The notes below the pieces were generated by a model. That model worked only from the letters and a program-made list of their open reading frames with translations. It searched no databases and had not been told where the DNA came from. This document shows positions 1 through 64,000 of a stretch of DNA of 64,000 bases, in pieces. The stretch lies in contig JAZGUH010000616.1 of the NCBI GenBank assembly GCA_037893225.1, forward strand, positions 1 through 64,000, written 5' to 3'. The translations under genes were made by a program, and so were the position numbers. The stretch is from Hippasteria phrygiana (Eukaryota > Echinodermata > Asteroidea > Valvatida > Goniasteridae). How positions within the stretch are numbered: the first letter of the stretch is position 1; each line of letters starts with the position of its first letter.

Positions 1-59
1 TATACAGCCCTGGAGGCAAGTGCAACACACAGGGCTATAACGCGATCAGAAAACTACTG

Positions 60-239
60 CTGCCGTCACACGGTATCCATTACTCCTGGCGTGGGAGGTT
101 AGAGAAGCAATTTGTGACAAAGTGTCCTTGCTCAAGGACACCAAGCACAGGACCCCGCCGGAATTGAAGCCCGTCTGTTGTCTATTAAGAAAGATCTTAA
201 GTCCAGTGCACCTAACCACGGGACCACATCGATTACATA
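60..239 (-). repeat. tRNA-derived SINE-like repeat (Deu/V-SINE style)
   Basis: On the minus strand a degenerate A-box (TGGTTAGGTG) is followed about 40 bases later by a B-box-like GGCTTCAATTCC. Then comes TGTCCTTGAGCAAGG, a segment common in deuterostome SINE bodies. Open frames here are only shadows of the repeat. Confidence 0.5.
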
Positions 240-1430
240 ATGCAATTAGGTGACGAGGATAACAACAGATATCTCCAAAAATTAAGCTATTGTCGGTTTT
301 ATTCCCAAAAAGCAACGAAACAAGAAAACAGCAATACCCAAAAGAAGCGTTTTTCCACGAAAAGCGGCCTCTCGGTAAAAATGAAGTCGTCAAAAATACT
401 AGTAATTGTCTTTTTAGTGACCCAAATTATCATTTCCTCGTAAAACAAACAACCTTCCAGTAAAAACAATTACGGCCGAGGATTTGCGGTCAAGAATATA
501 CATGTGGTCATAAAAAAAAAATCCCCTCTGGTGTAACTAAATGCCCCGGGCTCGGCGCGACAGCAAGCGGCTCACGCCGAACACACCTGCGTCACTCGTC
601 GGCCCGTGTGAGATGCGCCGATCCCTAGCTGATACCGGGCCTGCCCGGCTTTGAAAAGGATCAAGTCAACACTCAGTGCCAAAGGACTAATAGGAACATC
701 TTTTTTTCATTCCCGAGATATTTTATTTCTTTTAAGGTGCGGTGTTATGGGTAGCAGAGTTGAAAGGTGCGCCGTGGTGTTGAACACGATCTGGTCGAGA
801 AAGGTTGCCGTTCGGATGGTGGAGGTACGGGGTGGTGTGGGGGAGGGGTGGGGGGGGGGGGGGTGGAGGGGTAGAAGAATGGGATGCACTGCAATGAAGA
901 CCCTTATGATTTTGACTGATTCGAATTCTGAGGGGGGAGGGGGTGGAGAGAGCGGCTACAGTGGGGTGTGGCCCGCCCCCCAAGACTTTAGCTCTAAAAA
1001 CATATGTTTATTTTTTCAGAAAAGAAAGGTAAATGGTGTACAATAAATGCAAATTAAACACAACAAATTTTGCTTTAAAATGGTATTCGTGGGTATGGTG
1101 GTACTAGAGCTTTCCTATATTAGCAGTCTTCCAGTTTGTCAGCAGGTTGCTAGCTGAGTTGAGTCACCAATAATATCTATAGACTTTTTTTTTATCCACC
1201 GTGTCACCATGGACCGAATAGTACAGTAGTGATGTTAATGAAGTACTCATTCTAGTATGAGCCAATCAATCGTGCTGCGTGCGCGCACGTGGTTTATCCT
1301 TCAGATACAAGGCGGTCCACACGTGTGGTGGCTTTTGTTTTACGTTTTCATCTGGTCACGTGGGTGAAAATGTCTTACTCTGGAAGTCGTAGGTTCAAAT
1401 CCCGCTCTTTGCGATTTTGTAATAGCGTTG

Positions 1431-1462
<32 letters not shown>

Positions 1463-4400
1463 ACATCTTTATTGAGGGATTAACCCATCCCAGCAGACTG
1501 TATGTGCCCTCACATTAAATAAGAAAACATCAAGGACAAACATTAAATAAGAAATACATCAAGACAAATACAATAACAGCACAACTAGGTTAATAAAAGC
1601 AAGTTTCTTTAAGAAGAATTAATTAAGAAATTAGAGGACATAGAGGACATTAAAAATACGAGCGCCCCTCATCCTCCCCCCCCCCCCCGAATAATCCTAA
1701 AAAAATATTTATTCAAACTATATTTTCCTTCAGCGTTTAGCATCCACGTCCCCGCTCTCCTCCTTTTTTTAATAAAAATAATATCATTAAATCTGCAAAG
1801 GGAATAGAGAGCATTCCTCCCAGTCGATTTATTGCCTATTTTGAATCGATTCGGTGGACTCAATACTGTCTGCGGAAGTCATCTCAACAAAAGGAGCTAC
1901 CAACTTGGAAAATATTGCCAATGCATGATCTAAAAAAGACAGGATAGTTTCTTTTAATTTTGACCACCCCTCTTTTTAGCTGCTGCCGGTCCGCCCCTTT
2001 TTTACTACCCTGGATCTACAGCTAGTTTCAGTCCTCTGGAAATGGGGTACCTTGTACCCCCTCCCCCACCCCCTCCATGCTCCAGCCTGAGCCAACGACC
2101 GGGTCCTTGTGGTTTAGCAAGATTCCAGCCGTCAATCTTTTATTTTGAGAGAAAGTGAAGTTGGCAGGGAGATAGGCGAGTTGATTGAGACCTACCAGGC
2201 GGGGCGGTCCCGGCTGCCGTCCACCGTTTCCTCGGCGTCAGGCACGGCTCGTCACACCTGGCTATACGGCCGGTGTGATTGGCAACCCGTTCATGACAAC
2301 CGATGTTGGCCTACATGTACAGACCCCGTGTAAAGCGGCCATGACCTCTCTGAACTTGACCGTGACCTAAGTCCAGTTTCATGTCTCTACTTAGTAAACC
2401 GTATAAGCGATGAATCGCCGCTAAGAGTCTGCGCCAACGGTGTATTTCACGGGTAAGCAAGGAATTTTGGCATGTGCGCATGCGTAAATTCCGTGACTAT
2501 TAAAAGTTCTGCGCTTACTGGGTCATCGCAGAATTTCTTTTTCAGCTCGGTTAGGACAGAATTGCGGGCCGCGAACAAAAGACGGCGTTACGGATTCCAT
2601 GAACTTGCGATTTCATGGCACTGCTAAGCACCGGATTTTCTGCTCACGGAGTCTTCATCCATAAAGCAGTAAGCACAGCAAAGATCCCGCTTACCTCTTA
2701 AACCACTGGGCAACAATAAAGGTCTCCTTGCTCGCGCAGGCGTTAGCACGACTAGTCCCGGATTTTCTCCTGCAGTTAGCACTGCTTACCCTTAAACAGT
2801 GTCATGAAAGTGACAATGTCTGATAACAATGCAAGTTTTCACTTTTATTCCGGAAGTCGTTCCACACAAAAACAAAACAAAACAAAGCAAGTGGTCAAGG
2901 AATCTCGTGACAAATGGCTATTAAATGTGGATTTTTCTCTTTTTAATAGCTTAACATCCCCAGTTGGTTCCATTTTATTTTCAGCAAATCGCCAGACTCA
3001 TTTTAAGGGTATGATATGGCATTATTGGCAGAGCACACACGATACTTGTACACGCAGTGTTCATACTTTGTGAGATTCAACGCATAGGGGGCCTAAGGCA
3101 TGAAATAACAAATCTGCGAAAGTTTCAGCCCAATCAAGAGAAAAAGGTGAAAAGCCGTAAATTGTGTTTAGTGGCCATTACCAAAGCTATATCATGCCAT
3201 TAAAGTAACCATTAAAGTAGTCAGAAGCCACGAGTGGCCATTGACAGCAAATCGATCATCATGGCCAAACTTGCCATGTGCTGCATGTGTGCTCGAAACC
3301 AGGAGGAGTATGTTAATACACGGGAGTTTCGGTCTACGACTCGACTGCGCTCCATCCTACATGATACACTCAAGTGTCATTTGTTTACCGTACGAGCGCA
3401 ATGCACAGGCAGTGCAATACACCGCGTAGGTTGCTTCTAATTTGCATCACCTCCAAGACTGAAACCGTGTTTCTTAGATTTACAAGGAATAAAGGTGAAT
3501 AAACGTTCAAAATAAAACCGGCTTGAAGCTGTAATGTCCGTGCTCTGGCTGAAAATTTCAATTTAATGGAATTCCTCCTACAAATTAATAATGGAGGAAC
3601 TGTATTTTGGAACGAAAAGAAACAACAAAAAAACGCCCAAAACACTTACTATACACTCTGCAGTCTATTTGATCTTAACTTTTCGCGCGATGATTGCCTA
3701 AGAATAGCAGCGTCCCGCTCCTATTACAAAAATTGAAACTTATTAATTAACTGAGCTATTTATCTTCAATCGATTTTTATGTGGAATGTCTCATTGGAAA
3801 ACTCATAACTTATCTAATGGTAACATTAGACTTCTGCAGGATTGATATACGCAAAATAGTTGAAATGATTTTGATTTCGGTGGGCGTGTAAGTGTAATTG
3901 TAATTGTGACAATACCCCAAACAGCTCACAGTCTTTTCCTACTATGCCTTACTAGGGGGTACCCGAATGGGGCAAACAAAGTTTTCAGAAAATACATTTT
4001 GCTGATTTGGTGTTCCCAATCTCAGGAAGTGTGTATCTTTAAAAGAGAGTGGAGGCAAAAATGCTTTACCAACGGGACCGGTTATCACTAAACGAAATAC
4101 ACCTGCCGAGTGCGGCTATATCAGACCTCGCCTACAGCGGAGGATGGAAGAAACGGAACAGAGATAAGACAACGTGGAGATCAGAGGATGATGTCGAGTC
4201 GACCGGGGGAGCCTTGATCATGTCAAGACGGCCCCAACGTCGGGGAGAAGCCATTGGAAAGTCCAGCAAAAGTTCCAGCAAAAGAATAAACAAGAAGTGG
4301 TTTGGCCCGTGGCCTAGCGCCTGGGGAAGGTTGCAGCCCCGTCAACTCGAATTACCGCAGAGCATGAACTCCGATGGGAATCTCGGTCAGTGGTGGTAGG

Positions 4401-4647
4401 GCATGGGATTAGCGGGGAGACGTGGTTTTTGTCTCTGTGTGGTGTAAGGAAGGGGACCGGATGACGTGGTTATGTGACGACGACATGTAGGGCCTAACTT
4501 GAGTCCAGCCCAGTGAAAATGACCTATAGTATAAGGGACACGAGCAATGGATATCCAGGGCAACTTGTTTTCACGCATATGGCCATTACAAAAGATATAC
4601 ACACGATTAAATGCTTCTTGTCATTGGAAAAGAAGACGGTGGTTCTT
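240..4647. other. Non-coding stretch with simple repeats and two CpG-rich patches
   Basis: No exon with convincing splice sites and coding signature is seen. It contains G14 at 850-863, C13 at 1676-1688, a TTTA microsatellite near 1431-1461, and CpG-rich patches near 540-655 and 2165-2340. A repeat at 3055-3150 recurs at about 15234-15300. Confidence 0.6.
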
Positions 4648-4825
4648 CAATCGACCTATCGCGGTCTAGTCGCGTCAAGGCAGCTTGTGAATTATTGTCC
4701 AATCACATCAATCATAATTCCACGTAGAACGCGCAAAATCTGAGACAAACAAAAATTACCACATACAAATTCCCATAGGGTTGTCTAAGGGGCGTGGTTA
4801 ACTTGTAAACGGCGATAGGTCAATT
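4648..4825 (+). mobile_element. Small TIR element (MITE), family 1 copy 1
   Basis: The ends CGACCTATCGC and GCGATAGGTCAATT form inverted repeats. The whole 178 bases match the reverse complement of 30439-30614 closely, and the right end recurs near 56010-56055. There is no coding capacity. It is a non-autonomous element of unknown superfamily. Confidence 0.75.
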
Positions 4826-5242
4826 CTTTGGCGATCAAGTCAAATGAAAATGAAAATCAAGTCAAACATGAGACCGACATCAGGGCAATGTTGAAAAGTA
4901 TGATATTATTTTGAGACACTGCTGTTGTGGATTTGGTGACGTCATGCTTTGGCTGATGAATATGGAAATTGTCACTGGCAAGTTGGACTTATAGAATGTA
5001 GGCCTATACAAATGAGATGGACATTCAAGCTTTCCTATATGGTTTAATAAAGAAAAAGAGCCTTTCATTGTCCCTTTAAAGGTAATATACAGCATTTGCA
5101 AACACCAAAAAACTAAATTACCAAATTATTATTAAATACCTTGCTCGACAGTCAATAAACAACAGTCTCAAGCATCCTGTGAAACCATGGCACCTGGTGT
5201 GCTGTCATTTTCAAGAAAAGTGTTTTTTTTAAATCAATTTCC

Positions 5243-5590
5243 GATGATGGTCGGTCGACCACACTGATCTCTATACACTGGATTGGCAGCGCAGCAGTGA
5301 TTGACTATGCGTGAATTAAAGCCACCGCGCGGCCATCTTGCTATATTCAAAACAATGGCCGTTTTCCAAGCCCCCGGCTTCAGCTCCGTCTCCAACTTCA
5401 GCCCAATCACAAACTGCATGCATGAATGCAGTTTGGCAATAGGCTGAATTCGGAGAAGGAGCTGAAGCCGGGGTCTTGGAAAACGGCCATTGTTTTGATT
5501 ATAGCAAGATGGCCGCGCGGTGGCTTCAATCGCGGAGCTTCGCAGCCAATCCAGTGTATAATGATCAGTACCGGTAGTCGACCATAGTTG
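5243..5590. repeat. Large imperfect palindrome (arms about 170 bases)
   Basis: The left arm (5243-5413) and right arm (5432-5590) are reverse complements over nearly their full length, including CCGCGCGGCCATCTTGCTAT and AACAATGGCCGTTTTCCAAG. The axis is at CTGCATGCATGAATGCAG (5414-5431), so there is essentially no spacer. It could extrude a cruciform, or it may be a fold-back element. Confidence 0.85.
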
Positions 5591-8500
5591 GAAAAAAACA
5601 TACTTTTGTTTTCAAATAATGCCCCCACTTTACCCAATTTAGTTAGCCCACTTTGTTTGCAATCGGTTATACATCCGTGAACGGGTAGTCTGGTTCCCTG
5701 ACCTGACAATTTCCCGATGTCTATAAATTGCATTTTGTTCTTGGTTTTTTTCAGCATCTATGAACGTAAAACAGGTCATGACTGCAATTAAAATACTTTT
5801 TTTTTTAAATACTAACCCCCACATCCATCCATTTCTGAAAATTACAGCAAAAGCAAATGTTGTATACTGGGGGTCCAAAAATTCCTACTCACAAATTTCC
5901 CATTAATTCTAACGGTCATTACCGTAGGGGCAGTGGTTCTGTTGTTAAGGGGTTGGGCTGACTAGCAGTGTGAGGGTGTGGGGATTACTGAGCCACTAGT
6001 GGGGTTACAGTGGCGTATCCAGCGGGGTGGGGGGGGGGAACTTGACCCCCTGGCGGCATTTGAGGTGTCATAAAAAAACAAAAGGAAATGGTGTTTTTGC
6101 GACGAGTTTAAGACGGTTCAGACGTTGTTTTTTCTCCCTGGCACAAAAAGCTGGATACGCTACTGGGACAGAGCAGCGTTAATTAAAATACATTGTAATA
6201 CAATTGTAACATATAATGTTCATCCGTCTATGTGCACTAGATATGTGCGTGATTTATGTTCAAAGACCAGCTTCATAGAGTTGCTAAGCACAATGGCTTA
6301 GCGTGAAAAATCTTCCTTGGTAACACTGAGGATTACCAACCAAAATTCCATGTGATGTATGCATTGTCTGAGAGTGATACTCAGCTGTTGTTGTTTGCTA
6401 AGCATGAAAATCAGATGGAGTTTTGCCTGGTGACCTTATTTTACTAAGCAAAAATGAACACTAATATGCAAATTCAATATTCGGTTTTGACCTTCACCAA
6501 CGTATTCTATAAACATTGTATAAACACTGTATACTAATATGCAAAGAAAAAATTCATAGGACACCATCAGATTCCAATAAATAGCACTATGCTATAGCCC
6601 CAGAATGCATTGCGTGAAACCCAGTATGCACTGCGGTAACCACGTTTACGTGGATTTCCCGTGTCATGTCCTTCCTTGGTAAGGCTAAATTTCCCGACAG
6701 TTAGGGCCTAATACAGTAAATGCACTGTTTTTTACAGGATTTTTTACAGTTAGTGCTCACACTTTCTGAGCTGATTAAAATGCGCAAGTAGCCCTCGGCC
6801 ATGTTATACTATCAGAACCGTCAGTATAGGCCTACGTCGTTTTAGTTTTTATCAGATTGATTTGAGTATTTCTTCTCCATGATCCGTGCACCCCCCCCCC
6901 CCCCCCCCCCCACCCTTTATCGTTCACTCCATCCTGTCTGCCTTGTCTTTTTTCTTTCTCCTCTTCAAACCCTTTATGGATGTGTCAAACCATGTTACTC
7001 CTGCACTGATACTCATAATCCAATCACTGGCCTCATCACTGCAATCCCCCAACATTTGTTGTGTAATTGTGGGATCGAGGTATCCCTAATCCATTCATAT
7101 CTCTGTTTATTGCGAGCGAAGCATCTTCCATCAGTCGGCCCCAGCCCCAGGAGCATTCTGCCCCGCAGAACGGCGCAGCAAACGACTGTCACTCCGACTT
7201 GTTCTCCCGCTCGCCTCGGCCGGACCGAAGACGGCGCGAGAAAGGATTTTTTTTTTTACAATGATCAAGTCCAATTCACTCAATTACGATTATCATATCA
7301 ACCCGAACAAAACAACATCTCCTCTTGTGATGGCCCGTCGAAGAATACCAAGGCAAGACTCTCAAAGGCAAGAGAAGGAGAAAAAATGAGCAAACAGAGC
7401 GGCCCTCTTGTGCAGAGCGGGGAGGGAGGGAAAAAAGGCAAGAATCTCTCTGTCAATGCGAAAGTCCACCGGGACAGGGGGATTTAATCTACCCGAAAAG
7501 CCACGCCATTGACGGCGAGTCACCGGGGGTTTGCTGGTAGCTTCAACCCTCGTCATTGTTTTGCCAACTTAATATCTCTAATGTTATCCTATGTCATCTT
7601 GCCGAGGTTTTTCTGCTTTTTTTTCATCGTCCTCTCTTTCTGTGTCCCCCATGGATCCTCCCCCCTTTTATCAGATCCACCTATCATCTCTTTCTCTATC
7701 TCTCTTAATCTAATCATTCGTTTTTCATCCGTATTCGCCTGAATGGCTCTGAGAAGGAGAGGCAGCGGAGGAGCCTGTGCCCGTTCCCACCGGAGACTTC
7801 TCGCCCGTCCCGGTCTTCTCTTTCTATCTCAAGCATACACGCCGCGCGCGAGAACCACTTTACGGGCGGCCCCTTATACCCCGCACTTGCCTGTAGACCC
7901 GAGAGAGCTGTGGGGAAACACCCCCCCCCCCCTCCCTTCCGTGCGACTCTACCTTTTTCTCCTTTCGATAACCCCAGCTCATTCTTTTCAAAACTTCTTG
8001 GTGGCTTGTCGAACTTGATTGCTCATTTATTGTTTGTTCGATGCTACATTGTTTCTCCTTCTCCCCTAGCGTGGAGATGCAAACAGTCAAAGTACACTTA
8101 CTGTGTCCGGCCGGGCTACTCGAGTGCACGCCGCTAGCTAGCTGCCTGTGAATCACGTTAGTCTATTCAAAGCCACACACGCCCGATTAGCTCTTGGGAG
8201 TTTTAACAGAAACAAATTGCAGAGCAAACTGAATAGCCTCGCGGACGGATCTTAATATCAACATCTCCGGAATAAAGTGACTTCAGGAATTGGCTGTATT
8301 GTGAGGTTTGAAGACCGTGTTGAAAAGAAAACACATGTATGGCTGGAGCCATAACCGGAAAAACTATAACCAATGCTAAACAAGTCGTGAATTTTGTGAG
8401 CACAAATACCTCTCTGGCTAATGTTTTAAAACTGCGGTGTATTTTTCAGAAAAGCTTCACTTCAATCATTAAAGGGTCGGACGGAATCCCCTTCCTCAAG

Positions 8501-11500
8501 TTTTAACACAATTTCTGTGCTTTTTGTTAACACGGAACCTTTCCGACTTTTCGTCTATCGTCTTGGGCACATTTGACTCCAAAGTTATGAAAATCCGGGG
8601 TACCCGTTGTCGCAGTCGCACATTATGCAACTTTTTTGTCTGATGCCAAAACTTCTCTGAGCGCTTCAATTACCTTATACATGCATCCACAGAACAAGGT
8701 ATCATAAGTGCAAAACCCTTCAGCTGATTGGAATGGAATTTTGCACTGGTAATTATCATGGGTATTTTCATTTCCACAATATCATAAAAATCCATTAATG
8801 TTTGGCCGAGCCCTGGAGTCGGAATCCATCCCGGCTGTGAGTGGCCACAACTCAACCTGGCTCTGTTTAAAATTAAAGGCGATACCCCGCATATGGGGTT
8901 TGGTTTCAGTCAATCTATAGATATAGCCCAGGCTCTTCCACACGCTGTGCAAATTTTATACCTTCGATAATCCCCCAGACACTTAAACGCCATACAGATA
9001 GAATCAGCGTCCTTCCGTGTGCCATTTCTGCGAGTGAGGCTACCGATCTGTCATCATCATACTATTGTTTTATTGTACTAGCTCCCTTACCTCTTCGAGT
9101 ATTCCAAGAGAGAAAAAAGATACACTACAACTATACTAATAACCCCATCGAGAAAAAAAATCCAAGGATATACTCATCGATGTGTTCGTTGTAACCGTGC
9201 CCGTTTGAAGAACAAAACCACCGTGCCGCGCCGGCGGCTTAAGCCGGCTCTCGCGCCCTAATCCCCGTCCAACGAAACCCGTCACAAGAGCCCTCCCCTC
9301 CCCAAATTATTATGGCGACTTCCAAAGCCACCCCCTAGACAATTACTTTTCCCGAAATGCAATTGCCCGACGCTCCCCCTCGATATGAGCTGGATCTGAC
9401 GGAGAATCTAAGCCTCTCCGAGATATTGACTAGCGGACTTTTCGCTCTTTTTAGGGGTGGGGGAATTTTCGTCTACGTTCTTAACATAGCCATCAGAAGA
9501 GAAGAGTGACCTTTGTTCCTGTGTGATTTTGGTTGTTTGATATTTTTGATCGAGGTTTGGATTACCCGAAGGAAGTACTTGTTCTGAAAAGATTTAGAGC
9601 TTTTTCTCCTTGACGTTGCCAAGTGAATTCCTGATATTGTCCCTTTGCATGCACGGTTTTGCCATAATGGAACGAAAGCGAGGCTACCCATGCTAAACAA
9701 AACACAATCTTTCGCGTCGTTACTATACGTAGGTTGCTGGTATCTGAAGCACTTGATGTGATACCATTAAGGACACTTGTTCATTCTGATTCATCTCAGA
9801 CTCGTCTGTTATCAAATTTAATATCTGATATACATGGAGTTGGAGAAATTTATAGGGTTCGAACTGTTGTAGACATCTGGCAACTGACAAACATATACTG
9901 CGTCCTTTTTTTTACGGATTTCCTAGCAACAGTATTATAGGTGACTGTTCTTTCGTCCTGATATTTTGTGTATACCTACTTGCACGCTTGATGCGGTGGT
10001 TAAGTGTTTGCGGCATCAGCGCTGTCACTCATCAGAAGGATGTGGTTTGAATCAAGTACGCTGGCGGTAGTTTTTTCATATACATTAATAACTGACCTGA
10101 TTGCACTTACAAAAGTGAAAATTTGGTAAAGGAACACATTTTTTCGTTGTGAAAATACTCCCCTGTTTGAAAATATCTCTCTAAGATTATCTTCTGGGAA
10201 CTAGGCCTAAACCTTTAATTAGAAGATCAATGGAAATGCATTCTGTTTAATAAAACATTCGTTTAATTCGGTTTAATTTGTCACTCAATTTTCGTGTCGC
10301 CATTCATGTTTTATAATTCAAATAATTTGTATAGGACAATTTAAATATTAGCATACGTTCATTTTTGGTTTTGTCAACTGTCAATTTTTATCATTTTTAA
10401 GATCTGAGATTTAAGATCACAGTGTGGCTACTTTTTAGTAAATATTAAAATTCTTCGCTGAAAATCAATTCCATCGTCGCAAGCAAGATATGCATGTAAA
10501 ACAGCGAAAACGGTAACTTTCAAATGGAGAATGTCTGATCGAAATGAACGTAATGGTCATAATTGAATCTGTTATCAAAATATATAAACTCAAACAACGA
10601 GTGTTCCATGATTTACTCTTATTAAAACAATTAAGATGTGTCATATTTGGACATTGTGATATTTTTTTTAACGTGATGCGGGAAGAGGACATCGTAAAAC
10701 ACCAGGTGAAATATCCATTATAGAGGGAACCCTCTCCCCGTTGCTATATGCTACTATCGCTCAATCCACTGTCATGTTGGATTTGAATAAGAGACGTTTG
10801 CCATTTGAAAAGGATATTGAATTCAGGATTTCAAGATATGTTGGCTATTTCAAGTATCAAGAGCAAATGCTGTTGTGACACCGATAGGCCTACTCAAAAA
10901 TGCGCGCGGCACGAAATCGTTATCAAAGAAAACCACGGGCTTAACGCATCTGTCAGCTCAATATGTTTGTATCATATGACTTCTATTACTAGTCGGCACA
11001 CGCCGCAAAATGAACTGCGAACACCATGTTTGTATCTTACGCTCTCGGATTTTTCTTTTATTACTCGAGCCGACAAATAATCACTTCTTGATGATTTTTC
11101 CTGCTTCCCATCGGCAGGGAAATTGGCAGGGGATGGGGGTATCCAGAAGGCACGCCGCCGCGCCGATGTGATAGGGAATCGCCAGATTAGGGCGGCCGCA
11201 CGCCGCGGCGAAGACACGGTGCGATATCATCATCCGTCTTTGGTCAAGCGGCTGGCTGTCCCGCTCTTACATCCTCTATAGCTTTTTCTTCTTCTTCTTC
11301 TTCTTTATCCGGCGGCGAGAATAGGGAGAAAATGAGTCTCAAGTTTCAATAATCAGTACTTTGTTTCATTTTACAAAGGTATCAATGTCGTATTTAATAC
11401 TGGTTATTAGGCAGGAAAGTGCGCGAGAGAATATGCCGCGATTTATCGAGGGGATTAATTGGCGACGGTCAACAACACCGATTTTAGCCGCCAATGCGCG

Positions 11501-13454
11501 ATTTTCCTAAAACGGTGTTTCGGCGAGCAAGGTGTCAAAGGCAGGTTTGCAACGAAATTTCAACCAAAAAAAACCTGTATGTCGTCCCGGCTGGGTGTCA
11601 AGTTTTCATTCGTATGGTATGGCGCTCTTTTTTTTAATCTACGTGCTTTTTAGTCCGCTTACCGCAGACAGATAGTTATGTTTTCCTGTTTTTGGTGAAA
11701 GACTGTTATTTATTTTTTATATTTGCATTATAAATCTTAAAAATGTGTTTCTGTGATATAGCATACGATGTAATTGTTATCGTCCTGGTATGCCACAACT
11801 GCAACTAATCGATGTGCGTTGCAAAGTTATACCAGCGGACCAATTTCATCATTATTGTTGTTCCTCTGTTCACTAACAGAAAATGAAGCCGGTCGATCTG
11901 CAATAATTTGGAGCAAATGAGGGCTTCTTACCAGACCTGAGGAATCTGACTATTATAGCTACCAAGGTCAGGTCCACGTGACTAAAAATGGAAGAATTCC
12001 TCCTTTTTCCCAAAAAAATTCCGAAGCTCTCCGAACTCGTTTCGTCAACATTCGGATATTATCGTTGAATTTCGCCAGCCAAACTATCTGTCAGGCCCGT
12101 TGTTAATCCTGAATTTTTTGAATTCTCAATTAAGAAATCGAAGCTCAAAAAAATCAATGTCACATCTCTGCAATGTTTTGCCGACTGCAGTGGATTTTGC
12201 AAGAGTATTTTTTGAAAGATGCCACTGACGTCACTCAGACTGACATTGTAAGGCTGCGTCCGAATCGCTTGTCTAGGGCTATTGTCTAGGTGTTCGTCCA
12301 TTACAACTACGCGTGACGTAGACGTAGCTGTAGCTCCAGATGTCCATTTCGGACACTTTATGACAATTTATGACATTTCGGACAATTATGGGTACTATAT
12401 AGCCTACCTGACCAAAGAGTATCAAGAGTCGTCAGGGAATCTTCAGGTCAGGGCACCAGACTACACCATTTTGTGATTACAAACTTAAGTAAATGCTCCG
12501 CTATTGAAGTAATTTAAAATGTCGTTTTGTTACCTTTTTAAATACATTAATAAACTTGAAATCACTGCGGTGAATGCCGTACCGTGACACACAGCGCCCT
12601 TTAAGCTTTCTATTCGCTCAGAAATGGCATAATGTGAAAAGCAATTCATGTACATTGCACACACGATAAAGGCACACGTTTGTGCATCGCAAGACTGTAA
12701 GTCTGCTCTTTTTACTGGCTCGTACCAACATATTCGACGTGCGTATCTCCATTTTCTGCACCAAATATTGATATTTTCATTAATATTTCTTTCTGTGTGT
12801 GTATTTGTGGGGACTGTTTGGGTTATGTTTTTGTCTGGTGGAGTGTTGTGTTTGTTTGTGTATTTATCTTCGCTTTGTCATGTCTCGCTTCTATTCTTGT
12901 TTATGTCCCTTCGTCTTGTCTTATTTGTCTCGTCTCCTTATTGTCTCGTTTGTCTCGTCTCGCTAGTCTGCCCATGTAAATTATTGTTTTTACTTGTCTT
13001 ATAAATCTATTTTGTTATTTTGTTTAACTTTTTATCTTCTTATCTATAGTTATATCTTATTTGTACCCTTTTTTAAAGTCATTTTTATATTTTGAGTTGA
13101 ATTTTCTCTTGCTTTTGTTGGGGTCTGGATATACACATCGTTTGATGACAGTTTTTAAACTTTTGTATCTCCATGACAGCCCCTGTTCAAAATTTATTTT
13201 AATGTGTAAAGATGTAAAATAAATAATAGATGACCTCAATTTTATTTCTGGGGAGGGGGGCGGGAGTGCTGCGGGGAAGGACGTGGAAGCCAGTTTTTCA
13301 GTGGCGGCGCTTTCAATACCCTTTAAACATCCGTCCACACAGAACGCATATCATGGGCCGTCCGTCCAAGATTCTATAGTTTATATGTATGTATTCTAAG
13401 TATGACACAGTGTAGCGTGAATTTCAGTCACTATGAAATACGGGCTATTTGGTA
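5591..13454. other. Non-coding stretch; candidate regulatory patches, no gene seen
   Basis: There is no supported exon. It contains C21 at 6891-6911, C12 at 7921-7932, CpG-rich single-copy-looking sequence near 7100-8150, 9200-9320 and 11090-11270, a TTC microsatellite near 11285-11305, and a tRNA-like fragment near 9985-10065 (B-box GGTTTGAATC). Confidence 0.55.
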
Positions 13455-13735
13455 TTATACAAAGCCTGAATAAATCCCCTCCATCCGATTGGTGGATTGT
13501 CTATCACGTGCATTGAATTATTCGTCCTATCGCATGACGCCAACCCGCACCGCCAAAAAAGTTCTATCACATGGTTCTATCAAACGGTAACGCGTTTGAT
13601 AGAACTTCCCCGCCGCTAGCTACAACACGGCTGTCACTGGACTGGGTCTTGGTCCCTCAATTATCCTTTGGACTTCAAATGTTTATTATATACATATGGG
13701 GACCGGGAACCAGTCTAGGCTGTCATTCACACAAA

Positions 13736-13999
13736 ATGGCGGAAGGTGTTTCCGAACCGCAGTTTGTTTTCCTAACAGACGACGAAATATTAGAACTCGT
13801 AGGCGATGCTGACGCTGCTAACACAAAGAGACAAATGAAATATGCAGTCAAACGATTAGAGGAATGTGCAAGACACGTAGGAACAACAATTAAAGCTTTA
13901 ACTAATTCGGAACTATGCGGGACTGAGAAGGTAAACGGCACGTTGTACACCAAGAAATCCATGCATGCAATCTGTCGGATTTATTCAGGCGTTGTATAA
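13736..13999 (+). pseudogene. N-terminal relic resembling Crypton/KIAA1958-type (DUF3504-related) proteins
   Basis: The open frame of 87 codons starts at an ATG after AAA. Its first half contains FLTDDEILELVGDADAANTK, then QMKYAVKRLEE and later GTLYTKKSMHAI. From memory, this order (short acidic start, ADAANTKxxxKYAVK helix, ELDxFLxxFY, GTLYTKKSM) resembles the N-terminal SAM-like region of tyrosine-recombinase-derived KIAA1958/Crypton proteins. No search was possible. Copy A lacks the segment encoding ELDHFLSRFYAGLRR, which copy B retains, and the frame ends in the element terminus. No catalytic domain is present, so this is a non-functional remnant. Confidence 0.45.
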
Positions 14000-14000
14000 A

Positions 14001-14160
14001 ACAAATAATGAATGTTTTACATTCGTGCAATGGTAAGAATAATTTCATGAGGTGGCAGATTGAATGTTCCATTCCACTCGGATTCGCCTCGTGGAATGGG
14101 ACATTCCATCTGTCACCTCATGAAATTATCCTTACCATCGCACTCATAAACATTATTTGT
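14001..14160. repeat. Near-perfect hairpin at the end of TIR element copy A
   Basis: The arms beginning ACAAATAATG and ending CATTATTTGT pair for about 70 bases each around a loop of about 15 bases (near 14083-14098). The core word AATTTCATGAGGTG and its complement lie at matching distances. The same hairpin, with compensating differences, closes copy B (35813-35976). Confidence 0.85.
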
Positions 14161-14181
14161 ATAATATTGCACATGCCTAAT

Positions 14182-15129
14182 GCCGCTATCACACCAAAAA
14201 GAATGAGCCTCCGAACGTTTCTCGAATAAAATATTTTTACTTGGTTCAGAATAGCACGAATAACGAGGGGAGCTAGGCAAATGCTTTCCGCATGCTCCTA
14301 GCATCCTCCTCGAATGCTTTCCGAATGCTTTCCGAACGGCTCGTTTGGTTTAATATCACACCGAATTCAAAAGCAACGCTTTCCGATTCCTTTCCGAACG
14401 CTCTCCGAATCGGTCGGACGCTCTCGAATAGCCAGTTTCCTTTCCGTTTGCCACAAGTTGAATGAAATCATCGTCGAAACCATGGCTTTATATCAGGAAA
14501 CGGCGGACGTTTGGAATGGATTCGTTCTGTTCTATGTAGGTTCTATTTGGGTTCGAGCTGCGTTCGTTATGTTCGAGCTCTGTTCGAGGTACGTTCGTGA
14601 TGTTCGGGTCACTCGTTAAGGAATCGGAAAGCGTGCGACAAGCGTTCGGCCAATTCGAGCTACGTTCTACATGTTCTACATAGGGCTGCGTGCGAGCTGG
14701 AGGTGGCACAGTTCGCGATATGGGACCCTGCATTCGTTATAAATTATCGGTAAATACTGAAACCATTCGCGATGTTCGAGCTATGTTCGGGCTGTTCGGA
14801 AGCAATACTGAACCCACCTTCCTCCTCAAATGCTCCTATAGAACGCTTTCCGAACCCTTTCCGAACAGGCAGTTTCTTCTTAGAATACAGCTCGAACGCT
14901 TCCCGAACGGGGCAATTTGTCTCATTCGGGAGGCCCAAAAGAAAATTATTTTGAACCTGCGCAAAATAATTCTCGGCCTCGCCGAATGTCATTCCGAATG
15001 AGCACCAACTGGCCAAACCTTCCTAGAACATGACGAACGCTCCTCGAACCCACCTCGAACCAAAAACGAATGTCAAGAATTTTATTCGAGAAACGTTCGG
15101 AGGCTCATTCTTTTTGGTGTGACAGCGGC
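14182..15129 (+). mobile_element. 0.95-kb element with 50-base TIRs and an interior of TTCCGAA/GTTCG words
   Basis: Bases 14182-14232 and 15079-15129 are inverted repeats with about one mismatch (starts GCCGCTATCACACC and GCCGCTGTCACACC). The interior has no coding domain. It is packed with GCTTTCCGAA, GTTCGAGCT, CGAACG and related words, TTCC-type on the left, GTTCGAG in the middle and CGAAC on the right. It starts 17 bases after TIR element copy A. The target-site duplication is unclear. Confidence 0.8.
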
Positions 15130-15555
15130 TTTTAGTTAAGATAATTAGGAGACTGGCCGGTCACGTGAGAGGGTTTAACCAACAACAGGGAAAACGGCAT
15201 TGGTATAGAGCTGACAACATATTTCAAGACAGTCTTCATACTTTGTGTGATTCAACATAATGCATGAAATAACACACTTGTGAAAGTTTGAGCTCAATCC
15301 GTCATGCAAGTCCCTAGAAAATATTGTCAAAATCCATTCTTTTTACGGAACTTTTTGGCAGGTTCATATGTGCTTCTGTCGATTGTTGAAATCCAAATAA
15401 GCCACGGCGTTCTGGGAGGTCTACAGATACAATTTTAATGACAGCATTTCAGATGGAATTATTACTCAGGAGGATTGATACTGTATCATCTTTAAAAACA
15501 GTAAGCTTTCAGATTGAAACTAATAAATTTGCTTTTGATCATGACGAAAGCTACA

Positions 15556-15759
15556 CACTGCAAAAACTGTGTTTAGCAATTAAACACTTTTCTAAACACT
15601 TTCTTGCTGTCAGTTTGTAAAGACGTTCATTTACGGATAGTGTTACTTTTTAGCCATTGAACATTGACTTTTAGGGATTGTTTAATATTTAGCTTCTAAA
15701 CATGTTTACAAACTGATAGCAAGATTGTGTTTAATTGTTAAACACAGTTTTTAGAGTGT
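15556..15759 (+). mobile_element. Small TIR element (MITE) with about 60-base arms
   Basis: The left arm has AAAAACTGTGTTTAGCAATT and TTGCTGTCAGTTTGTAAA. The right arm is the complement with AACTGATAGCAAGA and AATTGTTAAACACAG. Starts and ends are CACTG and AGTGT. There is no coding potential. Confidence 0.75.
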
Positions 15760-15896
15760 ACCTTTACAATCAAATAGAAATACAATTTGGGATTTGGTTT
15801 CATTTTCCACAAGTATAGTTTCGGAAAATACCCGCAAAGGCCTTAGAAATCGGATCCCTCGTTGGGCGTAAGCTTCTAAGGTCCGTGTTGGATGTA

Positions 15897-15973
15897 AGTT
15901 TGTTTGTTTGTTTGTTTGTTTGTTTGTTTGTTTGTTTGTTTGTTTGTTTGTTTGTTTGTTTGTTTGTTTGTTT
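15897..15973 (+). repeat. (GTTT)n microsatellite
   Basis: About nineteen perfect copies of GTTT in a row. The poly-threonine/asparagine/lysine frames read from it are artefacts. Confidence 0.97.
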
Positions 15974-16031
15974 AAGAGTGTAGGTTTTGATAGGAGGGTG
16001 TGTGCGCCTTCTCAGTTGGCGGAGGTGGGCA

Positions 16032-16051
16032 GGGGGGGGGGGGGGGGGGGG
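16032..16051 (+). repeat. G20 homopolymer
   Basis: Twenty consecutive G, one of at least a dozen long G or C runs in the window (see findings). Confidence 0.95.
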
Positions 16052-17336
16052 TGGATTCAAGTGTGAGCTTCCTCTAAGGGCGTGAACCCCTCCAAAGATT
16101 ATGAGTCCTCTTCAAAGATTTGAGTTCCCCCTAAGGTTGTGATTCCCCTCCCCAGTAATATAAGCCCTTGTGTGGCAGGTGCAGCAAACTTGGAGAAGTT
16201 TGCCCTGATATATTTTACATTTGTAGGCCTACCGGTGACCGTCCGACGTTTGGAAGTCTTGCAACAGTAGGTATCGGCTTCCAAGTTTCCTTCCACGCAT
16301 TTTGACGGAAAAGGCTATAATGTGAATTCTATCCCAAGTCTGGGCCTCTTTAAACCCACCTCCTACACAGGCACCCAATCATGGAATAGATACCGATCAA
16401 ACCTGGTTCAAACGACAGCTCATTTTTGCCCAGCAGGGAAAAAGAGGGGGGGAAATCCAGATTACAAAGCCCAAGAGCTTTTATTATAGTGATGGAGCAA
16501 CCGATCTTAATCTCAGTTCGAGACCTATTGGATTAGTTCTCTAGCTCGCGACGGAAAACCCCCCCAGGCCATACACGCCTGCATCCATGGGCGACACTGT
16601 GTAATACCTGAGACAGTCTGTCTTGTAGGTTTTTTCTTCTACTTTCAAGGGCGTCTTTCAACGGTGTTTTCAGGCGAAATCCCCCTCTGCAAATCCCCCC
16701 TCCGATATGCGATAGCCCCACGCCTCGCTCGGAGCGGTGCCGGCGGAAATTGCGCGCCCGCGTCAGCCTCCGAGCTGCCAGTACGGGTTAGGCCTGATGG
16801 ACGGCCCCAGTCCTCGGGCAACAACCTCTTTTTCTTGTTCTTCTTTCTTCTCCCCCAATCGGTGATGCAGTCCGGTGATTTGTTAAATTGTTCCGCGGCT
16901 GACATTTCGGTGGCGATTTTCCTTTCGCTCTCGAATTTCAAAACAGTTTTGATGACTTTTGGACGATTGGCTGTGGACAGCCAATTTGAAGTCTGTTTCC
17001 AACGCAAGACTAGTCTGGGCTATTCGCTATTTTAAGCATAGAAATTGCATACTTGTTAACTCACTGGTAATAATTTTTTTAAATGGCAACCAACTAAAGC
17101 TCTGGTTGTGGAAAAAGCAAATGTTGGACAGGCTTTCAGTATTTGTTGCAACCTTTGTGAAATAGCAGAGGGCGCTCAAAGTTAGAACTATACACGTCAT
17201 GCGGAAGGTCCCATCTTTTATTTGCTTAATTTTGTCACGTTAAGCTTAAGCCATCTTCAATTTCCCTTTACAGAAGTTGATGAGACCAGCCTTGTCCGAG
17301 TCGAGCTTTTTGTCTAACAGCTTTGGCTTTACACTG
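16052..17336. other. Non-coding stretch with a CpG-rich patch at 16680-16930
   Basis: Open frames on both strands overlap in the CpG-rich patch but show no domain or splice support. The patch looks single-copy and may be regulatory. Confidence 0.5.
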
Positions 17337-17419
17337 AAACAAGACAAGACAAGACAAGACAAGACAAGACAAGACAAGACAAAACAAGACAAGACAAGAC
17401 AAGACAAGACAAGACAAGA
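17337..17419 (+). repeat. (ACAAG)n pentanucleotide microsatellite
   Basis: About sixteen copies of ACAAG with two interruptions (one AAAAC, one AGATA), directly followed by unique sequence. Confidence 0.97.
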
Positions 17420-20400
17420 TAAGATCACTTCTTTAATGCGTGTACGGCCTGCTTGAAATAAACTGGCACCCTCCACGTATCTAGGATCAGCACTGTGATC
17501 ATTGTGTTAGACTCTAGGTGCCAGACCAAGATGGCCACGCTCTCAGGCTGAGCTCATCACGAGGCAAGCTATAGAACGGCAACCACTATAGTCGATTTTC
17601 CATGGTAACCTGTGCACGAAATACATATTGGGTACCAGGCAAATCTACAAATGGTCGACAATGCATGCTCGCCTCTCGAACTTGCTTTATTCGAGTTGGG
17701 GATATGATCATTCCATGCGTATGGATCACTTCTTACGGCAGGTCATTACACCCAGGCATTTCGAATTACAAGCCAGGCAGGTGGCTGAGGGGATGGGACG
17801 GGGCCCTCAGTCTCCATTCTGCGAGATTTACGCAGTCATCTTAGCAGCAAAATAACTTCTGACGCATTCTTCCTAAAATGTATCTTCTTATCTTAAGTTC
17901 CATGGGCATGCGTGCTCGTCCCTTCGACATGCGTTTGTATTACTTGAAAATTCCAGCCGTTCGTATTCAGAACAACAACCTAAAAAACAATTCTCGTAAA
18001 TGTTATTTTGATAAGGATGAAATTATAAAGCGAGTTTATCCATTTAAATAATGTAAATGTTACAGATCAAATAATCGTAGTACACGAACTTTAATGAATT
18101 GTATTTCTTGCCGAATTCAAGCATTTGAGAGATTCATTTGACAACATTCACGTGAAAATAATAATAATAGATTTTGAAATAGTTTTGAAAGTAGGACACT
18201 GAGTCAGATGTCTTTACACATGGTCAGTGATAGGTCATACTGAATTTTTGCGATTGTTTTGTGAAATTACCAATTTTCTTGAAGTGATAATTCGTTTTAC
18301 TCCTTCTACTTTTGTTCCTTTTCTAAGCTTTTTCTATTTTGCCTGCCACATTCAGATTTTAACAGGCGAAACTGTCACTTTTAATAAAAACACCGTATCA
18401 GTTAAATAACAATTTTGCATTGATTCGCTAAAAAAAAACACTGATTATGACGACTGCAAAAGGAGTTTTAAATATTTATTCTTCTTCAATTTTAGCGCAT
18501 GCACACGTAAACCTATTTAGATTGCCTATTTTGTCCGTTTCTGGTGTGCGCAAGATTATGAAGAGTGCAGCTAAGCTTGCTTAACAATTCGCGAAACCCC
18601 AAAATGGCAATTTGTCTTTCTACCAATTTCATACGTTTTTCGAAACAGCCAAGTCAAGCGTACCGTACAACAATCTAGCAAAAAACCTTTTACCTATAAT
18701 AATCAATTGCTTTGGCCGGATGAAACGACACAAACAAAATCCATTTCTCGCATAAAACCTCTCATCCCGAGTGCTTTAATGACTTGGATAGGATTTGATC
18801 TCGATAATAAATATTCCGGGGAGCTCTGATGACAAGCCATCGGTGTGACCCCGTCGTCTGGGCTCCCAGGCCCCGGCACTTAACTCATCCATGCCCGGCT
18901 CGAACTCCCGGCGTCTCGGCCAAATTAATTTCCGAAAATTGTCTCAAGTTCTTCGATTTTTTTCATCCCCCAACCCCGTGATTTCCACTCTCGTACCCAT
19001 CATCTAAACATGTCCGTTTGTGAAATTACCAATTTTCTTGAGACGATGATTTTTTTTACCTCTTCCACTTTTTTTCTTTTTCTTCTTTCTTCACCTGCTC
19101 CTCTCAAGACTCTCGCGAGCGGCGAAGAGGGGAAAATTCTTCTTACACGACCCCGTCCTCCGCTGTCAGATTAATCGGCGGAGATTGAGGGACCTTAATT
19201 TTCTGTAATTACAGTCGGCCCGTCTTCAAAAAGGCTTGGTCGGATTTACGGTGTAGCGGCGAGGACTCGCGAGAGCTAGGCGAAATAGGCCCGTCACGAC
19301 CGTCAGCAGGTATACGCGCTGCCAGCCAGCCAGCCAGCCAGCGCCGTGAAAAGGTATTGGTTGTTCGCGCTTGTCATGTACACACGCTAAAGACACGTAG
19401 GCTACAGCTTAGGTTTATGGCAGAAACATTAAAGCTGCTTTTTCTATAACGGGGGAAATCAGGTTCGTACAGAAATCTCCATTTCTACAGGCCTGCTAGC
19501 TACCTTATTATAAGAAATCGACTATAAAACACCTCAAGCTGGGAACAATTTATTAAATGATCGTTTGTAATCAGAAACGATTTAAACAATAACACGAAGA
19601 TCAAAAATTAAGGGTCATTGATGAGCAGACACAGGTCATACTCATAGGCCTAATAGACAGAAGTTTTTCTTTCCCACACAATCAAGTAAAACACCTACTA
19701 TTTTATAAGTTACTACAGTGACTAAAAGAATAAACAAAGATTTTTTTCAAAAATGAAAATTGACAGTTAAAATGAAAGTGTTCAGCTTTTTGACTCGGGC
19801 CAATTTAAATAGGTTTGCTCGGCTACTCAACAAGCCATCATCAACGGTAATTGGTTGTATGGGTATTACCATACAAGTCTAAAACTAGGAAAAAATATCC
19901 TGCTTCTTCGCCAACGCTGCAAGAACCGTGGTGTTAAATTAACACCAGGTGTCATTTATATTGACCTATTCGTCCAATATGGATACCAAATGGTGTTAAT
20001 TTAATACCACAATGAGAATCACAATTCACTTCGCGGAAACAACGTGAGATGTTTCGCTATACAAAAAGATCGTGTATTTTGACATCTATGGAAATGTATC
20101 CTTTGAAAATATAACGATCGGGTCTTAGGTTAGGCCTATGGCCCAGCGGCCAATGTCATGGAGCGGTTGAGTCCCTAATTTTGCTACACATATACAATTC
20201 GCTTTAATAGCAAAAACATGGCATCATCCTAAATCCCGCGTGATGTATGTGGCTTGGAATTGACTCTGTAAAATTTGCTAAGCAACATATTTCAGCAGCT
20301 CCATGATCCCATACGAATTCCCACTGGAAATTCCCATTGGTTATTCCATGGGCTCCCATTGGTGGATTTAGCCGTGCCTTGGAATATTTCCCATGAGTAA

Positions 20401-20761
20401 AGCATATGGGATGTTTTCCTCAGCAGCAACATCCCTTACAAAAAAATGGCAATATTCTATTTACCATGGGTTTTTCACGTGTCTTCCGTCAACACCAGGC
20501 GATGGCGTTTTCACCAATTATTCCGTGTTTACACTTGGTTCTTAATTAACATCTTCTTTATATGTTGCAAATGTTTTAGCTTTTTGTCGTGCATGCCGTG
20601 ATGGAAAACAATTACAGTGCTATTCGCACAATTTATATAAATTGTATTCTTTACAATTAAAGCAAGACTAAGATTTGTCAACAAATTATTTTAAAAATCA
20701 CAGAATTACGTTTAAGACTTAAAATTAGGATTTTGAAAATAACCGTATAGAGCCTACTATA
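17420..20761. other. Non-coding stretch; candidate regulatory patch 18.75-19.35 kb
   Basis: No exon is supported. Sequence 18755-18960 and 19095-19345 is CpG-rich, with homeodomain-type words (TTAATCGG, CTGTAATTACAG) and a short GCCA microsatellite at 19321-19341. A small inverted repeat lies near 19929-20015 (GTGGTGTTAAATTAACACC and its partner). Confidence 0.5.
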
Positions 20762-21242
20762 CAGTGTGTCTCACAAAAAAGGAAACTCATCTTATCAGGT
20801 AAATTACTTATTAATCAAAAATTATTTCTTCAAAAGTGTATACCGTATTAGAAAGTTCATTCTATCCTCTTTCATGGACACCAAAAGTATGATGGGATGG
20901 TCATGGATGACCGAGCAGAGGCAATCCAAATTCATAGTGTCAGAACGGGTGGTTGGTGTGTTACAATGGGAGGGAATCTGTTATGTAACAAACAGACCTC
21001 CTTATTCCTTGAGTCATGATGTGTACATAAATGCCCCACTTATCCCGAACAAAACCAAATCTGAAACAGCAACTTCAAATTATATCTGATCAGTCATGCA
21101 TGATGCTACCATCATAATTTCATATCATATGAAAAAGGACAAGATGATCTTTCACCTGAACATACCATTATGGGGAATCAAATATTTGGTTGCTGGGTAA
21201 TTTACCTGAAAAAATAGGTTTCCTTTTTTGTGGGACACACTG
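20762..21242 (+). mobile_element. 481-base TIR element (MITE)
   Basis: The ends match as inverted repeats for about 45 bases: CAGTGTGTCTCACAAAAAAG at the left and the complement of CTTTTTTGTGGGACACACTG at the right, then GGAAAC and CAGGTAAATTAC. The 107-codon frame inside overlaps the left TIR and shows no transposase motif. Confidence 0.85.
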
Positions 21243-21540
21243 CCTCCTGATCTGCATATTTTTCCAATGATCTTTCCGTTCGTTCACATGGTGTATTACA
21301 AACTGTCCGCGGTGTTCACACGGGGCAACCAGGGTGTTTAGAGAAGCCAACAAGCTTCCCATAAGTCCCCATGGATTCCCTACGGTATCCCATGGGAAAC
21401 CCATTGGACACCAAAGAATGTTTTTGCTGTGATACCGGTAATGCATAGTTTAACAATCACTCCCCCTACCCCCGTTGTATCGTTTTGTACCGTATGTTCA
21501 GTGTTCTCTAAGAGCCTGTACCAGCGCCAGTGAAAACAGA

Positions 21541-21627
21541 AGTCCAAAATTTGGTGCTGGGGTTGGACTCGAACCCACGACCTCCTGTTTTCTATTGCAG
21601 CTGTCTTAACCACTCCACCATCGGGCT
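21541..21627 (-). repeat. tRNA-like SINE head
   Basis: On the minus strand an A-box TGGTGGAGTGG and a B-box GGTTCGAGTCC are spaced as in a tRNA gene. The acceptor arms do not pair, so it is a pseudo-tRNA or SINE head, not a functional tRNA. Confidence 0.55.
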
Positions 21628-24373
21628 TAGCGAAATCAGCTAGCTTATTCGAATTCTGTATTATAATTTATAAATTATGTATTTGTGTTTATCTCTCCAT
21701 CTGGGTCGAAACCGCTCCGCCCGTTTTGAAGATGGAATAGTGTGATGGTGTGAATGGAATTATGTATCTGGGCATAATTTCTGTATCCTGGCTTTGAATA
21801 AGAGCGTTAGCACTACAGCATGCAAATGAACAAAATTTCATATTTTTTCTCTAGAAATAACAAAAGAAAATACAATTTTATGAAAAACACGTGTCCCCGA
21901 TTCCTTACGTATTTTTGTTAATTATCAGAGCCAACCATTTTGTGTACTTGGCTTACTAAAACCATACGAAAATCTGCACAAACATATATTCAAGGTCATT
22001 GAGTTCAGCGGATAAGATATTTATTTAGTCCCGGTTCCATTTGTATCGCACATCAGCCCCTGGTCGACCCGGAGTACGCGAGATTCACTTAACGTCCGCC
22101 GTAATTCAGCTCATGTCGCCAGTCAAGCAAGATGCACGTATAATACGCACGAACCACGGCCCACTCCGCGGCACAGGAATTTTCTACACGACCGCTCCAT
22201 GAGTGCCCCCCGCCAATCACGGCTGTTTATGCATGAGTTGGCCGGCTATTGTTTCGGCTAATGGACGGCATCTTTAATGGAAACACAGCATAATAATAGA
22301 TCGGTAAACTAAATTTGAACCGTGATTATTGGCAATTTTCCCTCCCTGGTTTATTCCATGTTTTTTTAAGGATGGCTGCAGTATATTGATGGGCTAAAAT
22401 GCGATTTTTTTCCCACCATAGGCCCCTATAAAGGAAATCATTTTGTCATGTTCTGCCATCTGCCTATTTTGGTGTTGTTGGTACTCCGTAACTCTGAATC
22501 TCTTATTTCTCAAAAAAGAATTCATCCCCTTTTTCAAATTGAAATAATTCTTTAGGTCTGCACAATTGAACATTATCGCCAATTTTAGTGAAAATACTCA
22601 CGCGTTTCCCTCCTTGTAAAAAACTGGTTTAAGAAGGAAGAATTATGCCTACTAATTTTAAATAAATTTCAGGAGTACAAAAATCGGCTTAACTAAAAGC
22701 TGAACCCCAGCTTTGAACCAGTTTCCAGAATAGGCTATATATGCCAATCGAATTTTAATAGGTTAGACTTTAGGCCTACTTAAAATGATGTACAGAAATG
22801 AATCTCGATTACCCTTTTTTTGTTCAAAAATTCTTCTGACGACATTTCTCAAAAAAGGACAATCACATTTACTTTATTGTATGATAGGCCTATAGCTCAG
22901 GTAAATGACGACAAACGAAGCTGATTAGTTTCTGATAGCTTGATGCATTTAATAACTGAGATGATACCAGTGCCAATCCTTCTAAGAAAACTTTCCGTCT
23001 GAAATGCTGTCATCTTCGAAAAAAATGTATTTGAAGATCTCGCAAAAAAATGCCGTGCAAGCGCTTATTTTGATCTCAACAATCGAAACAGCAGCGCATA
23101 ATGAACGTGCATGCACAAAATTAGTGTTCAAACTATACAGCTATATTAAATAGCTCTCTAGTTCAGAACGTTTTGCAGTATTTCCTCGCGACTCGCATGA
23201 GGTATTGAGCTCTAATTTGACAGGTTTGTTTAATATTTTATGTATAGGGGCCTACGTTGAATTACAGTTTTTCTTTCCAGTTACCGGACTTCAGCATTTC
23301 AGACTGAATTCAAGTTGAGATTTTTTTTTACATATTTTCTCCCTCGAATTGCGCCAAAATTTGGCAAGTGTAGAACGGTTGCTGTACGGGATACGTTTAA
23401 ATGTGCAGCATGACTATACGGCGGCGTGGAATACAGATCGGCATTGCCTGTATATGATGTAGGCACCGGTAAGCCATACACGAGCATAATCAGTCATGTT
23501 GTTCCATGGAGCTCTTCTCGAAAGTAAAGACTGAATCATTCTGCTGATCTTCTAAGATGCGATGAATATTTGCCTCAAAAAATATTAAATAGCCTAAAGG
23601 TGTATCCGAGTTCAACCCAAATTTTACTCGATTGGATATCGTTTGAAAATGTTATTTCTTTATCTATAGTCCCAAATAGTCTTTCTGTTTTATTTTCTCT
23701 TTAGTATATCTATTACGCTTAAATATCTTTGAGTACAACTGCCATGAAGAGAAATTAAATGGGACTAAATGAAAAATGAATGAACAAATTGGTGTTGTTG
23801 ATATGCTGTGAAGTACGTATGTCGAATAGCGATTTCAATTATACATTATTTGTTTTCATTTCTTCTGTGGTATCCGGTACCCGCAATTAAACCCTACATG
23901 ATTTGTTGGTACTTCCTTGCTACTGTGTGTGTTGATTTGGCGCAACAGCTTAATATATAGTTTTGATGTTTTATATACAAATGTTTTAAGAACCCATTAC
24001 TATCATTTGTAAACAACAGTAGTAAAACAAATTTGACGTATTGCTATTTGTGTGTTTGTGTAATAAATCATTCAATTCTTTCCCAAACTTGGCCGGCATC
24101 ATTTTGGTTTAAACAAACAAATATATAAATGGCAATTTCAACACTGGCTTGCAGTGAAAATTAATCTTCCGTTTTTGAGCTGTTTTTGTGGGCCCGCTAG
24201 TTTTGGGGAAACTATTTCAGTCTATTAACAGTATTGCAATTTTCATAAACAAAGACGCACCCCTGGGCGGTATGTATGCGATGTTGTAAAATGCAGGTGT
24301 AAATGGCGCCACCCAACGTCAATTGTAACACCGATAAAAGCTGGCAAAACATATTACTAACATCTTTTAAACA
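21628..24373. other. Non-coding stretch with a candidate regulatory block at 22.05-22.35 kb
   Basis: No exon is supported. The block is CpG-rich and unique-looking, and it contains a POU-like TTTATGCATGAG, a SOX-like CTATTGTTT and a CCAAT word within about 90 bases. The rest is AT-rich. Confidence 0.45.
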
Positions 24374-24447
24374 TTTTCAAAGTGAACAATCTACAAGGGA
24401 AACTGACTAAGTAAATTTGAATACATGTTCAAAGTGAACAAAGAAAC

Positions 24448-24520
24448 TGGCAGGAGCGGGATTCGAACCTGCGACCTCCGGGTTACCGTACCGGCGCTCT
24501 ACCAACTGAGCTATCTTGCC
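24448..24520 (-). tRNA. tRNA-like element (Thr-GGU-like by position), probably pseudo
   Basis: 73 bases with intact A-box (TAGCTCAGTTGG) and B-box (GGTTCGAATCC), 6 of 7 acceptor pairs, an intact D stem and 4 of 5 pairs in the anticodon and T stems. Position 33 is C rather than U. It is part of a dispersed retroposon, so most likely a promoter relic. Confidence 0.35.
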
Positions 24521-24760
24521 CTATGTTGGCGGTTTCCCAAATTGTCAGTATCTTTGTTCGGGTGGGCGCTAGTCAGAAGTCATAAACCCAGAATGCCGTA
24601 TAGCCAGGGATCACACCCAATTTTACGATACAACCTGGGAAGCGACCTTGTGGGGATCACTCAATTAGGATACGACTTTTTAACTTATAATTCGTCAAAC
24701 AATCCACAAGGGAAACTGACTAGGTAAATTTGAATACATTTTCAAAGTGAACAAAGAAAC

Positions 24761-24833
24761 TGGCAGGAGCGGGATTCGAACCTGCGACCTCCGGGTTACC
24801 GTACCGGCGCAATACCAAATGAGCTATCTTGCC
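24761..24833 (-). tRNA. tRNA-like element in the second tandem unit, pseudo
   Basis: Same sequence as the neighbouring unit, with substitutions in the D-arm (CATTTGG in place of CAGTTGG) that spoil the A-box. The B-box is intact. Confidence 0.25.
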
Positions 24834-25059
24834 CTATGTTGGCGGTCTCCCAAATTGTCAGTATCTTTGTTCGGGTGGGCGCTAGTCAGAAGGCATAAAC
24901 CCAGAATGCCGTATAGCCAGGGATCACACCAAAATTTACGATACAACCTGGGAAGCGACATTGTAGGGATCACTCAATGAGGATACGACTTTTAAACATG
25001 CCAGCCAATCCTTATTACGCCACATTCTATAATAACAAGGGGGTACCCGGGTTAGGCCT

Positions 25060-26364
25060 AAGGTAAATCAGTTTTTAAAAAAGTTGGACAATTCATGCTC
25101 CAATGCGTAATCCATGATCTGTACATTCAACGCGCATTTTAGAATTGACTGCACACGGGGCAGCTTTAAAGTTTTATCTTTAACGATTGTTTTTGTAAGG
25201 CCGTGGTATTTGCTGTTGGAGTATCGCCTCGTGACGCATGTCACCACACAACAGTAACGACCCAACAAATGGCAAACAAATTGAGCAGTCCGTGACAATG
25301 TAGGCCAAGGCTCCAATTTTATTTTTAAGACTCGAGAAAGCAGAGACGTCTGGCGCCTGCCACACCGCGGCCATCGCATGCCGACCGTGTTCGGCGGGCC
25401 AGCTCGCGCCGAGTTCAAGACCAAATACACAGCCGGGACCCGGCCCCGTCGACGCGCTAACGCCGGGTTTGTTACGTGGTTACGCCATCGTACTACACGC
25501 TACCCAGTCATGTCACGCCGTGAACCCAGCGCGAATTATGTAATACACACGGGGCGAATCGCAGCGGCGGGGCCGGTTTACGCCGCGGGTTCCTCGGTCC
25601 TCGTAATTGGCGATCTTGATATCGCAGCGGGCCGCTGACGCCAGCCGAAGTAAGCTTGTAGAGGGGAATTGCCGTGCTTAAACGAGTCTTTCACGAGACA
25701 AGGGGAGAAAAAAAACAGATGACCCGTTCAAGGGCACAGGCGAAATTCCACACGGTACACGTCTCTTCAGAATTTCATGGGAAAAGCTTATGCAAATCAG
25801 TAGGAATCATGCGCACCCAATCGCCAATCACAGTGCGGCGAGGACGGGATTATATACACGTTCAGGGGCCAACCGTGCGCAGAAGACATGCTCGGAGGTC
25901 ATGCCAGCGCCAACTGTCTGTACGTGTCATGTCAATCAACCGTCCCTTTATCTGTCAGTCATATTAAGTAGGCCGGCCAGGCCCCGCCTTGTGTCACAAG
26001 CGGCAGTGTTCAACATTGTAGCGAATTTCCTGTTTTGATTGACGGGCATAGGACACTGCTTCTATCTCTCATCACGACCAAGGCAATCTTAGGCTATTAC
26101 CCGAGGCAAAGTATAGACTCAAATAGGGCTCATCAGACGAGTCACTAAAATAAAACCGAGGTTTCTGATTAATAGCCAACTTGACGATAACAAGTTGTGT
26201 TTTTTACACTTATCACAAAGAGAACAGGCGAACCGTGGGCGTACTAAAACAGTACACAAATTGATTAGTATGCCATTTTTTTCAAGCTTTAATAATGTTT
26301 GGAAATAGCTGTAAAAGAACACATTATCAAAATGAATTATCAAAAAGTCTGAGGTAACAAATTA
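25060..26364. other. CpG-rich unique block, no gene seen
   Basis: Bases 25345-25660 are strongly CpG-rich, and 25760-25990 is moderately so with CCAAT-type and GGATTA words. The open frames on both strands are composition artefacts. This could be a promoter or enhancer of a gene outside the window. Confidence 0.45.
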
Positions 26365-26371
26365 GGTCGAC

Positions 26372-27016
26372 CTGAACGTGTGCATTGCTGATAAGGTTAT
26401 CGAAAAAGTGAAATCTTGTAAATGCTTGGGTGTAGTTGTTGATGAAACATTAAGTTGGGGTACACATGTTGAATACGTAAGGAAGACTGTTTCGTCTAAA
26501 TTGGGTGTGTTAAACAGAATTCGTGATTACGTTCCCCAAAGCAGCCTGCACACACTCTTTGTAAGTTTAGTTATGCCATCTTTAGAGTATTGCTGTACGG
26601 TGTGGGGAGGAAGGTACATATCTCACGACAATACCCTCAACAAATGTCTGAAAAGAGCCGCACGGATAATCCTTAAATGTACCTCCCTCACCCCCTCAGC
26701 TGATATGTTTGCCAGACTAAATTGGATTCCTTTTAAGGAAAGAGTTCAGTCCAAAAAGGCTATCTTTGTTTTCAAAAGCCTTAACAAAATGACTCCTTTG
26801 TACATGACAAATCTGTTCACACCACTTACAGTGATTCGTGAAACACGACAATCGACCCAAATGGCACTGAATGTTCCTTTCGCCAAAAAGGAATGCTACG
26901 TGACAAGTTTCGCTGTGAGTGGTGCCAGTATATGGAATAATCTGCCTGAACAAATGAGAACCATAAACTCCTTAAGTACATTTAAATCGGAGCTACGTAA
27001 AGCCATCTATCAGTGA
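26372..27016 (+). pseudogene. C-terminal reverse-transcriptase fragment of a non-LTR retrotransposon
   Basis: An open frame of about 212 codons contains KCLGVVVDETLSW, PSLEYCCTVWGG and SIWNNLPEQMR, the thumb and C-terminal landmarks of Jockey/CR1-type reverse transcriptases. The catalytic YADD and the endonuclease are missing, so the copy is dead by 5-prime truncation. It ends in TGA shortly before the 3-prime UTR. Confidence 0.85.
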
Positions 27017-27174
27017 TATTTCTGTCATTTACGCTGATCTGCGGAGTTATAAACTCCCAGGTTGTATCGTAAAATTGGGTGTGATCCCTGGCTACACGGC
27101 ATTCTGGGTTTATGACTTCTGACTAGCGCCCACTTGAACAAAGATACTGCCAATTTGGGAGACCGCCAACATAG

Positions 27175-27247
27175 GGCAAGATAGCTCAGTTGGTAGAGCG
27201 CCGGTACGGTAACCCGGAGGTCGCAGGTTCGAATCCCGCTCGTGCCA
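27175..27247 (+). tRNA. tRNA-like element (Thr-GGU-like by position), probably pseudo
   Basis: Intact A-box and B-box, 6 of 7 acceptor pairs (GGCAAGA with TCGTGCC), discriminator A and loop ACGGTAA. First unit of a retroposon dimer. Confidence 0.35.
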
Positions 27248-27487
27248 GTTTCTTTGTTCACTTTGAAAATGTATTCAAATTTACCTAGTCAGTTTCCCTT
27301 GTGGATTGTGTGACGAATTATAAGTTAAAAAGTCGTATCCTCATTGAGTGATCTCCACAATGTCGCTTCCCAGGTTGTATCGTAAAATTGGGTGTGATCC
27401 CTGGCTACACGGCATTCTGGGTTTATGACTTCTGACTAGCGCCCACTTGAACAAAGATACTGCCAATTTGGGAGACCGCCAACATAG

Positions 27488-27560
27488 GGCAAGATAGCTC
27501 AGTTGGTAGAGCGCCGGTACGGTAACCCGGAGGTCGCAGGTTCGAATCCCGCTCGTGCCA
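27488..27560 (+). tRNA. tRNA-like element, second unit of the dimer, probably pseudo
   Basis: Identical in the tRNA-like segment to the copy 313 bases upstream. It is followed by only about 23 bases before the end of the retroposon. Confidence 0.35.
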
Positions 27561-27888
27561 GTTTCTTTGTTCACTTTGAAAATGAGTTATAAACTTGGTT
27601 GCCAAAATACTTTGGAGCCGGATGGGAATTTCCCCTTGTTTTTCACCCTAAAAGTTTTTTTTTCGCGGGTTTTTCGCCCATCGCGTAAATCAGCAATAGG
27701 CTTCTGGAGAGTTGAAAAGTTAACCGAAAATATATTTATTTGTGTAAACATTACTGTATTTGTTTAAATATTTTGTATGAATGTGTAAATATTCAGTTTT
27801 AACTAATAATATGCAGGGCCCCAATGGAAACCAGTTTTAAACTGTTTGGGCACACCCTGGGTAAAGAAATGTAATAAATAAATAAATA

Positions 27889-30438
27889 AGGTTCATGTCG
27901 CGTAGGAATACCGTTGTTTCTATCCTTTTCACAGAGCAATGGGTTTCCCTTTGGCCCGTTGGTGGCGCTATCACGATTCATCGATGGTTGTAATCGACAA
28001 AAGAAGGCCCATTATCAGGCAAACATTGGAAAAGAGGGTCGGTCGGTCGGTCGGTCGGAATAAAGTTTTTTTTTCCCCTAGTTCAAACACATTATGGTGT
28101 CGAGCAGTACGCTTCCACCACTACATGCTCAAGTGCCCATCTAATAATACTATTGGAAACGATGTTGAAAATAAACGAGGTTAAGTAAACGAGGTTAAGC
28201 CATGCCGTCATGTGACCGATTCGAAGAAGCAGCAAGTTGGTTGCTTTTCTCTCTTGGTTGTTGTAAACATATACGACAAAGTTCTTGCCGATTCGATTTG
28301 ACTCTTTCGCTACAATACGTATATTTAATTAATACATGTCTAAAAGAGATTTAATTGGTTGTATGCATTATCATTTTCACATGCGCTGTCCTTGTTTTGC
28401 TAGACTTCCCAAGACCCAAAGTTTAGGGTTTTCAGTCCGTATGGAACTTTGACGAGCGTGACGGATCGAAGTTATCTTCACGCTCACCCGGCCAGCGTGT
28501 TTAGGCCTAAGCGTTTGACGAACCCCCTGGTTTCATTTTTGTACATGAAAATACGCATAAAGTACCGGTAAAGAACGTACATCAAATACACACACTATTT
28601 GAGACAGAGAGGCTGAGAGATGTTTTTATTGATTTTCTTTTCAAAAAAGAAAAAAACGACCGTGAATCTGTCAATTTTTACGGTCGGTCGGTCAGCGGGC
28701 AACACAATTGTTTTTGCTTTGGAGGCGCCCAATCGGGCTACAAACAGCGTTCGTCCTAAAATTGATATCATTTGGGAAGATCATTAAAAAGAAGAATATA
28801 ATAATGCAAGTCCGTGGGGGGGGGGGGGGGGGGTGTGTTCGAATGAACCCCCCACTCGGTGAAGAGTTCCGCCCAGAAATAAATATATATTTACAAAATT
28901 AATTCCAAAAAAAAATCTCCCCCACAAAATCCACACGACCCCCAAAAATTATTCAGAAAGATATCTCTCCTTTGAGTACAAATATCACTGAATCTTCTAC
29001 TTTCCTGTATAAAGCTATTGCCGATTCAGGCATACGGGATGGGCGACAAAATCCGCGAAAAGACAATTTTGGGGGAAAAACCAAGGGGAAATTCTCATCT
29101 GGATCCAATTTACAACCGACACAGTATGACAGAGGCTCACGTGGCGAGATGTAGTTTGCAATTTAATTATTTTTTCACTGTGGCCCTTCTACGCATCGGC
29201 GCGGTATACCGTTAATTTAACAGGAATTTTTTAGATCAAAATTCAAAACTTCCCCGTTAAGCGCGCACAACAATACTAGTCACGTCGAAGGCATTGCACG
29301 GACGGTTTTTCCTGCCGTTGGTGGCGCTGTGACACATTTACGATACCTTTTGCATGTTGCGTGACTGGGTGAATTCGAAGCACAGAATGTGCCTTCGGCC
29401 CAGGAAGGGGGGGGTGGGGGAGGGAGGTGACGTCTTACATAATGTCCTCATCAACATTCCTAAGCTGTTTGAAGTGCTCCAAGTTCTAAGTTACAGAGCC
29501 CATTTCGACTAGGCACATTGCAATCTGTAATCAAATAAAAATAGGGTCGGATCCGGGGTGTGCAGAAGGCCAACCCCCCCCCCCCCCCCCCCCCCCCGTG
29601 CCATGTCTCCGTGTACAGATGTAATCACGAAAATCAGAAACCCTGTGTGGGTATTGTTTTGCGTATTTGGGTTAGAACAATACCAGGTTAAATGGCATCA
29701 CCGATCTCGAGAAAGAGTACCTGACACCCCCCCCCCCCCCTGTAAAGTTTTGTATGCAGGCAAACATTTGGGGAGTCAACTTTTGTGGACAAATGTACAC
29801 TAAAAGTCCACCCTCTCCCTCAGGTAATAGAGTACCGCAGTCTGACGTCAGTTGGCATGACAACTGGTTCCAAACAAATGTAAATTTCGACTGTTCCTTT
29901 GTTAACAGCCAGTCATGCAAACACATAACAAAAGTATTCTGGTTCCAAACATTGCATTGACGTCATCACTTCGGTGCTCTATAGACGTTGGCGGCCGGCT
30001 CCACAGAACGGATGACAGTCAGACAACTCCCCCCTCCCCGCCCCTCCCACCCCCTCCCACCCCCGCCCCTCCCACCCCCGCCCCTCCCCCCCCCCATGAA
30101 CAAAACATCCTGGACCCACCCATAAAAAAAAAGAATATATACAAAAAAGAAAACCTTTCCAAAGTCTTTTACTTTACCATGAAAAAAAATCTTTCAGTTT
30201 TTCTGCATACAACATATACAAAAAAATCAAAAAAGTATTTACAGATATGAAACCTAGTAAATCAAAATAAAACATATGTCCCTTTAAATTCTGACCACAT
30301 TCGCAAATATCTAACAAATATTCCAGTATTATATTAATCTTGAAAGACATCAGTATAATATATAATTAAGTGCTTATGAATACAAACCCTTATAATGTGC
30401 TATGCAAATAATATAACATACCTTATGCACTTGAACAT
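27889..30438. other. Non-coding stretch with long G and C runs
   Basis: Contains GGTC microsatellites near 28038-28057 and 28680-28693, G18 at 28816-28833, C24 at 29574-29597, C14 at 29727-29740, and a C-rich purine-poor block at 30028-30095. No exon is supported. Confidence 0.6.
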
Positions 30439-30614
30439 AATTGATCTATCGCCGTTTAAGAGTTAACCACACCCCTTAGACAACCCTATGGGAATTTTGT
30501 GTGGTATTTTTGGTTTGTCTCAGATTTTGCGCGTTCCACGTGGAAATATAATTGATGTGATTAGACAATAATTCACAAGCTGCCTTGACGCGATTCGACG
30601 GCGATAGGTCAATT
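30439..30614 (-). mobile_element. Small TIR element (MITE), family 1 copy 2
   Basis: The reverse complement matches 4648-4825 nearly throughout (for example CGCGCAAAATCTGAGACAAAC-type core and AGGGTTGTCTAAGG). The ends AATTGATCTATCGCCGT and GGCGATAGGTCAATT are inverted repeats. Confidence 0.78.
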
Positions 30615-31145
30615 ATTTACAAACAAAAATATTCCAGATGTAGTCATTTTTTAATGCATTTCAAACAATTATTTGATGTTAACAGCACAACGGCCCAACT
30701 TTTAAATACAGATTACTGATGTGCCACTTAATATGGTATATGTATTATAGTTAATGAATTCAATATTGTTTATTCATTGTGGTATCCCAGATATTCTTTC
30801 AAGCATAAATCATTCAAGCAGAAACAAAAACCCAGCCAAACATTTCTCAAAACTGACTGAAAAGAAAAAGGTTGCAAAAGTTTGTGCAAAAATTTGTTCA
30901 TTGACATCTGCCTTTTCAAACAGTATAAAAATAAAACTTATAACTGCTAAAATAGCAAAGTTATGTCTAGTTTCTGATCTGGAAGGCTCGTTTCACACGG
31001 AAGACGAGACTTGTCCAAACATCATTTACTAGACAAGATTTGGTTTCCTGGCACAATTACACAGAGGAGGGGAAGGTCCCCCCCCCCCTCCCCCTCACAA
31101 CAGAGGTCTGTGGCTCCGTGGGACCGAACCCCCCACTGGAGATTG

Positions 31146-31570
31146 CTGTTGTGTGTAACAGAGTTGTAGTCGAGTCTGGATCCATGTCCGGATCCGAGTC
31201 TGATGCCAAAACAGTAAAGAAGTGGACTAGAAGTCCACTGGAAGTTCAAAATGCAACAAACAAGCTCAACTCTGGACTTGACTAGAGCCCTACCTTGAAC
31301 ATAGACTTGATGCTGGATTCCATAATACTTTTTTACTATTAAAATGGTCTTAGAATCAGGCCTGGACTTGGCGAGTCCGGACTGGGTCAAAAAGTCCAGA
31401 TGTGGATCTTATAGACATTGCAAAAATGTATGCTGGAGTCCAGAGTCAAGTCTTGCATTGGAGCCAGGACTCAATTCAAGTTTTTTTCCAGTTTGATTCA
31501 AGTGGGCTTTAATTTGGCATTATATTTTTTGCAATATTGCCTTGGACTTGCATCTGGACAGTTAAGCCAT
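31146..31570. repeat. Degenerate repeat of AGTCCA/TGGACT words
   Basis: A region with many variants of GAGTCCA, TCTGGACT and GACTTG in both orientations at irregular spacing, giving self-complementary potential. It looks like a decayed satellite. No coding signal. Confidence 0.55.
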
Positions 31571-31904
31571 ATTGTACTGTCTCACTGAAGTGCCCCCTAG
31601 CAAAATCAGTGCACCCAAAAAAGATTCCTGTGCAAATTGGACCCTAGTGACACCACTGTCCGGCCACTAGTCCAACTGTAATTAACCACAGTTTTTGAGA
31701 GAACATGCTGTCATTATAACTACTACATCTCTCAAGTAACACCAGGTACAATTGTACCACAAATGCCCAACATCCAGACAAGTACACAAATACCTTTCAG
31801 TCTGTACTCCTATCATTCCCAAATCCTTGAATAGTTCTTATGAAATATCAATCTACAGGTATTTCATTCTATTCAGTATTTTTGGGGGGAGTTCAGTCAT
31901 AAAC

Positions 31905-32072
31905 CCTTTGGTTTATGACCTCTGACTAGCACCCCCCTGAAAAAGATACTGACAATTTGGGAGAACTCCAACATAGGGCAAGATAGCTCAGTTGGTAGAG
32001 CGCGGGTACGGTATTCCGGAGGTTGCAGGTTCAAATCCCGCTCCTGCCAGTTTTCTTTGTTCACTGTGAACA
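31905..32072 (+). mobile_element. tRNA-like retroposon, short 5-prime-truncated copy
   Basis: It begins in the body near GGTTTATGACC, contains a tRNA-like unit at 31977-32049, and ends CTTTGTTCACTGTGAACATT, close to the shared 3-prime terminus. Confidence 0.75.
31977..32049 (+). tRNA. tRNA-like element, pseudo
   Basis: Diverged copy with GGTTCAAATCC as B-box, a weaker anticodon stem and the same loop position for GGU. Part of a retroposon. Confidence 0.25.
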
Positions 32073-32269
32073 TTTTAAATAAAACAAATTATACTTCAGT
32101 GTACTGCGTGGTATTCTCTACAAAGTTAACCATAATACAAAGCAAGTTAAACAGCCGATTCCATATACAATGTAATTCTTGTGTAGAACATTTCAATTTT
32201 ATAAGTACTTCTTTAAAACATCTGTGTATAAAAAATAACATTAACAAAGTTCTTGCATCTGATGTAATT

Positions 32270-32640
32270 TATTATTATTATTTTTTAATGCAAGTTCACT
32301 CTGAACAAGGCTAAAAGCCACTTAAGGAAAAAGAATCAAAGATACAAGAGGTAGGAATTAATATTCCTCTTGAAGCAGGAAAGATCGTAAGATGAAGGGA
32401 AACATGCACCAGGCAAAGAATTCCACAGAGATACAGAACGAGGGGAACAGCTATTGACATAGCTTTTCGTTCTACATCTAGGTACAGCTAGTCTAGAGTA
32501 TATTGGTGGGAACAGGCGGAAAGCCAAATTTCATGCTCAAACACCCTTATTGAAGAAACTAGTACTTATATTACTATTTCTTCCTAAAGTCCCAAGGCAG
32601 TTTCTGGAAATTCGACCTGATAAAAAATTCCAAGTTTGAT
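32270..32640 (-). mobile_element. LINE 3-prime fragment (CR1/Jockey-like)
   Basis: On the minus strand a frame ending at 32336 contains RTKSYVNSCSPRSVSLWNSL and CFKRNINSYL, the C-terminal signature of CR1/Jockey-type reverse transcriptases. It is followed by a short UTR and an AATAAT-type tail near 32270-32285. Everything upstream is missing. Confidence 0.75.
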
Positions 32641-33270
32641 CATTAACTTTACTGCTCTCTTCTATACAGATTTGTACACTGATTCAACAGCATAATACAA
32701 AGGTGTCCTTGAGATAGTTAACACACAGCATACACAGTTATGCCCAAAATTATTCATACCCTATGAAAAATCTGGTAGTTTGCTTTTCTCTCATACATAA
32801 AAGCTGGATTGGCGGAACTTAGGCTTTACTTAATGACTTTTAGTTGCCATGTACAAATCTACATATATTTTGGTTTCACATCATTAGCATAAAAGTAGAA
32901 ATAATAAATAAAATGATTCACAATACCCTGAATTTGGCATGGGTATGAATAATTTGGGGCATAACTGTACACAGCATATTGCATTACTACAGAGCTACCA
33001 GCTCACTGTATCTAGTGAAGCATCCGTGTTTCTGCAAATACTTATGGCAAGCTCAAACATCCGTACATTAATTGCTCGTTCATTTCAATGACACCATCTG
33101 CAGTCCTTTTCATTCATCGAAGAACTCAAAATTGCTTATAAATACAAATTACGGTCACAAATGAGCATGATAGAGGCACCGCCTGAATGCACATTCATGA
33201 CCTAATTACCAGACGCCCTTTCAGGCGACTATTCTGGGCATTCACAGAAACATGTGAGAGATGGATGAAA

Positions 33271-33497
33271 CAGGGGTGAGATTGGCCAAAAATGAAAAAT
33301 CCAAGAAATCCACGAAAAATCCACGAGGACCCCAAATCGACAAAGTTTTTATTGGTATATATATCTACTTTTACAGGTAAAAACACCTTTAGGACAATAC
33401 CTCAGGAATTCCAGATTGCAAAAGAGATTTTTTAAAATTCTGAAATCCCGACAAAAAATCCTTAAATCAGGAAAAACCCTGACAAATCTCACCCCTG
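33271..33497 (+). mobile_element. Small TIR element (MITE), family 3
   Basis: It starts CAGGGGTGAGATT and ends AATCTCACCCCTG, inverted repeats. A related half copy lies at about 47531-47676 in the opposite orientation, sharing CAGGAATTCCAGATTGCAAA and GGTAAAAACACCTTTAGGAC on complementary strands. Confidence 0.75.
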
Positions 33498-34077
33498 ATA
33501 TTGCAAAACTGCCATGCGTAGCCATTTTCAGAAAAATCTAAACAAATAAACAATAATCTTGGCAATGCCTAAAACAGCTTTGAAGTATCAGTACAACGGA
33601 ATGAGCAATTAGCGCGTAAAGTAATTAAAAAAATTAATGCAGCTCTATGACACAACAGTAGTTTTGTTATTTAAAAAATACTCTTGTGAAAGTATCAATG
33701 AAGAACTCGTAAGTGGCAATCCACTTCACTTGTATCTGTTGTATTGTGAACAATGACAAATTGTAAACCCAATTTTTGTTCAATGCAGATGGTTTAGGCA
33801 ATGTTAAACCAATGCGTATTTTAACAACCTAGCTGGTGACAAGTGGCTCTGAATGCCGAACAAACAGCGCACATTTCAGTTGTGGAGGAAAATTGGTGAT
33901 ACAAATAATGAGTAACTTAGGAGGTACAATAATTCACAATTCACAGCTATAGACTTCGAAGCTATCGCATGTGCATTAATATGCTTAAGACATAATATAT
34001 TATGTGTGCACTGCATACTAATGGAGTGAAGACCATTCAACGAGCTCTTGCTTTTATTTAGAGACTTCTGGTATCCA

Positions 34078-35026
34078 CTATTCAAAAGCCTCGTCTTCCA
34101 AGTCCTCGTTGTCCGATTCCAGGAAAACCGGATTCTGCTTGGTGACATCATGAGGTGACTTGGACAGCGAGGGCTGGTGGGCTCGCTTCCGGTCCGACAC
34201 AATGTCCTCGTGGATACCGGTCTGCGCTGCCAATGTAGAGGACGTCCTCCTTTTCTTCACGTCCCCGCTTGGTCCTGGATGCGAGGACAGCTCAGCAGCT
34301 GAGACGGCAGGGACTGAGGACCCAGCATCCTGCTGGATCTCCATCACTGCCTGCTGGCTCAGGACCTTGTTGTCCGGGACGAAGATGGGGTTCTGGTAGG
34401 CCACGGCACCCACAGATAGCTTGCGAGAGACCGAGGGCCGTCGCCCCGCTGACTTCTTTCGTACCCTCTTGTCGCCCTGCTCGGGCACCCGCTCCTGGAC
34501 CAAGCCCAGCTGGGCCTGTTCCCAGTCATCCAGGTTGCTTCCCTTAGCCTGTAAGGTTCCCCGGTCGCCGATTGGTATGGTCATGGTCTCCATGAACTGC
34601 GCCACTGCCAGGTCACCTGGGGTCTCGGGCTTCTGTTTCTTCTCATTAAGGTCCACCTGCTGATCTTTGACTTCGTAGCCGGGAGGCAGGAGCCCAAGGG
34701 CACTGGCAAGGAACAGGTTGTCCGGTGGGGAGTAAGGAGGAGGCTTGTCCTCAGGTTCTTGATCGGTTTCCTTCACTTCCAGGGCTGAGGCAGCAGCAGT
34801 GGGTGTGGCTTCTGGGATGGGAGTGGTGGGGGTTGCTTCCGTCGGTGAGGGCTCTGGAGTAAACCTCTGCAGTGACAGTTCTGGCTCTTCGTCTAGTGAA
34901 TAATCCCCCTCAGGTAAATCCTGCGGCCGGCAATCTCTGGATGGTCGGCACCGTCTCGATGGTTGATCCAACTGCCAGAAGTCCTGATCCGGCGTTATCA
35001 TCACTTGCTCAGAATCACTGCGAAAC
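34078..35026 (-). CDS. Cadherin gene, terminal exon: cytoplasmic tail with PPxY and QNPxF motifs
   Basis: A 949-base exon including the TAG stop at 34080-34078. The split AG|G codon joins exon 20. The tail is proline-, glutamate- and serine-rich, with PPPY at 1945-1948, PPGY at 1964-1967, a basic serine-rich patch (KKSAGRRPSVSRK), QNPIF and QNPVF, and an acidic C-terminus ending EDEAFE. PPxY is the class I WW-domain ligand and NPxF resembles PTB ligands; partners are inferred. I cannot identify a classic catenin-binding region. An AATAAA 20 bases after the stop is too close to be the polyadenylation signal, so the 3-prime UTR end is undetermined. Confidence 0.93.
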
Positions 35027-38000
35027 CTAAAACAAACAACCAAAAAACACAATAAAAAAACAATAACCACAACCCCGACTACGTCCTTGAGCAAGCCATT
35101 TTGTCATGAATCGCTTTACTCCATCCAGACTCTCAAAAACCAGTACTGGACTTATTTTTTTACATTTTCAAAGTGAACAAAGAAACTGGCAGGAGCGGGA
35201 TTCGAACCTGCGACCTCCGGGTTACTGTACCGGCGCTTTACCAACTGAGCTATCTTGCCCTATGTTGGCGGTCTCCCAAATTGTCAGTATCTTTGTTTGG
35301 GTGGGCGCTAGTCAGAAGTCATAAACCCAGAATGCCGTATAGCCAGGGGTCACAACCAATTTTACGATACAACCTGGACAGCGACATTGTGGGGATCACT
35401 CAATGAGGATACAACTTTTTAACTTATAATTCGTCAAACAATCCACAAGGGAAACTGACTAGGTAAATTTGAATACAAAGTGAACAAAGAAACTGGACTT
35501 ATTTCTTTGTTAGGTTTTCCCGAGACGATGGGAAACATTCCAATGGTTTAATTTTATCAGTGTTTGTGCTTGGATTTTTTCCAAGTCCGTGGTTAAAGCA
35601 ACTGATATGGCAATAATGCATCTGCATCCAATCCTATGTACAGCTTTCCAGTCAGTTTCACCAACTCACACTGTTAGCACTGGGGAGTGAGTTTACTGGG
35701 CAGAGGTTAGCCAGTAAAAGTATGCACTGGACTTAAAACAGGAAATACCCATCGTCTCGGTGAGTTGTACTAAAAAAAAGTCCAATGCAAACTGGGCTTA
35801 AGGTAGTAGTATACAAATAATGAATGTTTATGAGTGCGATAGTAAGAATAATTTCATGAGGTGACAGATTGAATGTTCTATTCCATGAGGCAAAGCCGAG
35901 TGGAATGGGACATTTCATCTGTAACCGAATGAAATTATACTTACCATTGCACGAATGTTAAACATTCATTATTTGTTTTATACAACGCCTGAATAATTCC
36001 GACAGATTGCATGCATGGATTTCTTGGAGTACAACGTGCCGTTTACCTTCTCAGTCCCGCATAAAACCGCGACAAAAAGTGGTCCAGTTCCGAATCAGTT
36101 AAAGCTTTAATTGTTGTTCCTGCGTGTGTTGCAAATTCTTCCAATCGTTTGACTGCATATTTCATTTGTCTCTGTGTTAGCAGCGTCAGCATCGCCTACG
36201 AGTTCCAATATTTTGTCGTCTGTTAGGAAAACAAACCGCGGTTCGGAAACACCGTCTGCCATTTTGTGTGAATGACAGCCTAGACTGGTTCTCGGTCCCA
36301 ATATGTATATATTCGTGGGAAACGGACAACGGCCAAGTAGGGGATGGCTTAGTGGGGTGAAGTACGGTGGGGCCTGACCCCTTAACCGCTACGGTAGCCG
36401 TGAAGGTCCACTCCGAACCCTGAAATAGCTGGCTAACGAGGCTCTGGTGAAGGCACGGGGCAGCAGCCGTGACAATGCTGATGAAGCGGATGAGGTCATT
36501 ATCACAGCCCAACGGTCCATCAGGCACAACGTGGGAGGCGCTTCGATCCAGAAGTGGTCTCCCACTACTGCGCTCCACGTCTCCCCAGTCCCAAGGAGGC
36601 GGAGTATCAAGGGGCACCACCTACACAAACGATGAAAGTGCACCAAAGTAACACCAGGGTTAAAGTCCCTGCCTACCCCGGCCCCGTACAAGGAACCACA
36701 TCACAACACAATCCATCTCGTCGTGAATTAATGATGTCTGACACCTCAAGCTCCGTAGGGGACGGTGCCAGACTAATTGCGGGTTCCAAATCGGGACCAA
36801 AACTAAAACTAGACCTTAGATCCTGTCTCCGGGTTGCTACCTGGAATGTTCTCACACTCTCAAAAGTGGGATACCCGGAGGCTGTCTCTCGTGAACTGTC
36901 GCGCTACCAGATAAGCATCGCTGGCCTCACCGAAGCTCGCATTCCAGGAAGCGGAGAACGCCGTGTCGACCAGTACATGATGTATCATTCAGGTAGTTCA
37001 GGCCGCACGGAGGGAGTCGCCTTGCTCCTCAATTACAAGGTTAGCCTCAAACCGGATCCTTCAAGCACGGCTCCGTCACAGACATGGACACATTACCATC
37101 ATAGTGGTCTATGCACCGACTGAGTTAGCCTCTGCTGCAGACAAGGACGGCTTCTATAACCAACTGGAACCACTCATTCACTCTACTCCACCCCACGACC
37201 AACTTTTGGTCATTGGAGACCTGAATGCTGTCAGCGGGAAAGAGCGCACAGGCTATGAGAGTGTTGTTGGAAACTTCGGCTCCGGACGAACAAACGACAA
37301 CTCAGCACGCCTACTTAACATGTGTTCCCTTGCCAACCTGTCAATTGTTGGCTCTTTCTTCAGACGGAAGGGAATCCACCGCTGGACATGGTTATCCAAT
37401 GATGGCCATACCAGGAAGGAGATTGACCACATGCTGACTAGAGATCACTCACTCTTCTGCTCTTACCGAGTCTTCAGGGGTGCGGAGGCCCCAGCAAGCA
37501 CAGATCACCGCCTAGTTGCTGGGGCAGTCAAAATCCAGGCCTACCGCAAACCTCCGAAACCAAATACAAAGCAGCTTGACATCAGATCTCTCCTCGATAA
37601 CATCAGTGTTGCCTCCAATTACAACATCGCTGTCAGCAACAAATTTGAAGCTCTGGGTGTTCTCGAGGAAGACCCAGAGTTTGCTTGGTCCTCCATCCGA
37701 TCATCTATTTTATCTGCTGCTACAGAAACAATTAGCACCCGCAGGCATCAGAGACGCCCCTGGCTGACCGCTGAAACAATGGATATCCTCGACCAGAAGC
37801 GCAACGCACGTCTGCGTGGTGACACATGTGAAGCACGCAGACTAAAAGGCGTCTTCAAAGCTAAAGCCAAGGGCGACCTTGAGGAGTTCTATGGCAAACT
37901 CGCAGACGATGCTGAAGAAGGGCTACGCAGAAACAACCTGCGTCCATCCTTTCAGGCCATTAAGCGTATGCGTGGCCCCCCACAACAGGGACGTAGCATC

Positions 38001-41000
38001 TTGCCAATAACTAAGATCGACGGCACCTCATGTAAGACGGTTGAGGAGACGTTGGCCCGCTGGCGTGAGCATTACAATTCCATGCTCAACCATCCTCCAG
38101 CCATACCTTGCCCCGACCTCACCGCACAGGCAACAGCCGCAACCCCCGCTACAGATGTTTCCTCAGACGCTCCCACCCTGGTCGAGGTACGTTGCGCTAT
38201 CAGAAAACTCAAGAATGGACGTGCTGCAGGACCCGACGGTATTCCCCCTGAACTGCTCAAGTGTGCTGAGGCCCCAATCAGTGTGGCCCTCCACGATCTC
38301 TTCCTCAAAGTATGGTCCTCAGGCAGAGTCCCTGCTGAATGGAGGGACGGTATCATCATCTCCCTGTACAAAGGAAAGGGTCATCGGAATCAGTGCAGCA
38401 GCTACAGGCCCATCACTTTGCTGTCAGTTCCCGGAAAGGTTTTCAGCCACGTCCTGTTATCTCGCTTAGAACCACTACTCACCCGTCACCGTCGCCCCCA
38501 GCAGTCCGGCTTTACAAAGCGCCGATCAACAATGGATGCAGTGCTTGCTCTTCGACTTCTGTCGGAACTACACCGCGAGTTCGGGAGACCTCTTCACGTT
38601 GCATATGTAGACATCAAGGCAGCCTTTGACTCGGTAGATCGGAATGCTCTGTGGCAGGCCCTGAAAGCTATCGGAGTCCCACCATTCTTGCTTCACCTGA
38701 TTCAGGCCTTGCACGAGGGAAGCACCTCCACCGTGCGTGTCGGAGATGATGTCTCAACCCCCTTTGTCACCACTTCAGGTGTCCGTCAGGGTTGCATCCT
38801 CGCCCCAACTTTATTCTGCTGTGCCATCGACTGGATCCTCAGCCGCTGTCAGTCAGATTTTGGAATAACAGTTGGAGACAAGTCCTTCACAGATCTGGAC
38901 TATGCCGACGACGCCGCTCTGTTCTTAGGAAAACCCAGTCAGTGGCCTATTCCATTCCAGAGGTTTGAGGAAGAAGCCGGGACGATGGGGATGCACGTGT
39001 CATGGGCCAAAACCAAGATCCAGAATTGCACCGGTGTCGGTCCGCCACTTGCCTCAGCTACTGTTATGGGCCAGCTTGTCAAAATCACGGAGAAGTTTAG
39101 GTATCTCGGCTGCGACATCAACTCCTCGGGCTACTCATCGCCTGACATTCTCCGACGAATAGGCCTCGCTTCATCAACCTTCGGCCAACTGGATCGGGTG
39201 TGGCGGAACAAACGCCTCAACGTCTCAACCAAGATGAGGATATACACGACTTGTGTCCTATACACGACTTGTTTTACTATACGGGTCGGAGACGTGGACG
39301 CTCCTAACTGAGGATGGGCGAAGGCTACAAGCCTTCAACATGCGGTGCCAACGGCGCATCCTCGGTGTCCGGTGGTCTGACTTCGTCACCAATATTACTA
39401 TTATGGAGACCACTGGCCCTGAGGACATCTGTGCAACAATTTCAAGAAGGCGTCATTCCCTCTTTGGCCACATCCGACGGCTGCTGGATGACACGCCAGC
39501 CCACACCGCCCTTAAGCTGAGTGTTGACGTACGAGGGGGACTCCTCCCTGACACCTCCTGGAGGAGACCCAGGGGCCGACCACGCAACACCTGGGTGCGC
39601 CAGCTGGAAGTTGACCACAAAACACAAGCACAACAGCTTTGGCAGTCTGCATTCGATCGTTTGGTCTGGGCGGCTCTACATCCCCCATGATGGATAAGGA
39701 GAATGATGATGATGATGAAGTCCGAAGGACAATGGAGGGACCGGGAACCAGTCCAATGACAGCCGTGTTGTGGCGGCGGGGAAGTTCTATTAAACGTGTT
39801 ACCGTTTGATAGAACCATGTTTTTTTGGCAATGCGGGTTCTTGTTGTGCGATGGGAGGAACAATTCAATGCACGTGATCGACGATCCACCAATCGAATGG
39901 CTGGGATTTATTCAGGTGTTGTATAATGATCAATGTCACCTTGACCAGCTCAGCTCAGTGTGTTAAATTGCAGCTGGGACTGAATACTCCTAAGGGAGCT
40001 GATGTTTCAGGAGTGATTTATGGGCCTGATGATCAGGGGTAATAAGGCCTAATGAAGCATCTTCAATGTCAAGACTGGTGGATATATGTACGCACACTTT
40101 ACCATGATTATAAAAACAGAACAGTCAACAGAACTGAGCTAATTTTACAAAACCTAACGCAAGTGCTAAAAATAAAAAAAATTAGCTGGCCTGACGTTTC
40201 GAACTTAAGCAAGTTCTTTCTCAAAGGCAAATGACAGAGTACAAGAAACAAACATGTAGGGAACACACATGCATGATGGGGTGGGTGGAGAAACACAAAA
40301 GAGGGATGCAAAGGAGCATGGCAGTGGGTAAACATCAAAGGGAGAGGAAAGGACAGCCAGGAAGACAGGAACAAAAGAAGTGTGGTTTGGGTAAGGATGA
40401 AGGAGGGGATGGATTAAGATGAATGTAGTTTGGGGGGGGGGGTTGAATTGAAGGTGGTAATAGGGCAAGAGAAGGAACAAAGAGAAGTGGCAAGGATACT
40501 AAAACTTAACTTATGTCACATTTTAGTTCACAAGTTTAGTTCACATTTATGAACACTTTTCAAATTTACTTCACAAAAGGAACGCAGTGCAAAAGTCGCC
40601 GACTTGTGCAACAAATTACAGTGTTACTTATGCAGTCATTTCAGGGGGTATAAGTTTGTCTGAACAAACTGTAAAGGCATGACTTAACTAGCTCAACTTT
40701 TGCATTGTAGAGCTTTCTGCCGTTCAAGTTATTTATTATATTCTGTAGATTATTTCTAAGAGGAATGAAATGAGCATCCGGTGCAGGTTATATGTACGGG
40801 AATGTACTAAAAGATGGCAAGGAAAAAGGGTACCAGTGACAATAGTTAAAGTAGCTGTCGTTCACACTTGGATACCAATGCACAGGTGTAACGTACGTTA
40901 CAAATCAACCACTGGTTAACCCAAGTTCCTTAAATTTGTCATGGCATAAGTTCCGCAGTGTCTCAAGAAATCGGCTGCAGGAGACACGACGGGTCAGCAT

Positions 41001-44000
41001 CTCACCTGGCTCGTCGTGGAATGAACGAGTCGGAGGGCCTGTAGGGTTTCCTGCGATGTCGGCGAAGGACCAGGCAGACCGACCCAACAACGATCACCAG
41101 GAGAGCCAGAACTGTCACAACCACCACGATGACCCAAACGGGGAAACCTTGGCTTGATTCATTGTCCGACTCTGTACCCAAAGGCACGACCAGTGGCCGG
41201 CAATCCAGCGTCGCAAGATTTTCTACGGAGAGTCAAGAAAATAAAAGAGGATCTGTTCATTGAAGGACCACACTGCCTTTCAGGCAAGAAAGTATTCATC
41301 CCATAATTGCTATAATTGTATTGCTATAACAATGTGCCGTTTGTCTAAGAATCACTGACACAAAACAATGCATACTATCCGGTTTCCAATGATCTGACTT
41401 TTCCGAAACAAACTTTTTGGCAACAATTTTAAGACAAACGGCGTGTTTTTAAGCGATGGTCTTTCCAACCATAGCAATTTCAGGACCAACATTTTTTAAA
41501 GCTCAATTGGGTGCCTCCAAGGCAATAACGTGTGGTTGGGTTGGGTTGAGTTTGTATATGCCGGCAATCGTGGACCTAGGACAAAAGAATTCGGGCGTAG
41601 ACAAAGGGGTCCAAGTTTGACCTAACGTCCACGATTAAAAATAGTGTACAAAACCAATGGGAGGCCTTCCGAAAAAGTTAAAGTATAAACAAAAGAGGAA
41701 CAATAGGAGGTCCACGATTGCACCCGTTTACATGACTGGGTGGGTTGGGTTGGGTTGGGTTGCCAGTTGCCAGTTGCCAGTTGTAAAAGGTCAGATAAAA
41801 ACTCTCATAATCCATTTTCATTCATGTTCGTCCTTCGTGATGATACAAGTGCATCAACGACTGACTTCCTTTGGACCTCAAGTCTAGCATGATTACAGAA
41901 GATTGGGAACAACAAACGAACTTACCCGGGCACACGCATGAGTACTTGCCAATATCCGGTATGCAGACGCCCCCATCGTTACAGGGATTAGGCTCACAAA
42001 CACTGCTGTCTATGTCACAGTTTGGGCCTGTGGGACGAAACAAACAACCTTCTGTAACAACTTTACGACTTAGCGTTTTTATTTGTTGGCAGTCAAACTG
42101 CAAACCTTTTCTTTTATTTCTCATACATCTGACTGCCAAACTTTGTAATTTTACAAATCCAGTCCCTAACAAATATACTGAGGGATCATGTTTGCATATC
42201 GTGGCATTTTTGACATGCAAATAACACATGATTTTACAAAAACTTTCTCGTCCTTTCACGAAGCAGACGGAGAAAATAGAATGTGTGCACTTTCCGGACT
42301 TCACATGTTTTATGTCGTGGAGGGTGGGGGTTGCTTAGCTGGTAAAAACCCTTATGAGTTGGGGCAAAAGTGTGCCATGTTAGGAGTTTCCACAAAGCGA
42401 ATTCGCACTTACCCGTAAATGGTGGCTCGCAAGGCTTGCAGTTCTCACCTCCATAGCCGAATGCACAGCCAGAGCAGTCCAGTAGGAACGGATCCGTGCA
42501 GCGGCATTCATGTGTATCATTAGGTAACGGGACGCAGGTACCTCCATGTGCACAGGCCACCTTGTCACAGACGGTCGGGTTCAACTCACAGAAGTACCCT
42601 AAATTACCATATCATTCAAATAATCAACCAAGCTGTTGATTAGCCAGTATTCCAGTCAATCAATTTAATTAGGGATAAATCGACCTCTTAATATCAAATG
42701 ATATATAAATTAAAACAAGCTATTACTTAACAGAGTCATTCAATCAAGCACTTGTGGAACTCCACTTCCATCAATGCATTATTCAATGGCAATAAATAAT
42801 CTAAATCAGTTACATTAATCTATTCAATAAATCAATCAATCCTGTCAGCGAATTAATCAGTCAAAATGCACTTTAATAATTAACCACTGATCAAACAAAT
42901 GAAACAAGAAATAAAACCAAATATAATTTTTGAATTATCAGCCATAACTACCCTATATATCAAAACCTATCAAGTGACAGGTTGAAACTTGGGCTGACGA
43001 TATTGATTTTTTTCGTAGTCGATTTGTTTACCTCGCGATATCGCCGATATGGCGATAAAATCGTCAACAATCTTCAGCATGATTAAAATGTCGCAAAAGT
43101 TCGTTCATAACTATATAATCGTCGAACGTGTTTGTCGCCAGTCATTGTTTGAGGCCGTTCTTAGGCCAGCCATCAATATTGAGAAACAGCGTAGTCTAAG
43201 CTTAGTCTGCGGATATCTGGATCAAAGCCTTTTCTTTGTTACCGCCACCAGCCAGAGCCATTACCCTATACACACAGACTATTGTTACCTAACATATCCC
43301 CCTAGATTTCTTAAAAGAATTCCTGAGATTCCGGGAACACAATGACCGAAACAAGGGGGGGGGGGGGGGGGGGGGGGGTCCCTTGCCCACATATCGTGCT
43401 TCAAATGGCCAGAGCTGGGCTGGCTAATTTGCATGTGAATGAAACTAAATATTACAATGAAGTGCGGAGTACGCTGATTGTACACTTTAGATATTTAGAA
43501 TGTTTTAATAGATTTTGCATCTTATCACAGATTTACTGACAGCTTGTCCATTATTATAAACTTAGATTTTAAACCGAAACAATTGTTTTCTCCCCTATTT
43601 ATATTTATTTCTGCGAGTTGTTAATCACATACAAATTTTATTAAGTGAATTAGCATTATAAAAGAATGATCCCCAACCGAAAAAGAATGTTCGCTAAAAC
43701 TTCTAGAGTTTTTAACCACAAGATTTTGTCAGATGAGAAAATATAAGTAGGCCACTGTCTGTTAATAATCGGTATGTTCGATGTGACCAGAGAATTTCCC
43801 GTAGACGATTTTTAATATTTGTAATGAAACATTCAGGATGACTTTGAAATGCTGGTAGTGGAGCACCACATGGCTGGATTTGTGCAATATTTCGATCTCT
43901 CCATCACCCAGTGCCCACTGGATAAATGTACTCTCCAGATGCCACCTGTGGTTGGCATGTATACATTTTGTTACATGGTATTACAATGTATAAATAATTG

Positions 44001-47000
44001 TATATCTCGCAAAAGTTGAGCTGTCAATCACTTTATAATGTTTCAGGGCTAGGGGTGCAGGATATTTTATTTCAGACATACTTTTCTTTCAGGGCGAATG
44101 AATACTGATATTGTAATGAGTACTGATTTGTTTAAACATACATGTAGCTTGTCGGAACAGGTGAGCATTAATATTCCAAGCAAAGGATACAATAATCCAT
44201 CCTTCCGTTTAATTCAGCCACGGGAGGGTAAACATTATTCTCCTTGCTCGATGGATTTATTTAATCAGCTATGTGTCCCCTTTGTGTTATATTTGTTCTG
44301 CTTGCTCTAATTTTTCTGGTGATTTTCACGGCAAGGTTGCGTTCAGCCCGCCCACTCGACTATCGATGGGTACCACCAGCGAATTGTGTAGATACCAACA
44401 GTCAATCCGCGTGAACCAGCTGATTTATTTAGAGCTTATCAGCACTAGGAGGCACGAACCACGTGCGAGCAGCCCCAAGTGCAGAGAAGCATTTCTCAAT
44501 GAATGGTTGAAATGGATACGCACATAATTTGCATAGATTTAAATATGGCCCAGTCTACACAAAATCACATTTTGCGAAGTTTTTAGGTTAACTTTATGAA
44601 AATTACACTGGGGGTAACACAAAGGGTAACACCAGTGGTTAAGTTTTGAAAACAACTTCTTTGCAATACAATCGGCATAATTTGGTCTAATTGCGGTGAA
44701 AATTTGCATTTTTTTTCGGATCGCTTGTTCAATGTCATTTGGGGATTTTCTTAAAACATCCCCCGCAGTACGAATCACCGAGCCACCAAATGGTCAATTA
44801 TCTTATTTACACTATAAATGAATGTGATTTTTTTCACACAGGTTCTCGGAAGGCACTGAGTATACTTCATATATTACGTCAGGACAGGGCAAAAAGAGAA
44901 AACATCTGTATTAAGTTACATCATCCCCCGACACAAACATTCCATCTTCTGACTATAAATAAAAAGTTCGAAAGGATGATGTCACTTCGACTTGAACCTC
45001 GCTTACAAGGAAATCAATTTTAGCGAATTTGCTGGTAAAAAGAAAGTATCACCGATTTTTTAAGGGAAAATAGGGGTTCCGAAAAAAAATCGCCAATTTT
45101 GAAAACGATATTAGCGATATCTCAATTTTTTTATTTAAAAAAACATGTAGCCGATTTCGATTTTTGGGCAGCGAATATCGCATCATCGCGATGTTATCGT
45201 CGTATCGCCCAGCACTAGTTGAAACACACACAAGCTGTGAGATTTGGTGGTTAGATTTTATAGGCTGTGATACTTATAACTATAGGAGGGTTAATAAATG
45301 AAGCCATTGATTTATTGACCAATGTATTGAACGGTTTTAGATTTTCCAATGAACAAATAAATAAATCAAGTAATCAATTAATAGAGTGACATCTTAGACA
45401 TAATAAAGTACACCAGGACAAACTGAAACTCATTATAAAAATTTAGACTTTAGAATTTTCCTCATTTTTAGAGAACATTTTTAGGCAGTGTGGGGGATCA
45501 CTCAATGAGGATACATTTTTATCACATAGCATCGTCAAACAAAAAAAGAGAAACCGACTAGGTAATTTAATCAATTTTTTAAGTGAACAAAGACATTTTG
45601 AGAATTTGTTTTGTTAGGCAAAAAAATATAATGTGGTTATCATCAACCTTAAGAGGAGGTTCCTTTGTCTTTTTCTTTCCAAAATGGCCACCACGCTTAG
45701 TGTCCAAGATGACCATTGAACTTTTTCAAACCAAAATGGCTAACAACATTCCTGGGCTAGCCATATATTTCCTTTTCCCCTTTCTATATACTTTCCTCTT
45801 TAAAGTATTTCTGTTACAAAACAGTACAACAAAAACCAATGTAGGCAGTCTTTTGATAAAAAAAGTAGTTTCAGATGCTGAACATGTTATTTTTAATGGT
45901 CTTTCACAAAAATCTACATTTTTTCAAAAAAATTCAAAACAATTAAGTAATCCTAAGTTTAAGTTTGTTCTGGACACTAAACATGTTTGTCTTCAACTGG
46001 CCATGTAAAAAAATAATTTTCTTCACTGTAAATATTTGAAAATAATGCAAATTAATACTCATTTTAGGCTTACCTTCGTAGGGACTCCTACAGTCGCAAG
46101 TGTACAGCCCGATACGGTCAACGCACATGGCACCATTTTGACACTGATGGTCAGCGCATTCGTCTGTGTTTCCGTCACACAAAGGCCCCTCAAATCCCCG
46201 CTTACACTCACAGGTGTAGCTGTCACGGTTCACGTTGTTTGTGCACTTCACTGTGCCTGGAATACAAGATCACACAAAACAAAGATGATGTGATGCCAGT
46301 TGGAAACGTTAGTCGAGTTGGCCTGTGCAGTTCTGTAGGAAGGTTGGGTGGGAAGGGGCCGTGATATACAGTGTTCGTACAAGCACTGCCTTATGGGGTA
46401 AAATGCACAAAGGGTAACAATGGGACCCTGTAAGGCAGTCTTTAGAAATCTAGGGACCCTGTAAGGAAAACGCTGTGGAGTTTGAGATTTCAATAAGAAC
46501 AAAGGAGAACAATAGTAGACTATACATGGTACAGTGTTTGTGGACAAACACAGGGCTGTTTTGTTTTTTGATTAAAATGAAATTTCAAAAATTTGTAAAA
46601 ATATAAAAAAAATTGCCGATGATGTCATCATGACATCATTTCAGATTTTGCATGCTAGTGACAGTATCCACCTACCCACCAATTTTCATGACGATTGGAC
46701 CTATCCTTATATGTGTTTTAAAAAAGCACATTTTTGATGATGTCATCATGACGTCACACATTTTCTCCCTTTTAGGGGATATCTTTGAGACATACCAAAG
46801 CTATAACAAAAAGAATTTTGAAAATATCTTGTTTTGTTCGCTAGATATATTGAAAAAAAATGTACGATTTTAAAATTTCAAAAATTCATAAAAAATCACG
46901 TGATGACGTCATCATGACCTCATTTCAGATTTTGCATGCTAGTGACAGTATCTACCTACCCACCACTTTTCATGACGATCGAACCTATCCTTATATGTGT

Positions 47001-50000
47001 TTTAAAAAAGCACATTTTTGATGACGTCATCATGACGTCACACATTTTTTTCCCTTTTAGGGCATATCTTTGAGACATACCAAAGCTATAACAAAAAGAA
47101 TTTTGAAAATATCTTGTTTTGTTCGCTAGATATATTAAAAGGAATGTTACGATTTTCAAATTTCAAAATTTCATAAAAAATCACGTGATGACGTCATCAT
47201 GACGTAAATGTTCGGCATACATTCTGAGCAGTTAGTCTAAGTGTCTGCCAAGTTTAAAGCCAATTGGCACCATAAAAGTAGCCAAAGTGCCGGTAAGAAA
47301 GAAAACGTGTACAAATGCTATGGGCATTTGGCTGAAAAAGAAAAAGAAGAAAAAAAAAAAAAATCTTAACGAAAACAAGGGCTGTTTTGGAAAAGTTTCC
47401 AAAACAGCCAAAAAGTAAGGGTGGCCAATATAGTGGGACCCCGTAAGTATGCATATGTGATAATGTGTGTTCTCAAATGTGTAGAAGCCATTTGGCTTTT
47501 TTCAAGGGGGCACTGAAAGTAAATGAACTCGGGGGTGAGATTTGTCAGGATTTTTCTTGATTTCAGGATTTTTAGTCGGAATTTCAGAATTTTAAAAGAA
47601 TCTCTTTTGCAATCTGGAATTCCTGAGGTGTTGTCCTAAAGGTGTTTTTACCTGTAAAGGTGAATATAGACACATAAAAACTGATATTTTAAGGGGTGTC
47701 TTTAGGCAAGTACAAATAATGTTAACTACATACTGTGCAGTATACCTATGGCACATTCTTAGGACTTGGGACAGATTGGGGCATCATAGCTCCATGTAAA
47801 GTAATGGTGCCAAGGCTCAACAATCCTGAATCTATCAAAATACAACACAACGAGGTGTTGGATTTTGGCAGATTTGGGATGGTTTAGGGTTTATACTACA
47901 AGAAAACAGGGAATTATTTCTGCCGTGAAAGTGACTTTTGAGAGTTGTTTTTATCAAGTCCCGTCTAGCCTGCTGGGTGACACTTGTCTACAAATTGTAA
48001 AATTCAAAAAAATATGTCAAAACACAGAATCCCCTTTTTAGTCTAGTGCTATGTAATTCGGGCAGGTTTTGTCTACAATTAAGCCGTGTCCGCACTGGAC
48101 TTATTTTTCGGAAGGTTTTACCGAGACGATGGTAAAATGAAAAATGGTCAAATGTGACCACTGTCCGCACTTGGACTTTCGACACGGGAAAATTTTACCG
48201 AGACCGTGGGAGAAGTAACCGAGCTGTCAATATAAGGACGCATGGGGGCGCTTTGCGTGACCTTTCTACATTGACACGATTGACCCAAATCACGCGTGCC
48301 TTTTCATTTTTCCGGCTGATGTGTACATATAGGACTACATCGATTAGCACCAATCAAACTTCTGACTGTATCAATAATAATATCTGCCATGATTGCAGAC
48401 AAAAAAGGAACAACGCACTGGAATTTGGAAACTTGCCACGTGCACCGCACCGCGGTGAAGCAATGCAAAGCGCATATGCGTGGTGTCCCAGTGTAGCATG
48501 ACCTCGCGCTCGGTCCGGATGTACGCTTTCCTGAGCCGCTTTTACCGACTCGCACTGTCCGCACTGGACTTATCGTCTCGGGAAAAGTTACCTGGTCAGT
48601 TTTCCTGGGCAGCAGTTGGCCGGTAGAAGTAACCGCTGGACTCAGGAAAAGTAACTGAGAGGAAAACGTCCTAGGCTGTCCGCACTGGACTTAAAATGGG
48701 AAAAGTACCCATCGTCTCGGTAAGTTTTACCAAAATAAGTCCAGTGCGGACAGGGCTTTAGTCCTGAAACTTTGAACAGCTTTGATTTTTCTCTCACCTA
48801 GCGGATTGCATTGGTGCTGTAGGCAGCTGTCTATCTCCACGGTGCAATCCGTCCCCGTCCAGCCCGGCAGGCACCAACAGGTGAAGTTACGGATACCACC
48901 AAACCCGTTGGTACACTGCCCAGGGGCCGAGTGGAGAGAGTGGCAGGGGAATGGTGTACACTCGTCAGTGTCGGTGCACGTAAAGCCATCACCTAGTATG
49001 GATGACAGAATTATTTATCAGATACAACCATTAAAGATGCTATGTCTGTGCTTTGGGGAGTATCACTCTGAAAAAATACATTTTAAATTTGAATTGCTAA
49101 TTTGTTTCATACCTGTGAATCCTGGTCGACAAGTGCAGAACCCGCGCAGGCAGGTCGCGTAGGGACTGCAGTATCCAGGCCGGCTGCAGCGGTCATCAGA
49201 GGTCACCCGGATCGTGATGACCTGCTTGAAGCTCAGGAAGGTCGGGTCGGTCACCTGAATGAAGAGGCTCAGCACGTTGGTGGTCCAGGCATCCAGCCGC
49301 TTGGCCAGTATCAGCCGGTTACTGCTGATGTCAAAGAAGCTGTGAGAGTCCTCACCCAGGAAGAAGCTGAATGCAAACCCGCCAGTGGAATCCGGATCCT
49401 CGGCCACGAGCATCCCAATGGCCTGGTTGACCGCCAGGGTCTCGGGGATGGTCACCGTGGTGTTGCCGTCCACCGTCAGGGCCGTGGGAGGCTCCGGCGC
49501 ATTGGTGACGACGATGTCAAAGTTCTTGACCAGCTCCAGGTCAGTGCCGAGTTCAGAGACTTTAACCTGGACCGTGATGAGCGGGGTGACTTCGTGGTCT
49601 AGGTAGCGCTGGACGAGGACCCTGTGTCGTTGGATGTAGAATGGTGTCCCGTGGGAGATCATACTGTACACATAAGTAGATTGGGTGCCGTCGGGATCAT
49701 TTATGGACAACTCACCTGAAATGGCAAAATGACAAGATGAATATTTACACAGGTTAATAGAATAAATCTTGGGGATCCTTAACCCACTATTTTGTTCAAG
49801 AAGATTAGCTGAGCAACATATTTTGGACGTTGTACTCTCCAATACATTAACGGGCCATGGCCACAGCATGAAAAAAAGGAGCACCTGGCCGGTTGTTGCC
49901 TATACGCACATTCTTGCACGTACTCAATCTATTGTTTGTCTATTGTTTGCTGCACAAGCCCGTATTGGCATACCAGCACCCCATTAATAACAGGGGTTAA

Positions 50001-53000
50001 AAGTTTTATTAAATGTTAGTTTCTTCCTATCTTATTTATCCTCGGTCGGCCGGTCAGTGCATTATTAAAAGGTCTCAGCTTTCGATCTGGGAAAAGACTT
50101 GGAAAGAAACAGTTTTAGAAGTTGGAGGAAAACGCCTGCGAAAGCACTTCTTGGAAACATACACAATCAGTTAGGGACCGAAAAACCCCAAACCAGGTGG
50201 AATCAAACCGGGGGTCAACAGAGGTGCAGAGCGGGGAAAGAACCGCTGCAATTTCCTTCTTGGCGCATTTTCAAGAACTTACCGACTTCAGTGTCTACCG
50301 AGGCACTCTCAATGACCGTGATGGGGCTGAGGTTCATATCCAGTGGTGGCTCATCTACGTCCAAGACAACTACGCGCAACTGGGCTGTGACAACCTGTCC
50401 GAGATAAAGATGGAGGGAATTTTAGATTTTGCTAGGAATTAAATGACAATAGAATTAGATCCTACTATCAAAGTAACTGAACCAGGTACATTAATTTTCC
50501 ATATGTTCCTGTTGAAAAGTAGTGGTAGATTGACTAGACAAACAAGTTTAAATGGGAACACGGCCTTGGCGTTCCAAACCTGCCAAAATCTGACACCTGG
50601 TTTTTCTTGATTTTGAGGGGTTCAGGACTGGTAGGCCAATACAGGCTTGTGCAGCCAAGCGTAATGTAAACAATAGGCAAACAATGGATTGAGATGTGTA
50701 GGAATGCGTGTATCAGGCATTCAACGAGGAAATTCCAATCTTTACAAGACTTTGTAGTGTTTTTCAATTTTCAATGGCATAAGTGTGAAGTGAAAAATGA
50801 GTAAAATCAGCTGATCCGAGGAAAAGTTGCATGCCTGGCTATTTCAGGATGGTTCCTGGGGAAACAAAGACTACGGGCTTTATGTTGTCTGATAGCAAGA
50901 CTTTACCAGATTGGGGTTTTCGCTGTGGGTGGCCTTGACATACAGCAGGTATTCCCCCTGTGTCTCGTGGTCCAGGGTATCCCCCACCAGTATGTACTGG
51001 CCAGTGTTGGGAATGACAAACTGGGTGGGTACGGTGTTCGGGTTGGTGTCGACAGCTCGTCTGGGCCTGGCATGCAGTCTCTGTATGCTTCTTCTTCTTC
51101 TGCGGCCTGTGGGAAAAGGGAATTTTTGCAAACCTGAAATAGGCAGATGTGGAAGGATACCTTTGATTATAAACCCCTTGTGTCAGGCTGTTATTGATGG
51201 AATGCTGGGGCGCCAGACTCTCACTAAAAGAGCAGTGCAGCCGAGCATAAACGCGAACAATAGGCACTACACTGAACAGAATTGTCCTATTAATTGCACT
51301 CCGAGCGCCCCCCCCCCCCGTTCATTTGAATGAAAGCTTTGTTTGAAAAAGCCCCATGTATTCATTACACTCCCATTCAAGAACAATATAGTTTAATGAA
51401 TGGATTGTGCATGAGCAGGAATGCGGCTATTCACGTCAACCGGGCCAGGTGTTTTGCCTCACACCGTGGCTATGGCTGTCATCCGGTGTCATTTCAAATG
51501 TGAAGAAGGTAATTCTATTAATTAAGAGGTCCAATTTTGGTATCCCTGTTTACACCTGACATGTATAGGATTTTGCAATCCAGGACACATTCTTTAAAGC
51601 CTTCTATCTCCAAGGGTGATTATGTAAAGCAAAGTACCTGCCAAACATGTAAAAAATAGTCAAATTTAATGATACTTGATGGAAATTATACAGGTCAGGT
51701 GTAATAAAGTCAGGTTGGGGAGTTGGGTTGGCGCAGTGGTTACTGTCCCCGCCTTTCACCGCTGTGGCCCGGGTTCGATTCCTGCCCTGGTCCAAACGTG
51801 GATTGGGTTTTCAGTCCTTACCTGATTCCGTGGGCTTCCTCCAGAATATTCTGGGGTTTTCCTCCCACCTCTAAAACTGTAACTTCTTCTCATTGTCTTC
51901 TCTCTATTAAAGGTTTCTTCAAGCTTTAGAGCTACAGTGCCTAGGGCGCTTTTGAAGAATCCTTGGTTTCATTACCAGAAAGAAATAATAATAATAATAA
52001 TAATAACAGTAACTGGGACACCCAAAAATGTCACTTTTGTACACCTAATTTATGGAATGACCCATACAAGGTGGTCTAGACATGGTGGTTTTGTTTCATA
52101 CTGTCTGGTCACTGGTCACATGTCTTGCTGCTAAGTCTTTGCATGCCGAGGCAAAAAACAAACTTTGTTTTGCCTTTAAATGGGTTTGTTTTGCCTTTAA
52201 ATGGGAAAAAACGGGAGGGAGGGTTAGTTGGTAATTTTTTTTTTACCATCCATGAAAACATCAAAACAATACATGTTGTGTAACTCAGAAGTCGGGAGGC
52301 AAAAAAGGAAGCTTATTTTAAAGTGAGATGGCGAAATGCACGATTGCGCCGTTGTAATTGTATTTAAAGATAATGATTTTAATAAAACTTGTTTATTTTG
52401 TGCGGGAAAAATTGCGATTTTGAAAATTCCTTTAAACAAATTTGGTGACTTTTGTGACTTTTAGGGTCGATTGCAGAGGGCAACACAACTATTTTTTTTG
52501 GCCTAATTTGATAATCCTGGAACCCCGAAACTTCAAGCTCAGGCCTATGATAGTCTTACCGAGTAGGCTGAGTCTGTTGTACTCGTTTTCAGAGATCAGC
52601 GACAACAGGGGAGGAGACTGGTCAGACGTCGGGCTCCCATCAGCAGCAATCACCGTTATGTAGGCCACGATGACCACCCCCTCCTGCCCATCCTCCTTAA
52701 CGGTTACCGTTGCCAAGGTGATGACCTGACCCTGCAGGTTGCCGAGGTCAGGCGGATTGACATTAGTTGTGGTGTCGCCGTCCGCGGCATTTGTAAAGAC
52801 GATTCCTGTGGGTCTTTCGGGTCCATCTAGAACGCTAATGGAGAACGACATCTCGACGGTGTTTTCTGGGAGTGAGTTGCGACACTGCATGCGGATGGTA
52901 TGCGAGGGATCCAATTCAAAGTCCAGCCCATCTGGGTAGGCCACCTGAAGTTGAATCAGGCCCACGACACGGGCGAGGTTGAATCGGCCATCCGCATCGT

Positions 53001-56000
53001 CCAGCAGCAAGCAGTAGAACAACTGGTCGGCATCATCGGGGTCTTGGACGGTCACATTGCCGACGACAGTCCCCACTGCGGAGCCTTCTAGGACCGTGCT
53101 TCGTGACAGCTGTATTCCTGTCGGCGAGAGATTCACGCCCAGTACCGGTATCGTAAATGTCTGGACGTGAAGGAGAACAGTGACCCCACTCACATCCCTG
53201 ACAACAATCGTCACCTGGACCGAGTGTTCCTGCAGCATCTCCATGGCAACGGCCAGCTTGTTGCCACCGGAGATTTGGAGAGCACCTGCTGGGGTCTGCG
53301 TTTGGATTTCAAATTCGTGCTGCTGTGCGGTGTCTTCGTCGGTGGCATCTAGAGTGGCTATTACCATTCCAGAAGGGGAGTCAGCAGCTAGGGAGGCTTT
53401 TCTGGTCAATACAATGCCAGTAGGTGGATCATTACCATTCAGGATATTCACGGTGACACTCTAAAGATAGAGAAAACAAATCTTAGTAGATTAGTACAAA
53501 AGGGTTGTACACCTAGAGCTATATGCATCTTCATACAGTTTTGGGAATCAAATACTGTGTAAATTGTGATCTGTTTAGCACAAATCAAAGTTAGTATTAG
53601 GTGCATTTCTCACCTTTGTATAGGCAAGCCCATCTCCATCTGTACTGGTAATCTGGATGTCGTAGTGGTTCTGTCTCTCGTAGTTCAAATGGACGTGTGT
53701 AATGAGCATCTGCCCGATGATGGCAAACGTGTCCGGGTCTGACACCGTGTACTGGAATGTAGACTGGTCATCAGTATCTGGGTCGGTGGTGGAGAGGTGG
53801 GCAACGACTGCACCTGTGGGGTTGGGAGGGGGTGAGAATGGGGCGAGAATGGGGCGAGGATGGGGCGAGGATGGGGCGAGGATGGGGCGAGGATGGGGCG
53901 AGGATGGGGCGAGGATGGGGCGAGGATGGGGCGAGGACGGGGCGAGGACGGGGCGAGGACGGGGCGAGGATGGGGCGAGGATGGGGGCGAGGATGGGGGC
54001 GAGGATGGGGGCGAGGATGGGGGCGAGGATGGGGGCGAGGATGGGGGCGAGGATGGGGGCGAGGATGGGGGCGAGGATGGGGGCGAGGATGGGGCATGGT
54101 TAATTAATGGATCCTCTTAAGGTTAAACGTTACTAGGGAGACTACTTTCATTTCTTGACAATCTCTCTTGAGGTATATTATCGCAACTGTTTCTCTCCAC
54201 CCCGGTTTCTCCCCACGTTAATGTATATGTACACTTGACTGCACATGAGGAACCTGATTTCTGACTGAAGCTTGAAAATCCTCAGAGAATTGCCCCACAA
54301 TGCTGTAAACCGAAGGACAGAACTAACACTAAGTGGTGCTGGAAAATGGCTTATTACATTATTGACTTAACGATTGTTTTTACCTCCAAGTAAATATATT
54401 CTGGCACTACGCGAGGGGCTTACTACAACCAGACTTTTATCGCTTACTACATTTTTCTAGCCAAAACTGCATCTCTCTCAACATACCTCCCCCATTATTC
54501 TCCATGATCTCGAAGACTCCTGTCACTGACTTGATGTCAGTGGGACGCTCCCCTACATTCCTCACCATGATATCAAAAGACTGGCTGACAGTTAGCGACC
54601 CCGAATCACTGCATTCCACTGTGATAGATGGCATCGTACCACTGGCGGCGAAGATTTCATAATCCAGTCTGGCAGTCTGAAACACCTGAAAGACGGATAT
54701 TCAACGTCATCATGTCATACTCACAGGACCACGACAAATGAAAAACATCAGCACTTTGGCACTTGCACACATTTTCAACTGAACAGTGCTGTAATTATCA
54801 CGCAAATGGTGTACGATCTAAAATTGTGAAAATTCATTAAAATTACCTAGTCAGTTTCCCTTGTAGTTTGCTTGACAGTATTAAGTTAAAAAGTCGTATC
54901 CTCATGGAGTGATCCCCACAATGTCGCTTCCTAGGTTATATCGTAAAATTGGGTGTGATCCCTGGCTATACGGCATTATGGGTTTGTGACTTCTGACGAG
55001 CGCCCCACGAACAAAGATACGGACAATTTGGGAGATCGCCAACATAGAGCAACATAGCTCAGTTGGTAGAGCGCTGGTGCGATATTCCGGGTGGTCACAG
55101 GTTCAGTATGAACGCTCATATCATGGACACCCAGAGGTTGCCTGAACTTGTTTTATATATAAAGTACACCCCAAGTGCAGCAGTGAAGATATAGCAGTCC
55201 CAAATCATGGATAAATTCTGCCATTCTTCATTGAATGTCATGTGGTATGGTTTCAAGCTAGATCGTTCCTTTTCCAAGAAACTGATAACATTTGCAAGCA
55301 AGGTTGCCCCCATTTGAAACAACCTCTGTTGTATCCCTTAATACGTAGAGTGGCTTTTAGCCTTGTATTGGATGGATGGCTTCAAGGAACTCATGAAAAA
55401 ATGATACAAAAAATTCATCAGCTTATTACCTTCACATCCATTCCATCCAATTGGAACAGGCCTAAAGCACTGTCCTGCAGCAGACAAGTGAAGCGCTGTG
55501 CTGTGTGAGCGCTGTCAGGGTCCGCCACCGTCAACGTGCCGACGAGCGTACCCAGTGGCTGATTCTCATCGACCTCCGACCCGCTGAGGCTGATCGCTGT
55601 AGGTGCCTCGTTGACATTCAGGACATTAACGGTGAAACTGGGGGTCTCCGAGACGAGAGCGGACAAGTTGGGATCCCGTGCAGCCAGGACGAGAGTAAGT
55701 GAGGACTCCGTTTCAAAATCCAGGGCTCGGCGTGTGACGACACGGCGGGAGTTGGCTGTGGCTCCCGCTTGTAGCTATAAGAAAAAATTAAAACATTTCC
55801 TCTTACGGTTTTTTGTTGTTTAAACAGCTACAAAAATCATTTTCCCACTTTTTGCAATAAGTGGTCGCACGAAAGTCTGCATGCACACGTGGGCAAAGTT
55901 GTCTCAGAAATCTGAGACAACTCCTGTATCCGGTCAGAGAGAGCGTGTATGCAATGATTCCCCGTAATACGCTACTGCGCGTTTCGCGCATCGCATCCAC

Positions 56001-59000
56001 GTGCTGCACGTGTGTAAAGTTGTCTAAGGGGCGTGGCTAACGGCGATGGGTCAATTCCTACTTGACTACAAAAAAGTTGGCGTTGCCCAAGCCTACTGTC
56101 TTTTAAAACAAAACAATTATTTATTTGAATATAATTGTGTATCTCTTCCTGGGCAGTTAATAAAAGGGCTTTGTTGTACAATTTTGAAAGGCCCCCACCT
56201 TTCATCACAACAACTGCTGACGGGATGTGAGCTCCCTAAAAACATTAAAAAAAAAAATTATTGTGCTTTTCGTCCGAAAAATAATTTTTTTAAATGGGGA
56301 GGGACTGTTTTATTTTGGAGATTTACAACTATTAGTGTACTATTACACACGCTGCACTCCAGACTTCCATGCTTTATTTCACATCTTTTTGCCAACAGTG
56401 AGATGAGTTTGCCGACAAAAAGATTGGTAAAAGAATTTGGGCAAAATAGTTGTTGAATGTACCTCAAAGGCGTCGGATGGATCAGCCACTCTCTGAAATA
56501 TAATACTATCCTCCTCGGGATCAATGGCCGAAACAATACCGACGAGGGCGCCCTCCTGATTCTCGTGAACCGAGCTGTAGTGGAAGGTCAAGCTGCCTGG
56601 CGGCTCATTCACATTCTGAACCTGAATGGTGAAAGGGCAAAGTTTTACCAAAACGTCCACGTGCTTATGTTGTGCAGCCAAGTGTTATACAAACAATAGG
56701 CAAACAATGGATTGAGTATGTGCAGGAATGCGCATATAGATGACAACTGACCAGGTGGTCTTTTAAATTGCCGCCATGGCTGTCGTCTGCATTCAACAGG
56801 TTAATTAGGGGCTGAACATTTTCAACTTTATCATACGAGCACAAGACTTGACAAATTTCTAATGCTTGACGCAAATTTCAGTGTTTCATATATTTTTAGG
56901 AAAGTACATGTTACCGTGTTTCTATCAATCGGGATAATTACCGTGATTTGGAACGTTTTCACTGCGCTATTTTCGCCCGTCTCTGCCCGGATGATGACAT
57001 AGTGCATGGATGTTTCTTCAAAGTCCAGAGACTGGGTGGTCCGGAGCTCCGGTGAACTGCCGTCTGTTCCCCGGTGGATTACGAACAGCTCAGAAGCACC
57101 ACCCACGATGGTGAAATTGAATTCGCTGGTTGGCGTAATTATAGCACTCAGCATACCTGAAAAGTTTATTTCAAAGAAAATGGACAAAGAGTGCTTTGGG
57201 TCTTAATTCAGTATGAAGGACAGTCAGGCTGGTGTGGTGGTTCTTTGTTCCCCTTCAACCTCTGATCCCAGCGCCCAATTTCAGAGGGTTCCTAAGCACA
57301 TGATTTCCTGCTAACCGGAGTTCCCACGGCAATCTTAAATTGAAATTAGGTGACTTTTCCATGACTTTCCGGTATAAAATTAGGGTTTTCCATGACCAAA
57401 TATATTGGGTTTTTTTGCCATTCACCGATGTATTTTATAAACACTGTATACTCAGTGTTGTCCCAAAAGTTTTTTTTTGAGAAGTCTTAGCACTCGACCA
57501 CCGAGCTTTATACCGGAGTTGGTTGGTTGGTTGGTTCAAATCTGATACAGCAGGGGGTACCGCAACTAAACTATTCATAAGATGGAATTTTGCATCGGGG
57601 TGACGCATCTGTTTACAATGCACTGGCTAGTCATCACACTGAAAAATCAAGATCTATGTAGTGTGCAGTATCATCATCAAGATGGCCCCCACCTCCCCTT
57701 ATGGCCATCCGATCCTCACACTTTATTATACATGCCCCCACACATAAAGGCAGCCTCAGGTCGACCTTGCGACAAAACAGAACAGTCTGCGGCTGAATTT
57801 TTAGAATCAAGCTACGCCTGCGCCACGACGGTCGGGAAGACATCAGTCGCCATATTTACTGCGACGATATTAAGATGACTGGCATCAGTTAGCGATAAAA
57901 AAAATCACCAGTCGCAGGAATAGAAAAAATGCAACTTTTACGACGTGTTTCCGACAGGAGGAATCAATCGCAGTCGACCTGTGTTTGAATTTACGACGTC
58001 GTGCGCGCATCAAGCTTCCTTTTTCACCGTTTAGCCAATCAGCACACGACACAGCGTTCCGCGCCAAATCACGCAGTACGCGCCACACGCTCGCCAAGCT
58101 CCATATAAGGAGATTGTTTACTACTCCTCACGAGCGGCACACTACATCATAGCTAGAGGGGTGTTTGAAAAACATGAAGTAAAAATGTTGAACAAAATCG
58201 ATAATAACTTATAATTTTTGACTTGTTTCGACACTTTGACTCAAAGGTATTTAGAATGGAAATATGCAAGTACGTTTAAAATTGTATCAGGAGAATGGGC
58301 GCTGATAATGACCTGAGCCGAACGGCCAAGCATATATTTATTCCCTCATTGTTAAATAAGTCACATGACTGTCTTTGCCGTGGAATTGTCGTGGATCGTC
58401 GCGTCGTTGGTGACATGAGCATGGTTGCGATTATTTTGCGTTAAAATACCGCTTGTTCCACGAGAATCATACGATTTCTCAGTTTTGTGACCTGAGCAGT
58501 TTTTCTGCTTGATGCCGATGGTTCCGTCGTGGCGTAAACAAATCATAGGTCGACCTGAGGCCACCTTAAGAGATACAGGGAGAAGCTCAATTAAGCTATC
58601 TAAAAAGAAAAATAGTGCTTGTAACACTTTCTGACTGTCACACCCAAACATTATGCATCATCATGTGTGGGGATGTGAAAGAATCAATGACTTTTCCTTG
58701 ACTTGTTTCTTGATTATCGATTTTCCATGACTTTTCATGACTTTTCCCATGACCTCCTTCCTATCATAGACATTTAAGCACAGGAAAAAGCTTGCAAACT
58801 TCAGAAGCAGAATTTGCTTAAAACAGTGATACAACAATACAAATCTCTGTGCATGTGTTGTAATTAGCATGGATCTGGCTGTAAAATAGCACTGTATCTT
58901 GATTTTTTCCTGCTCTGTTGACTAAATTTTTCTGCTAAAGCAACCCTATGAAATTGGACACAGTTCGACTCCCACCTGGCAAATTGAGTGGATTGGTTTT

Positions 59001-62000
59001 CTAGTTCATAAACAACTGTTGGGTTTTCCCCGGCATAAATTGGTCTCTAGGGTATTCCTGTTATATTGAAAATTGTAGCTTTGTTAGAGCTGTACATCGG
59101 AACCGGGTACCCGAGTGCCCGACCGCTAATGTCAGGAACTGGTTCCAGATTATGGAATCGAGTAACTCTAACCGAATTAACATATGACTTAGTAATTTCT
59201 CAGACAATGAAAAAGAATGTTTTTTGGGAATTTTCAGAAGGAAAACCAGGGTACATGAAAATCAAAACAGATTAACGTTCATGATGAAGCTTGCAAAAAT
59301 GCAATTTATACCATAAAGCAATAAAGCTTACTGTACACATCTTGCTGCATTGATGCCCCGATGTAGTAGTATTAATGTGCGGACTTTTACAAACAACATG
59401 AACATCAATTTAATTTCAAGATTTAATTTCAAGATTCAATTTCGAGATTTAATTTTTGGGATTGGCTTTCTTTAATGGGTACACATCCTTTTTTTTTAAA
59501 TTAGTTACCCTGATTCCATACTACCTGTAAATGCACAACCAAGCTTTGTCTTTTTCTCAATTCCAAGCTGGGCTCGGGGAGACCAACACTGAAAGCCTGG
59601 CCCATGGGCAACATGGCGGACAATTGGGCAATACAATTTGTACCAGACCCCACAAATCCCATTATCAAGACACCACCAGTAGCTATGGAGTGGGGTTGGG
59701 GGCAACAATCGACAGACATAATAATTAAGATGTGCTTTGTGATGGGTGCCATTCAAAAACATACCAACAACAGTGCCAGCAGGTTGCCCTTCGGCAATGT
59801 AAGACGGACTCAGGTAAAGGCGAATCGACGAGCCACTCCCTCCGCTGCTACCGTCATTGTACACACTGATGAAGAAGGTCGCTGGCATCGCCAGCTCGGC
59901 AGTACCATCCGAACACTGGACCGTGATGGGGTACTGGTTGCCAGCCAATGAACTCAAATCTTGGTTTACCTTATAGGAGGAAGAGACAGGAACCAGTGCA
60001 ATGTTATTCATCAAGAGGGTTCGGGTTGAAACTTGCACATGCTAGGGGCATGTGATACTATAGGCTTGTGTTAACAAGTATGAGAAGTCTTTTAAAGACT
60101 TCTCCTCATACTTGTAAGTAATACTTAAAATCATTTGATTGTTGCTTAATCACTGTTCATGATAATAACTTCAATCTTTTGAAGTACTTTTTGATAAAAT
60201 GGAAACATCCTAGTTTTTGAGTTCCACAACTCGTTTGAAGGAAAATAATACCTCCAGATTATTCCTGTCGACGGCAAACTTGCCGGCCGCATCATCAAGT
60301 AATCGAAAGGTGTGAGAGTCCGCCGTGTCTTCGTCTAAGCATCGTAGCACCGCTGCACTCTGTCCGACCGCGGTGCTGGCCCCAACAAAAGTAGTTGATA
60401 TCTCCACTCCGGTGGGCGGGTCGTTCTCATTGATAATCTACATATATATGAATATTCATTTACAAATATAAAAATTCATAGTAAGAATGCATCACGATGT
60501 AATCTTTTTAGACCAAAGTTCTGAAAGGTCATGGGAATTGTTACCCACCATGCTTTGCATTTTCTTCACAAAATTTTGTGAAGGCGATTAGCCTTCACCC
60601 TGGCCCTTGGATGGGAGGTGGGAACAAGCAAAGTTTTTGAGTCACTTAAAACAAAAACACTTGTTAATGTTTGACTTATCAAGATTCGGGCAGCTTTAAC
60701 ACCATTAGAGTTGGAACTTATGGCGTCAAGCTGGACTTCAGGTATGAATTTAAACAAAACTTCATACCTTGATGTTGAAGCGTGACGTTGTCGTAAGTCC
60801 TTCTGGATCTTCTGCTACCACGGTAACAGAGTGCACTTCCCCAATCAGATGAGACTCAAAGTTAAGGCCTTGGTTACCGACTTTCAGGATTCCGCTAGGA
60901 TCTGCAGAAACACCAAAAAAATAAAGGTCTCCATTAGTCTGCGAAATTTCTGCTTCTAATCTATGGTCACTTGAAGGAAACAAAGGGTAACCAGTACAAC
61001 TTAATTTCTGTAGAACCTTGACTGATCCGAGGAAAATTCCGACTCACCAAGTCGGAAGATGTTTCCGCTGTCTATCATCTCCAGGGTTAGGACGTCCAAA
61101 TCTGGATCTGTGGCCATCGCCGTGGCGATGACCATGTTCTCCGGACTGTTCTCAGTCACGCACGCATGAATATCGAGGCCATTGATAGACTCGTGATCTG
61201 TAATAACGAATAACAACTTGTATTCATAACGTGCCCTTTGAAGATGCAACCAGAAAAATGTGTAAAAAGCTCCATCAGTTATGCATTCGTGATTTTATTC
61301 TTTTGTATGCTTCATAATTCAGGAGAATTGCTTCTGTTTATGGAAGAACTACAAATCTTTCTTTAATAACCCCTTGCGGCTGGCTGTTATCAATGAAGGT
61401 GGTGGTATGCTGGAACTATGTTTTTGTTTGAAAAAGGTCCATCTATTCATTACTCACCCATTCAAGAACAATATGAGTAATGAATAGATTGTGTACGTAC
61501 AGGAATGTGGCTACACACATCAACCAGCCCAGTGGTCTCGCCTCAAACCGCTGCTTATAGCCATCAGTCGACCGCAATGGGTTCATGACGCTGTGGACAC
61601 TCACTTATGGACTGCTTTCTTTTCCAATTATTGCACAAGAATACGGGCCAGGTGGTCTTCTTTTTCAAAAGGCGGCCATGGCCGTCGTTGATATTCAAGA
61701 GGTTAATGTGGACAAAATAGGTACCAACCTCTTGGGCATGTTGCAGTAACTTGCCACGTGATGTCATTGGGTGGCTCGTTCATATTTTCAACGGTGATGG
61801 TGAACGTCTCCTCATAAACGCGGTTAGCTTGGTCAGTGGCTTGTACGGCAACAGAGACATCAGTGGGGTAGTCAGAGAAGCTTATGTCTGCATTCACCAC
61901 CAAGGCGTTACCTGAAATAGACGGCACTTCACTATGAAATATCTGACATTCAGTCTCATCACTAGGGTCAACCTCACCTTTCTCTCAATAGTAGACCCCG

Positions 62001-63389
62001 GTTAAGGAAAGTCATTTCCAAATGCCGTAAACGTCGCCATAAATGAGAATCGTAACATGCAGCAGGTGATTTTAATTTTCAACTTGTAGGTCCTAGTTGT
62101 TTGACCTTACTTTTACATCATATAAAAATTTGGTTGGTAATCCTGTTTTTATCATGGAATGCTTTTTATGTTAAGACAATTTTTGTGATTAGCAGCTCCA
62201 TGAAATTGGACCCTAGTCCTCATAAATTTTCCATACATCATTTCCATACTAACTTTTGTAACACTGCCTAAAACCCAACTGTGCCTGTTGACGCCAACAC
62301 AACACGGTTCAGCAAAATACCTGAAACGAACAGGTTTTGAAAGATGCTAAAGTTTAGCATCTTACACCCTATTTCTGGAAGCTGTACGAGCACAAACTAT
62401 AGAAGCGTAAACATTACCGGCTAGAGTACATAGAATAACACATCATCTGCAATAGGTTTCCAATGGTGGGGTTACAAAAAATATAATTCTGAAAGATATT
62501 CACTGAAAATTCTCACCGTGTACAGCAAAAAGGGAACTGCCTGTCACCACACTGAGCTGGTGGGTGTCACCTCTGTCAGGGTCAATCACTGTCAGTGTGC
62601 CCACGACAGTATTGAGGGCGGCATGCTCCTGTATTGTCGATGACGACAGCGATATCCCTGAGGGCGGGTCATTGACGTCCGTCACGATGACAGTGAAGCT
62701 TCCCTGGACCGACATTCCTGAGGAATCCCTAGAGGTGACCGTCACAGAAATGGTCGGGTTGGTCTCGTGATCAAAGCAGGTGGTGTCCCCGACGATCAGG
62801 TCAGAGGTCGCGACTGAGAAACAGCTGCTGTCGGAACCCTGAAGGCTGTATGTGTGGCTGTCCCCGGAGTCTTCGTCGTCTGTCATCAAAGTGCCAATGA
62901 CGGTCCCGGCAGCCGTGGTGCTGTCGGGACTAACCTCGGGAATTTCCGCGGATGATAAACCTATTGCTGTTGGGGGGTCGTTTTCATCCTGAACCGTAAT
63001 GGTGAACGTGTTGATGTTTATCAACCTGGGGCTGCCATTGTCCTCCACTTGGACAGCAACGGAGTAGGTGTCCGCATCCTCAAAGTTCAGGGTACCAGCC
63101 ACCAGGAGTTGGCTGCCCTGCAGTTCAAACTTCCCTTGGCCGCTGGAAACCAGGGAAAAGGTCTCCTCTTGGCCTTCGTCGGGGTCCGAGGCGACAACCC
63201 TGCCGATGACCTCCCCAATTGTAGCATGTTCACCGATTGTGGTGGAAGTCAGTGTTGGCTGTGAGGGCGCTTCATTCACATCCAGGATTGTAATGGAGAG
63301 GTAAAAGGTCCCAGAGAGTGGTGAGGTACCAGTGTCAACAGTAGTTACCTGGATAGTATATGTTGGGTCAGTTTCATAGTCAAATCCAC
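34078..63389 (-). CDS. Large cadherin/EGF transmembrane protein, C-terminal 2,165 residues (21 exons, 5-prime end outside window)
   Basis: Exons on the minus strand, 5-prime to 3-prime: 63389-62517, 61911-61729, 61197-61048, 60901-60768, 60437-60252, 59969-59765, 57156-56942, 56621-56463, 55774-55430, 54685-54487, 53813-53614, 53460-52560, 51106-50907, 50394-50283, 49715-49113, 48992-48798, 46256-46074, 42598-42413, 42027-41926, 41222-41006, 35026-34078. All junctions are AG/GT and every phase matches. Domains by residue of this segment: cadherin-like repeats 1-1525 with linkers such as DENDPP, DVNDPP and NVNEPP and strand motifs such as LDFE and FDHE; six EGF-like modules about 1531-1785; transmembrane helix about 1806-1830; tail 1831-2165. 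No laminin-G domain is seen, so it is not a canonical Fat or CELSR. By family it should be a surface adhesion molecule. The sequence does not identify its partner or an orthologue name. Confidence 0.93.
35162..35491 (-). mobile_element. tRNA-like retroposon inserted in a MITE, with 17-base target-site duplication
   Basis: The duplicated target is at 35145-35161 and 35492-35508 (one mismatch). In minus orientation the insert starts TTCTTTGTTCACTTTGTATT and ends TTCTTTGTTCACTTTGAAAA, so the monomer is bounded by direct repeats of its own 3-prime tail. The tRNA-like unit is at 35187-35259. Confidence 0.87.
35187..35259 (-). tRNA. tRNA-like element, probably pseudo
   Basis: Intact B-box and nearly intact A-box (TAGCTCAGTTGG), with one change in the D-loop/stem (GGTAAAGC). 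Embedded in a retroposon. Confidence 0.3.
35985..36262 (-). pseudogene. N-terminal recombinase-like relic, copy B (frameshifted)
   Basis: It starts MADGVSEPRFVFLTDDKILEL, like copy A. A frameshift near 36175 disrupts the ANTKxxMKYAVK helix. It retains the segment ELDHFLSRFYAGLRR that copy A has lost, so the two copies descend from a common longer frame. Confidence 0.5.
36313..39717 (+). mobile_element. Near full-length non-LTR retrotransposon (endonuclease-reverse transcriptase LINE)
   Basis: It runs from GTGGGAAACGGAC at the left to a GAT microsatellite tail (39702-39717) at the right. One long coding region holds an AP-type endonuclease, reverse transcriptase and a C-terminal domain. The short tandem-repeat tail, in place of poly-A, fits RTE-like elements; the clade is not settled. 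It is inserted inside another mobile element within the cadherin last intron, in the antisense orientation to the gene. Confidence 0.9.
36554..39690 (+). pseudogene. LINE endonuclease/reverse transcriptase ORF with two frameshifts
   Basis: Three overlapping frames (36554-37060, about 37062-39240, about 39250-39690) together encode one protein. The endonuclease part has ATWNVLTL, GLTEARIPG, VVYAPTE, IGDLNAVSG and KEIDHML. The reverse transcriptase part has AAGPDGIPPELLK, YRPITLL, AYVDIKAAFDSVD, SGVRQGCILAP and catalytic YADD at 38901-38912. The C-terminal part has YGSETWTLL and a GRPRNTW motif. The first shift lies near 37060. The second coincides with a tandem duplication of TATACACGACTTGT near 39240-39270. 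All catalytic landmarks I checked survive, so the copy is recently inactivated. Confidence 0.9.
39927..41005. other. Unassigned intronic sequence
   Basis: No exon is visible. Bases 40130-40230 (GCCTGACGTTTCGAAC, CTTTCTCAAAGGCAAATG) look like part of a dispersed repeat. The region then runs purine-rich to the G11 run at 40432-40442. Confidence 0.5.
41006..41222 (-). CDS. Cadherin gene, window exon 20: juxtamembrane and transmembrane segment
   Basis: A 217-base exon, phase 1 in and phase 2 out (donor GTGAGA). It holds the last EGF cysteine, a short serine/glutamate-rich stalk, a hydrophobic helix of about 25 residues rich in valine and leucine (about 1806-1830), and the stop-transfer sequence RRHRRK. 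This fixes orientation: cadherin and EGF outside, the rest cytoplasmic. Confidence 0.95.
41223..41925. other. Intron 19 with a small GGGTT repeat
   Basis: Non-coding. It contains a short direct repeat of GGGTTGGGTT near 41740-41762 and a triple TGCCAGT near 41760-41782. Confidence 0.6.
41926..42027 (-). CDS. Cadherin gene, window exon 19: EGF module 6
   Basis: A 102-base phase 1-1 exon with CEPNPCNDGGVC and YSCVC. Joining it to exon 20 gives eight residues between the fifth and sixth EGF cysteines, the normal EGF spacing. This independently supports the splice. Confidence 0.94.
42413..42598 (-). CDS. Cadherin gene, window exon 18: EGF modules 4-5 with extra cysteines
   Basis: A 186-base phase 1-1 exon. 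EGF 5 has CAHGGTCVP and HECRC, followed by additional cysteines in LLDCSGCAFGYGGENC and KPCEPPF. This makes it longer than a standard six-cysteine EGF and partly laminin-EGF-like in spacing. Confidence 0.92.
42989..45217 (+). mobile_element. hAT-like DNA element (2.2 kb) with 8-base target-site duplication
   Basis: GTTGAAAC flanks both ends (42981-42988 and 45218-45225). The left end TTGGGCTGACGATATTG and the right end, read inverted, TAGTGCTGGGCGATAC, are imperfect inverted repeats of hAT style. The interior is rich in CGATAT words near both ends. It contains a G24 run (43355-43378) and only short frames without a recognisable transposase, so it is non-autonomous or decayed. It lies in the intron between EGF exons 17 and 18. 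Confidence 0.75.
45488..45594 (-). repeat. tRNA-like retroposon body fragment
   Basis: It matches the body (GGGATCACTCAATGAGGATAC, AAACCGACTAGGTAA) and tail (AAGTGAACAAAGA) in reverse orientation but lacks a tRNA-like unit. It is decayed. Confidence 0.65.
46074..46256 (-). CDS. Cadherin gene, window exon 17: EGF modules 3-4
   Basis: A 183-base phase 1-1 exon encoding YTCECKRGFEGPLC and the calcium-type EGF start NTDEC with CQNGAMC and YTCDC. Acceptor ATTCCAG and donor GTAAGC. Confidence 0.93.
46570..47206. repeat. Tandem repeat (about 0.29-kb unit, 2.2 copies) with TGACGTCA palindromes
   Basis: Two near-identical units (for example ATTTCAGATTTTGCATGCTA at 46638 and 46922) plus a partial third. 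Five perfect TGACGTCA sites occur at 46749, 46904, 47022, 47033 and 47189, most within the larger self-complementary GATGACGTCATC. TCACGTGA occurs beside two of them. It lies in the intron between exons 16 and 17. Confidence 0.9.
47531..47676 (-). repeat. Half copy of MITE family 3
   Basis: Shares GGGGTGAGATTTGTCAGG and the CCTGAGG to GGTGTTTTTACCTGT segment with 33271-33497 in opposite orientation. The other terminus is missing. Confidence 0.65.
48082..48757 (+). mobile_element. Harbinger-like MITE with TTA target-site duplication
   Basis: TTA flanks both ends (48079-48081 and 48758-48760). The terminal inverted repeats begin AGCCGTGTCCGCACTGGACT and, from the right, AGCCCTGTCCGCACTGGACT, and extend through CGAGACGATGG. 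The 3-base TTA duplication fits PIF/Harbinger. Further internal copies of the terminus at about 48556 and 48678 suggest nested or rearranged insertions. No transposase is present. Confidence 0.8.
48798..48992 (-). CDS. Cadherin gene, window exon 16: EGF modules 1-3
   Basis: A 195-base phase 1-1 exon. It ends EGF 1, holds EGF 2 with the calcium-binding start DTDEC and the core CWCLPGWTGTDC, and begins EGF 3 with EIDSC. Acceptor ACTAG and donor GTGAGA. Confidence 0.93.
49113..49715 (-). CDS. Cadherin gene, window exon 15: repeats 14-15 and first EGF module
   Basis: A 603-base phase 1-1 exon. It carries NDPDGTQS, LDHEV and the linker TNAPEPP, then repeat 15 with AEDPDSTGG, and finally the cysteine-rich start of EGF module 1 (first cysteine about residue 1531). 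This exon marks the switch from cadherin to EGF architecture. Confidence 0.93.
49716..50282. other. Intron 14 with an inverted copy of an intron-dispersed repeat
   Basis: Contains, in inverted form, the TTGTTTGTCTATTGTTTG segment that also occurs near 50670 and 56690. No exon is seen. Confidence 0.5.
50283..50394 (-). CDS. Cadherin gene, window exon 14: linker and start of repeat 14
   Basis: A 112-base exon, phase 0 in and phase 1 out, acceptor GGACAG and donor GTAAGT. It encodes the final strand VVTAQLRVVV, the linker LDVDEPP, and VIESASVDTEVG, whose glycine is split into exon 15. Confidence 0.87.
50907..51106 (-). CDS. Cadherin gene, window exon 13: repeat 13 with basic cleavage-like sites
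   Basis: A 200-base exon, phase 1 in and phase 0 out. Directly after the acceptor it encodes five arginines (residues 1252-1256, four from tandem AGA codons), then RPRR at 1264-1267, which matches the furin consensus R-x-R-R. The rest is cadherin strand sequence including LDHETQGEY. Confidence 0.9.
51167..51490. repeat. Intron-dispersed repeat, copy 1
   Basis: Resembles 61363-61570: shared TAACCCCTTG-type start, GTTTGAAAAAG, TATTCATTAC, CCCATTCAAGAACAATAT and CAGGAATG. It contains an internal inverted pair around TTCATTAC and GTAATGAA, and a C12 run at 51308-51319. Confidence 0.65.
51722..52006 (+). mobile_element. tRNA-derived SINE with Deu-like tail and AAT repeat end
   Basis: The head has A-box TGGCGCAGTGG and B-box GGTTCGATTCC. 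The body contains TCCTCCAGAATATTCTGGGG. The tail has CAGTGCCTAGGGCGCTTTTG and AATCCTTGG, similar to the conserved Deu domain of deuterostome SINEs, then AATAAT repeats (51983-52006). Complete head-to-tail structure. Confidence 0.8.
52560..53460 (-). CDS. Cadherin gene, window exon 12: repeats 11, 12 and part of 13
   Basis: A 901-base exon, phase 0 in and phase 1 out. It has the linker LNGNDPP, the degenerate linker GVNLSP, and LDGPERP. Repeat 12 carries FYCLLLDDADGRF and MQCRNS, with Cys1100 and Cys1143 spaced 43 apart as in repeat 9. The start of repeat 13 is glycine- and asparagine-rich and lacks clear calcium motifs. Confidence 0.93.
53614..53813 (-). CDS. Cadherin gene, window exon 11: repeat 10
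   Basis: A 200-base exon, phase 1 in and phase 0 out. It encodes TTDPDTDDQS and LNYERQ and ends TDGDGLAYTK, the last strand before the linker. Its acceptor (CCCCACAG, 53816-53814) lies only 14 bases from the end of a G-rich minisatellite, C-rich in the transcript. Confidence 0.92.
53829..54094 (+). repeat. G-rich minisatellite (11- and 12-base units) abutting a splice acceptor
   Basis: About 14 units of GGGGCGAGGAT (three with C for the final T) followed by about 9 units of GGGGGCGAGGAT. Each G4-5 run is separated by the 7-base CGAGGAT, so the array fits the G3+N1-7 quadruplex pattern on the plus strand. In the minus-strand transcript it is C-rich and ends 14 bases before the acceptor of exon 11. 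Frames reading through it are artefacts. Confidence 0.97.
54487..54685 (-). CDS. Cadherin gene, window exon 10: repeat 9 end, repeat 10 start
   Basis: A 199-base exon, phase 0 in and phase 1 out, acceptor GTCTTTCAG and donor GTATGT. It carries ARLDYE, ITVECSDSG with Cys842, and the variant linker RNVGERP. Confidence 0.9.
54840..55113 (+). mobile_element. tRNA-like retroposon, decayed copy
   Basis: Contains the body (TACCTAGTCAGTTTCCCTTG to CGCCAACATA) and a degenerate tRNA-like unit from about 55048 that loses similarity after the B-box region. Confidence 0.7.
55430..55774 (-). CDS. Cadherin gene, window exon 9: repeat 8 end, repeat 9
   Basis: A 345-base phase 0-0 exon with ALDFETESS, the linker LNVNEAP, the core VDENQPLG and the strand FTCLLQDSALGLF, whose Cys799 is spaced 43 residues from Cys842 in exon 10. 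The acceptor follows a long pyrimidine tract (TTTTTTCTTATAG). Confidence 0.92.
56463..56621 (-). CDS. Cadherin gene, window exon 8: repeat 8, first half
   Basis: A 159-base phase 0-0 exon beginning exactly at the linker VQNVNEPP. It has the repeat core VHENQEG and the calcium word DPEED. Acceptor CATTCAG and donor GTACAT are used. Confidence 0.88.
56640..56800. repeat. Intron-dispersed repeat with GCCGCCATGGC core
   Basis: GTGCAGCCAAGTGTTATAC, AAACAATAGGCAAACAATGG and AATTGCCGCCATGGCTGTCG recur in variant form near 50650-50715, 49885-49975 (inverted), 51235-51275 and 61495-61700, all in introns of this gene. Confidence 0.6.
56942..57156 (-). CDS. Cadherin gene, window exon 7: repeat 7
   Basis: A 215-base exon, phase 1 in and phase 0 out. 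It continues GTVVG from exon 6 and carries SLDFEET and FQIT, which joins to VQNVNEPP of exon 8. The 2.6-kb intron upstream holds repeats only. Confidence 0.9.
57157..59764. other. Intron 6 (2.6 kb): repeats, possible TIR element, CpG-rich block
   Basis: Inverted words GCCTCAGGTCGACCTT (57753) and AGGTCGACCTGAGGCC (58548) could bound an element of about 0.8 kb. Bases 57940-58140 are CpG-rich, with a CCAAT-type word and a TATA-like CATATAAGG, promoter-like but unsupported. A SINE-like B-box (GTTCGACTCCC) is near 58964. No exon is seen. Confidence 0.45.
59765..59969 (-). CDS. Cadherin gene, window exon 6: repeat 6 end, repeat 7 start
   Basis: A 205-base exon, phase 0 in and phase 1 out, after a pyrimidine-rich acceptor ending AAG. 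It holds the strand ITVQCSDG with Cys528 and a degenerate inter-repeat linker rich in glycine and serine in place of the usual DxNDPP, followed by AEGQPAGTVVG of the next repeat. Confidence 0.88.
60252..60437 (-). CDS. Cadherin gene, window exon 5: repeat 6, first half
   Basis: A 186-base phase 0-0 exon beginning at the linker INENDPP. It carries DEDTADSHTF and LLDDAAGKF, the second being a strand seen in related form in repeats 9 and 12. Cys480 lies here; its likely partner Cys528 is in exon 6. Confidence 0.9.
60768..60901 (-). CDS. Cadherin gene, window exon 4: repeat 5, second half
   Basis: A 134-base exon, phase 1 in and phase 0 out, acceptor TTTCTGCAG and donor GTATGA. It carries the strand LNFES and the word AEDPEG, then runs into the linker IINENDPP encoded by exon 5. 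Confidence 0.9.
61048..61197 (-). CDS. Cadherin gene, window exon 3: repeat 5, first half
   Basis: A 150-base phase 1-1 exon with the repeat core motif TENSPEN and the calcium-site word DPDLD. Acceptor TTACAG and donor GTGAGT are both strong. The split codon joins to exon 4 as an aspartate, giving FRLDPSG across the junction. Confidence 0.9.
61363..61700. repeat. Intron-dispersed repeat, copy 2
   Basis: Related to 51167-51490, followed by the GCGGCCATGGCCGTCG-containing segment related to 56640-56800. It lies in intron 2 of the visible gene. Confidence 0.6.
61729..61911 (-). CDS. Cadherin gene, window exon 2: end of repeat 4
   Basis: A 183-base phase 1-1 exon that completes repeat 4 and ends with the linker ENMNEPP and the start of repeat 5. 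The acceptor (CAG at 61914-61912) is clear. The donor is the weak GTTGGT at 61728, chosen because it restores phase. It leaves an unusually long first strand in repeat 5 (about 31 residues between PP and TEN), so the 3-prime limit is less certain. Confidence 0.8.
61912..62516. other. Intron 1: nothing recognised
   Basis: AT-rich, without coding signal or a recognised repeat. Confidence 0.6.
62517..63389 (-). CDS. Cadherin gene, window exon 1: three-plus cadherin repeats
   Basis: This 873-base exon enters in phase 1 (acceptor after 63390) and leaves in phase 1 (donor GTGAGA). It encodes residues 1-291: the end of one repeat, all of repeats 2 and 3, and most of repeat 4, with linkers DVNEAP, DENDPP and DVNDPP and calcium-site DPD or DED words. 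Two cysteines at residues 190 and 205 of repeat 3 flank a short loop. The preceding exon is not in the window. Confidence 0.93.
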
Positions 63390-63589
63390 CTGTGTAACAC
63401 AAACGAGTAAGCAGAGATTAAAAATACTGTGTGTAAACTACCCTCCTAGCTTAAAGCAATAGTGTAAGATACAGGTACATGTCGGCTTACAACTTTCATA
63501 ATGCCATTTAAGAACCAAGGGCCAAAAGGATCTAGTTTTAATGCAATAACCTATTGTTATTGCTTAGTTTATCTATTGTATTCATGACA

Positions 63590-64000
63590 GTATGTCCCAC
63601 AATACCATCTGCCCAAAGTGGCCACCTGCCCCATGGCCACAAGTCCATGCAAAGGTGCCACAAGTCCAAAGTGGAAAGCTGTTCAAAGGTGACCTCCCAA
63701 ACAAAGTCCGGTCACCAGCCAAATAAGGACATCTAGCCCAAAGTTTTTACTAGCCAACCAAAGCGGCCAACTGCCCAAATTGGCCACCTGGTTAATTGTT
63801 CCAACAATCACAAAGTGGATGACTTTTTAAAGTGAGGCTGGCAGCCCAAAGTGAGGCTGGAAGGCTGGCAGCCAAAAGTGAGGCTGGAAGGCTGGCAGCC
63901 CAAAGTGAGGCCGGCAGCCCGGCAGCCCAAAGTGAGGCCGGCAGCCCAAAGTGAGGCCGGCAGCCCAAAGTGAGGACGGCAGCCCAAAGTGAGGCCGGCA
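63590..64000 (+). repeat. Tandem repeat of about 20-base unit running off the right edge
   Basis: From about 63826 regular units of CAGCCCAAAGTGAGGCCGG (with GGCTGG, GGACGG variants and extra CCGGCAGC insertions) continue to the last base. From 63600 a decayed version with CCAAAGTGGCCACCTG words precedes it. It lies in the intron upstream of the first visible exon, and its total length is unknown. Confidence 0.9.

Follow-up and report, generated by a model that had tools for sequence, protein, structure and literature searches.

A total of six copies of one repeat family were identified in the window, the whole 64-kb stretch of DNA analysed, and all are built on a common unit of 313 bp. Within this unit a body of 216 bp is followed by a tRNA-Thr-like sequence of 73 bp with A and B boxes, and then by a tail, designated R, with the sequence GTTTCTTTGTTCACTTTGAAAATG. 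The short tail after the tRNA, put at about 23 bases in a preliminary description of this DNA, is 24 nt long. All five copies named in that description (at 24.4, 27.1, 31.9, 35.2, and 54.8 kb) were recovered, and a sixth that was absent from it was detected near 45.5 kb by nhmmer (E 6.8e-08). Two copies contain more than one unit: c24 (24372–24988, minus strand) consists of a 5'-truncated unit, a full second unit, and roughly 40 bp from a third body, fused to R, and c27 (27056–27584, plus strand) is a dimer of a 5'-truncated first unit and a full second unit, with an internal R at 27248–27271 and a terminal R at 27561–27584. The others are monomeric or truncated. Copy c31 (31910–32074, plus strand) carries a 5'-truncated body, a tRNA at 31977–32049, and R at 32050–32074, while c35 (35163–35491, minus strand) is a monomer of the order R-body-tRNA-R, with the tRNA at 35187–35259 and the 3' R at 35163–35186. 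Two copies are old, namely c45 (about 45476–45593, minus strand), in which R and body are followed by a jump to an R-like AAAATG, and c54 (54825–55114, plus strand), which includes R, the body, the tRNA up to its T-loop, and then R-like sequence. These two have five differences from the consensus in common, and since both still have R-like sequence ahead of the body, the unit layout is old. All counts given here refer to these six copies (n=6) in one 64-kb window.

Within the family, ARAGORN made five tRNA-Thr calls, the Rfam tRNA model matched six units with scores of 41.6–57.8 bits, and pattern matching found A and B boxes in all six complete tRNA units. The two tRNA-Thr-like units of c27 (27175–27247 and 27488–27560, plus strand) and the second unit of c24 (24448–24520, minus strand) were recognized by ARAGORN, Rfam, and box patterns, and the first unit of c24 (24761–24833, minus strand), which has one change in the A box, by Rfam and box patterns. 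The predicted pol III promoter is in the tRNA-like part, near the 3' end of the element, and the promoter-bearing unit proposed earlier for this position is thereby borne out. Neither the tRNA nor R is better conserved than the body: the young copies show substitutions at 6/288 positions in the tRNA, 1/96 in R, and 19/807 in the body, and the old copies at 15/130, 7/33, and 41/371, respectively. As a warning for annotators of tRNAs, every unit scores as a tRNA-Thr gene. TTTT does not occur within the 313-bp sense strand, but with a chance expectation of 0.19 its lack was rejected as proof of read-through; TTTCTTT inside R resembles a weak terminator.

The common 3' end claimed in the preliminary description is firm in four of the six copies, c24, c27, c31, and c35, whose 3' ends fall no more than about 2 nt from the end of R; the R-like 3' ends of the degraded c54 and c45 are weak by themselves (P=0.03 and P=0.21, respectively). 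For target-site duplications (TSDs), P values were estimated from 20,000 random pairs of 24-mers, each of the six tests being taken singly. Copy c27 is flanked by an exact 12-bp duplication (27044–27055 on the left and 27584–27595 on the right; P 0.00015), of which the first G on the right is in common with R. At c35 the duplication is exact over 13 bp and extends to 17 if one mismatch is allowed (35145–35157 at the 3' end and 35492–35504 at the 5' end; P 0.0001). Both clear duplications reported before (12 and 17 bases) thus stand, and an additional one of 11 bp, also exact, was found at c24 (24364–24374 at the 3' end of the element, overlapping the ATG of R, and 24989–24999 at the 5' end; P 0.00045). 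A probable gapped duplication of 11 versus 13 nt flanks c45 (45463–45475 and 45594–45604; P=0.004), and comparison of the flanks of c31 and c54 detected none (P=0.34 and 0.76, respectively). TSDs of the non-LTR type are therefore clear at three copies, probable at one, and lacking at two. The target of c35 was the end of another repeat, a relative of which at 48094–48179 (74%, 87 bp) contains the duplicated 13-mer once and without insert, the similarity extending on one flank only. We classify the family as a dispersed, target-primed retroposon: the three clear TSDs of 11–17 bp together with the probable fourth, the fixed 3' end, and the differing 5' ends support the target-primed reverse transcription that had been proposed.

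The 5' ends of the six copies are located at unit positions 85, 122, 173, 0, 3, and 15, the last three, belonging to c35, c45, and c54, respectively, being inside R. None of the copies starts at the 5' end of the tRNA (chance 0.16 under random 5' ends). A 5' end within 3 nt of the 3' end of the tRNA was found in two of six (P=0.007) and a 5' end within R in three of six (P=0.0076), both values being post hoc with n=6. Two, perhaps three, of the six copies begin in R, just past the expected end of an upstream tRNA, and such starts are consistent with RNase Z having cut off the upstream tRNA or with reverse transcriptase having stopped there. The 5' junction of c35 lies within a 5-nt microhomology to the target (CCAGT), and because of this its position may reflect CCAGT rather than RNase Z.

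Two tRNA units each, with a period of 313 bp, were found in c24 and c27. The dimer reported at c27 was upheld, and c24, where part of a third body (about 40 bp) follows, proved to be multi-unit as well. The two units of c27 are identical at 216 of 216 shared bases and have five substitutions from the consensus in common, four of which occur in no other copy, indicating that they came from one source. The units of c24 (241/252 identical, no shared changes) are neutral with respect to strand transfer or a homogeneous source. In c24 the third body jumps to R at a TTGTT microhomology; RNA splicing at this jump was rejected by eye, GT-AG ends being absent. That c24 retains R at its 3' end, even though the third body and tRNA were skipped, suggests that synthesis begins at R. 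Long tandem arrays were not found in the window, the maximum being two units plus a fragment; a tandem-repeat listing of the window included the array at 24.4 kb only, and c27 was not listed as an array.

Since copying has to preserve an internal pol III promoter, SINEs usually carry theirs at the 5' end. If the promoter is at the 3' end instead, templates must be made by some other route, an obvious one being multi-unit loci, and the 3'-placed promoter and the doubled copies together hint that the RNA template for reverse transcription is made in an unusual way. We consider it probable, at about 60%, that the family is a non-autonomous tRNA-type retroposon with a permuted unit, copied by priming at R from templates supplied by multi-unit loci. 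The unit would consist of the body, then the tRNA-like pol III promoter, and then R as a short 3' signal, recognized during target-site-primed reverse transcription by a putative non-LTR (or Penelope-like) helper. A LINE tail resembling R was not found in the window, where matches outside the family were at chance level only. Loci of two or more units would supply the useful templates, with pol III reading from the upstream tRNA through R, the body, and the tRNA that follows. Loss of the upstream tRNA could then occur by an RNase Z cut after its last base, or by a stop of reverse transcriptase at this tRNA, and would yield R-body-tRNA-R copies such as c35. The tRNA-like 73-mer folds no better than its shuffled versions (z 0.60; of 200 such sequences, 141 fold equally well) and a hairpin in R was rejected (minimum free energy 0), both of which count against a strong fold guiding RNase Z or halting an enzyme. 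Multi-unit copies may arise from longer transcripts or by strand transfer between the R's of two RNAs. As 120–160 bp precede the first tRNA in the two-unit copies, the pol III model has to invoke either a template switch or a source that is longer still.

The preliminary description had already proposed multimers made by pol III, and of this proposal the retroposon and the multi-unit copies hold; the transcript, however, should start at the 5' end of a tRNA, where none of the six copies starts, although this is a hint only. Its statement that the 3' promoter makes sense only if tandem arrays are transcribed was too strong, since pol II read-through, circular RNA, and a longer parent element could also account for it. 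A stricter version of the preferred reading is possible but doubtful: two-unit loci would be the only sources, with pol III starting at the first tRNA, RNase Z cutting that tRNA off to free an R-body-tRNA-R template, and R-to-R transfer remaking the dimer as reverse transcriptase crosses, retrovirus-like, from the R at the 5' end of one RNA to that at the 3' end of another. A dimer rebuilt in this way would have one shared R, and the tRNA would serve as both promoter and processing site, the latter being the role of ribozymes in retrozymes and R2. Should such a cycle operate throughout the genome, the boundaries of a mobile element would be set by the tRNA-processing machinery of its host, and tandem copies of SINEs would be source genes rather than the accidents they are often taken for.

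We regard as unlikely an ordinary tRNA SINE of head, body, and tail that turned tandem, the copies being array fragments of accidental phase that retroposition or recombination relocated. There is precedent for SINE dimers, multimers, and satellites derived from SINEs, the Dip SINE of jerboa reaching up to eight tandem units in the published accounts, and c24 and c27, being tandem, resemble such head-to-tail multimers (PMC10702118; PMC8466645). With the tRNA-derived SINEs (SINE2, including Dip) the family also shares a tRNA-like pol III promoter, short length, dispersed distribution, TSDs, and no evident coding. In contrast to SINE2, its tRNA part adjoins the 3' end with 24 nt remaining, and R is followed by neither poly(A) nor a simple-repeat tail. 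Moreover, none of the six copies begins at the tRNA or stops before it and four end at one base after it, the longest array in the window is two units plus a fragment, and TSDs are present at three or four of the six copies.

Quite improbable is a retrozyme-like element, in which the unit RNA circularizes, rolling reverse transcription makes dimers, and the tRNA part substitutes for the hammerhead ribozyme. Metazoan retrozymes are described as tandem units of about 150–450 bp that range from dimers to multimers, lack LTR, PBS, and PPT, and have TSDs of more than 4 bp (PMC7229834). The 313-bp period, the tandem state, the non-LTR-type TSDs, and the lack of LTR features of the present family are similar, and the identical units of c27 agree with rolling synthesis. 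A hammerhead or other ribozyme was nevertheless rejected: Rfam gave no ribozyme match in 27040–27600 with E up to 5, the CTGANGA core is missing from both strands of the unit, and a tRNA-like promoter is found instead. In addition, a circle would not explain why 5' ends fall in R.

An equally low probability is assigned to a longer non-LTR element, transcribed by pol II and with tandem tRNA-like 313-bp repeats in its 3' UTR, of which the copies would be the 3' portions left after 5' truncation. In truncated LINE copies, too, the 3' end is fixed, the 5' ends vary, and TSDs and microhomology on the 5' side are seen, but none of the six copies extends upstream of the unit into other sequence, and two or three of them start in R. 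Since six copies in 64 kb are few, such a parent may be located elsewhere. Identity with Helenus, a miniature LTR retrotransposon (TRIM) whose direct repeats with tRNA-like sequence, often Thr and of this type in bivalves, flank a short internal part (311–1263 bp in length, with tandem arrays in zebrafish; PMC10886601), so that c27 would be read as LTR (216)-internal (97)-LTR (216), is very improbable and was rejected on TSD length and 5' ends: animal Helenus is reported in the same source with 4-bp TSDs and has fixed LTR ends, against TSDs of 11–17 bp, variable 5' boundaries, and several single-unit copies here, which leave no two fixed-end LTRs, and by eye, for c27 only, the first 'LTR' is followed by TATTCAAATTT and not by the TGG usual for a primer-binding site, with no polypurine tract ahead of the second.

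Tandem repeats with tRNA-like sequence are also known from Xenopus, Rana, and newt (PMC10702118; PMC8466645). These amphibian repeats, OAX/satellite I (Xenopus), PolIII/TAN (Cynops), and Rana/polIII, with repeat lengths of about 250–360 bp for PolIII/TAN and Rana, are described as tandem families (PMC10702118), whereas the family here forms short dispersed insertions with TSDs. R2 and the R2/R1 SIDEs provide an analogy only: cutting of a longer cotranscript produces the 5' end of their RNA, whose 3' end is recognized for target-primed synthesis (PMC3414825), but R2 RNA is cut by a ribozyme, RNase Z being the proposed cutter in the present family, for which site specificity was not seen.

A description of the family was not found in searches of an open-access library, nor did pieces of R searched as text match there. 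In other marine animals, tRNA-like repeats are followed by a similar TTTCTTTGTTCA motif. Patterns of the tRNA-R junction, some of them shaped by this motif, gave no matches among viral contigs and prokaryotic and viral genome contigs, a result that says little given those collections. From a phage collection 51 records were obtained, none covering 80% of the query, and the 20 listed records are matches to the tRNA part. Besides the repeat family, the window encodes a LINE reverse transcriptase and a cadherin-type exon; cadherin domains were recognized in two of six window proteins tested, with the coding interrupted, as fits animal DNA.

A 313-bp unit, consisting of a body (216 bp), a tRNA-Thr-like part (73 bp) and a tail, R (24 bp), is present six times in the window, and the copies, named here by their kb position, are firmly identified as a retroposon: c24 (24372-24988, minus strand), c27 (27056-27584, plus), c31 (31910-32074, plus), c35 (35163-35491, minus), c45 (about 45476-45593, minus) and c54 (54825-55114, plus). 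The same six, at 24.4, 27.1, 31.9, 35.2, 45.5 and 54.8 kb, were detected by blastn with 27051-27590 as the query and by nhmmer with a one-unit query (c45 at E 6.8e-08), which gave four more matches beyond these at E 0.065 to 7.2; the sample is six copies in one window. Five tRNA units of the family were identified as tRNA-Thr by ARAGORN, six matched the Rfam tRNA model, and A- and B-box patterns were present in all six complete units, with one A-box change in the first unit of c24. The old copies c45 and c54 have five differences from the consensus in common, and three in the tRNA part are common to c31 and c54; the same layout was therefore carried by two or more generations of the family. 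Cadherin domains in two of six tested window proteins, together with a reverse transcriptase in a third, indicate that the window is animal DNA.

The family copies are insertions. Exact flanking duplications were found at c24 (11 bp; P 0.00045 against random 24-mer pairs), c27 (12 bp; P 0.00015) and c35 (13 bp, or 17 with one mismatch; P 0.0001), while the values were 0.004 with gaps for c45, 0.34 for c31 and 0.76 for c54. These single P values need caution because local repeats give a fat tail to the control based on exact matches in neighbouring flanking sequence (0.00275 for lengths of at least 11 bp). c35 is located inside the end of another repeat, of which a relative at 48094-48179 (74% over 87 bp, one flank only) contains the 13-mer once and runs on without an insert; for the other copies, comparison of joined flanks gave no empty-site relative spanning the site. 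The target repeat (35492-35800 and 48094-48179), with inverted ends (ACTGGACTTATTT ... CCGAGACGATGG), is MITE-like by eye and is broken near its end by c35.

The terminal sequence is CACTTTGAAAATG in c24, c27 and c35, and CACTGTGAACATT in c31. In c24, two tRNA units and 40 bp of a third body are joined via TTGTT to the final 13 nt of R, after which comes the target-site duplication. A similar jump leads out of the T-loop into GTTCAGTATGAA in c54 (P 0.03), and out of the middle of the body into AAAATG in c45 (P 0.21). Only the c24 jump is secure. Should the other two also be genuine, each event would have retained the same 10-18 nt of R, a pattern predicted by a start of synthesis at R combined with frequent early template switching. 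The 5' ends, counted from the first base of R, are at 0 (c35), 3 (c45), 15 (c54), 85 (c24), 122 (c27) and 173 (c31). Two of the six are within 3 nt of the tRNA end (P 0.007) and three are inside R (P 0.0076), both windows being picked after seeing the data; none is at the tRNA start or within the 10 bases before it (P 0.16). The 5' junction is ambiguous across CCAGT, common to c35 and its target, and across AAAAG in c24.

The two units of c27 are identical at all 216 shared positions and have five substitutions in common, four of them absent from all other copies; both therefore derive from a single source sequence, which may have been a circle, a homogeneous array or one locus transcribed twice. 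Within c24, the two units match at 241 of 252 positions, and none of the eleven differences (seven in unit 1, four in unit 2) is shared, which is what changes acquired after insertion, or a mixed source, would produce.

As a hypothesis, the following transcription cycle is proposed. Because the promoter of a genomic monomer is only 24 nt from the element end, its own pol III transcript would lack the body and comprise the tRNA, R and flanking sequence as far as the first TTTT. This TTTT follows the last tRNA by 47-98 nt in c24, c27 and c35, and immediately in c31. A two-unit locus would instead yield tRNA-R-body-tRNA-R, and removal of the first tRNA would leave exactly c35. It is established that RNase Z cleaves pre-tRNAs 3' of the discriminator base, and we infer that the upstream tRNA would be cut off in this way; alternatively, reverse transcriptase would halt at that tRNA. 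Against both the cut and the halt, the fold of the tRNA-like 73-mer is no better than that of shuffled sequences (z 0.60), and copying passed through tRNA units in copies such as c24 and c27. Since R contains TTTCTTT, and the available text of PMC8466645 names TCTTT as a common terminator for pol III in mouse B2, termination in R may compete with read-through.

The family is not Helenus, a miniature LTR retrotransposon with tRNA-like LTRs, as described in the available portion of PMC10886601. The family shares the promoter and target-site duplications with SINEs, but not their 5' tRNA head. Metazoan retrozymes, as far as the accessible parts of PMC7229834 and PMC7761336 describe them, resemble it in tandem units, length and target-site duplications; they have a hammerhead ribozyme, however, and none was found in the family. 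Nearest in kind, from the accessible parts of PMC10702118 and PMC9659126, are tandem tRNA-like repeats of amphibians.

Other repeats were observed in the window. At 1350-1461 (plus), a tRNA-like stretch with B-box GGTTCAAATCC has (TTAT)8 no more than about 20 nt behind it, and resembles the relic of a tRNA SINE that lacks a body and carries a simple-repeat tail. A further tRNA-like relic at 21556-21645 (minus; GATGGTGGAGTGGTTAAGAC ... GGGTTCGAGTCC), of leucine/serine type by eye, is under the Rfam gathering score. A 284-bp unit unrelated to the family forms 2.1 head-to-tail repeats at 46618-47203. The non-LTR retrotransposon at 36700-39690 (plus), which we take to be RTE-like, has a reverse transcriptase domain (PF00078), broken frames and a short (GAT)n run at its end; its tail showed no resemblance to R. 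A C-terminal LINE fragment was recognized by eye at 26366-27890 (plus), with no match in a Pfam search of the fragment, and c27 is located between its reading frame and an (AAAT)n tail. The stretch 3' of c27 is 79% like 29015-29108 on the opposite strand.
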